DNA of 64,000 nt from Atriophallophorus winterbourni (taxonomy: Eukaryota; Platyhelminthes; Trematoda; Plagiorchiida; Microphallidae), in contig JACCGJ010011267.1 in the NCBI GenBank assembly GCA_013407085.1, forward strand, positions 1-64,000. Direction: 5' to 3'. Under the pieces are notes generated by a model, which saw only the letters and a program-made list of their open reading frames with translations, was not told the DNA's origin and did not search any database. Position 1 is the first letter of the stretch; every line of letters begins with the position of its first letter. The translations under genes and the position numbers were made by a program. Shown one piece after another: positions 1 to 64,000 of this stretch.

Positions 1-1075
1 GAATCACGAGATCCAATAGTATCGACAATGTATAACCATTGCTTCAAATCATGTTGCTTTGAGTCCGATGCTGATAATACATCAACATTTTCGGGGACAC
101 CGAGGAATATTAAACTACGTGAAGTAGAGTCGTCTCGACAAGTGGATTGACCTTTCCTTTCCCACCAAGGTATGTCGGCTTGTACTCGGCAGGTCAAACC
201 AGGACACGCACTGAGTAGATACGCAGTGAGGATGACTTCTTCCATTTCAGATTTAGTTCGCAATGTCACCCTTAATAGGCGCGGCCGGTCTACGTGAGGG
301 GAGTCTTTATGCCGGGTTAAGCGCGTCATCGATGTAGGTACCAAAGCTTTCAAGCCCATGTGTGCACAGAGCTTAGTCCATTCATTGAGCTCATGTGCTT
401 TTCTTGCTGAAAAAAGTGAATCTGTCGATTCCGGGATATTTGTGCAGATTACACTGAGAGCGATATCTGTCTTAGTAGAATGAGCGGTAACATTGCTTTT
501 TTTTGGGGGGGGGGCTCGGATCTACCAACTAGACGACGGGAAGTCCTGGACAAAGTGTTCACAATTTTACCAGATGTGGACCTAGGTAAACAGGGTTCAG
601 TAGGTCCATCTTTATTACTTTCGGATGAGCTATCAACACATTCAGTTAAGGGAGCAGCTATTGGTGTAATTTCCTTTCCCTTTTTGTCGTGAGCAACATT
701 AATTTCGGGTCGAATTGCGTTGGCAAGTGTATCTACCAAAAGCGGTTTAAATGTTTCCTTAAGTTTTCGATAGCAATTTTCCAAAATCTCTATTCGAGAT
801 TCCAGCTTTGCCTCGTGGGGAGGATTTGTAGTCGTATCGATAGGCTGTTTCCTTCCACATGCACTACATACGTAGCAAACACCGGGTAAATCAACGTTGT
901 TAATAAAAGATATCACTTTTTTCGTTAGGGATTTATCACATTTAGTATGTATTTTACACAAACAGCCAAAACATTTAACAACGTTGGATTTGGCGCTTAC
1001 CCCTTTGTTACAAATTTGACACGCATCACGTGCTGCCTTCTTTATCTGGGTCATCGACGTCATCCTTCGCGTCAT
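1..1075 (-). mobile_element. CR1-type LINE, ORF1 relic
   Basis: Read right to left this is ORF1 of a CR1-clade retrotransposon. The N-terminal 200 residues (from 1075) carry a PHD-like zinc finger: DACQIC, CFGC, HTKC, then GVCYVCSAC. A second block (about 440 to 1) translates in another frame to a region with LRTKSEMEEVILTAYLLS and WWERKG. That block is homologous to the ORF1 C-terminal block at 5.8-6.1 kb. A T8/G10 homopolymer at about 498-515 lies where the frame changes. CR1 ORF1 proteins are nucleic-acid-binding chaperones. This copy is broken and continues off the left edge. Confidence 0.8.
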
Positions 1076-1509
1076 TGTTACAATCCAACGAGTGATGAGT
1101 CAGTGCACTTAGCGGTGCAGTTGTTTATCGATCGGTAGGTACTGGTGATGAGATCCAAGCGGTAAAATACGAACGAGTTGGATAAAAGTGATGCGGTTGA
1201 ACGAGTTTCGATCTGATAGTGTTGAAAAAACTATCAGTCAATTCGAAATGATGCGATCCTCTCAATAGTATTCGAACAGGAACAATATTCTGAATCGCCA
1301 AGGATATTGCACGCGCCGGTAAAATTGGATTAAAACTTGAAAATTTGAATTTTCAAGAATTCACCTTGCTCGAAGTTGAAATGGGTATATTCCGAAAGAG
1401 CAAATTGAGACGAGTTCAATGATATATGAACCGTCTAGTTCAGGCTAAAATGTGAGGAAATAAATCCAAAAGTATGAGAGCACAAATATATACGTCCGCA
1501 CAGCAGGTC
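1076..1509. other. Non-coding spacer between head-to-head CR1 copies
   Basis: No convincing gene. It lies between a minus-strand and a plus-strand CR1 ORF1, so it is probably CR1 5' leader sequence. It includes a short palindrome, CTTGAAAA...TTTTCAAG, near 1335-1358. Confidence 0.4.
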
Positions 1510-1843
1510 CGATATAATACGAAGGTAAATAGTTGTTATTCACCTTATACATACTAGTTAATTCGATTTTTGTTTTTCTTCAACGAAAAATACGTCCGCA
1601 GAGTAACGTCAAGTATTAAGGCGGGAGACTTTATTAATAATGCTGAAATTCCCGGTGTCTGTTATGTGTGCAGCGTCCGTAGAACAAAGCCGTTAAACGG
1701 CGCCGAGACCAATGTATCACAATCAGGAAACCTAGAAGATCGAATCAAATACTTAGAGAACTGTCCTCAAAAATTCGAAAAAACATTGAAGTCGATAGTA
1801 ATTGCTCAAAAATGAAACCCACCTAAACCCAACGCTACACCCC

Positions 1844-4800
1844 TGTGTCACAGCCGGGGGTGGTAGTAGGAATGAGCCGCCTACTATCTATAAAATGCTC
1901 CCACGTGGCGTGCGTCTCAAATAGCCTCTGACAACCAAGTCCAACTCCTGGCCTGCACCAGTGGCTTTCACAAGCCCGGCGGAACTGCTCTTACTGACAG
2001 GAGAAGGGGCGAAGGCGGGTGACTGGCGCCATAAAACCAGTTAGCTCCGGGCAGATGGAGCTCGTCAGCTACTGGCAATCCATCTAGGGGAAGGAAAACC
2101 CTGACTCCAAACCCCCATTGCCTTGTGGGTGACCCGATTGCGGGAAAGGCTTCGGGAGAAAACCCCGAGGAAAAATCCGGAGAGAAGCCCCGTAGGTAGA
2201 TAACTGGCGCACAGCGCGTTTATCTGCCAGCTCCCTGCTGCCTTGTAGGTTGCACTTGGCTGTGCAAAGGCTAGAGAGGTGTACTCGAACAAACACCGAG
2301 TGGTGCTTGTACACTATCCCCAAGAAACTTCATGACGATGTCTCAACGTATATCTCAGCTCTCTGCTACGGCGTTCCCGAGACGCGGCGCGCCCTTGGCT
2401 CTCCCAGCGGCTAGGGTGAAAAGTAAGCTAGCTGGGGCCATAAATATCCGTAAGGTCTTTTATTTGGGATGTTGGAACGTACGGACACTGCGTGACGTTG
2501 GTAGTCAAGCAATCACGATGCGCTTTTTATTCGACTACCAAGTAGATGTTGCTTGTCTTTCCGAGGTCAGCCTTCCCGGACACGGATCCAAATCGATCAA
2601 GGTCCCCGGAGTCGATCGTAATTATTGGCTTTTTTATAGTGGGCCCGAGGATGGATCTGGTCAGCATGGAGTAGCGATAGCGCTCAGCGACCATGCTAAA
2701 CAAGCACTCATGTCATGGATGCCTATATCCCCGAGAATTTCGGTGGTCCGGCTGAGGGGTCACCCTTTGAATATAACAGTCGTTTCGGTGTATGCCCCAA
2801 CCCTATCAGCCGACCAAACTACAAAAGACGATTTTTATAACCAACTTCAATTCGTAGTCGATCGAGTTGCTGGAAACGACGTACTGGTTGTGGCTGGTGA
2901 CTGGAATGCTCGTACAGGATCAGCAGATTCCGCAACAAACCGAATCCTGGGAAAATTTGGCCTAGGGCAGCGCTGCGCGAATGGCGATCGACTGATCGAG
3001 TTTGCAGCCTACAATCACCTATGCGTCTGTAACACTAAATTCCAGCACCCTAAAAAACACTTGGTCACATGGTACTCGAACGATGGTAGAACGGCGAACC
3101 AGATCGATTATGTTCTAATTCGCGCACGTTGGATGTCTTCGGTGCTCGACTGTAGGTCTTATCGTGGAGCCGAAACAGGGAACGCAGCAGGCACCGATCA
3201 CACACTTGTTCGCGCAAAGCTCCGACTTCGCCTGCTACACCGCCAAAGGAAAACTCCTAGGAAGCGCTTAAACTTGGAAGCCTTGGGAAACCCGGCCCAA
3301 CGTAAGAAGCTCATTGACGATATCGCTGAGCGGTTGGATGGGAGTGATGCATTAGTCGAACAACAATGGTCCAGACTGAAGACCGCTACTCAGACTGCAG
3401 CACTAAAAACCCTAGGCACCGCCTCTCGTCGCCGACGAGATTGGACTTCTCAGAACACCATCGAGCTCTTTGCCCGGGCAAGAGACGCCCGAATGCATGG
3501 TGCATCTGATTATCGCCTCCTTAGGAGAGCTGCTACACGATCAGCCCGCAAGGATCGTCAGCTATATTGGGCGGAAACCGCATCCGAAATGGAAGCCGCA
3601 GCAAGTATAGGAGACTTTGGACGACTGTTTCGCCTGATTCGCAGAGCATCTGGAAGCGGTGGTTTTTGTACGAACCTTCGAGATTCGTCAGGACAGATGA
3701 TATTTGACCTTCATCAAAAGATAGATAGGTGGGTTGAGCACTTCAGTCAGCTACTGAACCGCCCGTCATCTATCAATGCAGTATTCACTTCCCCGATAAA
3801 TAGCTGTGAATATCCGGTCAACTGCGAGGCACCATCAGAATACGAGATATCAAGTGTTTTACGACGAATGCAGAATGGTAAATCGCCAGGTGAGGACGGA
3901 ACTTCCGTTGAACTTATTAGAGCCTGTGCCGACGTATTATTATCTCCGCTACATCGGCTGTTTTGTTCGATCTGGGAGACGGAAGTTTTCCCATCAGACT
4001 GGGGGATGTCTATCATTCTACCACTGCCGAAACGTGGAGATAAATCTGTGTGCTCCAATTACCGCGGAATAAGTCTAATCGACACCGCTGCTAAAGTGTT
4101 TGCAACGCTACTGCTTAATCGGTTCTCCGCCGAAAGAAATCTGCGCACCAGAGTTAACCAAGGTGGATTTCGCCCTGGGATGGGTTGCGTAGATCAAATA
4201 TTTACTTTGCGCAGGATCCTCGAGCACCATGCACGGTATCAACAGCAAACGATAGCTTGCTTTATTGACTTCCGCGCCGCCTTCGACTCCGTAGACCGTG
4301 GTTGTTTATGGGACATCATGCTATCGGATGGGGTTCCATTAAAGCTCGTCAACCTAATCAGAGCCTATTACAGCTCTACAAGGGCACGGGTTCGTGTCTA
4401 CGGTGAAGAATCGCGTGAATTTAACTTGCACACAGGAGTCAGGCAAGGTTGCCCGTTATCGCCGGTTATGTTTAACTATGTCGTAGACTGGATAATGAAC
4501 CAGGCGTTAACAGGGTATCAAGGGGTGCAAATTTCAACGGATCTATGGATTTCCGACCTTGACTACGCTGACGATATAGTCGTTCTGGGCGACAATACCG
4601 AAATGCTGCAAAGCGTTTTAGACCGCATTAGTGCCACTGCCGCGAAAGTCGGTCTTGAGATAAACGCGGCTAAGACCAAGGCATTTTTTTTATTCCGACA
4701 CACCAAGGCATCCAGCCACTTCGCGTCCAGGGTTGTCCGATCGAATACGTTCCAGTCTTTAAATACCTCGGCTCAAGTATATTGCCCAATGGTCAGGCGA

Positions 4801-5437
4801 AAGATGAAGTGAAGTTAAGGGTCGATCGTGCTCGTAATGCGTTTTTGCAGTTGAAAGGCACCCTTTGGCGCAAGCCCGGGATCAGCCTAAAAACTAAGAC
4901 GCGTGTTTATCAAGCAGCGATCCGCCCTGTACTGCTTTATGGATGCGAGACATGGCCTTTAAGGTCACAGGATGTACGCACATTAGAAGTGTTCGACCAT
5001 TGGTGCCTAGGGTAATCTTGGGCATCCGATATACTGACCGAGTATCTAACGCAGCCGTACGAGAGCGTTGCAGCGGACTATCTCCACTTTCCGCTCACAT
5101 ACAACGGCGAAGGCTGCAATGGTTTGGCCACGTCCTCCGAAAGACAGACACAGCACTTCCAAAACTCGTCCTCGACCCCAAACCCGTTCGCACCTGGCGT
5201 CGGCGGCAAGGTGGTCAAGTGAAAACCTGGCTGTCAACTGTGAAAGAGGATGTAGACACCCTGGGTCTGCGTACCGTCTACGGAGTTCGCAGGTGGGAAC
5301 GAGACTGGATCACGATCTGCAACGATCTCGCCTCCGATCGACGTGCGTCGCTGGTACGATCTGAGACATCAATGAAGCCGGCTAATCCACCCGTGGAGCC
5401 AGCCGCACAAAAGAAAAAGAAGAAAGAAGAAGAAGAT
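1844..5437 (+). mobile_element. Full-length RTE-clade LINE inserted in CR1 ORF1
   Basis: About 3.6 kb: a GC-richer 480-bp 5' leader (start GTGTCACAGCCGGGGG), one long endonuclease-reverse transcriptase frame, a very short 3' region ending CAGCCGCACAAAA, and an A/G-rich tail of AAG/AAAG repeats typical of RTE ends. The uninterrupted CR1 copy reads CTACACCCC-GTACC at 20155-20169, which fixes the junctions to within a few bases (TCCC/CCCC overlap on the right). The leader occurs alone at 34.2, 52.4 and 59.9 kb. Confidence 0.9.
2332..5398 (+). pseudogene. RTE endonuclease-reverse transcriptase, frameshifted
   Basis: The open part (2332-4812, 826 codons) has an apurinic-type endonuclease at residues ~40-300: NVRTL, SEVSLPG, YAPT, GDWNART, QIDYVLI, TDHTLV. 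The reverse transcriptase is at ~510-790: GFRPGMGCVDQIF, FIDFRAAFDSV, GVRQGCPLSP and the catalytic LDYADDIVVL. It would nick target DNA and prime cDNA synthesis there. The frame breaks in a T run near 4683-4691, because the expected FKYLGSS block continues in another frame. It breaks again near 5010, after FDHWCL. The C-terminal part (WFGHVLRK; TWLSTVKEDVDTLGL) then runs to about 5398. With so few lesions this looks recently active. Start chosen at the first ATG after the conserved leader. Confidence 0.88.
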
Positions 5438-6558
5438 CCCGTACCTTCACAAGAAGCTCCGTTAATTAAAGAGAATTTGCGAGAGGCTGAACAGTTTAGT
5501 GATGCGGACGCTAGCGGTGACTCAGATGTTAGTCAGCTTCAAAAGTCGAAAGGGTGTCTACTGACTGTCCATCAGCAGAATTCTTCTACCTCCAAATATA
5601 ATAGTGAAATAAAAACAAATTTGAAGAATCGCAGTGTAATCTGCACCAATGTGGCGGAGACATCCGGGACAACTTTCTCAAGTAGAACAACTCATGACAT
5701 TGAACAATGGTACCAGATGTGTTCAATGATGGATATGTGCTCGATACTGCTGACGCAATAACCCACCTAAGTCGGCACCTCAATTCTCCTCAGCTTGACG
5801 AACCGCGTTTACTGAGAATAAATCTCAAAAGCCAAAATGAGATGGAAAACGTTCTTCTAAACTCTTACTTGCTCCGTACATGTTCACAGACTAAATGTCG
5901 CATACATGCTAGTATTCTGTGTTGGGAGAGAAAAGGTAAATTAAACAATGGGAAAAAATCTGACCAACGCAGTGTTGTTCTTCTTGGTGTTCCCGACACA
6001 CTAACACTGCTTGGGGAAGTGAAATACAGCACCACGATTACGAACAGTGGCTCTACGTTGCCAGCAGCATCGGAGTTCACGAGTCAGTCGTGGTGGACAC
6101 TTTTAGAATACCTCGGTCACCAAAATATAAAGGTGACGGGCCACAACCTCTGAAACAAACATTTTTAACGAAAGGTATGATGGAATCAATTACGGCCAAC
6201 TTGTAAGCAAATCATAGGAATCTCCCGAAGGATGACAGAATGAGTGACCACAGACATTTTACACCGAAACCCCTTAATGAACCACGGCTTCTACAGCCAG
6301 ACGAGACTCGGATTAGAAACAATGTGGCTTTTGATGAACATAATATAAATTTCAGTAATCCGGGCTCGCATTGCACAACCCTGACAGATTACATAATCAA
6401 CATGATACATTTCAATTCTAAATATGTCCGAAACATGATAGCAAGAACCCCACTTCAGAATTCGCAGTCGGACTAGAAACTGGTTAACAAAGCGAAATTT
6501 GGCATGTGCTATTCACTGGGTCGCCAGAACCGATTTTACCTGAGCAAATTTTCGGGAA

Positions 6559-8306
6559 TTGCGGAATCAAGTCACAAATCTCATCCGGGAGGAAACAAAT
6601 CACCGGCTTCAGCTGGCAGTAAGAATGCAGCGAAATCTCAAACTGCTTTATCGAACTGTTAACAACACTACGAAGCTGAAACCCGGTGTTTTCCCGATCA
6701 TGACAGATAACGGACTAACTGATTCTGTACCGGTAACCGCTAACGCTCTCACCAGTTTTTATTCACGAGTTTTTACCACCAAGGATGCATTACAATCATC
6801 GGAATTGTCAGCATCAATTGTGCCGGAGACTGTATGCGATATATGCATCAATTCTGAAATAGTGCAGCACCACCTACGCAGGTTGAACATCAACAAGTCC
6901 CCGGGAACTGACGGAATCACACCTACAATCCTAAAGTTATGCGGCAATCAATTGTGCGAACCACTTTGTGATTTATTTAATCACTCTTTGAGGGAGGAGG
7001 TTGTACAGACTGACTGGAAGAGAAGAATCATAACAAAGGTGGAACTCGTTCTGACCCGGCAAATTACCACCCTGTTACACTCCTTGCAGTGATCTCAAAA
7101 GTTATTGAGCGAATTTTGCGAATGAATTGTGAGTCATTTCGAATCCCAAAACTTGTTGTCCAGAGAGCAAAATATATTTCGTAAGTCTCGTTCTTGCTTG
7201 ACTAGCCTACTGGAGAAAATGGAAGACTGGACGCAGGCACTAGTTGATGATGGTTGCGTGCATGCGTGATACTTGGACATAGCAAAGGCGCTTGATCGCG
7301 TGGACCATTATACATCCCTGAGCAAGCTGCACGAGGTTGGTATTAATGGGTGCCTTCTTACCTGACTGAGAAGTTACCTTCTTGATCGCAAAGCAAATGC
7401 ACGTATCGATGGTGTGATGTCTGGGGAAGTCGAAGCCACTAGCGATGTCACACAAGTTTCGGTACTTGGTCAGGTTCTCTTTTTGGTCTACATTAACGGC
7501 GTTCCGAAACATGTTACAGCCAAAATGGTTCTCTTTGCGGATGATTGTAAACTTTGGATACGAATCACGTCAAGGGTGGACTGTTTGCACTTACAAAGCT
7601 GTTTGAATATATTGAACAGCTGGTCAGAGCGAAACAAACTTCCATTCAACTTCCGAAAGTGTAAAATTTTGCAAATAGGTAAAGATTTCCCATTATCATT
7701 CAACCTTGGATCGAAACAACTGGAATGGACAAAAAAAGAAAAAAGACCTCGACGTATGGATTAGTAGAAGACTTAAAAATAGGATGCAAAGCGAAGCAGT
7801 GTACAACCGAGCTAGCCACATGCTAGATTTGCTTCGGTGTATTTTCGGACATTTTTTCCAGTGAAAAATTCCCCATACCCATAAATACGTATATTAACCC
7901 AGTGATGAATTACCGAGTGCAAGCTTAGGCACCATGGCTACAAAAGGACATCAAGCTGCTCGAGAAGATTTATCACAGAGCAACTAAAATGGTTGGCTGT
8001 CTCCGCAACCTATCACATAAGGATCGACTGGTTCATCTTAATTTGGGTACACTGCATCGCAGACGGGTTCAATTTGATCTAATCCTAACTTATAAAATAT
8101 TGAAATCACGTACTCACCCACTGGCATTTGATATTCCACATTATCACCGGAACTGCCGTCTGTTCATCTATTCGGTGCGCGTTTGTTTCTTGTGGAATTC
8201 CCTACCGTCAGATGTTGTACAATTATCTAGTGAAAGGATTTTCAGGAACAAACTGGATATATTTATGCGTAGTAATTCCACACTACATCCCGTTTATCTA
8301 ACATGA
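6559..8306 (+). pseudogene. CR1 reverse transcriptase relic (copy A)
   Basis: Three reading-frame pieces add up to a CR1 RT. The first is 6559-7092 (NINKSPGTDGITPTILKLC). The middle runs about 7200-7764 (DIAKALDRVDHY; VLGQVLFLVYINGVP; catalytic LFADDCKLW at about 7530). The C-terminal region is 7989-8306 (NCRLFIYSVRVCFLWNSLP). In-frame stops and frameshifts separate them. From about 7190 to 8390 it is almost identical to 21885-23084. Confidence 0.85.
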
Positions 8307-8390
8307 TTTTTATCCAAACGAATATTTATCCATCATACCGGGACGATACATGACATCTTTTTCTAACTACAAAACTGTCGAACTTCCTAG

Positions 8391-8510
8391 TGCCCTCTCT
8401 GTATCGTAAAAACCCCACAGTTGAATCGTATCGCGGACAATTATATATTGTATTATATATCTATATATATATTATTATATATATTCATATATAATTATAT
8501 ATATATATAT
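8391..8510. repeat. AT-rich simple sequence
   Basis: Mostly TATA dinucleotide repeat abutting the left end of a Tigger element that inserts at TA. In copy B the equivalent AT run leads directly into an assembly gap. Confidence 0.8.
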
Positions 8511-9571
8511 AGCGAGAGTGGCATAGTAACGAGGTTTTGTAAAAACGGCTTTATTTTCTCAAGTCCATCATTTATTTGCTCAATCGATCAGTACAAAGCT
8601 CTCAGAAATCGTCGGCTGACGCATCTTCTTTCGTCGGATCTCGTTCATCTCGTTGTCTAGCCGATCACACGCTTGCATCAGTCTCGTCCAGGTTGAAGAC
8701 TTCATCCGCAGAGAACTGCCTGAGTAAGGGCCGGAGAACCTGCTGCTGCCGATCAATAAGGGATTGGGAATCCACCGCTCCAGCTTCGCCCTGCACTGTC
8801 TTGAACGTGACGCCATTGCGCTTCTTGAAGCTGTCTAACTAACTCGCCATGAAGTCTGGGATGTGCATCAGCTCAGCCAGTTTTATCGCCTTCTCCTTGA
8901 TCAGATCGCCGCTGAAAGGCAGATTCAGTCCTCTTGCTTGCTTCAGCCACATCAGCACTCCCTCCTCAAAACTTAGGTCGTGAGGCTGCGTCAGCTTCAA
9001 GTGCTTCGATGGAACTCCAGCTTCGATTGCAGCTTCAATTGCATCCTTCTTGCTGAGAATGCACTTCACGGTGGTTCTTTTAACTTCGACGCCCCATTTC
9101 TTGCTAATCTCCCTCGCCAACTTGGACTGATTCGGCTCCTTCTTCGCAGCATCGATGATCTCGAACTTCTCCTTCAGCGTAAAGTCGGTTCGCTTGCGTT
9201 TTTGAGCTGACATTATGGGCTGAATAGTTTGAAAAATAACGATGTCACTGTTGTGAGTGTCTGTTTGTACGCGCGCTTTCGTGGGTCTATCTATTGATAC
9301 TTAAAGCAAGAGTAGGAAAGAGGCTTGTCGTTGTGCGTGAGGTGATTGGCTTGTTGTAGCTGGCGTCAGGGAGAAAGATCGCGTGTTTGACCTCGAAACC
9401 GGCTGACTATATGCGTAAAATGCGCAAAAATGCACTTTTAAATAGTCACAGAATAATGGCATAGTAACGAGAGTAGGGAGTGGCATAGTAAATTAATTTT
9501 GTATTGAATTTTGTCGGGACCTAGCAAAAGTGGCATAGTACCGAGAGTGGCATAGTACCGAGATTTGAGTG
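8511..9571 (-). mobile_element. Tigger/pogo-type element, copy 1 (left end clipped)
   Basis: Same family as 16177-17307 and 17324-18460. The right end has the inverted terminal sequence ending GATTTGAGTG followed by TATATA. Repeats of GTGGCATAGTA lie just inside. The left terminus is lost into TA repeat. Its frame (9213-8839, minus) encodes the CENP-B-like N-terminal helix-turn-helix (FTLKEKFEIIDAAKK; LAREISKKWGVEV), then stops at about residue 124 because roughly ten bases present in the other copies are missing near 8842. Confidence 0.85.
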
Positions 9572-9840
9572 TATATATATAATACCATAAATTCTTGAAT
9601 CTTCCATCTTGAATCGAGGAGTCACTGATCCCGGCGAATATTTACTCGTTTTTGTCAACATCTGCGAGGTTATCTAGTCAAATGTTGGCCTGTTCGAGTA
9701 CAATGGATTTTCTATTGGCTCTTTGGCAGTAACCTCTAAGTAGGGTAACGATAGTGCTTTTATGAAGTTTATTTAACATTCATTTAGTTTTTGTATACTG
9801 GATTCCAATCCGTTTAGATGCGTATCAAATTCGTACTCAG
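9572..9840. other. Unassigned duplicated sequence
   Basis: No gene seen. From about 9640 it matches copy B from about 23706. Confidence 0.5.
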
Positions 9841-10125
9841 TGCGGGAGATGTGAGCAACACATTACTTTGGTCATCCTTAAGCGTCTTGAGTGCTTGACC
9901 AAGAATCACTTTGTGATTCTGTGTTTGAACATCGTGGTTCGTTGTGCGAACCCTATGTAACAGTGGCATCCAAGTCTAACTTTGTTTACCACTTATGCAC
10001 TGTTTCAAGGCTCACTTAACCTAATCTTACCATCTCCATCTGATGATGCAAACATCCAGAAACCGGTAGTGATGTGTAAGTGCGGGTGATGTGAGCAACA
10101 CATTACTTTGGTCATACTCAGTGGT
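9841..10125 (+). repeat. Hammerhead repeat family B, monomer (copy A)
   Basis: About one unit of the 241-bp repeat seen at 60.4-61.0 kb. Shared marks are the palindrome-like AATCACTTTGTGATT, GAACATCGTGGTTCGTTGTG, AACAGTGGCATCCAAG and ACTGTTTCAAGGCTCACTTA. The unit ends in the hammerhead core and then begins a second, truncated unit. Confidence 0.8.
10034..10074 (+). ncRNA. Hammerhead ribozyme, family B, degenerate
   Basis: Core CTGATGA at 10040-10046, GAAA at 10059-10062, stem III palindrome ACCGGT, and a GTA cleavage triplet ending at 10068. Stem I pairs only partly and stem II is weak, so cleavage is doubtful. Copy B holds the equivalent at 24114-24154. Confidence 0.6.
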
Positions 10126-10345
10126 CTTCACCTGCGAGGATGACGCTGTTTGTTTGGCCTTGCAAACCTGGCAAACGTAACAAACACCGAGACAATTATC
10201 CCCATTAATAATCGCTAACAAAGCCGAGGTCAGCGATTTGTCGCATTTTGCATGCACTTTCATCAAACATGCGTACCACGTGAAAGACCTTGGCTTAGGA
10301 CTTACCAAATTTTGGCAAACCGTACACAGCCAGATGCGGTTTTGG
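10126..10345 (-). mobile_element. CR1 ORF1 zinc-finger relic (copy A)
   Basis: Minus-strand translation shows MKVHAKCDKSLTSALL and GVCYVCQVCKAK, the same PHD-like finger as the ORF1 at 449-1075. It is a fragment only, joined directly to the hammerhead repeat. Confidence 0.75.
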
Positions 10346-10657
10346 GGATCATTCGGTCAGGGTTGTGAGCAGCACTTTTCAGGGGATTTTGCACAAGCGG
10401 TGGTTCTGTCAAGTGATCGATGATGAATATCGTGAGCGCGACAAAATGCGGTGATCACGAATAAGAGGAAAATTAGAATTGAATCTGACGATACGCTTCG
10501 GTAGTTGATCGCACGATGTTGAACATATAACCAGTTGATGGCGATGAATAAGTTCTTTCCGATTATGTTAATCCATTTGAGAACTTGCAGAGTATTAACA
10601 GGGTTCCACGCGTAGATCCAATATGGGAAAATCACGAAATCATATGACTTACTTGAC
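10346..10657. other. Unassigned spacer
   Basis: No feature recognised. It is present in copy B at about 24426-24737 with a few percent difference. Confidence 0.4.
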
Positions 10658-10879
10658 TTAATCCCTTGAGTTCCTGGAGGAACATAGGGCTTCGGCAACT
10701 TGTCTCCAGTTTGGTCTGTCCATGGCAGCTAGTTTGATGTCGTTCCAGTTAAGTCCACACTTGCGGATTTCCTCTTCACACGAGCACTTCCAAGATAGCC
10801 TTGGGCGTCCGACCCGTCTCTTCCCGATTGGGTTCCATACCAGAGCATGACGCGTGATGTCAGCATAAGGTTTCCGCAA
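10658..10879 (-). mobile_element. LINE C-terminal relic (copy A)
   Basis: The translation contains KRRVGRPRLSWKCSCEEEI and MDRPNWRQVAEALCSSR, the basic C-terminal segment following the RT in RTE-like endonuclease-reverse transcriptases. It is an isolated fragment. Confidence 0.7.
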
Positions 10880-10896
10880 GGTGTGCCTAACCCGAT

Positions 10897-11250
10897 CATA
10901 TACTACTTATTAATAAAAATTTGGCTTTAAACAAAAACTACAATCATGTTGTTATTGGAATGTTGCAAAAATATTCCAAACAGTTAATGGCGCTACATTG
11001 CACCAACTGTGGGACTTAGATTAGTCCCCACATGAAAGATAAATTTCAATTTGCAAATGAGGATTTATCCTCGAATTCGCAAATAAATGGGTTTAGCACA
11101 AAGTCAGAACGGCGTTCGAATGTCAGGTCACGGATACGCATAACTGATGAGCGGCAATAACCGTGAAACCGGTCGTGTGCTTCCGTCCTGCTTTTCGAAT
11201 CTCATATACTACTTATTAATGAAAATCTGGCTTTAAACAAAAATCACGAG
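10897..11250 (+). repeat. Hammerhead repeat family C (copy A), direct-repeat flanked
   Basis: A ~306-bp unit bounded by two ~45-bp direct repeats (CATATACTACTTATTAAT ... GGCTTTAAACAAAAA), beginning at 10897 and 11203. The hammerhead core lies near the right repeat. The layout recalls the tandem or pseudo-LTR organisation of Penelope-like and retrozyme-type repeats. Confidence 0.7.
11137..11180 (+). ncRNA. Hammerhead ribozyme, family C (copy A)
   Basis: CTGATGA at 11144-11150, stem II GCGG/CCGT with loop CAATAA, GAAA at 11165-11168, ACCGGT stem III, and a GTC site ending at 11174. Stem I is ACGCATAA against GTGTGC. The base before CTGATGA is A, where copy B has C, so the first stem I pair is lost here. 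Confidence 0.72.
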
Positions 11251-13090
11251 AAATCCGAATTCGCTCGTATTATCAAATACCGCTACGAGAGTGGTATATC
11301 AAGAAAGCTGACTTCGGTGGGATACTCCAACAAGGTATAATATATCCAAGTACGTGTAAGTGTAAGAACAGTATATCATGATAATCAGGAGCTCAAAATA
11401 ATGCGACCGCACGGCACTTGCGACGATAGATAGCTTCGAAACTCGCCAAATATATGACGAATCAAGCGATATGTGACTGTCCCTATTGATTTTTTGAAAG
11501 ATTTTACATTTTTCTCAATACACCTCGTCATCCTATGATTATTGTTAAGCTTACTGTTTTTTCTACCATAAAACTTTCTGAGTTTTGAGTTCTGATTGGC
11601 AACGAATGAAAACTCAAAACTTATTAGAGTGGCTAGAGATAACGTCCAGCAGACTGCTATGCGATGTGCTAATGACTAATGGAATGAAAGTAGCCTCGGT
11701 ATCAAAAAGCTACAAATACTGTCAAATTTTATGGTACACATGATAGGATACAACGAGCTATTGGTCGAAACAAACTTCAAACAGCTACCATTAATTTAAT
11801 ATCTGGTAACCCGATTATCATTCAGCCCAGCAGATGTAAAAACTGGTCGAGCACTTCCCCTCTATCTACTGTAGGGTTTTACCGCATGCAGTTGAAAATA
11901 TCGAGCGTTTACCAATCAGTTAACACTAAGATCCTAAAGTTGACTAAGTTATAAGGACAATCCAGCTGAAAATGTTGTATATTAAAAGCCACGGAATGTC
12001 TGCATATTCGATTTCGTATCGCTTAGCGGGGTGTAATCAACAATCGAATGATGAGCTTTTCGGTTTTATGCTAGGAACAACACGACTCATTTCTTCTTCT
12101 CTATAAATGGCAAAGGGTTGCCCTTGTAAGCCGCATATCATTGTGTTCACCGACATAGTCAAACCATTGACTTGTTCGGCATTCAGAGGAAATATCAAAC
12201 GGCACCACTTATTTTAATCATTTAGAATGGACATCCAGTGGTGGTTGACATCCCCGGGGTGCGCTAGGGCAATCAGTGTGCGCGTGATCGGAATCATGTG
12301 TGCTGACCTGGAGGATCTCAGTGCAGGCAACCTGATCACCAAATGTGTGGTAGACTATTTAAATTGTTTCCAATTACAAAATTCACCTCAATGGTAATCT
12401 CGAAAGATCTAATCACCGGGAACAACTGTAGGTGTTGCACCTTGGCTCGATGCCTTGGAGCGGCCTTTAAATCAGCCGGGCTTAAAACTAATTTTTCCAC
12501 ACATTTGTTAGTTTTCTAACATCAAGTAACCGTTATGTTGTTAAATTTTTGAAACAAGTTTCTTTATAAACCAACGATATTCTGCGCCCCGGACGCTTCA
12601 AAGGCGATGCACTTTTTTATATTTTAGAAATTGGAGTTTTTATTGCGTCGGTTGGAGAAAGAAGCACGATTGGAAAACATCTTGCAGGCTGAAATTTCGT
12701 CAATCACAATCACAACGTTTGATGTCCAAAGTAGACGAATTTGAAGCTTTTTCGGATTTTAACATTTGAGTGGCAATCCAAAGCTTTCCATAAAACTATC
12801 AATTTGATCTTCTGTTCGCACATTGTATTCTGAATTATTATATGCCAAAAATTTGTTCAAACAAATGAAGCTATTTTATCCTTCTATTCTTTCCTCGTCG
12901 TATACTTCTGACTGAACGACCATTTTAAGTTGATAACAGAGACTGAAATAGAAATAATTTCAAGTGTAAGATTTCATTGAAGATCGACAGGTTAGCCACT
13001 CGCTAAAGTCTTGTAAATGAATATAGAGATGATTAATTGATCTTTAATTTGTCCTTGCATCGCTGTTAAGGTTATGCTTTTCGTAAAATA
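11251..13090. other. 5' flank of the secreted-protein gene (copy A)
   Basis: No complete gene seen. Near-identical sequence occurs in copy B. One exon-like stretch is listed separately at 12629-12749. Confidence 0.4.
12629..12749 (+). other. Candidate exon with coiled-coil-like peptide (copy A)
   Basis: A pyrimidine-rich tract ending TATATTTTAG precedes an open stretch reading LEFLLRRLEKEARLENILQ then AEISSITITTF, followed by a stop. Leucines spaced in heptads suggest a short coiled coil. Copy B keeps the frame. No upstream exon was found and no family recognised. Confidence 0.3.
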
Positions 13091-13104
13091 TCATTATTTT
13101 TCAG
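13091..13104 (+). promoter_or_regulatory. 3' splice site before the start codon
   Basis: TCATTATTTTTCAG ends seven bases before the ATG at 13112. It is a strong acceptor, either for a 5'-UTR intron or for spliced-leader trans-splicing, which flatworms use. Copy B has it at 27138-27151. Confidence 0.6.
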
Positions 13105-13111
13105 ATTCACA

Positions 13112-13615
13112 ATGAAGCTAATAGTGATCAATTTCATCCTGCTTGGGTTCGTATCTATTGTTGAATTATTTGTAATTCCGTCGCGAGGAGGACCACATTC
13201 TTTACAGTGGACAGGACACGGAAGGTACGGTCCGTCACAAACAAATATCTTGGCACATTATCCCGAAACCCCGAAACCGGTCGCTTATATTTTACAGCAA
13301 GTGATCGATAACTTGGGAGGGTACAAACCGCAACAAAAGCCACAGCATCATCTTTTTCCTGAAGCGGTAAAACCACATCCACTCCAACCTGCTCACTATC
13401 CTAAACCTCCGCCGGAAGAATCAGCTCCGCCAAATTACGAACAAGACTTTCAGACTGAACAGTCAGACGAAGAAGCAAACAGTCCCTACGAGGATCAAAA
13501 CAGCTATGCACCACCTGGGAATGAACAACAATTTTCACCAAACGCAAACGAGGAATCTTCACAAGCAGAGAACGAACATGAATCAAATGACGATACGGAG
13601 TCAAGCGAGGAATAG
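13112..13615 (+). CDS. Secreted proline-rich acidic protein (copy A)
   Basis: 167 residues in one coding exon. Residues ~3-20 form a hydrophobic signal peptide (LIVINFILLGFVSIVELF). The mature part has a proline/glutamine-rich middle (KPQQKPQ, KPPPEESAPPNYEQ) and a Ser/Glu/Asp-rich tail ending DDTESSEE, with no cysteines or membrane segment, so it is probably intrinsically disordered. No family recognised. The start is the first ATG after a good acceptor, and AATAAA follows at 13684. Its paralogue at 27159 lacks 16 residues (SDEEANSPYEDQNSYA), an in-frame 48-base difference. Residues 1-72 are nearly invariant between the two, while the rest differs mostly by replacements. Confidence 0.75.
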   Translation: MKLIVINFILLGFVSIVELFVIPSRGGPHSLQWTGHGRYGPSQTNILAHYPETPKPVAYILQQVIDNLGGYKPQQKPQHHLFPEAVKPHPLQPAHYPKPPPEESAPPNYEQDFQTEQSDEEANSPYEDQNSYAPPGNEQQFSPNANEESSQAENEHESNDDTESSEE

Positions 13616-13683
13616 ATGACAAATTACGATCGATAATTGATTCTGATTGCTGTTAAAAATTCTGGTTTGAGAAATATTGGTGT

Positions 13684-13689
13684 AATAAA
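13684..13689 (+). terminator. Polyadenylation signal AATAAA
   Basis: About 70 bases after the stop codon of the secreted-protein gene. The equivalent is at 27683-27688 in copy B. Confidence 0.6.
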
Positions 13690-14159
13690 CGTGGTCAACA
13701 AAAGCAATATACTTACTTATAAATACTAAACACAGATTATTCTTGGGGCATTATTCACTGGTTTATATGAGCTATACGAAAAGTAAGCAAACTTCGATGA
13801 ATTCTCTTGCGTATACTGACGAACTCATTTTGCGTTCGTTCATGTGAATTTTGGTTGAGCAATTTGTTTTTAGGAGTATGCCAAGTGATCATTGGTTGAA
13901 GTCATGTGTGCGGAACGATTTGAAACACAAATTCCTATACAAACGGTAACGTGCTCCCTCTTCCTTCTTTGTTATTCCGAACCCGTTTCGGTTACGCCAA
14001 CTGACTGGGGACAAATGGTAAAAGCTTTTTTCGTGAGGTCTGGAAATTCTTTTAGATGACACATTGAGATTCAGGATTCAAGAATTTAGAGTAACAAAAA
14101 GCACAATTTCCATATAATAGTAAATATTCGTTCATGCAGAAGGAATAAAATTAAGTATT
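13690..14159. other. 3' flank, unassigned
   Basis: No gene seen. It is duplicated at about 27690-28200. Confidence 0.4.
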
Positions 14160-15405
14160 TAATGTCAAGTTTAGTCCAGTTTAATACTTAAGGTGATTCA
14201 ATACGCAGGTGTCGATAAATCATTATGCACCAAATAAGTGTCCAAATTTCGAATGAAAGTTTCGACGCCGGGAGCGATGACAATCATTTCGCGGAGCGCA
14301 TTTCAAAGGAAACAGGCAGATACATAATGAAAATTCGCGACAGCTGATACGGGAACGGGAATTTTTAGTAACGCGGAGTGGCTGCGTGTACGTGGTGACT
14401 CGCATAATTCCGAAAGATTGTTTTAAAGGATGATGCATGTAATAATCTATTATTCATTCATAGATTATTCATAGATTATATGCAGGTAAAAAGCTATGCT
14501 TTACAAGACCCACAAAAATGTACATCGGGTCAAATGGTAAAAATATCAAAATATTGTTAGATTATTGTCAAACATAAAAAAACATACTTTTCCATGTGGA
14601 TATCTAGTGATTTTGTGAAAACTTCAACAGTTCCAGATTGTACCACATGAGTAGGTAAACTGTTCCACAGTTGCACATATATTATCAAGCAATACTCTAT
14701 CCTTTTCACCACGGATTCCAAGCTTCTAATGGTTTGAATTAAGTAGGCTTTCATGATGGTGAGCAACCTTCAAGGCGTTTATGTTCTGAAAATCCGTCGC
14801 AGCATACCTAGAAACTTGGAAGCACGCATTTATATGATCTCACAATGCACGCTGTTCTTCTGGCTGCCTAATACCCAGACACTATGATCCATTTCCGACT
14901 CGGTCCACCTCATAATCGTCTGCCCAAAGTGATATTGGTAATTGAATGGCTTACCAATTTGCATCACCTCGCATTTTTGGAAATTGAATGGCAGCTTATT
15001 CCAAACTGACCACTAATGGTGAGCATCGAAAGCACTTTGCATCTGTGCATAGTCCGCAGTTGATTTTATCCGCGTCCAAATTTTTATATTGTCAGCAAAG
15101 AGAATCAACTTACATGAGAGCGTCTCCGGTAGGTCCTTGATGTAAAACAAGAAAAGTACTGGTTCGAAGATGGAACCTTGCGATACGCCACTAGATTCAT
15201 CAATATCCCGTGATTGTTGATTCGAACGAACGCCTTGCGACCACTGAGGTAACTTTCAAGCCATACGAGTAGCTTTCCGCTGATATCCATATGCTCCAGC
15301 TTTTGTAGAAGTAGAAATTGACAAATTACTTCAAAGGCTTTAAACATATCCAGAGAGCAAGCGTGAATGCTAGCTCCTACTTCAACCGCTTGGGTCCAGT
15401 CGTTT
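14160..15405 (-). mobile_element. CR1 3' half relic (copy A)
   Basis: The minus strand gives decayed CR1 RT pieces: LNDWTQAVEVGASIHACSLD, SGKLLVWLESYLSGRK, and the C-terminal SCREFSLCICLF region near 14223-14438. Homology to copy B ends near 15405/30162, which is the right edge of the segmental duplication. The site 14955/14956 is empty here but filled by a CR1 insertion in copy B. Confidence 0.75.
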
Positions 15406-16070
15406 AACACCGTCGTTTTTTGTCGTTTTGTTTGAAACAGGTTGAGGTATTTTCGCTGGCGACTTTTTGTCACTCTCGGATGATTTGGCAATGGAACACT
15501 GAAATTTGACAGCATCAAAGACCCTGGGATTGCACAATCTAACGTTATCACGTAATCTCTTTCTGTATTGCTTTAGTTCGGATCGGACAGCATCTGCAAT
15601 ACTACTTAACAAAAATGTAATCTTAAGTGGATTTGAGCATTTTCCTTGATAGTTCGGCGAGCAAGGTATTCAGTATGTGTCGACGACTATAGAATTTGTG
15701 AAGCCGATAGTCTCGGCAATTAATGACCACTGTTTACGATCGTGATTGTTTTTCATAAACCGTTGTGGCTCCTGTATTTTCAGTAACGTCGAGCAGAATA
15801 ATACTCATTGATACTGCTTGATCCCGACCATTCGGTGTTCTTTGTCTTTTCTACCAAGGTACGTCAGCATATATACGGTGGTGTGAGTCACTTTGTGCTC
15901 GGAGTAAATACGAATTGAGTAAGACATTTTCCATATCCCTTTCGTTGGCAAAAGCGATCCTAAGCAAACGTGGTTTGTCTTCAATCGATTGGAATATGTT
16001 TGGGACCGATCGTGTAAAGAAATTTGAGTGCAATCGGTTAGAGTAGTTATTGGGTAAGGTTTCACTTCTG
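15406..16070 (-). mobile_element. CR1 ORF1 relic
   Basis: The minus strand shows a lysine/serine-rich linker and an ORF1 C-terminal block (DRSQTYSNRL, ENVLLNSYLL, DVPW) like that at 5.8 kb. It abuts the RT relic without the intervening domains, so the element is internally deleted or two relics are juxtaposed. Confidence 0.65.
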
Positions 16071-16176
16071 ATACAGAAGCTTCGTCAGACCAAGGGTGAT
16101 AGCCAGGACAGGGAACATGATTAAGTAGTAGTCAACCCACCGCCACTTATTTGACCTTACCGCTAAACAGCCTATA

Positions 16177-17307
16177 CACTGAAATCTCAGTACTATGCCA
16201 CCCGTTGGGACCGAGCAAAAGTGGCATAGTAGCGAGAGTGGCATAGTAACGAGGTTTTGTAAAAACGGCTTCATTTTCTCAAGTCCATCATTTATTTGCT
16301 CAATCGATCAGTCCAAAGCTCTCAGAAATCGTCGGCTGACGCAACTTCTTTCGTCGGATCTCGTTCATCTCGTTGTCTAGCCGATCACACGCTTGCATCA
16401 GTCTCGTCCAGGTTGAAGACATCACCTGAAGAGAACTGCCTGAGTAAGGGCCGGAGAACCTGCTGCTGCCAATCAATAAGGGATTGGGACTCCACCGCTC
16501 CAGCTTCGCCCTGCACTGTCTTGAACGTGACGCCATTGCGATTCTTGAAGCTGTCTAACCAACCGTCGCTCGCCATAAAGTCTGGGATGTGCATCAGCTC
16601 GGCCAGTTTTATCGCCTTCTCTTGATCAGATCGCCGCTGACAGGCAGATTCAGTCCTCTTGCTTGCTTCAGCCACATCAGCACTCCCTCCTCAAACTTCG
16701 GGTCGTGAGGCTGCGTCAGCTTCATGCGCTTCGATGGAACTCCAGCTTTGATTGCAGCTTCAATTGCATCCTTCTTGCTGAGAATGCCCTTCACGGTGGT
16801 TCTCTTAACTTCGACGCTCCATTTCTTGCTAATCTCCCTCGCCAACTTGGACTGATTCGTCTCCTTCTTCGCAGCATCGATGATCTCGAACTTCTCCTTC
16901 AGCGTAAAGTCGGTTCGCTTGCGTTTCTGAGCTGACATTATGGGCTGAATAGTTTGAAAAATAACGATGTCACTGTTGTGAGTGTCTGTTTGTGCGCGCG
17001 CTTTCGTGGGTCTATCTATCGATACTTAAAGCAAGAGTAGGAAAGAGGCTTGTCGTTGTGCGTGATTGGCTTGTTGTAGCTGGCGTCAGGGAGAAACATC
17101 GCGTGTTTGACCTTGAAACCGGCTGACTATATGCGTAAAATGCGCAAAAATGCACTTTTAAATAGTCACAGAATAGTGGCATAGTAACGAGAGTAGGGAG
17201 TGGCATAGTAAATTTATTTTGTATTGAATTTTGTTGGGACCGAGCAAAAGTGGCATAGTAGCGAGAGTGGCATAGTAACGAGGTGGCATAGTACCGAGAT
17301 TAGAGTG
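16177..17307 (-). mobile_element. Tigger/pogo-type element, copy 2
   Basis: Complete ends: CACTGAAATCTCAGTACTAT on the left, matching inverted TGGCATAGTACCGAGATTAG on the right, with TA on both flanks as expected of this superfamily. GTGGCATAGTA motifs repeat inside both ends. The minus-strand frame is broken by a single-base deletion near 16620 (TTCTCTTG against TTCTCCTTG in copy 1). Confidence 0.88.
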
Positions 17308-17323
17308 TATATATATATATATA

Positions 17324-18460
17324 CACTCAAATCTCAGTACTATGCCACCCGTTGGGACTGAGCAAGAGTGGCATAGTAGCGAGAGTGGCATAGTAACGAG
17401 GTTTTGTAAAAACGGCTTCATTTTCTCAAGTCCATCATCTATTTGCTCAATTGATCAGTCCAAAGCTCTCAGAAATCTTTGGCTGACGCATCTTTTTTCG
17501 TCGGATCTCGTTCATCTCGTTGTCTAGCCGATAACACGCTTGCATCAGTCTCGTCCAGGTTGAAGACTTCATCCGCAGAGAACTGCCTGAGTAAGGGTCG
17601 GAGAACCTGCTGCTGCCGATCAATAAGGGATTGGGAATCCACCGCTCTAGCTTCGCCTTGCACTGTCTTGAACGTGACGCCATTGCGATTCTTGAAGCTG
17701 TCTAACCAACCGTCGCTCGCCATAAAGTCTGGGATGTGCATCAGCTCGGCCAGTTTTATCGCCTTCTTCATAATCAGATCGCCGCTGACAGGCAGATTCA
17801 GTCCTCTTGCTTGCTTCAGCCACATCGGCACTCCCTCCTCAAACTTTAGGTCGTGAGGCTGCGTCAGCTTCAAGCGCTTCGATGGAACTCCAGCTTTGAT
17901 TGCAGCTTCAATTGCATCCTTCTTGCTGAGAATGCACTTCACGGTGGTTCTCTTAACTTCGACGCCCCATTTCTTGCTAATCTCCCTCGCCAACTTGGAC
18001 TGATTCGGCTCCTTCTTCGCAGCATCGATGATCTCGAACTTCTCCTTCAGCGTAAAGTCGGTTCGCTTGCGTTTTTGAGCTGACATTATGGGCTGAATAG
18101 TTTGAAAAATAACGATGTCACTGTTGTGAGTGTCTGTTTGTACGCGCGCTTTCGTGGGTCTATCTATTGATACTTAAGGCAAGAGTAGGAAAGAGGCTTG
18201 TCGTTGTGCGTGAGGTGATTGGCTTGTTGTAGCTGGCGTCAGGGAGAAAGATCGCGTGTTTGACCTCGAAACCGGCTGACTATATGCGTAAAATGCGCAA
18301 AAATGCACTTTTAAATAGTCACAGAATAGTGGCATAGTAACGAGAGTAGGGAGTGGCATAGTAAATTTATTTTGTATTGAATTTTGTTGGGACCGAGCAA
18401 AAGTGGCATAGTAGCGAGAGTGGCATAGTAACGAGATGGCATAGTACCGAGATTTGAGTG
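17324..18460 (-). mobile_element. Tigger/pogo-type element, copy 3 (intact frame)
   Basis: 1137 bp with ~24-bp inverted ends differing at one position (CACTCAAATCTC[A/G]GTACTATGCC) and TA target duplications. It sits 16 bp of TA repeat from copy 2. It carries the only uninterrupted frame of the three copies. Confidence 0.9.
17469..18086 (-). CDS. Truncated Tigger-type transposase, DNA-binding part only
   Basis: 205 residues. Residues ~1-60 are a CENP-B/psq helix-turn-helix (KRKRTDFTLKEKFEIID; SKLAREISKKWGVEV). About 70-140 is the second CENP-B-type HTH (VPMWLKQARGLNLPVSGDLI; FMASDGWLDSFKNRNGVTF). At ~175 comes VFNLDETDA, the segment with the first catalytic Asp (YNADETG in the family). The protein then ends in a charged tail ASAKDF, so the remaining catalytic residues are absent. 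It could bind the GTGGCATAGT sites but not transpose. All three copies share this deletion, so a full-length relative must have moved them. Confidence 0.82.
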   Translation of the reverse strand: MSAQKRKRTDFTLKEKFEIIDAAKKEPNQSKLAREISKKWGVEVKRTTVKCILSKKDAIEAAIKAGVPSKRLKLTQPHDLKFEEGVPMWLKQARGLNLPVSGDLIMKKAIKLAELMHIPDFMASDGWLDSFKNRNGVTFKTVQGEARAVDSQSLIDRQQQVLRPLLRQFSADEVFNLDETDASVLSARQRDERDPTKKDASAKDF

Positions 18461-18669
18461 TAGTACGCCTACAGTGTTTTACGTCTTGTGGGAATGACCT
18501 GGATCAGTTGTCGATTTTCCTGCTATAGTGTATCCACGTCAATCTGATACAAGTGAACACGGTCAAGGTCAGTTGACACAGCGGCCCACATGCGTAAAAG
18601 TGCAAAACTTACGGGGCTAAGGTTAAGTTATTTTTGAAGAAAAACAAAAATTTAATTAACTAGTAGGTA
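18461..18669 (-). mobile_element. CR1 5' segment in inverted orientation
   Basis: TTTTTGAAGAAAAACAAAAA through CTAGTAGGTA is the reverse complement of the CR1 5' segment at about 19860-19890. Together with 19517-19560 it forms the left arm of an inverted repeat. The first ~130 bases are unassigned. Confidence 0.6.
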
Positions 18670-19516
18670 CAGTGGAACCCACCTACAAAGAACTCGTTTA
18701 CAACATATTCTTGGGTTGAACGAACACACCATGATTTCCCAAATAAATTCCTTCTTTGTAAGCCTATTTAAAACATTCGTACAACGAATCTGTTCCTTAC
18801 GAATATCGCCTTTTACGAACACTGTACACGTTCCCGACAGCTATGTTTGTTCAATAAAGTTTATACATACAACGAACTCGCTTTGTCTTGCCTTTAACAC
18901 AACGTTTTTTCAAGAGTGGCCTGCAGTGCGCTAAGAATAGAACTGACACTCACAGCTTGGCGAGACACAGGCAGCCTAGCCTACAATGTGCTAACTGACT
19001 CGCACGCACGCACAAGAAAATCACGTGAATTATCTGTGACTGGTAGTTCCGTCTGTGAAAGATGCCAGGAGTGCTCTTGATCTCTGCAGGAGATTTTTAT
19101 GATAGAAAGAATAGACTTCGAAGGAGAACTTGAATTTGTGGAGAGAGAGATCGAGGAGGTGTCGAAGTCAAAACTTAAACAAAAGAGCATCGCCAGCTAC
19201 TTCATGAAAGCGTGAGATTGGACTGTCAGTGTGTGTGCAAGAAGTTTTTACTACTTCGTTTTAGAATAAATTTACTATTATTAACATGAACTTGGATTTA
19301 ATTTTGTGATCTGTGTGCTATGGCATCATCTAATCTTCAAATGGATTACACGCATGCAAAAACACACGAAGGTAAGACATTCTTCACTTGTTTACACGTG
19401 TACAGAAAAACGGCGGCAAAATCACGTCTGACAATGCGCTTTACTTACAACGAATTCCGCTTTTAACGAACATTTTACTCTCCCCCCCAGAGATTCGTTG
19501 TACCCGGGTACCACTG
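18670..19516 (+). mobile_element. Non-autonomous pogo/Tigger derivative
   Basis: 847 bp with imperfect inverted ends, CAGTGGAACCCACCTACAA and CAGTGGTACCCGGGTACAA, and TA duplications. Near 19095-19215 the plus strand keeps a short C-terminus, FEGELEFVEREIEEV then KQKSIASYFMKA and stop, typical of the end of jerky/Tigger transposases. The rest of the enzyme is deleted. It inserted into the inverted CR1 arm. Confidence 0.75.
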
Positions 19517-19559
19517 TATAAGGTGAATAAAAATTATTTAGTTTCGCATCAGTGCCGAG

Positions 19560-19825
19560 CGCCAGATGGTGGACATTTCTGCCCCATCTACCTTATTGAC
19601 CTGCCTTGGCAATTTCGACCGCCTCCGCATGAATATGAATCACTTATTCGTGATTCCACCTTGGAGGATCACGTTTTACATACGGGCCACAACGTTGATC
19701 TATACGATGTGAAAATATTGAGACGTGTTATTAAACCGTATAGTGAACGTCTACATGCGGAGGCGGTCGAAATTGCCAAGGAAGGTCGATTGGCGGTCAA
19801 TAAGGTGAATGGGGCGGAAATCTGA
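19560..19825 (+). mobile_element. Penelope-like element, GIY-YIG C-terminal relic
   Basis: The translation DHVLHTGHNVDLYDVKILRR then YSERLHAEAVEI and NKVNGAEI matches the conserved end of Penelope-like proteins (pattern EH..ETGHn.df...kiL......R...EA.eI....Nr..G). Only this segment survives, between the two CR1 arms. Confidence 0.65.
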
Positions 19826-19828
19826 TGC

Positions 19829-22800
19829 GAAGGCAATTAGTTGTTATTCACTTTATACCTACTAGTTAATTCGATTTTTGTTTTTCTTCAACGAAAAATA
19901 CGTCCACACAGTAACGTGAAGTATCAACCAGGAGACTTTATTAATAATGCTGAAATTCCTGGTGTCTGTTATGTGTGTAGCTTCTGTAGAACAAAGCCGT
20001 TAAACGGCGCCGAGACCAATGTATCACAATAAGGAAACCTAGAAGATCGAATCAAATACTTACAGAACTGTTATCAAAAATTCGAGGAAATATTGAAGTC
20101 GAAAGTAATTGCTCACAATAATTCACTAAAAAATGAAACCCACCTAAACACAACGCTACACCCCGTACCTCCACAGGATGCTCCGTTACTTAAAAAGAAT
20201 TTGCGGTAGGCTGAACAGTTTAGTGATGCGAACGCTAGCTGCGACTCAGATGTTAGTCAGCTTAAAAAGTCGAAAGGGTGTTTACTGACTGTCAATCAGC
20301 AGGATTCTTCTACCTCCAAATATAATATTGATATAAAAACAAATTTGAAGAATCGCAGTGTAATCTGCCCCAATGTGCCGGAGACATCCGGGACACTTTT
20401 CTCAAGTAGAACAACTCACGACATTGAACAATGGTACCAGCTGTGTTCAATGATGGATATGTGCTCGATACTGCTGACGCAATAACCCGCCTAAGTCGGC
20501 ACCTCAATTCTCCTCATCTTGACGAACCGCGTTTACTGGAAGACGTTATTCTAAACTCTTACTTGCTCCGTACATGTTCATAGACTAAATGTCGCATACA
20601 TGCTGGTATTCTGTGTTGGGAGAGAAAAGGTAAATTAAACAATGGGAAAAATCTGACTAACGCAGTGTTGTTCTTCTTTGTGTTCCCGAACACACTAACC
20701 CTGCTTCGGGAAGTGAAATACAGCATCACAATTAGGAACAGTGGCTCTACGTTGCCAGCAGCATCGGAGTTCACGAGTCAGTCGTGGTGGACACTTTTAG
20801 AATTCCTCGGTCACCATACTATAAAGATGACGGGCCACAACCTCTGAAAAAAACCTTTTTAACGAAAGGTATGATGGAATCAATTAGGGCCAACTCGTAA
20901 GCAAATCAAAGGAATCTCCCGAAGGATGACAGAATGAGTGACCACAAACATTTTACGCCAAAATCCCCTAATGAACCACGGCTTCTACAGTCAGACGAGA
21001 CTCGGATTAGAAACAATGTGGCTTTTGATGAACATAATATAAATTTCAGTAATCCGGGCTCGCATTGCACAACCCTGACAGATTACATCATCAACATGAT
21101 ACATTTCAATTCTAGATATGTCCGAAACATGATAGCAAGAACCCCACTTCAGAATTCGCAGTCGGACTAGAAACTGGTTGACAAAGCGAAATTTGGCATG
21201 CGCTATTCACAGGGTCGCCAGAACCGATTTTACCTGAGCAAATTTTCGGGAATTGCGGAATCAAGTCACAAATCTCATCCGGGAGGAAACAAATCACCGG
21301 CTTCAGCTGGCAGTAAGAATGCAGCGAAATCTCAAACTGCTTTATCGAACTGTTAACAACACTACGAAGCTGAAACCCGGTGTTTTCCCGATCATGACAG
21401 ATAACGGACTAACTGATTCTGTACCGGTAACCGCTAACGCTCTCACCAGTTTTTATTCACGAGTTTTTACCACCAAGGATGCATTACAATCATCGGAATT
21501 GTCAGCATCAATTGTGCCGGAGACTGTATGCGATATATGCATCAATTCTGAAATAGTGCAGCACCACCTACGCAGGTTGAACATCAACAAGTCCCCGGGA
21601 ACTGACGGAATCACACCTACAATCCTAAAGTTATGCAGCAATCAATTGTGCCAACCACTTTGTGATTTATTTAATCACTCTTTGACGGAGGGTGTTGTAC
21701 AGACTGACTGGAAGTGAGGAATCATACAAAGGTGGAACTCGTTCTGACCAGGCAAATTACCGCCATGTTACACTCCTTGCAGTGATCTCAAAAGTTATTG
21801 AGCGAATTTTGCGAAAGAATTGTGAGTCATTTCGAATCCCAAAACTTGTTGTCCAGAGAGCAAAATATATTTCGGAAGTTTCGTTCTTGCTTGACTAGCC
21901 TACTGGAGAAAATGGAAGACTGGACGCAGGCACTAGTTGATGATGGTTGCGTGCATGCGTGATACTTGGACATAGCAAAGGCGCTTGATCGCGTGGACCA
22001 TTATACATCCCTGAGCAAGCTGCACGAGGTTGGTATTAATGGGTGCCTTCTTACCTGACTGAGAAGTTACCTTCTTGATCGCAAAGCAAATGCACGTATC
22101 GATGGTGTGATGTCTGGGGAAGTCGAAGCCACTAGCGATGTCACACAAGTTTCGGTACTTGGTCAGGTTCTCTTTTTGGTCTACATTAACGGCGTTCCGA
22201 AACATGTTACAGCCAAAATGGTTCTCTTTGCGGATGATTGTAAACTTTGGATACGAATCACGTCAAGGGTGGACTGTTTGCACTTACAAAGCTGTTTGAA
22301 TATATTGAACAGCTGGTCAGAGCGAAACAAACTTCCATTCAACTTCCGAAAGTGTAAAATTTTGCAAATAGGTAAAGATTTCCCATTATCATTCAACCTT
22401 GGATCGAAACAACTGGAATGGACAAAAAAAGAAAAAAGACCTCGACGTATGGATTAGTAGAAGACTTAAAAATAGGATGCAAAGCGAAGCAGTGTACAAC
22501 CGAGCTAGCCACATGCTAGATTTGCTTCGGCGTATTTTCGGACATTTTTTCCAGTGAAAAATTCCCCATGCCCATAAATGCGTATATTAACCCAGTGATG
22601 AATTACTGAGTGCAAGCTTAGGCACCATGGCTACAAAAGGACATCAAGCTGCTCGAGAAGATTTATCACAGAGCAACTAAAATGGTTGGCTGTCTCCGCA
22701 ACCTATCACATAAGGATCGACTGGTTCATCTTAATTTGGGTACACTGCATCGCAGACGGGTTCAATTTGATCTAATCCTAACTTATAAAATATTGAAATC

Positions 22801-23096
22801 ACGTACTCACCCACTGGCATTTGATATTCCACATTATCACCGGAACTGCCGTCTGTTCATCTATTCGGTGCGCGTTTGTTTCTTGTGGAATTCCCTACCG
22901 TCAGATGTTGTACAATTATCTAGTGAAAGGATTTTCAGGAACAAACTGGATATATTTATGCGTAGTAATTCCACACTACATCCCGTTTATCTAACATGAT
23001 TTTTATCCAAACGAATATTTATCCATCATACCGGGACGATACATGACATCTTTTTCTAACTACAAAACTGTCGAACTTCCTAGTGCCCAAATTTAT
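19829..23096 (+). mobile_element. CR1-type LINE, copy B (uninterrupted)
   Basis: Counterpart of 1510-8390 without the RTE insertion, with the empty site at 20164/20165. ORF1 finger GVCYVCSFC at ~19960, ORF1 C-terminal block to ~20850, and RT relic at 21253-22999. Confidence 0.88.
21253..22999 (+). pseudogene. CR1 reverse transcriptase relic (copy B)
   Basis: Same pieces as copy A: INKSPGTDGITPTILKLC, LFADDCKLW at about 22225, and the C-terminal NCRLFIYSVRVCFLWNSLP. A stop follows QTDWK at 21715, where copy A reads on. From about 21885 the two copies differ at only a handful of sites. Confidence 0.85.
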
Positions 23097-23114
23097 TATT
23101 ATTATATATATATA

Positions 23115-23134
23115 NNNNNNNNNNNNNNNNNNNN
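23115..23134. other. Assembly gap (20 N)
   Basis: Exactly 20 Ns, probably a placeholder. Left is TA repeat; right begins CATAGTAAAT, which equals part of the Tigger right end, so a Tigger copy may be hidden here as in copy A. Confidence 0.9.
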
Positions 23135-23720
23135 CATAGTAAATATGTGTTCATAAGAGGTATAAAAATCACTTATACGATGTCACTGGAGTCAAGTAAT
23201 ATGCTTACCCTGAGTCAATACACAGGCATCGTCAAATCGTTATGTAACAAATAAGTGTCCAAGGTTCGAGTGAATGTTTGGATACAGGGATAGGTGATAA
23301 TTGCTTCGGGAAGGGCATTCCACAGGAAACAGACACGTACCGAATAGAAATATCGGCGACAATTAGTACGGGAATTGGGAATTTGTAGTGCCGCTGAGTG
23401 GCTACGTGTAATTCCTGATTCACGGTATTTGAACAAATGTTTGAGTGGATGATCTGGAGTATTCAATATCTTGTAAGTAATGATAACGTCACTTCGAAGT
23501 CTACGTTGTAGGGGAGTGGGGAGCTTTAGCTTTTTCAACCTTTCCTCGTATGTAAGGTCTCAAAAACCAGGCACGAGTTTAGTTGCACGATGATATATCT
23601 TGTCAAGCAAGAATATCTTTTTTCATTCACGGAGTCCATGCTTGCGATGCGTGTTCCATTGTGGGAATTAAGTAGGTCTTCATGATTCTTGGCAACGTTA
23701 CAGGCGTTACCGGCGAACAT
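23135..23720 (-). mobile_element. CR1 C-terminal relic
   Basis: Minus strand: KLKLPTPLQRRLRSDVIITY, then NCRRYFYSVRVCFLWNALPE and a stop at 23215. This is the CR1 C-terminus. It is not present in copy A at this position. Confidence 0.8.
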
Positions 23721-23900
23721 TTACTCGTTTTTGTCACCATCTGCGAGGTTATCTAGTCAAATGTTGGATTGTTCGAGTACAGTGGATTTTCTATTGGCTC
23801 TTTGGCAGTAACCTCTAAGTAGGGTAACGATGGTGCTTTTATGACGTTTATTTAACAGTTCATTCAGTTTTTGTATACTGGATTCCAATCCATTTACATG
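23721..23900. other. Unassigned duplicated sequence
   Basis: Matches copy A at about 9640-9830. No gene seen. Confidence 0.4.
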
Positions 23901-24205
23901 CGTATCAAATTCGTACTCAGTGCGATGGGTGTGAGCAACACATTACTTTGGTCATCCTTAAGCGCCGTGAGTGCTTGACCAAAAATCACTTTGTGATTCT
24001 GTGTTTGAACATCGTGGTTCGTTGTGCGAACCCTATGTAACAGTGGCATCCAAGTCTAACTTTGTTTACCACTTATGCACTGTTTCAAGGCACACTTAAC
24101 CTAATCTTACCATCTCCGTCTGATGACGCAAACAGCCAGAAACCGGTAGTGATGTGTAAGTGCGGGGGATGTGAGCAACACATTACTTTGGTCATACTCA
24201 GTGGT
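23901..24205 (+). repeat. Hammerhead repeat family B, monomer (copy B)
   Basis: Counterpart of 9841-10125. The core CTGATGA is at 24120-24126, followed by AGAAACCGGTAGTGATGTG. Stem II (CGC/GCC around AAACA) is imperfect. Confidence 0.75.
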
Positions 24206-24400
24206 CTTCACTTGCGAGGATGACGCTGTTGGTTTGGCCTTGCAAACCTGGCAAACGTAACAAACACCGAGACAATTATCCCCATTAATAATCGCTAACA
24301 AGGCCGAGGTCAGCGATTTGTCGCATTTTGCATGCACTTTCATCGAACACGCGTAACACGTGAAAGACCTTGGCTTAGGACTTACCAAATTTTAGCAAAC
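24206..24400 (-). mobile_element. CR1 ORF1 zinc-finger relic (copy B)
   Basis: Minus strand: FTCYACSMKVHAKCDKSL and GVCYVCQVCKAK. It keeps more of the cysteine pattern (CYAC) than copy A, where this reads WYAC. Confidence 0.75.
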
Positions 24401-24737
24401 CGTACACAGCCAGATGCGGTTTTGTGGGTCATTCGGTCAGGGTTGTGAATAGCACTTTTCAGGGGCTTTTGCACAAGCGGTGGTTCTGTCAAGTGATCGA
24501 TGATGAATATCGTGAGCGCGACAAAATGCGGTTATCACGAATAAGAGGAAAATTAGAATTGAATCTGACGATACGCTTCGGTAGTTGATCGCACGATGTT
24601 GAACATATAACCAGTTGATGGCGAAGAATAAGTTCTTTCCGATTATGTTAATCCATTTGAGAACTTGCAGAGTATTAACAGGGTTCCACGCGCAGATCCA
24701 ATTTGGGAAAATCACGAAATCATATGACTTACTTGAC

Positions 24738-24959
24738 TTAATCCCTTGAGTTCCTGGAGGAACATAGAGCCTCGGCAACTTGCCTCCAGTTTGGTCTGTC
24801 CATAGCAGCTAGTTTGATGCCGTTCCAGTTAAGTCCACACTTGCGGATTTCCTCTTCACACGAGCACTTCCAAGATAGCCTTGGGCGTCCGACCCGTCTC
24901 TTCCAGATTGGGTTCCATACCAGAGCATGACGCGTGATGTCATCATAAGGTTTCTGCAA
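24738..24959 (-). mobile_element. LINE C-terminal relic (copy B)
   Basis: KRRVGRPRLSWKCSCEEEI and MDRPNWRQVAEALCSSR, the counterpart of 10658-10879. Confidence 0.7.
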
Positions 24960-24974
24960 GGTGTGCCCAACCCG

Positions 24975-25300
24975 ATCATATACTTCTTATTAATAAAAAT
25001 TTGGCTTTAAACAAAAACTTCAATCATGTTGTTATTGGAATGTTGCAAAAATATTCCAAACAGTTAATGGTGCTACATTGCACCAACTGTTGGGACTTAG
25101 ATTAGTCCCCACATGAAAGATAAATTTCAATTTGCAAATGAGGATTTATCCTCGAATTCGCTAATAAATGGGTTTAGCACAAAGTCAGAACGGCGTTCGA
25201 ATGTCAGGTCACGGATACGCATACCTGATGAGCGGCAATAATCGTGAAACCGGTCGTGTGCTTCCGTCCTGCTTTTCGAACGTCTGGCTTTAAACAAAAA
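24975..25300 (+). repeat. Hammerhead repeat family C (copy B)
   Basis: Counterpart of 10897-11250. The right flanking direct repeat is shortened: only the GGCTTTAAACAAAAA half remains, at about 25285. Confidence 0.7.
25217..25261 (+). ncRNA. Hammerhead ribozyme, family C (copy B), well formed
   Basis: CTGATGA at 25225-25231, stem II GCGG/TCGT closing CAATAA, GAAA at 25246-25249, ACCGGT stem III, and a GTC site ending at 25255. Stem I pairs GCATAC (25219-25224) with GTGTGC (25256-25261): six pairs with one U-G wobble. All invariant core bases are present. Confidence 0.8.
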
Positions 25301-27137
25301 TCACGAGAAATCCGAATTCGCTCGTATTATCAAATACCGCTACGAGAGTGGTATATGAAGAAAGCTGACTTCGGTGGGATACTCCAACAAGGTATAATAT
25401 ATCCAAGTACGTGTAAGAACAGTACATCATGATAATCAGGAGCTCAAAATAATGCGACCGCACGGCACTTGCGACTATAGATAGCTTCGAAACTCGCCAA
25501 ATATATGACGAATAAAGCGATATGTGACTGTCCCTATTGATTTTTGAAAGATTTTATATTTTTCTCAATACACCTCGTCATCCTATGGTTATTGTTAAGC
25601 TTACTGTTTTTTCTACCGTAAAACTTTCTGAGTTTTGAGTTCTGATTGGTAACGAATGAAAACTCAAAACTTATTAGAGTGGCTAGAGATAACGTCCAGC
25701 AGACTGCTATGCGATGTGCTAATGACTAATGGAATAAAAGTAGCCTCGGTATCAAAAAGCTACAAATACTGTCAAATTTTATGGTACTCATGATAGGATA
25801 CAACGAGCTATTGGTCGAAACAAACTTCAAACAGCTACCATTAATTTAATATCTGGTAACCCGATTATAATTCAGCCCAGCAGATGTAAAAATTGGTCGA
25901 GCACTTCCCCTCTATCTACTCTAGGGTTTTACCGCATGCAGTTGAAAATATCGAGCGTTTACCAATCAGTTAACACTAAGATCCTAAAGTTGACAAAGTT
26001 ATAAGGACAATCCAGCTGAAAATGTTGTATATTAAAAGCCATGGAATGTCTGCATATTCGATTTCGTATCGCTTAGCGGGGTGTAATCAACAATCGAATG
26101 ATGAGCTTCTCGGTTTTATGCTAGGAACAACACGACTCATTCCTTCTTCTCTATAAATGGCAAAAATTCCCCTTGTAAGCCGCATATCATTCTGTTCACC
26201 GACATAGTCCAACCATTGACTTGTTCGGCATTCAGAGGAAATATCAAACGGCAACGCTTATTTTAATCATTAGAATGAACAACCAGTGGTGGTTGACATC
26301 CCGGGGGTGCGCTAGGACAATCAGTGTGCGCGTGATCAGAATCATGTGTGCTGACCTGGAGGATGTCAGTGCAGGGAACTTGATCACCAAATGTGTGGTA
26401 GACTATTTAAATTGGTTCCAATTACAAAATTCACCTCAATGGTAATCTCGAAAGATCTAATCACTGGGAACAACGGTACGTGTTGCATCTTGGCTCGATG
26501 CCTTGGAGCGACCTATAAATCAGTCGTGCTTAAAATTAATTTTTCCACACATTTGTTAGTTTTCTAACATCAAGTAACCTTTATGTTGTTAAATTTTTGA
26601 AACATGTTTCTTTATAAACCAATGATATTCTGCGCCCCGGACGCTTCAAAGGCGATGCACTTTTTATATTTTAGAACTTGGAGTTTTTATTGCGTCGGTT
26701 GGAGAAAGAAGCACGATTGGAAAACATCTTGCAGGCTGAAATTTCGCCAATCACAATCACAACGTTTGATGTCCCAAGTAGACGAATTTGAAGCTTTTTC
26801 GGATTTTAACATTTGAGTGGCAATCCAAAGCTTTCCAGAAAACTATCAATTCGATCTTCTGTTCGCACATTGTATTCTGAATTATTATATGCCAAAAATT
26901 TGTTCAAACAAATGAAGCTATTTTATTCTTCTATTCTTTCCTCGTCGTATACTTCTGACTGAACGACCACTTTAAGTTGGCAACAGAGACTGAAATAGAA
27001 ATAATTTCAAGTGTAAGATTTCATTGAAGATCGACAGGTTAGCCACTCGCTAAAGTCTTGTAAATGAATATAGAGATGATTAATTGATCTTTAATTTGTC
27101 CTTGCATCGCTGTTAAGGTTATGCTTTTCGTAAAATA
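25301..27137. other. 5' flank of the secreted-protein gene (copy B)
   Basis: Matches 11251-13090 closely. The exon-like stretch with LEFLLRRLEKEARLENILQ recurs at about 26675-26795, with two replacements (ITITTF block: S to P, and Q to P). Confidence 0.4.
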
Positions 27138-27158
27138 TCATTATTTTTCAGATTCACA

Positions 27159-27614
27159 ATGAAGCTAATAGCAATCAATTTCATCCTGCTTGGGTTCGTA
27201 TCTATTGTTGAATTATTTGTAATTCCGTCGCGAGGAGGACCACATTCTTTACAGTGGACAGGACACGGAAGCTACGGTCCGTCACAAACAAATATCTTGG
27301 CACATTATCCCGAAACCCCGAAACCGGTCGCTTATATTTTACAGCAAGTGATCGATAACTTGGGAGGGTACAAAACGCAACCAAGGCCACAGTCTCGTCT
27401 TTTTCCAGAAGCGGTAAAACCACATCCACCCCAACCTGCTCACTACCCTGAACCTCAGCCGGAAGAATCAGCTCAGCCAAATTACGAACAAGACTTTCAG
27501 ACTGAACAGCCACCTGGGAATGAACAACAATTTTCACCGAACGCATACGATGAATCTTCACAAGCAGAGAACGAACATGAATCAAATGACGATACGGAGT
27601 CAAGCGATGAATAG
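27159..27614 (+). CDS. Secreted proline-rich acidic protein (copy B)
   Basis: 151 residues, paralogue of 13112-13615 with the same signal peptide (LIAINFILLGFVSIVELF), acceptor at 27149-27151 and AATAAA at 27683. By hand alignment 14 codons differ by replacement and 3 are purely silent, apart from a 16-codon indel after FQTEQ. Twelve of the 14 replacements fall after residue 72 (for example KPQQKPQHH against KTQPRPQSR). Both copies remain open, so both are probably expressed or were until recently. Function unknown; secreted and disordered by composition. Confidence 0.75.
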   Translation: MKLIAINFILLGFVSIVELFVIPSRGGPHSLQWTGHGSYGPSQTNILAHYPETPKPVAYILQQVIDNLGGYKTQPRPQSRLFPEAVKPHPPQPAHYPEPQPEESAQPNYEQDFQTEQPPGNEQQFSPNAYDESSQAENEHESNDDTESSDE

Positions 27615-28189
27615 ATGACAAATTACGATCGATAATTGATTCTGAATGCTGTCAAAAATTCTTGTTTGAGAAATATTGATATAATAAACGTGGTCAACAA
27701 AAGCATTATACTTACTTATAAATAATAAACACAGATTCTTCTTGGGACATTATTCACTGGTTTAAATGAGCTATACGGAAAGTAAGTAGACTTCGATGAA
27801 TTCTCTTAGGTATACTGACGAGCTCATTTTGAGTTCATTAGTGTGAATATGGGTTGAGCAATTTGTTTCTAAGACTATGCCCAGTGATCATTAGTGGAAG
27901 CCATGTGTGACTAACGATGTGCAACACAAATAGCTATACAACCGTTAACTTGCTCCCTCTTCCTTCTTTGTTATTCCGAACCCATTTCGGTTAAGTCAAC
28001 TGACTGGGGGCAAATGGTAAAAGCTGTTTTCGTGAGGTCTGGAAAATATTTTAGATGACAGATTGTGTTTCAAGATTCTAGAATTTATGGTAACTGAATT
28101 CACAATTTCCATATCATAGTAAATATTCGTTCATGCAGAAAGAATAAAATTGAGTATCTAATGTCAAGTATAGTCCTGTTGAATACTTA

Positions 28190-30162
28190 AAATGATTCAA
28201 TACGCAGGTGTCCGTAAATCGTTATGCACCAAATAAGTGTCCCAATTTCGAATGAAAGTTTCGACGCCGGGAGCGACGGCAATCATTTGGGGGAGGTCAT
28301 TTCAAATGAAACAGACACATACAAAATGAAAATTCATGACAGCTGATACGGGAATGGGGTATTTGTAGCAACGCGAAGTGGTGAATCCCAGATTTCCAAA
28401 AAAATGTTTCAAAGGTTGATGCAGGTAATAATCTATTAATATGTTGTATGTTAGTATCACATCACACCGAAGGTTTCTTTGAAGCGGAGTGTGGAATCTC
28501 AGTTTTTGCAATCGTTCCTCATACGTTAGTTTCCGGAAACCACTTGTGAGATTTGTTGCGCGGTGGTACATATTATCGAGCAATACTATATTATTTTAAC
28601 CACGGATTCCAAGCTTGTGATGGTTTGAATTAAGTAGGCCTTCATGATGGTGAGCAACCTTCCAGATTCTGAAAATCATTCGCAGCATACCTAGAATCTT
28701 GGAAGCACGCTTTTAGACGACCTCAGAATGCACGCTATTCTTCAGGCTGCCACATACCCAGACACCATGATCCATATCTAACTCGGTTCAGCTCAAAATC
28801 GTCCTCCCAAAGTTATATTGGTATTTGAATGGCTTACCAATTTGCGAAATTCTCCAAAAAGATCTCGAAGCACTTCATAATTGGTCCTTGCGGAACTGCT
28901 TACCATTCAACATCCAAAAATGTAAAATGTTGAACGTCGGTAAATCATTCGAATTCACATACTCTCTGGGATCTCATCAACTTTCATGGGTTACTGAAGA
29001 GAAAGACCTGGGCGTGTGGATTAGCAGTAACCTGAAGTCTTCACGGCACTGTTCTGTTGTATACAAAAAGTCCTGCCAAATCTTAGCATTGCTCAGAAGG
29101 ATTTTTGGTCGTATCTCAAAGCAGATACTCCCACGTATAATGAACACCTATATCAGACCAACAATGGAGTATGCTGTTCAAGCATGGTCCCCATGGTTAC
29201 AAAAGGACATGACCTTGCTGCAACGGGTATACCACCGCGCTACAAAACTGGTGACCGGGCTATACAACAGGCCATACGAGGAGCGGATTGCAGCACTTAA
29301 CCACTTTGACTTTTCGTACCGTCGTCTCAGGGGTGAGTTGATCCTGCTTTTCAACATTCTGCATACAGTGGATCACCCACTTGAACACCTGTTTCATCGG
29401 CAAGAAGCACGTGGTAGCAGATCGCATGGATACAAGTTAATTATTCCACACTCCAGATCAAATTGTCGAAGGTTTTTCTTTGCTGTCAGAGTCTGTTTTC
29501 TATGGAACTCCCTGACCCCACATATCATTTGCGCAACAAGCCTGAACATGTTCAAAGCTGAACTTGACAAGTATATGTTGACTAAACCCAACCTTGCACC
29601 TGAATACACGTGCTGACTTTCCTTGTGTATAAAACATTTGTGTTGTTTTTATGAATTCCCTATATTTTTAATCTGTGGTTACTGTAAAGTATTTACTTTT
29701 TGGATCATTAGTACTTTGAATAACTTTGAATCACCTCGCATTTTCGGAAATTGAATTGTAGCTTATTCCAAACTGACCATTAATGGTAAGCATCGAAATC
29801 ACTTTTCAGCTGTGTATTTTATCCGCGTCCAAAGTTTTATGTCGTCTGCAATCAGCTTACATAAGAGCGTCTCCGGTAGGTCCTTGATGTAAACCAAGAA
29901 AAGTACTGGTTCGAAGATGGAACCTTGCGGTAGGCAACTAGAGGCTTCAATAACCTGTGATTGTAAACCGTAGATTCGAACGATCGCCTTGGGCCCACTG
30001 AGGTAACTTTCAAGACATACGAGTAGCTTTCCGCTGATACCCATATGCTTCAGCTTTTGTAGAAGCATAAAGTGACAAATTAGGTCAAAGGCTTTAAACA
30101 TATCTAGAGAGCAAGCGTGAATGCTAGCTCCCTCGGCAACCGTATGGGTCCAGTCGTTTAAC
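28190..30162 (-). mobile_element. CR1 3' half relic (copy B)
   Basis: Counterpart of 14160-15405, split by the plus-strand insertion at 28846-29729. Recognisable: LRFHTPLQRNLRCDVILTYN near 28440-28500, and at 29.8-30.2 kb LNDWTHTVAEGASIHACSLD, CLPQGSIFEPVLFLVYI and IADDIKLW. Confidence 0.78.
28846..29729 (+). mobile_element. CR1 3' fragment inserted in copy B
   Basis: 5'-truncated insertion with one open frame to a stop at 29616. It covers the RT thumb and C-terminus: EEKDLGVWISSNLKSSRHC, AVQAWSPWLQKDM, NCRRFFFAVRVCFLWNSLT. It ends not in poly(A) but in a short repeat, ACTTTGAATA twice, as CR1 elements do. Copy A has the uninterrupted target (CCAATTTGC-ATCACCTC near 14950-14960). Confidence 0.88.
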
Positions 30163-30479
30163 ACCATCAACAAGTCAACAAGTTGTTGACACTTTTCGAG
30201 TTCCTTTTTCGCCAAAATATAGAGTGGGTGTACCGAAAACCTCTGAAGATTACGCTCTTGACCAGCGCTATACTCGGAATAATAAGAACGGAATGGAAAA
30301 AAGGAAAACGAACATTATTCAAGGATGTTAGATTTAGCCCACCCAAACCCAATGTCATCAGTCAAACACTCCCTCGTCTAGAGACAGCAGTAGCAGCGTT
30401 TCCATCCAAATGGAAGAAATCAATGCATAAAAAACTTAGTACGTCCGGCTAGAATCTAACCGTACCGAGCAATTCACAC
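30163..30479. other. Unassigned sequence past the duplication edge
   Basis: No recognised gene or repeat. It begins where homology to copy A stops. Confidence 0.4.
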
Positions 30480-31560
30480 AAAGACCTAATTGTAGAACGC
30501 ATCGGATATCGAATCAATCGCCCACGAAGCCACATTTTGGCGGAGAGACCATGTCGTGCTCGTATTCGATTATTTCTGCAGTGCTTTGAGACAACGACGA
30601 GAGGAAAGTCATCCGTAAAGTCAACTTTTGGGGACTCAGAGAAGCACTCTATGAACTAAACGAGGTTCAACTTGTTTTCAGTGATCCAAATAAACATTCC
30701 AACTCACTGTTTAACTACATTCAGATCCAAATCCAATAAAACTCTCGATTTATTCCCAGTATAGATGTCCGCACCTTCCGATTCACTGTTCGCAGTAGAA
30801 CCAGAAAATGGATTTCGCTGAAAAAACGAGCCAGGGCCTAATACGAGCGAGGTAGGCGCGATAGTAAGGACATCCCTGTGATAACACCAGCTGTCGTCCC
30901 GACGAAGTAAATTACAGGCCTGTTACGCTGCTCCCATACACCTCGAAAATTATGGAGCGCATCCTCACTGAGTGTATCGTGGGCCACCTTTAAACCAAAG
31001 GACTTTTATCAGCAGCGCAACATGGGTTTCGTCGAAACAGATTTTGTTTGTCAAAGTTACTCATCACTCTGGATGATTGGACAACGTTTCTTGTCCTAGG
31101 ATACACGGTTCATGCATGCTATATTGATGTATGAAATGCGTGCGGTATCTTGGGTATGCTGAGGAGAATATTTGGGCGGTTCTCTTCTAAAACGATCAGC
31201 CACATTATAAATACATCTATCCAACGATAGAGCACATGATCAGAGTTTGAGGACAGTGGCCGCGTAGACATTGGATTGATGGATAAAATTTACGACCGAG
31301 CGACGAAGCTCGGAGTGAATGGCAATGCTGGGATTGACCGATTTTACACAAAGACGAGTGAGGAGCAACATGTTCATAACATATGAAATACCGCGGATGG
31401 AAAATCACCCTTTCGCGATTGGATTGAAGTCAGTTTTTATCTGCGCGTATTTGCTTTCTGTGGGATATCCACGATTCTACGATCCGTGATTTCAAATCGA
31501 AACTGGATGCTTATATCAAAGAGCTCTTCACTATCGGCACTGTATATTGACCCTATATGA
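30480..31560 (+). mobile_element. Strongly decayed CR1
   Basis: Plus strand, in several frames: RIGYRINRPRSHILAERPCR (ORF1/linker), NYRPVTLLPYTSKIMERILT (RT), and fragments of the RRIFGRFSSK C-terminal region near 31150-31300. Many stops. Confidence 0.65.
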
Positions 31561-33524
31561 ACCCACACAACCCAAACATGTCAATCGAATTTTGATTGCA
31601 TCCCCGGAATTGTATACCTGCCATCCAATGTACATGTAAAGCGATTGCTTTTTTCATCAGAAAATCTTGCAGTTATTATTAGAAAAGCAATGAAAACGAA
31701 ATCTGTCAAAATCTCTTCCTATCAAAAAAATGGCGGCCTAGAAGCCAATTTCGTACGAGGTGCTGTATTTATAACATAATCAACTCAATACAGGCCATCC
31801 CACCAAATGATATGTACAAAGGCTGTAACAATAAAGGGTCTTCTTATATTCGGTGTTCTGAACCTAAAATTTAGCGTTTGATGCGGTGGTGTTCGCCCCC
31901 CGCCGGATTCATATACATGAATGTTCTGAATGTAACATTTCGCGCCTGTACACGGACAGCCAAATTACCCGCCATTATACAGACCCTAATACGAGCGAGG
32001 TAGGCGCGATAGGAAGGAGCATCCCTGTCACTTGACAATAATCAAACCACAAGACATGGGCTGCTGCCAAACATCATTCCAACATGATGTTCACCCAGTA
32101 CGCATTTGAACTTGTGGACGTTTAGTCTTCAACTTAGATGACATCGTCAGCAAAAACTTCAACATCATTTGGCAATGTCAAGCACACATTAGTCCAGACT
32201 TTATCGCGTTTAAAAGGTCTAGGACTGATAAACCACTGGAATAGCAATTGCTGACTGCCAGCCATACTCCAAAAGTGCAATGGATTGACGGGATTCCACA
32301 AAGCAACGCTTCATGAGACACATAGAACTTATTCCAAAATATGTATGATTTAACAAATCCAAGTGAAAAGTGAAAGGTTATATTTGGGGAAGGAAAAAAT
32401 AAAGAGTTAGACGAATGCATTAAACAGGACCAAACCAATCCTTGTAGATACACGAGAGGTGGAACTCGGGAAATCTCAAAAGAACCACACGTTTCAATTG
32501 AAAACATGCGACGGCCAGTTAACGGTAAAGTTTATTGTTTCATAGCCTACTAACGATTATGAGTAACATGAACGATAAAATTAGTGAGTAGTATGAGAAG
32601 GCCAAAAAAAGGGACAGCAGATGTACGGGATAAATAACAGTGGTTAGCACAGGAAACTTCAACTGGATGAGGTAGTGTACCGGTGACGAGGCCTGATCGA
32701 TCGAACTTCCTCAACATGGTCCAAACCCAAACTATCATCGGAATCGATTGTCTGATCGACGCTGTCACCACCGACCTAGAGGAAAAAGAACAAACCGAAT
32801 ACTTTTGAGGAAAACAACAACAACAATACAAAATCGTTGGTAAACTGTCATACACTTAGAGTGGAATTATGCTATTGACAAAAGGCGAAGGAAGGAGACG
32901 GGACAAGCTGCACGTGTTTGCCAAGATGAAGCGAATATGAACTGGGCGGAGAGGCATCCGCCACGAATACAAGCAACTTTATACGGCATGACAGGTCCTT
33001 AATGAATAATCGAAATTTGATGTAAAATTACACGACCCATTTTGCGATGACTTCAAGACCAAACAGTCACTCACATACATCTAAGCGAACCTATATAGCT
33101 GTCTTCTGTCGCAAACGTGAAAGAAGACATTCTCTTAATCAAAAATGAAATTAATCGAAGTCTAAGTAACCGTTGCCAGGTTTGGTGTCATGACCCATAT
33201 CCACGCCCACTCAAACTGCATACATTCAATTAGTATGGAAATTCAAAAAATCAGAGGTTTCTGTGGAAGAGTATATCAGTAGTATCGTATCTGGAGGTGT
33301 GAAAGAGTTCTACAATTACAGACCGCGTTCGACTGACAGCAAATATGCACAACTAAATATCTATGCTAAGAAATAAAGCGCCTTTTGGGCTATCTCTTTT
33401 CGGTTTATGGCGAGCAGAGGTCCAAAATATGTGTACTTTAAAAAAAGGTTACGTGTAGTTCTGAGACAATGTTTCAGCAATTTACACTCGGTCAGTTCCG
33501 AGGATGGTCTTGAAAAAGGAAGAG
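31561..33524. other. No recognisable feature
   Basis: About 2 kb without a supported gene. A phrase beginning CTAATACGAGCGAGGTAGGC occurs at 31986 and also at 30838. Confidence 0.4.
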
Positions 33525-33735
33525 CAGTTCACGAAACTTGTTTGAATGCATGTTCCATTCGAGATGTAGGCACCTCTTCCCAGTTTGTTTTTGCTTAATC
33601 CTCTATAGAATGGGTAGCTATTTAAGTCCCACCCTTCCCCATCTTTAAGGATTTTACTTTTTCGTGGTTGTGTGGCAGTTAAGCATTCGGTACATGCTAC
33701 CGGTGTAATGCTGTCTGTGAGGATGATGATATAAA
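33525..33735 (+). mobile_element. RTE-type LINE 3' end (family 2)
   Basis: A 3'-UTR shared with 40380-40600 (minus), 51640-51930 and 55440-55650: GTAGGCACCTCTTCCCAG, AAGTCCCACCCTTCCCCA, CGGTACATGCTACCGGTGTA, and a terminal GATGATGAT microsatellite. Confidence 0.75.
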
Positions 33736-34234
33736 GGGCCATACACCGTTTGACAGGTAGAGGCAGTAGTAGCTTGTTTTTGCTTACCGGCACCGCTGTA
33801 TGCGACAGGTACGAACCAGTTTACTGTGTGCGATAGGGCAATTTTTATATCAGACAAGAACGCTGAAGTGAAAGCGACCTCCGCTCCGTTAATAACTGGT
33901 TTCTCAACAGTTCATGACAATCAAGTCAAATTACGAACAGAATAGAGTCCAAGCATCGTGAATCAAAATAACAAGGCAGTGTAGCAAGTAGAAGCGATGG
34001 TTCTCGGGGTGTGGAAATCTGGAGAAGGATACAGATCATAATTAGGATCTAGGAGTGAATATAAATCGAGTGCTTTCAGATGGCTGAGTGACAGCGATAG
34101 CAGCCAAGTTGAAATGAAACAAACTAAATGGGAGGAAGTAAAGGAAAATATTGAGAAAAGTGAAAAAAGATGTCACTCTTGACTTTATCAAACCCGGCTC
34201 TGTTGAAATGTCAGAGAACGGTACATACGCACCA
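33736..34234. other. Part of a 1.4-kb duplicated block
   Basis: Near-identical to about 51925-52423 (offset 18189). No gene seen. Confidence 0.6.
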
Positions 34235-34970
34235 TCAGGTTCCAAAGGTTGTCATAGCCGGGGGTGGCAGTGGGAATAAGCTCCCACTGTTTATAAAATG
34301 CTCCCATATGGCGCGCGTCTCAAATAGCCTCTGACAACCAAGTCCACCTTCTGGCCTGCACGACCGGCTCCCCGAGCCCGGTGGAACTGCTTCTACCAAC
34401 AGGAGAAGGGGCGAGGGCGAGTGACTGGCGCCTGAAAACCAGTGTGCACTGATGTGCATTCGTACAGTACCTATGTGCTGTACGGCTAACACCGTGCTAA
34501 ATTGATTGTCCAAAGGTAGTGAGCTGCATGCTGAAACACGCTGGAGTCTCACTACCATTTCTATTTTCTTTCTCATATCTGTCTAGGCCTGGGCAACCTG
34601 ATAGTATCTTAGCCCACGTGCAGTCTCTGACTGTGCGGCACTTTGCCTCGATCAGGCTTGTGCTTTCGTATCGTATCATCTAAGGGAATGAAAACCCTGG
34701 TTTTAAACCTCCGCTGTCTTGCGGGATACCCGATCGCGGGAAAGGCTTCGGGAGAAAACCTTGAAACAGAGTCTGGTAGACTGTTAGTTGGTGCACACCA
34801 CCTCTTTCTGGCAACTCCCTGCTGCACTTGGTTGTGCAAAGGCTAGAGAAGCTGACTCGAACAAACGCCGAGTGGTGCTGGGGACGCCGCTTTGTACCCA
34901 AATTCCCAAGAATCTTCATTGAAGCCGACTCATCCTCCAGGAGGAGATAGTCGCACACAAGTCACAAGTC
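34235..34970 (+). mobile_element. RTE-derived short element (leader plus 3' end), copy 1
   Basis: Carries the ~480-bp RTE 5' leader, no coding region, and ends GGAGATAGTCGCACACAAG, resembling the RTE terminus CCGCACAAAAG. It is bounded by 12-bp target duplications with one mismatch: ACATACGCACCA (34223-34234) and ACATACGCATCA (34971-34982). The dispersed ~235-bp repeat sits inside it at about 34445-34681. Confidence 0.82.
34445..34681 (-). repeat. Dispersed ~235-bp repeat
   Basis: Reverse complement starts near GAAAGCACAAGCCTGATC, passes TGCCGCACAGTCAGAGACTG and GTTGCCCAGGCCTAGACAGA, and ends with a TACAGCACATAGGTACTGTA palindrome. Not assignable to a tRNA-derived SINE by eye. Relatives: 35290-35385, 36528-36712, 38062-38152, 39738-39925, 40958-41152, 43128-43365, 46534-46607, 52634-52870. 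Confidence 0.75.
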
Positions 34971-34982
34971 ACATACGCATCA

Positions 34983-35835
34983 AACAGACAGACATATATG
35001 CTCCTACATTCGTACATCCAACGATTGGGTTGTAAGTCATATCGCCTAAATAGAAAAACTATAAGAAAGACTATAAGTAGGGAGCTAGTGAAGAATATAG
35101 TACCTAAAAGTATCCCTTCAAAGATGACATGATATATCGTCTTGTGAAATGGGATTTATTTCTTTGAGAGATGAAAATATAATAGAGGTCAACTATAGAA
35201 TTGAGCACAATCTTGAAATGATGAACAGAGAAAGAATATGATAAGCACATGGAATGTTCCAAAGGATAAAGTTATTATATTAGCATTAGATCGCAAGCTT
35301 GGATCCAGGCAAGTGCCGCGCAGCCATAGACTGCACGAGTTCCAACATACTGTCAGATTGCACAAACCTAGACTAGTATAGCGGAAATTGGCGTAATTCC
35401 GAATAAAACTTATTAGCAGTGATAATTTAATATCGTGTAGTGTTGCCTATTTAGTACAGAACTACTGTACCATTGCACGTCCATGACGAAAAACCAATCG
35501 CGATAATTTGGGAAATCGGACACCAACAGTATTCGCAAGCTTTGCTGACGATGTCATCTAGCTTGGCAAAACGCCCAACAACAACTACTACGACACAAGC
35601 TCGGCGAACACCGTCCGAATAACGGTATTCGCACAATTTAAGCTCTTTTTGGGCGAGTGGCTAGTGATTACCGGCTATGCGAAATTCCATGCTCGATCAA
35701 CTTGAAAGTGGAGATGGGCAGATAATCGTCCACACAAAACTACGACTTTGCTTGATCCTAAACACGATCCTTTGTGCCAAACACCGAGGAACAAGATTTT
35801 CGTATTTCTTATCATTCCGTTGTGGGAAAACAAAG
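34983..35835. other. No gene; degraded dispersed repeat inside
   Basis: About 35290-35385 is a worn copy of the ~235-bp repeat (GCAAGTGCCGCGCAGCCATAG). Nothing else recognised. Confidence 0.4.
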
Positions 35836-36199
35836 TTAAGGCAGAATATCAACATAACAAATGCGCGCACTATTTACCGAGTAATCCTTTAACACTTCCG
35901 GAATCTCATCATCATCATCGTCATCGATATCCGACTTGTCTTCGTCTGATGGCGTTCGCATGCTGGACCTTGTATAAACCCGAAGGACAGAAGACGAGCC
36001 GTTACGTGAAGCTGGCCCACTTGTGATTTCATCGAATTTCTGATAATGTGCGCGAGGAGGATTAAGTTTCCCATTGCAAGGGGATTGAGTTCGCGTGGTA
36101 AGTGAGCCGTCCATGGGAGAGTGAGTTGCTTTGGAACGCTGACTGCTATCTAACACGGCAGAGACACCGGAAGGGGATTTCAGACCGGACGAAGGGATA
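35836..36199 (-). other. Candidate terminal exon, possibly of CEP43
   Basis: After the acceptor GGTATGTTGTTCAG the frame stays open for about 120 residues to TAA. It is rich in Ser and Pro (SSGLKSPSGVSAVLDSSQ) and then acidic: SDEDKSDIDDDDDDEIPEV. Such an acidic stretch occurs near the C-terminus of FOP proteins, and the strand matches the gene at 46155-42803. The phases do not join directly (phase 1 leaving 42803, phase 2 needed here), so at least one exon would be missing between them. Confidence 0.4.
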
Positions 36200-36527
36200 C
36201 TGAACAACATACCAGACACCAAAATGTGATTATAAATATCCGAAGTCTCGATGGGTGATACAAAAGCGAACAAGGATACGCTAAATTTTCAAACGTGTCA
36301 ATACAACCCAGACCATACGCCCACATATGTCACAAGAAATGCATCAGCATGATAACAGAACAGAGAAACAAAATGCAGGTAGGTAAATGCGTCGCTAATG
36401 TGTGACCGACGCACACGGAAGTCACAATTTGAGATTGACCGAAGGACGTAAGGTGAGGGCGCGAATTAATCGATAATACGATTGAACCAAAGAGTGGATG
36501 GATAACAGAACACTTATGATAGTATGG

Positions 36528-36712
36528 AATGAAAGCACAAGCCTGATTCAAGCAAAGTGCCGCACAATCAGAGATTGCACATGGGATAAGATACTGTCAG
36601 GTTGCCCAGGCCTAGACAGATACGAGAAAAGAAACAGAAATGGTAGTGAGACTCCAGCGTGTTTCAGCATGCAGCTTACTACCGGTGGCCAATCAAAAAC
36701 ACTTAACTAGCA
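36528..36712 (+). repeat. Dispersed ~235-bp repeat
   Basis: Same family as 34445-34681: GAAAGCACAAGCCTGATTCA, GTTGCCCAGGCCTAGACAGA, GGTAGTGAGACTCCAGCGTG. Confidence 0.8.
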
Positions 36713-37179
36713 AATGAGAAAAATATTTAAAAAATCAAGAGCAAACTATCCCGTTTTTAATCTTATCACAGAAAACCATCGAAACAATCCATTCACTGCG
36801 GAAATCTGCAAATCTTTCCTAGATGAGAAAAATAATGGAAGGTAATAAAAAACCGAGCAAACTAAACACTGCAAATAACCAAATCCAGTAGCCAGAAGGA
36901 TAGGCACGCACAGACATGCAATCTGTAAACCGTTAATAAGTCACATGACCAGAGACAGCTTGTGAATCGACCGAGTCGGAAATTCTCGGTGAATGAAACG
37001 TAGTCTTTCACCTGGTTCACAATCAAGCACAGACGTTAGAAATGCCAACGTTAAGTGAAACCGATGGAATTCAACAAATGCATTTGACAAGTCGGCGAAA
37101 ACTAAGAGTCATGTGATTAGCACTAATAACAGCAGTATAAGTTGTATGTCAAACGATAGGACGAAAAACGAGAAGAGGG
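36713..37179. other. No recognisable feature
   Basis: A-rich sequence without a supported gene or repeat. Confidence 0.4.
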
Positions 37180-37345
37180 TTCACACATTCTGAACCTGTA
37201 AGCCACTGTTGGGTAAGGCTGCACAACTAACTTGACTCTGTGTTTGAAACAAAACCCATATTTGCAGGCATTTTCATCACAAACGCCCTACTATCGGTTC
37301 CGTGCTGTTTCAACTCGTCAATAATTGCAAGCATTGATCAACGGT
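37180..37345 (-). repeat. Hammerhead family A relic
   Basis: GCCACTGTTGGGTAAGGCTG, TTGCAGGCATTTTCATCACA and CGGTTCCGTGCTGTTTCAAC match the family A unit at 41.2 kb, but the core is mutated (ACTCGTCAATA instead of ACTCATCAGG). Confidence 0.6.
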
Positions 37346-37444
37346 CATCCACATTTGGTTTATCTTTGAATACCAAAAATAAACCAAACGATATTTCCAA
37401 CATGACTGGACAGCGATGTTTAGCTCTGCGTCAAAACATTCCTC

Positions 37445-38030
37445 GTGTTTCATTTAATGTTTGAAAGATGTAGTTGCTTCAAGTACCTTGGCGTTACAAT
37501 ATCCGGCAGTCTTAGCTGGACCAATCATTTGACCACACAATTCCTGACAGTTCGCCGGTTGTCATTCTATGCTCTTTGTTTCCGTTCTCTCTCCATCCCA
37601 CCCAATAAAATTCAACTCTTTGTTTTTTCTTGCATCGTTACGCACCTCCTCTACGTATACCCCGTAATTTTTCCCGGTCTCCTGGAAAAGTATTTTCTGC
37701 AGATCAGAACAGGTTTTAAGGTTATCCCCCAAGATTGAGCTGTGTCGCCGCAGATTTTATTCGATACACTATTTTCGATCGTCACTTCCGTGAATGCAAG
37801 ACGTTGATCAAAACATTTCTTCTGATAGTTCATTTCCACTGAACAAGACCATCGTTACCTGCAACTCCTTTCCCTTCACCCGAAGGCAATATTTAATTTC
37901 CTATTCAAGAACTAATAAATTCAGAAAATCTTTTGTTCAATGCTTGACACGATACATGATTAATCAATCGATGGCTCTTTCAGAGTTGAAAATGCGCCTG
38001 ACAATTTTAAAGCGATGTTGAGATCTCCTA
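37445..38030 (+). mobile_element. LINE C-terminal relic
   Basis: CSCFKYLGVTISGSLSWTNH resembles the post-RT FKYLGV...W..H segment of non-LTR retrotransposons, followed by hydrophobic and basic residues and a broken tail (DRHFRECKTLIKTFL). The clade is unclear. Confidence 0.5.
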
Positions 38031-38061
38031 GTCAGTTTTCTAACTTCATTTTCTAATTTCA

Positions 38062-38152
38062 TTCGGATGTCTGTCTATGTCTGGGTGACCTGACAGTATT
38101 GTGGCCCAAGTACAGCATTTATTGTGCGACACTGCCTGCATCAGTTTTGTGT
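38062..38152 (-). repeat. Dispersed ~235-bp repeat, partial
   Basis: GTCTGTCTATGTCTGGGTGA and CTGACAGTATTGTGGCCCAA match the family in reverse orientation. Confidence 0.6.
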
Positions 38153-38510
38153 GATTTTATACATTTCACTTATAGTCAGCTTTGTGAAGAAATTAATTTA
38201 ATTACTGAAAATTCGCGTATAGTATATATAGTAGAAAGGTAAAATAAATGAAGAACAACGAGAAGGACTTACGCATCGAAATCGTCCTGGTATTCTAGCA
38301 CAGACAATCGGGAATGCGCGAATAACGGCCGTTCACGTGCAAGGTTAAAGTGTGAAAACAAGCGAAATGCGTGAGGTGAACGAGATATATTATAATATAA
38401 TATGCACTAAGCAATAATAGCAGAATCGAGATACCCTTTAGGGATTGATTTGGAATGTGCGATAGATCTATTTTCCGCGTGGCGAGCAGTATTATGACGT
38501 GAGATTGCAT

Positions 38511-38582
38511 TCAACTTGAGTTTCTTTCGAGATATACCAGCAGGTTCAACTTGAGTTTCCTTCGAGATATACCAGCAGGTGA
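38511..38582. repeat. 35-bp tandem duplication
   Basis: TTCAACTTGAGTTT[C]CTTCGAGATATACCAGCAGG occurs twice in a row, with a one-base difference (TTTCTTTCG against TTTCCTTCG). Confidence 0.8.
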
Positions 38583-39569
38583 CAGAAACCTTGAAACTCT
38601 CATCAATCCATAACTGCCTCAAACAACGAAAACTATTTTTCCATAAGTAACGAGGCCGAAGTTCCACCGAACACAGATAAATAGTGTGAATCCAAAAGTG
38701 AATGCACTTAAGAGATTGAGACGCGAACTTGTTGAGATCAAAGCACACGGTACACAAAGTCTCAAAATCGGAGAAAATCCCGAGTATCCCAATCGTGGGA
38801 CAGGATTATCATCCGAAAAGTACCGTTAACAAAACCAAACAGACATTTGCAGGCGTTACCATTACCAAACCCCCACAACCTTCGAGTTAACTGCCATACG
38901 TCACATCGCCCCTCGTTAAAAAGAAAGCAACAATCAAAATGGTATCACCCAATGGCGAACGAGAATCGCCATGCACACCTTCTTTTACATCACCCGATAA
39001 TGGCTCGCTCATATATCTGTCACAAGTTAAATAATCGATTGTTGTAGCCGTTAGAAATTGTCACATTCTAGCTGACAAAAATGGCAATGAGCACCAAGAT
39101 GCATAGTTGAAAGGCGACAAGAGAAGAGAGAGAGTTAACAAGGGAATATCATCACCGATTTCCGAAGGCTTAATGAAGTTTCACATTTGAGAGACGAATG
39201 GAATGACCATGTACGCAAGCTATGGCTAGTTAATTTACAGAATGCGCTACACAATACGGAGAAACAAAGAAATAAATGAATGAACAGCTTAGTCAGAGCT
39301 TGGCAAGCTTTATGGGTTCAAGATTTAAAGTTGTTCCAAGCCAAACTAAGTAAAGAGATTGACAATTACACGAAAACTGGCATTGATGAACAATGCGATT
39401 GATTAACTTAACAGCAATCCAGTGTGAAGAAAGGCCCAGTTTTACGAATGTTCTCTATCTGACCGAATAAGCAAGAAGGTCGTTGGAGCGCAAAAGTTAT
39501 GGAAATAAAAACGTAGGGTGACGGGAAATCTTTATTAAGCTGTTTAAACTTAGTCAAACATAAAGTACA
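38583..39569. other. No recognisable gene
   Basis: Presumably intronic or intergenic. Faint similarity to hammerhead family A around 38845-38880 (ACATTTGCAGGCGTTACCAT) is too weak to call. Confidence 0.35.
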
Positions 39570-39715
39570 AACATTGAAGCTACTGTTGGATAACGCTAGC
39601 ACAATAAACCTGTTCAATTCCGTGTGCACATACACACAAATGCGGAATAAATTCGTATTTATGTGAATTTCCATCATACACACATACCTCGTGACCGGTT
39701 TTGTGGTGTTTGAAC
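39570..39715 (-). repeat. Hammerhead family A relic
   Basis: AAACCTGTTCAATTCCGTGT, then GTGACCGGTTTTGTGGTGTT corresponds to the ribozyme region of family A, but the CTGATGA box is lost (GAACATATG). Confidence 0.6.
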
Positions 39716-39737
39716 ATATGACATTTTTTCGCTCATA

Positions 39738-39925
39738 TGAATGTATGAAATCACAAGCCTGATCCGAATTGCTCCAGTCATAGACTACACGTGATCTAAG
39801 ATACTATCAGGTTGTCCAGGCCTAGGAAGATGCGAGAAAGGGAAATTGACAGTGAGACTCCAGCCTGTTTCCGTATGCAGCTCAACAGCGGTGTCATATC
39901 AATATAACACAATGTCAGCTGCGCA
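39738..39925 (+). repeat. Dispersed ~235-bp repeat
   Basis: ATCACAAGCCTGATCCGAAT and GTTGTCCAGGCCTAGGAAGA, then GTGAGACTCCAGCCTGTTTC. Confidence 0.7.
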
Positions 39926-40379
39926 ATACACAAGTACTGCACGATTGCACATCCATGAATACTATATTTCTCATACCAACCTTCTTTTAATGTGTGCTTT
40001 ACTGCTTTTACTATTCCATGTTGTTTGGCCCTTTGTCTGGCTCTGGGGTTTCAGGATGATGATGATTGGAACAACTACAAAGTCAGGCAAAAAAGCAGAT
40101 AGCATAGGGCTCTTTAATTACGAACAACGTATAATCGCGTTCGATTTGTTGTCCAAAAGGGTAATCGCATCCGAGAGATGCATATTCCGGATGCTCAGTT
40201 GTAAAAACCTGGCGTGCAGACGAATATCTGCTTCCCCTATTGAAATCGTGGCGAAGCGTACTAGAATGCCACAAGTACTTCTTCGATGTTAGCTTACAAT
40301 TGAAGCGGTTTACTATTCACTTTATCCTTTCATACTTTGTATTTTCCAAACGCGTTTTGATTTTCACTTAGTCAGCAGA

Positions 40380-40925
40380 CTCATCATCATCATCAAAGAC
40401 AGCAATACACCGGTAGCACGTACCGAATGCTTAACTGCCATACAACCATGAGAAAGTAAAATCCTAAAAGATGGGGAAGGGTGGGACTTAAATTGCTACG
40501 GCTTCTATAGAAGAGTAAGCACAAACAAACTGGGAAGAGGTGCCTACACCTCGAATGAAACATGCATTCAAACAAGTTTCGTGAACGAGTAGAATAACAT
40601 CAGCACGGCACCTTCCTTGCGGCTTACCACCCCCCCCCCAACCCAATGTCATGATCATAACAAGATTTCTAGTCACTCCGCTTGACAACATACAAGTATT
40701 GCAAACACTTTCAAAGAAACAGCTTAGTGCAAGACCGCCATTGAACACGGTTTCGGGACATATCCTTAAGCGTAACTAACCATTGCGATATATGATCGCG
40801 GGGACACCAGCCTGGAAGACGCGCTGCGCCTACTTTGGAAAGGTTACTAGTAAGAATTTTTAGCTGCCTATGCCATGTGACGGTTTGGCCACCCCGAGAT
40901 TTACGCCAATCAGGATGTGGCGTCG
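40380..40925 (-). mobile_element. RTE-type LINE 3' end (family 2), 5'-truncated
   Basis: Minus strand: TPHPDWRKSRGGQTVTWHRQ, SKVGAARLPGWCPRDHISQW, NRVQWRSCTK, then the family 2 3'-UTR and a terminal (ATG)n tract at 40380-40393. Nearly identical to 55130-55640. Confidence 0.85.
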
Positions 40926-40957
40926 CAGACTCGACCTTTATAGATAAACGAGTAATG

Positions 40958-41152
40958 CATTGTGCTAAATTGATTGGCCAACGGAAGTGAGCTGCATGCT
41001 GAAACACGCTAGAGTCTCACTACCATTTCTATTTCCCCCCTCATATCTGTCTAGGCCTGGGCAACCTGACAGTATCTTAGCCTACGTGCAGTCTGTGACT
41101 GTGCGGCACTTTGCCTGGATCAGGCTTGCGCTTTCATACTATACCATATAAT
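40958..41152 (-). repeat. Dispersed ~235-bp repeat
   Basis: Reverse orientation: GTGCTAAATTGATTGGCCAA, TCTGTCTAGGCCTGGGCAAC, GCACTTTGCCTGGATCAGGC. Confidence 0.8.
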
Positions 41153-41282
41153 GCATCTACAACACGATACCATACAGCATTCTTTGATTCATATGACATC
41201 ACTGAACCACCCGGACCAACCACGCTTTATTCAAAAAGGTTTGAACAAGAATCCTCATTTGCATGCATTTCCATCACACACA

Positions 41283-41324
41283 CCCCACGACCGGTTTCGT
41301 GCTGTTTGCACTCATCAGGTAGGA
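41283..41324 (-). ncRNA. Hammerhead ribozyme A1, well formed
   Basis: On the minus strand: stem I TCCTAC, core CTGATGA (41318-41312), stem II GTGC/GCAC with loop AAACA, GAAA (41298-41295), palindromic ACCGGT stem III, then GTC with cleavage expected between 41289 and 41288. The product strand GTGGGG pairs with CCTAC (one U-G wobble). Every invariant catalytic-core base is present. Stem I is the open end, so this is type I. Confidence 0.85.
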
Positions 41325-41520
41325 ACAGTACGATCAGGATCCGCATGCGCTTGAAACAGTGGAAGAATGGTAAACAGGTTGCGCTTGTATGCCACTGTTG
41401 GAATAAGGCTGGTACGACCAACCTGTTCAATCACATGAGACCCCGCTCATGTAGACTGGGTTTAAAACCCATGACCATAAATATAAACCACATTTGCATG
41501 CATCACCATCACACAAAACA

Positions 41521-41562
41521 CCCCACGACCGGTTTCGTGCTGTTTGCACTCATCAGGTAGGA
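41521..41562 (-). ncRNA. Hammerhead ribozyme A2, identical to A1
   Basis: Same 41 bases as A1. Core CTGATGA at 41556-41550, GAAA at 41536-41533, cleavage expected between 41527 and 41526. Cleavage at A1 and A2 of one transcript would release a 238-nt monomer. Confidence 0.85.
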
Positions 41563-42396
41563 ACAGTACGATCAGGATCCGCATGTACTTTAAACAGTGA
41601 GGAATGGTAAAGAAGTTGCGCTTGTACGCCACTGTTGGATAAGGCTGACATGGCCAGCCTGCTTGCAAATGAGGAGTTTTTGTTCAAGCCCGTGGATTTA
41701 AACAATCATGCGCGTGAGCATAGGTAAATGAACACGTTAGTTGTGCCAGCGTTATCTAACATTGGCTTACAAGCTCAACTTGATGAAAAAGCTTAATCGA
41801 TTTCCCGTATACCATAGTGAATTTTTCAAGCTTGTAGCACCATATAATCACGCCGCCGGCGTGCCACTGACGCAATACAACCGAGTTCCGATTACCGTTG
41901 CCATCGCTACGGGAGAGATTGTTTCTCCCGAGTCGGACTGTTTAGTCATTCAAAAAGCTGTAGAACATGAACATTCATGGTCGACATCGATCGAAGGAGG
42001 CCAACAACAACCACCAGATATTACAAAATCTGTACAACAGGGCTACATAACAAGTTCACGTTGCTTGGACAGCGGCATCAACGCTGGCTACACCATGTCT
42101 ACAGAATATGAAGCGGTGGTACTCCAAAAGTTTTACACCATGAAGATTTAAAATCAAGAATTCGTTTTCCGGGTGGACGAAATCTGTAGTACAAAGTCGA
42201 TTACAAAAATTATGAAATTTGTCAACGCTGAACAAATCTATAACAAGAACCACCGCTTGTTCCTTACTTTGGGCGTATAGTATAAAAACGTCAGTTTAAA
42301 GTAAAGGAATAGCGAATGTTGTGGTTAGTGCTCTATGAAGATCACGACGATACATAATAAAACTAGGTCAATTGACAGAGTATTGCAACTCGCAGT

Positions 42397-42628
42397 ACTT
42401 TACTACTTTACTTTTACTTTTGTGCGGCTGGCTCCACGGGTGGATTAGCCGGCTTCATTGATGTCTCGGATCGCACCAGCCCACGCACGTCGATCGGAAG
42501 CGAGATCGTTGCAGATCGTGATCCAGTCTCGTTCCCACCAGCAAACTCCGTAGACGGTACGCAGACCCATTGAGACATCATCATGAAGTTTCTTGGGGGT
42601 AGTGTACAAGTGATGTCCCCAGCACCAG
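42397..42628 (-). mobile_element. RTE internal-deletion derivative
   Basis: Minus strand: the end of the RTE leader and start codon region (CCCCAAGAAACTTCATGATG, ATGTCTCAA) is fused near 42570 to TGGGTCTGCGTACCGTCTAC. That second part lies about 135 bases from the RTE 3' end. The fragment finishes with CAGCCGCACAAAAG and an (AAAGT)n tail. It is truncated at its 5' end. Confidence 0.82.
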
Positions 42629-42802
42629 TATATTTTAGGTGACTGTTGCCACCAAAAACGGATATTGAAAATCACGCAAATCATGTGGTATATGAAACCA
42701 CTACACCCAGAAGTTGTACATTGAGAGTTGGAAGCAAACAGACAAGCAGGCTAGTAGCAATCACAAGTAACAACTGGAGAAATTATTTTTTAGAGAACAC
42801 AC

Positions 42803-45800
42803 CTGGATTCGACGAAAATGGTCTGGGATCTGGACTCGGGATATCCAATTGGGAATGCGGGTCCTCTAGCGGATGTATATCGCGACGTGAGTGGGGAGCG
42901 CGATCGTATTCATTGGTTTTAGTAGAGGGTGGACTAGACATTGCTTTTGAGGTCTTGCATGAGGGACTTTTATCCGGTGTCGTCGAAAGAGAATCACCGG
43001 AAGGCTCGATGGCTCCATTGATTTTATTTTTTTCGTCCGATTCCGAATGTTTTGCTGTATGATTACTGTAAGCGAAGATGCCACATTAGATGCGCACGAT
43101 TAGTATTGTTGACTAGTGATAATATGTACGGTACGAAAGCACAAGCCTGATCAAGGCAAAGTGCCGCACAGTCAAGGACTGCACGTGGGCTAAGATACTG
43201 TCAGGTTGCCCAGGCCTAGACAGATATGAGGGGGGAATTGAAATGGTAGTGAGACTCCAGCGTGTATTCGCATGCAGCTCACTAACGTTGGCCAATCAAT
43301 TTATCACGATGTTAGCCACACAGCACAGAAATGCTGTAGTGCAGTGCAGTGATAATATGTGAATGTATGTCGTCCTACAGGGCCGCTAAATGTCATATTA
43401 GGCACAACCAGGTTTAGGGATCGACCTCGCAATCTCACATGGCGCGTGTCTTAGCGCTGATATAAGCGACTCACATACGTTTCAATTCAAATGGCATTTT
43501 TGTTATCGAAAGAGGCAGCAATTGATTAATATGGGTATCAGTGTGCACCCTGTACAAAACTGACGAATGTCGACGCATACATGTGAGGAACGAAGTAGTC
43601 TATGAACCAAAACCGATAAGCTGATGACAGAGAGAACCAAATTAGATCAATCCAGCTATTGCTTCATGGGATATTCATATTGAAGTGAACGGAGACAGTG
43701 AAACATGTTGCATCTTATCATGTCATCAAGGCAGGTCAAACGCTCCCAGAGCGGCAAAGGCAACAATTGAACCAAATGGCCGAAAATCGTAAGATGGTGA
43801 TGAAAGTCAAGATTTTTGCCAGCTGGCATAATCTTAACGGCATGCGCATGCAAATCCCGATCCTACGGCCCATACCGGATGATGCAAATAGCACGAAACC
43901 GGTCGTGGGATGTGTGCGATGGAAATACATGCAAATCAGCATTTTGGTTCATGGTTATAGGTTTAACCCCATTATACACGTGTTTGGACACACGTGATTG
44001 AACAGGTTGGTCGTATCAGGCTTATCTAACAGTGGCAGACAAGCGTAACTTGTTTACCATTCTTTTACTGTTTCAAGCGCATGCTGATCCTGATCCTAGT
44101 GTCCCTACCTGATGAGTGCAAACAGCACGAAACCGGTCGTGGAGTGTGTGTGTGATGGAAATACATGCAAATCAGCATTTTGGTTCATGGTTATAGGTTT
44201 AACCCCATTATACACGTGTTTGGACACACGTGATTGAACAGGTTGGTCGTATCAGGCTTATTTAACAGTGGCAGACAAGCGCAACTTGTTTACCATTCTT
44301 TTACTGTTTCAAGCGCATGCTGATCCTGATCCTACTGTCCCTACCTGATGAGTACAAACATCACGAACCAGGCCGTGGGGTGTGTGCGTGATGGAAATGC
44401 ATGTAAATGAGCATTTTCGTTCGGGGTCATGGGTTTAAACCCAGTATACATGAGTGTGTGCTCATGTGATTGAACAGGGTGGTCGTATCAGGCTTATTCA
44501 ACAGTGGCATACAAGCGCAACTTGGTTACCATTCTTCCACTGTTTCAAGCGCATGCGGATCCTGATTTTACTTTCCTTACATGATGAGTGCAAACAGCAC
44601 AAAACCGGTCGCGGGGTGTGCCGGAAATGCATGCAATTAAGCATTTTTATTAACCAAAGATGCTTGGATAACAAACAAGAAGTCGGCCGATAATCGGGAA
44701 CGGGTGTGCGTGATGCGATATGTAAAAACGGTTCTGATAAAAATAGTCTGTTTGTCATTCAACTCAACGTAATAGCATTTCTGGCAAGTCGTTAACTTAT
44801 CCCCCTTTAAAATATGATCTAGAATCATGGCATTGGCAAAGGCTCTTTATTCACTGTCGATGAGACAGCAGAGACCGCACCAAAACACCGAGACTAGAAT
44901 ATTTTTGCACTTACCACGCTCAAGAGTTATTGATGGTTGTATATGGAAGCAAAAACTCAAGATGTACATCCCACATACAAGCTATTCATTTTAATACTAC
45001 CTTAAATAACCCCGTGCTCTGACACATGAAGAATACACTTACTCTAACGCCCAAAACAGGGCACTGTCTCAGGTGGGCCAACACTGTTTATTATGTATTC
45101 AACATGATTTATATTTAATGGGTGAAAAGAACGCGATCGAAGCTTAAATCGCCATCGACCGAGATCTGGTTAAGAAAAGGTGATTAAAACATGGAGCACA
45201 GATAAATACATACATTGGCAACCGTAGCTTCATTATCTGAAATAACACTTAGCATGACATGCTGAACATGAAAGCCAATCGAGGCAGGATAGATGCTACA
45301 TATATTCGGGACCGATTAATTTATAAAAGTCGCATGCAACAAGAACCGCAATCATGCATAAACTACGTGCAATTTCTATAGCAGAAAGCTACCTTGAACA
45401 ACCTGTTCTTCTTGTCATACGGACAGGAATTCTACTGAAAGTATTAGGCAATGAAATGCATACCAATTAGCTCCGACATATTGAAACATGAGAGAATAAG
45501 ATTACGAAATGCTTACCTTGTTGAATCACGGCTTTCATGAACAACTGTAAAAATTGAAAAGCGTCATTGTGAAAAGCAAATGCCATAGGAGTAAGCAATC
45601 AGTTAGTTGATTTAAAGCAATTCAATACTAAGCACTTACCCGTTGGAACCGTTTTCTTTGATGACATATAAGAGTCCCAAAGAGATGCCAACACTGATGT
45701 GTTTGAGTTAGATTCTAGAGCCAAATGTGACTGAAGATCATCCGCAGTCATTAGTGGAATGTTGTTCTTTATGATTGCTCAGAAGAAAAATGTACCTTAC

Positions 45801-46155
45801 CAAACTGGCCTCATGCGTGAAAACCTCTAAGGTATTAGTTAAACGAGTGTGTCTCAGAAACTCCGCAACAAGGGAGAAGATGAAAAGACCTTTCTAATAA
45901 ATGTGGGAAAACAAACGAAGATCACCTACCATCAGGGCTACTAAGTATCGCCTTTAAGGCATTATTCGCGGGTGGCATAGTTTCGTGATAGTTATGCTTT
46001 TCGAGAGCTAGAAACACTGCGGCTCTCAGTTGAGCCTGAGAGAAAATGGGAGAAAAGTCGAACGTTACCTGTAGACGCGATAGAATACCATTTGCACTCA
46101 ACGACTGGATTAGCATGTCTTTCAAGTCGGTTTCACTGCTGCTAAGCTCTGACAT
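42803..46155 (-). CDS. CEP43: CEP43/FGFR1OP-like centrosomal LisH protein, seven 5' exons
   Basis: Exons (minus): 46155-46069, 46035-45930, 45889-45801, 45766-45640, 45544-45517, 45434-45393, 43065-42803. All introns are GT-AG and phases agree throughout. The protein starts MSELSSSETDLKDMLIQSLS, then LRAAVFLALEKHNYHE and, from exon 3, FSLVAEFLRHTRLTNTLEVF, the LisH dimerisation region of FOP (human LRAAVFLALE, SLVAEFL). Exon 6 gives SRIPVRMTRR, like the SKIPRYK segment of FOP. Exon 7 is Ser/Pro-rich. FOP anchors at centrosomes and centriolar satellites and aids ciliogenesis. Introns 1-3 are 33, 40 and 34 nt, intron 4 is 95 nt and exon 5 is 28 nt. The 33-nt intron has no stop, so retention would stay in frame. 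Exon 7 ends in phase 1, so more exons follow to the left. The related FOR20/CEP20 is a poorer match. Confidence 0.85.
43128..43365 (+). repeat. Dispersed ~235-bp repeat
   Basis: GAAAGCACAAGCCTGATCAA, GTTGCCCAGGCCTAGACAGA and GGCCAATCAATTTATCACGA, ending near a GCACAGAAATGCTGTAGTGC hairpin. Lies in CEP43 intron 6. Confidence 0.8.
43820..44640 (+). repeat. Hammerhead family A tandem array (about 3.5 units)
   Basis: Ribozyme blocks recur at 43891, 44125, 44361 and 44597, spacings 234, 236 and 236. Shared unit text includes GGTTCATGGTTATAGGTTTA, TGATTGAACAGGTTGGTCGT and ACTGTTTCAAGCGCATGCTG. It lies in CEP43 intron 6 on the opposite strand to that gene. Confidence 0.88.
44104..44143 (+). ncRNA. 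Hammerhead ribozyme A3, nearly complete
   Basis: CTGATGA at 44109-44115, stem II GTGC/GCAC around AAACA, GAAA at 44129-44132, ACCGGT, and a GTC site ending at 44138. Stem I CTAC pairs with GTGG, but the next position is C against A. The other three blocks of this array have core mutations: CGGATGA at 43877, GAAC for GAAA near 44365, and ATGATGA with CAAAA near 44580-44602. Confidence 0.78.
44641..45392. other. CEP43 intron 6, unassigned part
   Basis: No exon or repeat recognised. Exons 6 and 7 join in phase, so no extra exon is required here. Confidence 0.4.
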
Positions 46156-46533
46156 TCCGCAAGATAGATGAGAAAATCGGTATAATAATGGTCTGCTGAG
46201 GAGAAAAACGAGTGATTCAGAAGGCGACAATAAACGTAAAGAATGAAATACATTGGAATGCAACTCAAAAAGTAAATATAAAAACCTTAGTGTAACATTC
46301 TTTGTACTATCCGAATTAAGTTGAGAAGGAAGACGGGTTTGAGTGGAGTAAGCAACGCTTTACTATTCTAAGAATGAGCGTACAATAGCTGAAATGTAAA
46401 CAAGATGTGTTAGTCAACGGCATATAGAAAATATACAACAAACAATCATGACACTTAGAGTCAAGTAGAGCGGTGCATAGCCATGGACTGCACAGCTGAT
46501 AGGCCAAAGCCTATATACGTGTAAGTGATGATG
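46156..46533. other. 5' flank of CEP43
   Basis: No clear promoter element seen. The frame extends upstream of the chosen Met for about 36 codons, but the family alignment starts just after MSELSSSETDL. Confidence 0.4.
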
Positions 46534-46607
46534 ATGAAAGCACAAGCCTGATCCAGGCAAAGTGCCGCACAGTCAGAGACTGCACGTGGGCTAAGATACT
46601 GTCAGGT
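46534..46607 (+). repeat. Dispersed ~235-bp repeat, 5' third
   Basis: GAAAGCACAAGCCTGATCCA through CTAAGATACTGTCAGGT, then truncated. Confidence 0.8.
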
Positions 46608-46849
46608 AAGTGATAAAGCCAATAAGAGTACTGCGTACATCACACTATCAAGGGCAATTCATTTATCGCGGTTGCCTGTGCAAAACAGATGTAATGCAAA
46701 ATTACTCATCAATACAAAACCAGATAAATGAACGATACGATTGTTTTGGATTGTTAGTGTATTCGTAACTGTAATCGGTTAAGAAATATTTAATAGTATA
46801 TATAAGTTATCGACCACCGCCTCCACAAATTTTCGACATCACAAGCGCC

Positions 46850-47280
46850 ATCTAGGTACCTGGCGATCCCTGTCACAACGTACTTGGGCGCAGATTGACC
46901 ATATCGCGATATGCTACAGGTGGAGAGGTAGTGTCAAAAACTGCAGATCTTATTGGAGTACCAGTGTAGATTGTGATCATGCTTCAGTGTACGCAACAAT
47001 CAACCTTCAATTCGGAGGTAAACCCAAAGTAAAGCGTCCTAAACTAGACACAAACGCTTTATCACTGCCTGAAGTAAAAGACAGATTTTGGGATACTCTA
47101 TGGGCTTCCTTTCAAAAAATCGGCCGGTCGAGCTGGATCGTCATTGGAACTTCTTTAAGCAAGCACTCTACGACCCTGCTACAGAATGCTGCAAAGATGC
47201 TCGCCAACCGTCACGCCACTGGATCTCTGCTGAGTCCCTCATGCTACTCAAACAGTGCCGTGTCTTACCGAGTAGTTTAT
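46850..47280 (+). mobile_element. RTE-type LINE (family 2), left part, split by piggyBac
   Basis: End of the endonuclease (IDHIAI-like frame, YRWRGSV, then SVDCDHASV) and the linker PKVKRPKLDTNALSLPEVKD. The frame shifts, then DARQPSRHWISAESLMLLKQ. The element resumes after 49420. Confidence 0.75.
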
Positions 47281-49420
47281 CCCTTTCATGCCTGAATTAT
47301 TTTCTAACCCGAAATAAAATATTTTTTCTTCGGAAACGAGTTGCCCAGGGGTGAAATAACACAAATAATATAACAATTTTGTGATATTCACATAATTGAG
47401 AAAATAACAAAATGTAACCAATTGGTTACATCCGGCAGAAGTCATCAATTTTCAGGTGTCATTTCCTTATGGCACTGCATTGTACTTTTGTGTGATAGCC
47501 TCTATAACATGTTTTGTCGTAGGTCAGACACAGCTACATCGCATTTCTGACACCTCACTTTAGTCAATCCTTTTACACAGTGCTTGCATCTCTACCGGGT
47601 TTTCGAGATGAGCGGAAAATATCAAACGTTGTCGAAACGGGTTGAATTCACTGGGCAAGTGATTTTCCTCATCTTCTGTGCGGGTTGCTGCATGTCTGTT
47701 GTAGACCTTGGCCTTCCTCTTGGAGTTACGGGCGGAGTCATTAGAGCGATTGCTATGTCTTCTTTGAAGTCAGAGAGACACATTCATGTTAAACTCATGA
47801 AATCACAGGTCCTTCGGTATAACAACCAAGTATTTACCACACTCAGATCTAACAGATAGAAAAAAATCCTCATGTACCATTTCTTCGACTTTAAATCGGT
47901 ACGATAAAGTTCGATCAACATATTGCACAAATCGACTCCCCCATGAATTTGTTATATTCTTTTACAACGAAAGATCTACCAACTTCTACATATGACTTCT
48001 GTTTTCGATCCCATCTCATCACTGTATCAGCCGGTTCTATTTCCGCATATGAAGAAAGTAGGTGAATTGGTTTGTTGTCAAACCACTTCACAGCTATTAT
48101 ATTACTATTGATTTCAACTCTAAAGTCGTAACTTCCTCTCCCATCTTTTTGTAGCAGTTTATCATTCTTCAGTATACATCTTTTCAGCCTGTTCACCCTG
48201 ACGGTAGACACATTGAGAATACCAGATTCCTGTAGCTTCCTTGATAAGCCCAATGAAGAGAACCAGTTATCATAAAATAACTTGTAGTTCTTGTGCTTGG
48301 GTATACCTTCAGCAAGCCGAAGTGCGTAGGTTGATGACACTCCAACTTCGACATCTTCCTTCTTCCGATCCTTTCCCGTATAAATCTCGAAGTCATAAAT
48401 AAGGCCACCCGATCCTGCTCTAGATATGACTCTATACCCCCATTTGTGTGGCTTTCTTAGATTGTATTTTTTATGGAGATATGCGCTTTCGTAGGAATAA
48501 TGTCTTCATCCACGGCTTGATGTTCTTCTTGTGGAAGTTTCTGACAGTTCGATTTGATGGAATCCATAATTGGTCGAATTTTGAATAGTTTGTCATCTTT
48601 GTTGCCATCTTCCTTCTGCGAAATGTTATCATTAAAGTGAAGATAGCGCTTTATCTCTTCATATCTGTCTCGACTCATATTACTCGAAACTGCTTTGAGG
48701 CTTAAGCCTTTTTTCCAGTAAGTTCGATAACTAGGAACTTTGTTTATACCAGTTAGGAGTGTGATCCCCACGAAAGTTCTCATATCCGTATTGTCAATTC
48801 GCAACTATTTCCCAGCGGTCTGCATTGCATAAATTTTGGTTTGGTAAACCATTGTCTCGAATGCCGAATTGTCGAACATCAACTCAAAAAAGGAAATCGG
48901 TAAGGAGATCTGGGTCGTGGGCGTATGAGTAAGCGTCCGCAGTTAACGATCGTGCGATCTGCCATAGAAACAATGAGCGCTACACGGTCGTGAGACAGTT
49001 CCAACAGGCCTCTACGATTTTGGTGACTTTTGCCGGATGTAACATAAAGGTTACATCTATTTAAACGCAACGCATTTCGAAGATTTTCTGATTTATTCCA
49101 ATTTTTTTACATAATGTCTTTGTAGGCATGACTAAGTTTATCCTGGAACAAAATTTATAATAGCTGAGACTTTCACACGATTTTTATTCGGCTCACAAAA
49201 CTGCGAATTGTGAGGATACGTTCGAAACCCGTACCAGCACATACTTTCTCTTTCACTGTGGACAAGTCAATGATGATTGCGAACAGAGAAGAAAACCACC
49301 CTGCAGTTAACAAGATTCTGTATGCGGCCGTGCAAAAAAATTCGGAAAATTCAGTTAGAATTAGCTTAAAATGACTTGCGAAGTTCATGTAACCAAAAGG
49401 TTACATCCGTCCTGAAAGGG
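47281..49420 (-). mobile_element. piggyBac-type transposon with broken transposase
   Basis: 2140 bp with ends CCCTTTCATGCC and GTCCTGAAAGGG, flanked on both sides by TTAT (47277-47280, 49421-49424), a variant of the usual TTAA. Minus strand, in several frames: AVDEDIIPTK (first catalytic Asp region), RKPHKWGYRVISRAGSGG, IYDFEIYTGK, KLFYDNWFSSLGLSRKL (second Asp), and after a G-run slip near 47940 VDLCNMLIELYRTD (third). The C-terminal zinc finger CKHCVKGLTKVRCQKCDVAV is near 47540-47600. At least two frameshifts or stops. Palindromic ATGTAACC-N4-GGTTACAT motifs lie near both ends. Confidence 0.88.
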
Positions 49421-49424
49421 TTAT

Positions 49425-50917
49425 AGTACGAAGACGAAGTGTCTTGGACTTCTAATCACAGATAGTCTGAGGCGTGACCGTGAGATTTGGTGGAAAGAAC
49501 GCGCCTCGGAGATGGAAAGAGCGTCAGCTATGGGTAACATGCGGAGACTTTACCAATTGACTCGTGTTTGTGGCCATAATCCGCAAGGCCTGGGTGAAAC
49601 CATCCTCGAGGTTGATGGCTCGCGCACAACGAGCCTTCATAGACGTTTAGAAAGATGGAGAAAATAATTTAGTCAACACCCTCCTTCAGACACCGCAGAC
49701 ATCCCTCAATCTCCTTTGCAATAGTCAATGTCGCTAGCTCCGCCCAGTGTCGAAGAAATACCAAGAGAGATCCAATTACTAAAGTGACCCAAGGCGCCAG
49801 GCCCGGACAAGCTCCACCCGGTATTTTTCAAGGAAGGAGGTGAGACAGAATTGCGCGAGCTGTTCTTAAAGGTTTGGATGGATGAGAGGATACCTGCCTC
49901 CTGCTGTGTGTCGCTGACAATACCAGTCCATAAAAAGGAGTAAGGAAGGAATGTTGCAAATATCGCGGATTTTCGCTTATTCCGGTGGTAGCTAAGATAT
50001 TGTTCGCCATCCTCCTTCGCAGACATACCCCGATTCGAGAGGTCACTTCTCGCGAAGAGCAAGCTGGCTTTCGACCAGGGCGCGGATGTGTAGACCAGAT
50101 CTTCCTTCTGCATCAGTTGCTAGAACACCGTCACATGTATCCGCGACCTACCATTGTGGTGTTTCTGGATATTAGAGCCGCATTTGAATCGGTTGACAGA
50201 TCCGCCCTATTGAACTGCTTACTTCGCACTGGAATCCCATTGAAGTACGTCGCTATCCTAAATGACTTATGCGCTCACTCGATAGGGAGGGTAAGGGCGT
50301 ACGATAGCCTTTCAACGCCATTCAACATTACTACGGGTGTAAGACAAGGCTGTCCAATCTCCCCGTTCTTGTTTAAATTTACCAGGAGGACGTCCTCCGG
50401 AGTGCTCTTAGTGGTTTCTCCAAGGGTGGCATTGAGCTCCTTCCAGGTAGGCGTGTCATGGACTTGGATTATGCTAATGATATTGCCTTACTGGGCGAAG
50501 AACCAACATTTATCCAACAGGCATTGGATATGATTGCAATGGAGGCATCTATGTATGGGCTATTCTTTTCACCAAGAAAGTGTAAGGTGCTCCTTCAGGA
50601 CTGGTCATGTGAACCTGCATAGTTTACGCTGGTCGGGTCACGTTTTACGGATGCCCGAATACCGACTTCCGAAACGGATTCTTTTTGCGACGCCACATCC
50701 TGATTGGCATAAATCTCGGGGTGGCCAAACCGTCACATGGTATAGGCAGTTAAAATCCCTTACTATTACCTTTCTAAAGTCCGCGCAGCGCGTCTTCCAG
50801 GCTGGTGTCCCCGCGATCAGAAATCGCAATGGCAAGTTACGCTCAGGATGTCCCGAAACCGTGTTCAACGGCGGTCTTGCACTAAGCATCTTCTTAGAGT
50901 GTTTGCTTAACCTTTAG
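49425..50917 (+). mobile_element. RTE-type LINE (family 2), right part
   Basis: Continues the element left of piggyBac: RDREIWWKERASEMERAS, then RT at 49985-50533 (EEQAGFRPGRGCVDQIFLLH, FLDIRAAFESVDRSALL, GVRQGCPISPFLF). Its catalytic motif is changed to DYANDIALL. It jumps from LLQDWSC straight to NLHSLRWSGHVLRMP at about 50610, so the post-RT segment is deleted. Defective. Confidence 0.82.
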
Positions 50918-50922
50918 TAATA

Positions 50923-50941
50923 TTATAATTATATATATATA

Positions 50942-50976
<35 letters not shown>

Positions 50977-51008
50977 CTATATATATATAATATATATATA
51001 ATATATAT

Positions 51009-51042
<34 letters not shown>
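50923..51042. repeat. (TA)n tract
   Basis: About 120 bases of nearly pure TA dinucleotide. Confidence 0.9.
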
Positions 51043-51047
<5 letters not shown>

Positions 51048-51139
51048 CATTTAAAAATGATAAGTGCCACCCGGCAATGTATGAGAAAAAGAAAAAAGGT
51101 ACAATATGAGGGGGAATTTTTTTGTCCATTGTTCCACAT

Positions 51140-51555
51140 GTCGATTTTGAACGGTCGATTAGGTCTCGTAGCATCAGGCTGTCCACACCTAGAACACGGT
51201 GCCTCACTTCAACGTTGCTAGTGCGGTGTTGCCACCACACTCGTGCAAGTCTCGATGTTCAAACACCTCCAAGCGCCAGAGCGCCTCTGTGCGTACTGCC
51301 CAGCTCTCGCACCCGTAAAGCAAGACCGACCTGACTGATGCCAGGTAAACTCTCCCCTTGAGTCTCAAACTCACGTCAGACCGCTTCCAGAGATGACCTA
51401 GACTGGTGAACGCGAAGCGAGCTCTCGCAATGCGGGAGCCGATCTCACTTTCCAGCCCTCCTCCCGCCGTGATGCAGCTACCAAGATAGGTGAACTGTTC
51501 TACACAGTCCAGACTGAGGTCCTCGACCGTCAGAGTGGGCTGCTTAACCTTGCGT
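51140..51555 (-). mobile_element. RTE-type LINE C-terminal fragment
   Basis: Minus strand: CVEQFTYLGSCITAGGGLES, FAFTSLGHLWKRSDVSLRLK, SVLLYGCESWAVRTEALWRL, the post-RT block of RTE-like proteins. It meets a plus-strand 3'-UTR head on at about 51550. Confidence 0.82.
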
Positions 51556-51930
51556 GTTGCCAAGTAGAGTGACAAGGAAAGCTTGTAATGATGCATGGCA
51601 GTGAAAGCCGCAAGGAAGCTGCCATGCTGATGTGGCTCTACTCGTTCACGAAACTTGTTTGAATGCATGTTCCATTCGAGGTGTAGGCACCTCTTCCCAG
51701 TTTGTTTTACTTTTTCATGGTTGTATGGGAAGTAAGCATTCGGTACGTGCTACCGGTGTAATGCTGTCTTTGATGATGATGCTTAATCCTCTATAGAATC
51801 GGTAACTATTTAAGTCCCACCCTTCCCCGTCTTTTAGGATTTTACTTTTTCATGGCTGTGTGGCAGTTAAGCATTCGGTACGTGCTACCGGTGTAATGCT
51901 GTCTCTGATGATGATGATATAAAGAGTCAT
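51556..51930 (+). mobile_element. RTE-type LINE 3'-UTR (family 2), partly duplicated
   Basis: AGCCGCAAGGAAGCTGCCAT and GTAGGCACCTCTTCCCAG. The terminal block CGGTACGTGCTACCGGTGTA plus GATGATGATG occurs twice in tandem (about 51743-51780 and 51873-51918). Confidence 0.75.
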
Positions 51931-53141
51931 AAACCGTTTGACAGGTAGACAGTAGTAGCTTGTTTTTCGTTACCCGCACCGCTGTATGCGACATGTACGA
52001 AGAACCAGTTTACCATGCGCGATGGAGTAATTTTTATATCAGACAAGAACGCTGAAGTGAAAGCGACCTCCGCTCCGTTAATAACTGGTTTCTCAACAGT
52101 TCATGACAATCAAGTCAAATTACGAACATAATAGAGTCCAAGCATCGTGAATCAAAATGACAAGGCAGTGTAGCAAGTAGAAGCGATGGCTCTCGGGGTG
52201 TGGAAATCTGGAGAAGGATACAGATCATAATTAGGATTTAGGAGTCAATATAAATCGAGTGCTTTCAGATGGCTGAGTGACAGCGATAGCAGCCAAGTTG
52301 AAATGAAACAAACTAAATGGGAGGAAGTAAAGGAAAATATTGAGAAAAGTGAAAAAAGATGTCACTCTTGACTTTATCAAACCCGGCTCTGTTGAAATGT
52401 CAGAGAACGGTACATACGCACCATCAGGTTTCAAAGGTTGTCATAGCCGGGGGTGGCAGTGCGGATAAGCTCCCACTGTTTATAAAATGCTCCCATATGG
52501 CGCGCGTCTCAAATAGCCTCTGACAACCAAGTCCACCTTCTGGCCTGCACGACCGGCTCCCCGAGCCCGGTGGAACTGTTTCTACCAACAGGAGAAAGGG
52601 CGAGGGCGAGTGACTGGCACCTGAAAACCAATGTGCACGGATGTGCATTCGTACAGTACCTATGTGCTGTACGGCTAACATCGTGCTAAATTGATTGGCC
52701 AAAGTTAGTGAGCTGCATGCTGAAACACGCTGGAGTCTCACTACCATTTCTATTTTCTTTCTCATATCTGTCTAGGCATGGGCAACCTGACAGTATCTTA
52801 GCCCACGTGCAGTATCTGACTGTGCGACACTTTGCCTCGATCAGGCTTGTGCTTTCGTATCGTATCATCTAAGGGAAGGAAAACCCTTATTTTAAACCTC
52901 CGCTGTCTTGCGGGATACCCGATCGCGGGAAAGGCTTCGGGAGAAAACCCTGAGGAAAAACCTGAAACAGAGTCTGTTAGACCACCTCTTTCTGGCAACT
53001 CCCTGCTGCCTTGCAGGTCGCACTTGGTTGTGCAAACGCTAGAGAAGCTGACTCGAACAAACGCCGAGTGGTGCTGGTGACGCCGCTTTGTACCCAAATT
53101 CCCAAGAATCTTCTTTGAAGCCGACTCATCCTCCAGGAGGA
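51925..53141. repeat. 1.4-kb duplicated block, second copy (includes truncated RTE-derived short element)
   Basis: Repeats 33736-34942 at an offset of 18189 with few differences. From 52424 it carries the RTE leader element and, at the same internal point (52634-52870), the dispersed ~235-bp repeat. It breaks off at TCCTCCAGGAGG, where a LINE begins. Confidence 0.85.
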
Positions 53142-55655
53142 ATACCTGCGTAGATTCAGATCATGCTCTTGTGCGATGTAGGTTCTCGTTAAAGTTCTCC
53201 GGTACGAAGCCCTCGAATGGGAAACGCATTGCTGTCGAAAAATTCTCTCTGCCTGCAGTTCAAGACATTTATAGGGCCACCTTGAGTAACTCACTCCCAG
53301 TATGCAACAACCGATGAATGGTGGAACAACATAGCAGAGATTATGCGAGCCGCCGCAATAACAGCCTGTGAGACTGCACAACCAACCTAAAAGTCCCACT
53401 GGATTTCACAGCGCTCTATAGAAATTCTTCACCAGCAACGCGAAATACCTCGTGGTCCTGGACACAACACAGAGCGTAGACACGTGAGGAATGAACTTAA
53501 ACGGAGCCTAAGACTAGACAGAGAAAGGTGGTGGCTAAATAAGGTCGAAGAAATGGAAATAGCAAATAATGCGGGTAACGTGCGAAAACTCTTCCAACTT
53601 ATTCGATCGACTGGGCCTACGAAACAGGAGTGAGTGAGACTATAGCGGAATTAGACGGTACTCTTATCACTAATAAGAATCGCCGCCTGTCACGCTGGGC
53701 CGAACATTTTGAAGAACAATTCAGCTGGTCGCCTGCAACAGAATCTTTCCCTCATTTGAAGCAGTGTGATCCTTGGCCTGTTAGCGTAGATCCCCCTAAT
53801 GATTTAGAAATTAAAGCATGTATCGAATCCATGAAACGATTCAAAGCTGCTGGCCCCGATGACATACCGCCTGTTTTGTTCAAAGAAGGTGGCCAAGTCC
53901 TAATCAGCACATTAGGAGATCTCCTCCGTGAAGTGTGGATGTCAGAATCCGTCCCTCCGAGTTGGGGCGAATCAGTTATCATACCTATATTTAAAAAGGT
54001 GTGCGAAGCTCATGCTCTAATCACCGTGGGATAAGTCTCACTCCCATCATTACGAGATTATTAGCGTCCATATGTCTTCGAAGATTAACATCGCATAGGG
54101 AATCACAGATCCGTGAGCAGCAAGCTGGCTTCCGGCCTGGCAGAGGCTGTGTCGACCACATTTTTACTCTTCGACGGATATTAGAACTGCGGCACACCTA
54201 TCGACAGCCGACAATAGCCATCTTTTTAGACTTCAAAGGAGCATTTGATTCAGTCGATCGAAATGTCCTGTTTAAGACCTTGCTGTGCAAAGGCGTTCCG
54301 CATAAGTATGTCAACATACTACGCGCACTTTATGCTCATACATCCGGATGCGTTAAGTTTTACAACGAAGTCTCACCCAAATTCCACACCACAAGTGGTG
54401 TCCGACAAAGATGCCCGATTTCTCCGTTTTTGTTCAATTTTGTAATTGATGCAATTATGGAGTTGTGCAACGATGGTGCCCCAGCTTTCGGAGTTCACAT
54501 AATGCCATGCGTCAAGCTTCTCGACTTGGATTATGCTGATGACATAGTTTTGCTCTTCGACTCATACACAGATGCACAGGCGATACTGAACAAGCTATCT
54601 AGTATTGTCCCCACATTTGGAATGCGTTTTGCGCCCTCTAAGTGCAGTGTTCTTCTGCAGGACATCGACTTACTTGACAATCAGGCGCTTGAAATTGTGG
54701 ATCGTTTTACGTATCTCGGTAGTTGTATCAATAATTCTGCATCGTTAGATAACGAGGTCTCGGCACGCATTTCTAAAGCGACCGTAGCATTCCGCAACCT
54801 AGGTCACCTCTGGCGTCAGAAAGGAATGTCTCTGCTACTCAAGGGTAGAGTCTATAAAGCGACAGTGCGGGCTGTGTTACTCTATGGGTGCGAAACCTGG
54901 ACCTTACGTAAAGAACACATTCAACGTCTCCAAGTATTTGACAACCGGTGTCTCCGCAGCATTCTAGGAGTTAGCTGTTACAATCGTATGCGCACCGATG
55001 CTCTCCGAAATAAGTTGTTGGTAGTAATGTCGATATAGAGAAGCAGATCAACCTGCATAGGTTACGCTGGTTGGGTCACGTTTTACGGATGCCGGACCAC
55101 CGACTTCCGAAACAGATTCTTTTTGCGACGCCACATCCTGATTGGCGTAAATCTCGGGGTGGCCAAACCGTCACATGGCATAGGCAGCTAAAAATTCTTA
55201 CTAGTAACCTTTCCAAAGTAGGCGCAGCGCGTCTTCCAGGCTGGTGTCCCCGCGATCATATATCGCAATGGTTAGTTACGCTTCAGGATATGTCCCGAAA
55301 CCGTGTTCAATGGCGGTCTTGCACTAAGCATCTTCTTGGAGTGTTTGCATAACCTTGTATGTTGTCAAGCGGAGTGACGAGAAAAGCTTGTTATGATGCA
55401 TGACAATGAAAGCCGCAAGGAAGCTGCCGTGCTGATGTTGCTCTACTCGTTCAAAAAACTTGTTTGAATACATGTTCCATTCGAGGCGTAGGCACCTCTT
55501 CCCAGTTTGTTTGTGCTTACTCTTCTATAGAATCCATAGCAAGCTAAGTTCCACCCTTCCTCATCTTATAGGGTTTTACTTTTTAATGGTTTATTTGGCA
55601 GTTAAACATTCGGTACGTGCTACCGGTGTAATGCTGTCTGTGATGATGAGGGTCA
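53142..55655 (+). mobile_element. RTE-type LINE (family 2), 5'-truncated
   Basis: Starts inside the endonuclease (DSDHALVRCRFSLKF). The RT lies in 53630-54034 and 54001-55038, with a one-base frameshift near 54000: CIESMKRFKAAGPDDIPPVL, EQQAGFRPGRGCVDHIFTLR, FLDFKGAFDSVDRN, GVRQRCPISPFLFNF (usual GCP changed), intact LDYADDIVLLF, FTYLGSCINNSASLDNE. After another frameshift near 55040: LRMPDHRLPKQILFATPHPD. The 3'-UTR ends in GATGATGA at about 55650. Confidence 0.88.
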
Positions 55656-55659
55656 TGTG

Positions 55660-56330
55660 AACTGCCAATTATGCTATAAATGATCTGGTTCTCGATCGTG
55701 TTGAGCAGTTCAACTACCTAGGAATTCTGGTTTCCGGGGGTCGGATAGAGAAGGAAATCACGTCCAAAATTTCTAAGGGCAAACTAGCATTCATCAAACT
55801 TAAGTTACTCTGGAAGAGGTGATTTGAGCTTGAGTTTAAAAGGAAGGATATATTCCACCTCGGTAAGGGCAGCATTGCTTTACGTGAGTGAATGTTGGAC
55901 AGTTCGTGCAGAAGATGTTAGGAGGTTGGAGGTCTTCGACTAATGTTGTTTGCGAATGATTGCTCACGTTCGGTGCAACACCCCGTTTGCAACTCTGAGG
56001 TTATGCGCCGCGTCTTAGGAAGCAACGGCGCTAGTCTTCAGACAGCCATAAACCGACGTCGTCTCCGGCACGTCCTGTGTATGAAACCCGAAAGGTATCC
56101 AATACAACTACGCTGAACATTTTATGCGTCAGCTCGTACAGACTGGGGAAAATGTGGCTGGTGATCAGCCACTAACTTGGAAGAGTGACTTGAAAAGGCT
56201 TACTTCTGGTTTAGCCAAGGTTGAACGAGCGCGCTTGCCTGGATGGGGTACAAGATGTGAGTATTTGGCTCTACACATTGGCAACGATGGCAATGAACCG
56301 ACATCAATGGTAAGAGTTCATCTCTATTCT
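55660..56330 (+). mobile_element. RTE-type LINE C-terminal relic, another subfamily
   Basis: LVLDRVEQFNYLGILVSGGR, KISKGKLAFIKLKLLWKR and stop, then KVERARLPGWGTRCEYLAL. Homologous to the post-RT block but diverged from family 2, with several stops. Confidence 0.7.
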
Positions 56331-56398
56331 TCTTCGACATTTTTGGTCCGTCATAAACTATAATAATAAATAAAAAACGACGTGTAAATGGACAAAAA

Positions 56399-56583
56399 AT
56401 TGTTCACTTTTCTATTTTCTCAATGTTCCCTACACGTTTTGTACATTTCATTGTTTCTGTTGAACGGCACCATATTTTATTCAGATATATATGAATTATC
56501 TGAATAAGATAAGGTGCCGTTCAACAGAAGCAATGAAATGTACAAAACGGGTAGGGAACATTGAGAGAATAGAAAAGAGCAAT
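56399..56583. repeat. 185-bp near-perfect hairpin
   Basis: Arms of about 90 bases: GTACATTTCATTGTTTCTGT ... GAACGGCACC on the left and GGTGCCGTTCAACAGAAGCA ... on the right, around a short AT-rich loop at 56480-56500. Only a few mismatches. It could be a foldback/MITE or a transcribed hairpin. The 56.6-57.1 kb flank holds no gene I recognise. Confidence 0.85.
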
Positions 56584-57114
56584 CAGGGTATGGCAGTCAT
56601 TATACAGCACAACGTATTACGGTTTGATGCGATTCGGTTTATTACGATCAGCAGTGAGCTAATGGAAATGATCGCATCTCATTTGCGATGAGTGAGAGTT
56701 TCTATTCAACGACGAAGAATTAATGATTTCGAAATAGTTCAATAGTTCAATAGTATATTTATGGTAAAATAAGCACATAGCTTCAAATAACCACAGGATG
56801 TGTTTACAGTGGATCGAAAAAATAGGATAAAGAAAAAAAACGTCAGAGTGGGGTTCGAGGGAATAAATTGGTCAGTATAATCAGTATGGGTGCGGGGAGG
56901 CCTTATAGCGGGCCACACTCGCTTTGGAGTTGCGTCTTCCCGAGTTCGCTAGGCGGTAGCTTGAGAATAGGGAGGCTTCGGGGTTGTGTTAGACCTTTCC
57001 GGGATTCTTGTGGCATTTGTACGGGTAGGAGATCGACTCCAGACACGGGAAATAGTGAGTCTGAAAGAGTGGGAAACTTGGAACGCATTATAATCGGTGT
57101 GAATACAGAAGAAA

Positions 57115-58575
57115 AAATGTCACGCAGAATAAACATACCCTTTCATATGTGTGTCCAAGCGTTGTTTAAAGGTTGAGACTGATTGGGAGTTTACAACGGT
57201 TGCCGGCAGTGCGTTCCATACTCGCGTAATTCGAAGCGTTAAAAAATTACTGCGGCAATTTAACCGGCTGATTTGGTGTGAGAGCTTGAGATTATGTCCA
57301 CGGTGATTGACAAGAGGAGACAAGATAAACATATTCCTGCATGGATGATTGATTTCAGTAAGTGCACGGAATGTGAAAATCAGATCTCCCCGCAGACGAC
57401 GGTATTTCAGGGAAAAGAGATTACATCTTCTCAGACGTTCCTCATATGCTGTACTGGACAAACCTCGAATAAACTTGGTAGCTCTGCGTTGAGGTTGCTC
57501 CAGTTGCTGTATATCCTTCTTTAGCCATGGACTCCATGCGCAGACAGAGTATTCCAGCGATGGACGAACATAGGCTGTCAACAAACGTGGCAGGATCTGT
57601 GCGTGAAAATGTCCGAAGGCTCGTCTAAGAAATCCTAGATTTCGGTTTGCCGATCCAGCAGCCTTGCAGCAATGACGAGAGCAGCCTAGGTCCCGCTGCA
57701 TAATGATTCCAAGGTCCGTTTCGCTCTCGACATTTTGTAGTTGCTCCCCTCCAAGGGTGTACGGAACTGGTGATTTAATTCTCAGTGAAAGAGTATGGCA
57801 CTTAGATGTATTAAAATTCAGGCGATTTTCAGATGACCACTTGTGTAGCACATCTAGATCGGCCTGCAATTTGTCGTGGTCATCTGATGTCGCCAAAGCT
57901 TGATGTCATCCGCGAACATAAGAAATGGTGACTTTATTGTTAACCCGGTATCATTGATGAAAAAGAGAAACAATCGTGGGCCTAGTACGGATCCCTGTGG
58001 GACACCACAGGTCGCTGTGAAGCTCTCCGAATGGGATTGCCTGACACGCACACGAAGAGTTCGATTTTGCAGGAATTTTTCTATCCATGCCAGAAGGGGA
58101 CCACCAATTTTATAAAACTGGAGCTTGTGCAAGAGGATACTATGGTCAACACGGTCAAAGGCTTTGGAAAAGTCGAGGTAAACAACATCTACCCCTAAGC
58201 CGGAATCAACTGCTTTGGTCCAGTCATCGCGCGCAAGTATGAGGTTTGTGGTGCATGAACGATGGCTGCGGAACCCGTGTTGTTCCGATGTGAGAAGGTT
58301 GTTTATTTCCAGGTGATTCATTATTGCGTCGGCCAGGATACTCTCCATAATCTTGGAAATAATGGGAAGAAGGGTAATTGGGCGGTAATTGCTCGGCATT
58401 GTACGATCACCGAATTTAAATATAGGGGTGATAAGTCCGTTTTTCCATTGTTGCGGTATTTCTGTGTAGTCCAAAGAACGCTGGAATAAGGCTGCTAGGT
58501 AGTCTGAGATTATGGGCGCTGCGGCAATTAAAGCTTTTGGGTGTATCCCATCGAAATGGGGAAAAGCTTTCATTG
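57115..58575 (-). mobile_element. CR1-type LINE, 5'-truncated, little decayed
   Basis: RT in 58573-57854: FDGIHPKALIAAAPIISDYL, SNYRPITLLPIISKIMESIL, YLDFSKAFDRVDHSILLHKL, GVPQGSVLGPRLFLFFIN and catalytic MFADDIKLW. One frameshift near 57890, then 57896-57120: LDVLHKWSSENRLNFNTSKC, CAWSPWLKKDIQQLEQPQRR, ITRVWNALPATVVNSQ. A different subfamily from the duplicated CR1s and the best preserved in this window. Confidence 0.9.
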
Positions 58576-58799
58576 AAAAGATGTGTTTATCCAGATAAAC
58601 TCACGAAGATTCTGCTATAAGACTTAAAATTCTAGAATTTAAGTAAAAACACGGGGATGCGAATGTAGTCAACGCAGTGTAAAGATTTTGATTAAAACAT
58701 ATTGAAGTCAAGCAATGCTGATCAAAACACGCGCTTTATATAAATCACTAACAAGTAGCGATATTGATAACTTGGCAATGCTTTTTATTTCTTTTTTGT
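58576..58799. other. No recognisable feature
   Basis: AT-rich, no gene seen. Confidence 0.4.
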
Positions 58800-58930
58800 A
58801 TGACTTCTAAATAGGTGAGTTAGCCGGATTCATTGAGATTTTGATTCACACACGCACACGCGGGTCGATTGTAGGCGAGATGGTTGCACATTGTTATCCA
58901 GTCACGTTTCCGCCTGTGCATGTCGTAGTG
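58800..58930 (-). mobile_element. Diverged RTE 3' end
   Basis: TTAGCCGGATTCATTGAGAT, CGCGGGTCGATTGTAGGCGA and TTATCCAGTCACGTTTCCGC correspond to 42440-42540 in the same orientation, with many differences. Confidence 0.6.
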
Positions 58931-59819
<889 letters not shown>

Positions 59820-59855
59820 GTGCGGTGTTGTTCACCCCCCCGGAATTACACTCCA

Positions 59856-60392
59856 GTCCCAAAAGTTGTCATAGCCGAGGGTGGCAGTGGGGATAGGCTC
59901 CCACTGTTTATATAATGTTCTCATATGGCACGCGTCTCAAATAGCTTCAGAAAACCAAGTCCAGCTGCTAGCCTGCACCAGTGGCTTCCCAAGCCTGACG
60001 GAACTGATGGGCGAGGGCGAGTGACTGACGCCTAAAAACCAGTTTGCTTCGGGTAGATGGAGCTCGTTAGCCTGAGAGGGCATTTCATCTAAAGGAAGGA
60101 AAACCCTGATTTTATACTTCCGATGTCTTGCGGGATACCCGATCGCGGGAAAGGCTTCGGGAGAAATCCCTGAGGAAAGATCTGGAACAGAGTCTTTTAG
60201 TCACATCACCTCTTACTGGCAACTACCTGCTGCCTTGCAAGTTGCACTTGGTCGTGCAAAGGCTAGAGAAGCTGACTCGAACAAACGCCGAGTGGTGCTG
60301 GGGACGACACTTTGTACCCAAATTCCCAAGAATCTTCATTGAAGCCGACTCATACACCAAAAGGAGATAGTCGCACAAAGTAAAGTAAAGTA
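59856..60392 (+). mobile_element. RTE-derived short element, copy 3 (537 bp)
   Basis: Leader matching 1848-2330 (AAAGTTGTCATAGCCGAGGG ... CGAACAAACGCCGAGTGGTG) and a short distinctive 3' part with AAATTCCCAAGAATCTTCAT. It ends TAGTCGCACAAAG and (TAAAG)n. Exact 12-bp target duplications AATTACACTCCA at 59844-59855 and 60393-60404. No coding capacity. Confidence 0.88.
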
Positions 60393-60640
60393 AATTACAC
60401 TCCACTACCGGTTTCTGGCTGTTGGCCGTCATCAGGTGGAGACAGTGCGATGAGGTTCAGTGAGCGTTGAAACCGAGAATAAATGGTAAACAAGTGTATA
60501 CTTGAATGCCACTGTTACATAGGGTTCGTACAACGAACCACGATGTTCAAACACAGAATTCCATAGTGATTCGTGGTCAAGCACTCAAGGCGCTTATGAA
60601 TGACCAAAGTGATATCTTGCTCACATTCCCCGAAATTACG
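60393..60640 (-). repeat. Hammerhead family B unit, minus orientation
   Basis: One 241-bp period, between AATTACACTCCACTACCGG at 60393 and AATTACGCTCCACTACCGG at 60634. Contains AGCGTTGAAACC, AATGCCACTGTTACATAGGG, and AATTCCATAGTGATTCGTGG. Confidence 0.88.
60400..60441 (-). ncRNA. Hammerhead ribozyme B1
   Basis: Minus strand: stem I CTCCAC (60441-60436), CTGATGA (60435-60429), stem II GGC/GCC around CAACA with a C-A mismatch at its base, GAAA (60415-60412), ACCGGT stem III, and GTA cleavage between 60406 and 60405. GTGGAG then pairs perfectly with stem I (six pairs). The stem II closing mismatch is the only defect seen. Confidence 0.75.
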
Positions 60641-60986
60641 CTCCACTACCGGTTTCTGGCCACGAATCACTATGTGATTCTGTGTTTGAACATCGTGGTT
60701 CGTTGTAAGAACCCTACGCAACAGTGGCATTCAAGTATACACTTGTTTACCATTTATCCACTGTTTCAAGGCTCACTGAACCTAATCTTACTGTATCCAC
60801 CTGATGACGGCCAACAACCAGAAACCGGTAGTGGAGTGTAATTTCGGGGGATGTTAGCAACACATCGCTTTGGTCATGCATAAGCGCCTTGAGTGCTTGA
60901 CCAGGAATCACAATGTGATTCTGTGTTTGAACATCTGGGTTCGTTGTACGAACCCTGTGCAACAGTGGCATTCAAGTATACACGTG
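60641..60986 (+). repeat. Hammerhead family B units, plus orientation
   Basis: At about 60662 the array inverts: from CCACGAATCACTATGTGATT onward the family B unit reads on the plus strand. One complete period (CACTATGTGATT at 60667 to CACAATGTGATT at 60908, 241 bp) and a second truncated by the next (TTA)n tract. Confidence 0.88.
60795..60836 (+). ncRNA. Hammerhead ribozyme B2
   Basis: Stem I TCCAC, CTGATGA at 60801-60807, CGGCC AACAA CCA stem II region (weaker than B1), GAAA at 60821-60824, ACCGGT, and a GTA site ending at 60830. GTGGA pairs with TCCAC. Confidence 0.7.
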
Positions 60987-61061
<75 letters not shown>

Positions 61062-61080
61062 TATTATCAATATTATTATT
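60987..61080. repeat. (TTA)n tract
   Basis: About 90 bases of trinucleotide repeat closing the right end of the hammerhead array. Confidence 0.95.
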
Positions 61081-61599
61081 TACAAAGGAAGTATGTATTT
61101 TTCAAATTGATCAATATGGGTGTGTGATAATAGGAGGGCACAAGATACACACACGCACGCAAAACCTGGGGATGCAAAAATAAGGAAGGTGCGCGAACAG
61201 CAAGTCCTTCGAAACAGCCGCCGATCCGAGTGCGTTTGCTAAGAGATGAAAAAATATATGGTCCAAAGGCACGATGGGCCAAATTTCATCGTTATCATTG
61301 AACGCAGTGAAGTGAAGTGAAGCACAGTTGTTCATAAAATGAAAGAGCTCTTCAGATAAACGGGAGGAGAAGCACAGTCAACGTTGGAAGAGAACGTGGT
61401 GTAAAAGAATAAGAACACAACGAAAACATGCAATGCAGCAGCAATGTTTCAAGGGAACTGACGAAAACACGCATAGTAATAATACACAAGTGGAAAGTCT
61501 CACGAAACGCCGGAGGAGTTGACGAAAAACACAAGTGACGGAGTCGGCAGAGCTCGAACTGCTCGAACTGTTTCGCTTGGCCGTCATCATTTTGACAAA
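61081..61599. other. 3' flank of the calmodulin-like frame
   Basis: Immediately after the stop the old calmodulin end FVKMMTAK can still be read (61599-61576), followed by a serine run and a hydrophobic stretch to a stop near 61378. No other gene seen. Confidence 0.5.
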
Positions 61600-62076
<477 letters not shown>

Positions 62077-62159
62077 TTAGGTGAAGACAGTGAGACTAGG
62101 TTCATTGAGGCTTAAAGCCGAATTTCGGTGATAAACATAGTTAGAAATGTATCTCACTG

Positions 62160-62880
62160 TTCAATATTATTCTTATTCATATTCGTATTATCATTAAGAC
62201 TAATATTATTATTATCATTATTATTATACTACCTTCTTGAAATCTGGACCACACACGCAAGACACGAACGGATGTTGAATGATATCCATCTAGGAAGCAT
62301 CCGTCGTAATTTGAAAATATCGTGTATGGACAAAGTGACTAACGCAGAATTACTTTCAAAAGATGATTTGCAGAGCATGTTTTCCGCACTGAGACATCGC
62401 CACCCGTGGTGGCTTGGTCACGTTTACAGAAAAAAATAGTATTCCGGAAAAGCTATTCTATAGTGATTTGAAATCAGGAAGTGAATCATTATGCAGACCA
62501 CACTTGCTGAACAAAAAACGTTTGCAAAATAGATATAAGAGCTCCTTGCAGAGATCCGCTAGTTGAGATGGACTTGCTCTTGACCGCTCGTATTGGTGGC
62601 GTCATGTAAAGCATCGTCAGCAGGGATGGATCGGAAACAGCGCTTAACAGCTGAATGCAGTTCACGCCGCGGACGTGAAACTGATGCCGATCGACCGAGT
62701 ACTGCCTATGGGGTCGAGAATGATCCTCCCGAATCGGGCGGTTTAGTCATTTTGAAGCTGTGCTATTCGAAAAAATCATGCGATTCTGATGTACATTTAT
62801 GGTCGACATCGACCAAAAGTCGAACAACAAATGCTTCGAAGAACGTCATCCTATCAGAGTTTATTTAACTATTTGCTTAA
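62160..62880 (+). mobile_element. LINE C-terminal relic
   Basis: RHERMLNDIHLGSIRRNLKI, DKVTNAELLSKDDL, ALRHRHPWWLGHVYRK and stop, then short pieces (CRPHLLNKKRLQNRYK; DRSYWWRHVKH). The pattern matches the end of RTE/craniofacial-type endonuclease-RT proteins (W.GHV.R; R.GRP...R; DR..W). A stretch at 62730-62815 is shared with 41925-41990. Confidence 0.6.
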
Positions 62881-64000
62881 CTTTACCGAAGGGAAATGAT
62901 TACTGAGCAATTACAGTCTAGTTTATCTCGTTGATGATATGTGTATATTTGCCGCGAATATTTTTCTTGTGTAACTCAAACATGATTTGTTGTGTTTTCT
63001 AGAACTAGAATAAAGCTAGAATGTCGAAATATTTGAATACAGTTTGTCCATCTTATTCTACTAAGATTACTTGTTGGGTGCAGACTGTTACGGGTCTTAT
63101 AAACGTGGTGGTTTCAGAGTTCCAAATGTGCGGCTGAGAAATCACGATATCTGATTTTCGACTTAGCACCTCTACAACATTGCCAGGTAAACCCTAGTAA
63201 AAGGTGAGTGACAACAGCTTCATATTCGACTAGCGGTAAAACAAATCGACTTCAAATTGCAATTTTCCTGATACATTGACAATTGCCTCATTCGTTTTAC
63301 ATAAATAAATGATTGATTTTGTTCTTGGATATCCATTGCATGCTAATAAATAAATAAATGAATAAATAAATATACATTCATGATCAATAATTGCCCATGC
63401 ACTTGTATAATCAAATTTTAATATGTAAAATCGCGAATATATTTTCATGGTCACTTCAGCAACGGAATTCTACGTTCAATATAAATAAACGCAAAAATTA
63501 ATCACAAAATGCTTCAAGATGATTAGAAAAACATCTGTTATTATACAAAAGAAATACATCGCGAGAAAGAAAAATCAATGAATGTTTCGGAAAACACTGA
63601 ACTTTAACGGATTATTTCCATCGAATTTGCGTTATGTTTTGTGTTGTGGATTTTCCGATACTTTTTGTATTGATTGTTTGAAATAGATTATCCAGTTCTT
63701 AATATGAACTGTTTTCTTATTCGGTTGTCGAGAGACATTAATTCCACTAAGTATGAGGTCTCCTGTTGAGCAGTTTTATTTGGGTGCTAGTGGAGAAGTT
63801 ATGTAGAAAAGCAAATACTCGAAAGCGAGTGAGTGTTCACAAGAAAGTTGTAAACATTAATTTAATATCAATACCCAGGTATGCCATTATAATATAGATC
63901 ATCAGGTGGAATATGTAGATTACGAAGATCCAGTGTTTTTCTATGGTAAGAAATGAAGGCAGAAGTGATTTGAATTCATGTAAAGGGGAACTGAGTCATT
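62881..64000. other. No recognisable gene
   Basis: AT-rich sequence with a short (AAAT)n run at about 63345-63375. Confidence 0.5.

Follow-up and report, generated by a model that had tools for sequence, protein, structure and literature searches.

Hammerhead ribozyme motifs of a probable retrozyme-like tandem repeat in intron 7 of a fluke CEP43 gene

CEP43 gene model and position of the arrays

The window, i.e., the whole 64-kb stretch of Atriophallophorus winterbourni DNA analysed here, carries a CEP43 gene on its minus strand, and two introns of this gene hold tandem arrays of units with hammerhead motifs (Table 1). A local search with the human CEP43 protein located minus-strand exons at 46146-45925 and 45890-45789 (E 3.8e-11). 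The protein search returned six proteins, namely P0049, those of Fasciola hepatica, Paragonimus kellicotti and Calicophoron daubneyi (best identities 58%, 36%, and 54%, respectively) and two kangaroo rat CEP43 isoforms, and with P0049 and the three fluke proteins the exons could be traced down to 32659. By these identities, the gene probably belongs to a digenean fluke other than the three species named. The spliced model has 10 exons and 1203 nt including the stop codon, which means 400 aa without any internal stop, and its introns are GT/AG with consistent splice phases. Three of four related proteins align to it over most of the length at 36-40% identity, and the fourth aligns in two pieces. 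The peptide of the micro-exon 8 is largely conserved in the four related proteins, and the first three introns are just 33-40 bp long.

A sequence-only reading had placed two identical hammerheads in sense orientation beyond exon 7, and expected them in the pre-mRNA provided that the gene continues to the left. Exons 8, 9, and 10 were indeed found to the left of the motifs, so both motifs lie inside intron 7 (42802-38295) of the 10-exon model and on its coding strand. Intron 7 thus holds the minus-strand array in the sense direction, and intron 6 (45392-43066) holds a sister array on the plus strand, antisense to the gene.

Table 1 Coordinates of the CEP43 exons, hammerhead motifs, and repeats in the window
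Feature	Position	Strand	Evidence
CEP43 exons 1-6, start codon at 46155, introns 33-95 bp	45393..46155	-	protein alignments, open frame
CEP43 exon 7, 263 nt, between the two inverted arrays	42803..43065	-	splice phase, open frame
CEP43 exon 8, 22-nt micro-exon (EYQDDFD), ends intron 7	38273..38294	-	protein comparison, spliced model
CEP43 exon 9	35878..36199	-	protein comparison, spliced model
CEP43 exon 10, with stop codon	32659..32775	-	protein comparison, spliced model
Tandem array in sense in intron 7, roughly 1.8 units (236-238 bp each)	41242..41661	-	local alignment to plus-array unit; nhmmer
Type I hammerhead motif, the copy lying downstream in the CEP43 transcript	41283..41324	-	Rfam Hammerhead_1 29.0 bits; core read directly
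Type I hammerhead motif, upstream copy, identical	41521..41562	-	Rfam Hammerhead_1 29.0 bits; letter identity
Predicted unit RNA of 238 nt, bounded by the cleavage sites	41289..41526	-	positions of the two GUC sites; release predicted
Partial, diverged unit, head-to-head with the sense array	41660..41784	+	nhmmer E 1.8e-16; local alignment 69%
Sister tandem array, 236-bp units, intron 6, antisense to the gene	43841..44651	+	Tandem Repeats Finder; nhmmer matches 43841 to 44651
Intact hammerhead motif in sister array, predicted cleavage after 44138	44103..44144	+	Rfam 34.9 bits
Broken core: CUGAUGA altered, stem II one base short	43875..43908	+	core-site search
Broken core: GAAA to GAAC, GUC to GCC, two stem II mismatches	44345..44378	+	core-site search
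Broken core: CUGAUGA begins with A instead of C, G12 replaced by A	44581..44614	+	core-site search
Decayed relative, intron 7, sense	39579..39716	-	nhmmer E 4.9e-16
Decayed relative, intron 8, sense	37178..37321	-	nhmmer E 9.3e-12
Copy of the second, more diverged subfamily: GUA triplet, stem II base with C.A mismatch	60397..60562	-	nhmmer E 1.2e-23; alignment
Second subfamily, head-to-head with the 60397-60562 copy	60681..60997	+	nhmmer E 1.3e-31
Second subfamily, decayed copy	9919..10111	+	nhmmer E 8.6e-23
Second subfamily, decayed copy	23999..24188	+	nhmmer E 7.9e-23
Copies of the ~200-bp repeat, plus strand	43120-43330, 36522-36696, 39743-39919, 46536-46607, 35294-35373	+	
Copies of the ~200-bp repeat, minus strand	40958-41149, 52663-52864, 34474-34675, 38067-38151	-	

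Two type I hammerhead motifs in intron 7

The two 42-nt motifs on the minus strand are identical letter for letter, and their cores start at 41318 and 41556, which gives a spacing of 238 bp. Reading of the strand showed in both of them CUGAUGA, a stem II of GUGC/GCAC, GAAA, GUC, and a pairing stem I, so all the elements named in the sequence-only reading are present. With cleavage placed, as is standard, directly behind the C of the GUC triplet, the predicted sites (41289/41288 in the downstream copy and 41527/41526 in the upstream copy) agree with the positions proposed there. The conserved type I core (CUGANGA, GAA, and the NUH triplet after helix III) is intact in both minus-strand copies and in one copy of the sister array (44103-44144). 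Helix I has at least 5 bp and helix II 4 bp, but helix III is just ACCGGU and can be fully paired only between two copies; the earlier description “apparently complete” is too strong.

When 10,001 bases were searched against 4227 Rfam families, both minus-strand copies matched positions 1-45 of the Hammerhead_1 model (RF00163) with 29.0 bits and E 7.7e-4. The curated gathering score of this model is 34 bits, which is a screening threshold and not a structural feature, and the two copies lie under it, whereas the sister copy with 34.9 bits lies above it. For this reason, the minus-strand motifs were missing from the default scan of the 64-kb window with 4227 families, in which the sister copy was the sole match. 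The sequence-only reading had proposed such a covariance search and had named a score below threshold as evidence against itself; taken literally, this outcome was obtained for its two copies, and the sister copy passed.

A loose pattern, CTGANGA-N8..30-GAAA, was a weak discriminator of such motifs: it matched 12 times where 4.94 matches were expected, and none of 100 shuffles reached this number (the largest gave 11). When the 34-nt core was searched with up to 11 mismatches allowed, ten sites were found, and the core was perfect at three of them. These three perfect cores sit in homologous tandem units of 234-238 bp, so the motifs are beyond chance.

Short helix III and probable action as a pair

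The ACCGGU of helix III is its own reverse complement. One copy can form at best two pairs over a two-base loop, as in the Rfam drawing, and two copies can form a six-pair helix, so a single motif should be weak and the pair should cleave mainly as a double hammerhead. We compared these possibilities by folding energies, which leave out tertiary contacts. In a transcript of two units, the double hammerhead would cost 3.6 kcal/mol over the free ensemble, one single hammerhead 6.2 or 7.5 kcal/mol, and both singles 10.9 kcal/mol. For two 55-nt copies, the double hammerhead was predicted at -32.3 kcal/mol together vs 2 × -14.1 (-28.2) kcal/mol apart. But the active fold was not the best predicted one: in the best joint fold of the two 55-nt copies (-34.1 kcal/mol), stem II and the ACCGGU helix were kept but helix I moved into another register in which core bases are paired, and the double hammerhead was 1.8 kcal/mol less stable than this fold.

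Newt and viroid hammerheads with a short helix III are described as far better ribozymes when dimeric (PMC6155905), and a 2011 survey (PMC3088659) points out palindromic helix III sequences among hammerheads of the repeat type and depicts one from a mosquito as a dimer. Because of the fold energies and these published dimers with short or palindromic helix III, the tandem arrangement would likely be part of the mechanism, with a 238-nt RNA as its product, and on the same modelling the two motifs probably work best as a pair.

Structure of the unit RNA

An unusual overall stability of the 236-238-nt RNA was considered and rejected, as the comparison with shuffled sequences gave z values of only -0.04 and -0.47. 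Covariation was then analysed in an alignment of nine units, using 34 pairs in 6 helices that had been named from one unit, and 500 shuffles. Over the nine units, 85.1% of the cells at the named pairs can pair vs 80.1% in the shuffles, 12 cells have both sides changed vs 5.2, and the covariation score was 0.203 vs 0.143; for each of these three measures, 0 of 500 shuffles was as high. The other two of the five measures, pairs with both sides changed (45/500) and further pair types (312/500), were not above the shuffles. When the partners were slid by 1-3 columns, only 31.8-45.5% of the cells paired, although this control favours a structure that was taken from one of the units. Base changes on both sides occurred at 6 of the 34 named pairs and in 4 of the 6 helices, most clearly in helix 2, where one pair is GC in five units and CG in four, while helix 1 and helix 6 paired poorly (64% and 79% of cells). 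This analysis gives moderate support to the idea that the RNA, and not the DNA alone, has mattered in the history of the unit; the support is moderate because the unit sequences are related and some are near-duplicates.

Repeat units and the sister array

Tandem Repeats Finder reported the sister array at 43844-44620 on the plus strand with a period of 236, 3.3 copies, and a score of 1176. One of its four cores is intact and three are broken, and one of the broken three lacks G12, a base reported as essential (PMC2576457). The unit length is 234-238 bp in both arrays, and the motif stands at the same position of the unit and is intact in three of six units. The GC content of the two arrays is 47.6% and 45.4%. 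A repeat search of 40000-46000 gave eight direct-repeat families, which are those of the tandem units.

Identity between the plus and minus arrays is 82-85% in the longer aligned pieces and about 83% over 423 bp. The two units of the minus array are 88% identical to each other, and the 82 bp round the motif are 96% identical. When four units were compared block by block, identity was 0.82-0.92 for the motif and 0.67-0.76 where the units diverge most; some further blocks away from the motif nevertheless reached up to 1.0, which means that the contrast between motif and non-motif conservation is weak.

These figures bear on the question of whether the ribozymes are still alive. It is possible, though we think it rather unlikely, that both arrays are dead remnants of a retrozyme or satellite family, that the ribozymes no longer cleave in the cell, and that the identical motifs were recently duplicated or homogenised; a retrozyme origin would be compatible with this. 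The window has 12 core-like sites, ten from the mismatch-tolerant search and two besides, of which nine are broken or altered and only 3 intact, the sister array has lost most of its cores, both minus-strand copies stay under the Rfam cut-off, and the high identity round the motif within the minus array is what local homogenisation would give. However, the core bases have stayed intact in both copies and in one sister copy although the arrays as a whole have diverged to the extent given above. The higher identity of the motif blocks compared with the most diverged blocks also speaks against dead fragments, but weakly, as other blocks are as high or higher.

The ends of the arrays were also compared. 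Among 2000 random pairs, 687, 186, and 1607 did as well as or better than the best shared strings that could be target-site duplications, the candidates of 5-6 bp being those with 687 and 186, so no candidate at the arrays rose above random. The two arrays end at near-equal positions of the unit (283 and 285 in the dimer profile), but their start positions differ. The shared ends and the head-to-head piece beside the sense array would fit a 5'-truncated, twin-primed insertion, which is a hint and comes from two arrays in which poorly conserved parts of the unit begin near there.

Decayed relatives and a second subfamily

A nhmmer profile of the unit found six further places in the 64-kb window, which are decayed or diverged and of unequal age. 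Among them is a second, more diverged subfamily of four copies with the triplet GUA; at the foot of stem II, two of these carry a C.A mismatch and two lack one nucleotide. With this triplet and the altered stem II, the second subfamily was set aside as a probably weak ribozyme. The copy at 23999-24188 was probably duplicated along with the copy at 9919-10111. The second-subfamily copies within 60397-60997 stand head-to-head, and the minus-strand copy adjoins the apparent 3' tail of an RTE-type element with TTTAC repeats. Relatives of the unit were also looked for in plasmid and phage collections, without any match, and in viral contigs, without an exact or relaxed pattern; these are non-eukaryote collections and the result has little weight.

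Inverted arrays around exon 7

The two arrays are inverted round exon 7 of CEP43, with the antisense array of intron 6 transcribed first and the sense array of intron 7 after it. The duplex of the antisense array with the whole 420-nt sense array was predicted at -593 kcal/mol with the self-structure of both partners ignored, and for the 76 nt round one ribozyme the duplex was -140 kcal/mol vs -19.8 kcal/mol for its own fold. A second inverted repeat of 192 bp and 90% identity also surrounds exon 7 (40958-41149 and 43120-43330). It is formed by two of the nine copies of a ~200-bp short interspersed repeat in the window, of which the eight others are 74-96% identical to the copy at 43120-43330.

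Inverted flanking repeats favour back-splicing. A hairpin of the sense and antisense arrays could switch off the ribozymes of intron 7 and also draw the splice sites of exon 7 close to each other, with back-splicing of this exon into a circle as the result, and ribozyme cleavage would do the opposite; if this were true, the locus would yield either a 238-nt ribozyme RNA or a 263-nt circle of exon 7. We consider this most unlikely, because both kinds of repeat are common in the window and their placement may be due to chance.

Comparison with known hammerhead systems

Animal retrozymes consist of tandemly repeated units of 150-450 bp that carry type I hammerheads, with 220-240 bp in a coral (Cervera and de la Pena 2020, PMC7229834), and platyhelminths have such hammerhead repeats (PMC7229834). 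A target-site duplication, when present, is longer than 4 bp in the retrozyme definition that we used, and LTR, primer binding site, and polypurine tract are absent. The fluke repeat is like these non-LTR retrozymes in its tandem units, which measure 234-238 bp and hold a single type I hammerhead each, in its GC content below 50%, and in its arrays of few units and dispersed copies, since two arrays and six decayed or diverged places were found within 64 kb. The GC limit is given as below 50% in the text and below 45% in a figure legend of PMC7229834, and both arrays lie under the first and exceed the second. Retrozyme sequences are species-specific (PMC7229834), so a sequence match to published retrozymes is not expected. 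Helix III of amphibian hammerheads is shorter than in typical invertebrate ones (PMC7229834), and the fluke unit has the short kind. The satellite hammerheads of newt and axolotl are alike in that helix III is too short for a good monomer and that their dimers cleave better, and helix III of the fluke is self-complementary; but the axolotl units are about 330 and 350 nt (PMC7229834) vs 236-238 in the fluke, and the animal group is a different one.

Hammerheads in introns are a second group for comparison, as both fluke motifs stand in sense orientation within intron 7 of a demonstrable gene. In Schistosoma mansoni, each SmPoMuc gene has one hammerhead between exons 9 and 10, and G12 is kept in one gene group only (PMC2576457), so hammerheads were already known from introns of trematode genes. 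SmPoMuc/Smalpha and the fluke repeat share a type I hammerhead of a trematode, the intron of a protein gene, and some copies without G12. However, the schistosome element has one motif and Pol III boxes A and B (PMC2576457), whereas fluke CEP43 has two intact tandem motifs and no A box: with strict consensus strings, no A box was found in either array, and one B-box-like string was found at 41246 in the minus array. The amniote intronic hammerheads (RECK, CTCL, and DTNB; PMC6155905) are also type I motifs in introns, but theirs are conserved among amniotes, and mammalian ones are isolated motifs (PMC7229834), whereas the fluke CEP43 motifs belong to a tandem repeat.

A role of intronic hammerheads in the host gene has been proposed for S. 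mansoni SmPoMuc and for amniotes. These published intronic cases (PMC2576457, PMC6155905), and the fact that intron 7 holds two intact copies in sense, could be taken to mean that the fluke pair has likewise been kept because cleavage of intron 7 tunes splicing or transcript level of CEP43. We regard such a domesticated ribozyme as very unlikely, as the sister and decayed copies occur in both orientations and at several places, which fits insertion better than a selected part, and a single insertion has an even chance of landing in sense.

Penelope-like elements and Terminons have hammerheads with a minimal helix III and in tandem copies as well, and dimeric cleavage has been proposed for them (PMC6155905, PMC7761336). 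By this resemblance, the arrays could be part of a Penelope-like element (pseudo-LTR), whose hammerheads have little of helix III and are proposed to work as dimers. We consider this improbable: among 16 ORFs of the window scanned with Pfam, there was no GIY-YIG match at E<=1e-3, while four of the 16 matched reverse transcriptase, one of these with a LINE-type endonuclease.

A probable retrozyme-like element in CEP43

From the motif, the tandem units, the family relatives, the position and orientation in the gene, and the base changes on both sides of pairs, we conclude with good confidence that the two motifs are ribozymes of a non-autonomous, non-LTR retrozyme-like tandem repeat, whose 236-238-bp units each bear one type I hammerhead and which is inserted in sense in intron 7 of fluke CEP43, with a sister array in the opposite direction in intron 6. 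The sequence-only reading was right about the motifs and, as shown by the gene model, about their orientation, but it missed the sister array on the plus strand, the decayed relatives, and the tandem repeat of retrozyme kind to which the motifs belong.

Under this retrozyme-like reading, transcription through intron 7 would bring the two tandem hammerheads together by their self-complementary ACCGGU, and the paired hammerheads would cleave at both predicted sites, releasing a 238-nt RNA with a 5'-OH and a 2',3'-cyclic phosphate. A host ligase could circularise the freed RNA, and a reverse transcriptase of the LINE or Penelope type could copy the circle into new tandem insertions; these steps of ligation and copying by a foreign enzyme are taken from the published retrozyme model (PMC7229834). 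An ORF of 826 aa at 2332-4812 on the plus strand encodes a LINE-type endonuclease/reverse transcriptase, with its best relative at 68% and many tapeworm (Sparganum, Spirometra) relatives at 44-55%, and such an ORF is possibly the kind of helper enzyme that the unit would use. For CEP43 itself, the array is most likely a tolerated passenger, which would be spliced out or cleaved inside the intron.

The locus is thus a new example of an already known kind of ribozyme-bearing element, and what is particular is the presence of two intact tandem copies in one intron and of an inverted sister array in the preceding one. A full-text literature search in open-licence papers, judged by titles and the starts of abstracts, gave, among the matches listed, no title naming this locus or a fluke retrozyme. 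With two intact sense ribozymes in one intron and an antisense sister array before them, it offers a defined place for testing the retrozyme cycle in a known host gene, and also a natural case for studying how a self-cleaving intron affects splicing of the gene that carries it. A newt-like, short and self-complementary helix III in an invertebrate can furthermore test if dimer cleavage is an amphibian trait or a trait of short helix III.

Other features of the window

Several features recur about 14 kb apart, namely 9919-10111/23999-24188 and the ORFs 13112-13615/27159-27614, which suggests that the left half of the window contains a segmental duplication. A transposase fragment with a DDE_Tnp_1_7 match, which we take to be piggyBac-like, lies at 47915-48340 on the minus strand, and a Tc5/CENP-B-like transposase fragment lies at 8839-9213 on the same strand with a related ORF at 17469-18086 (minus). 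A TTA microsatellite of about 130 copies occupies 59427-59819. A long open calmodulin-like frame with four EF-hand matches was found at 61600-62022 on the minus strand.
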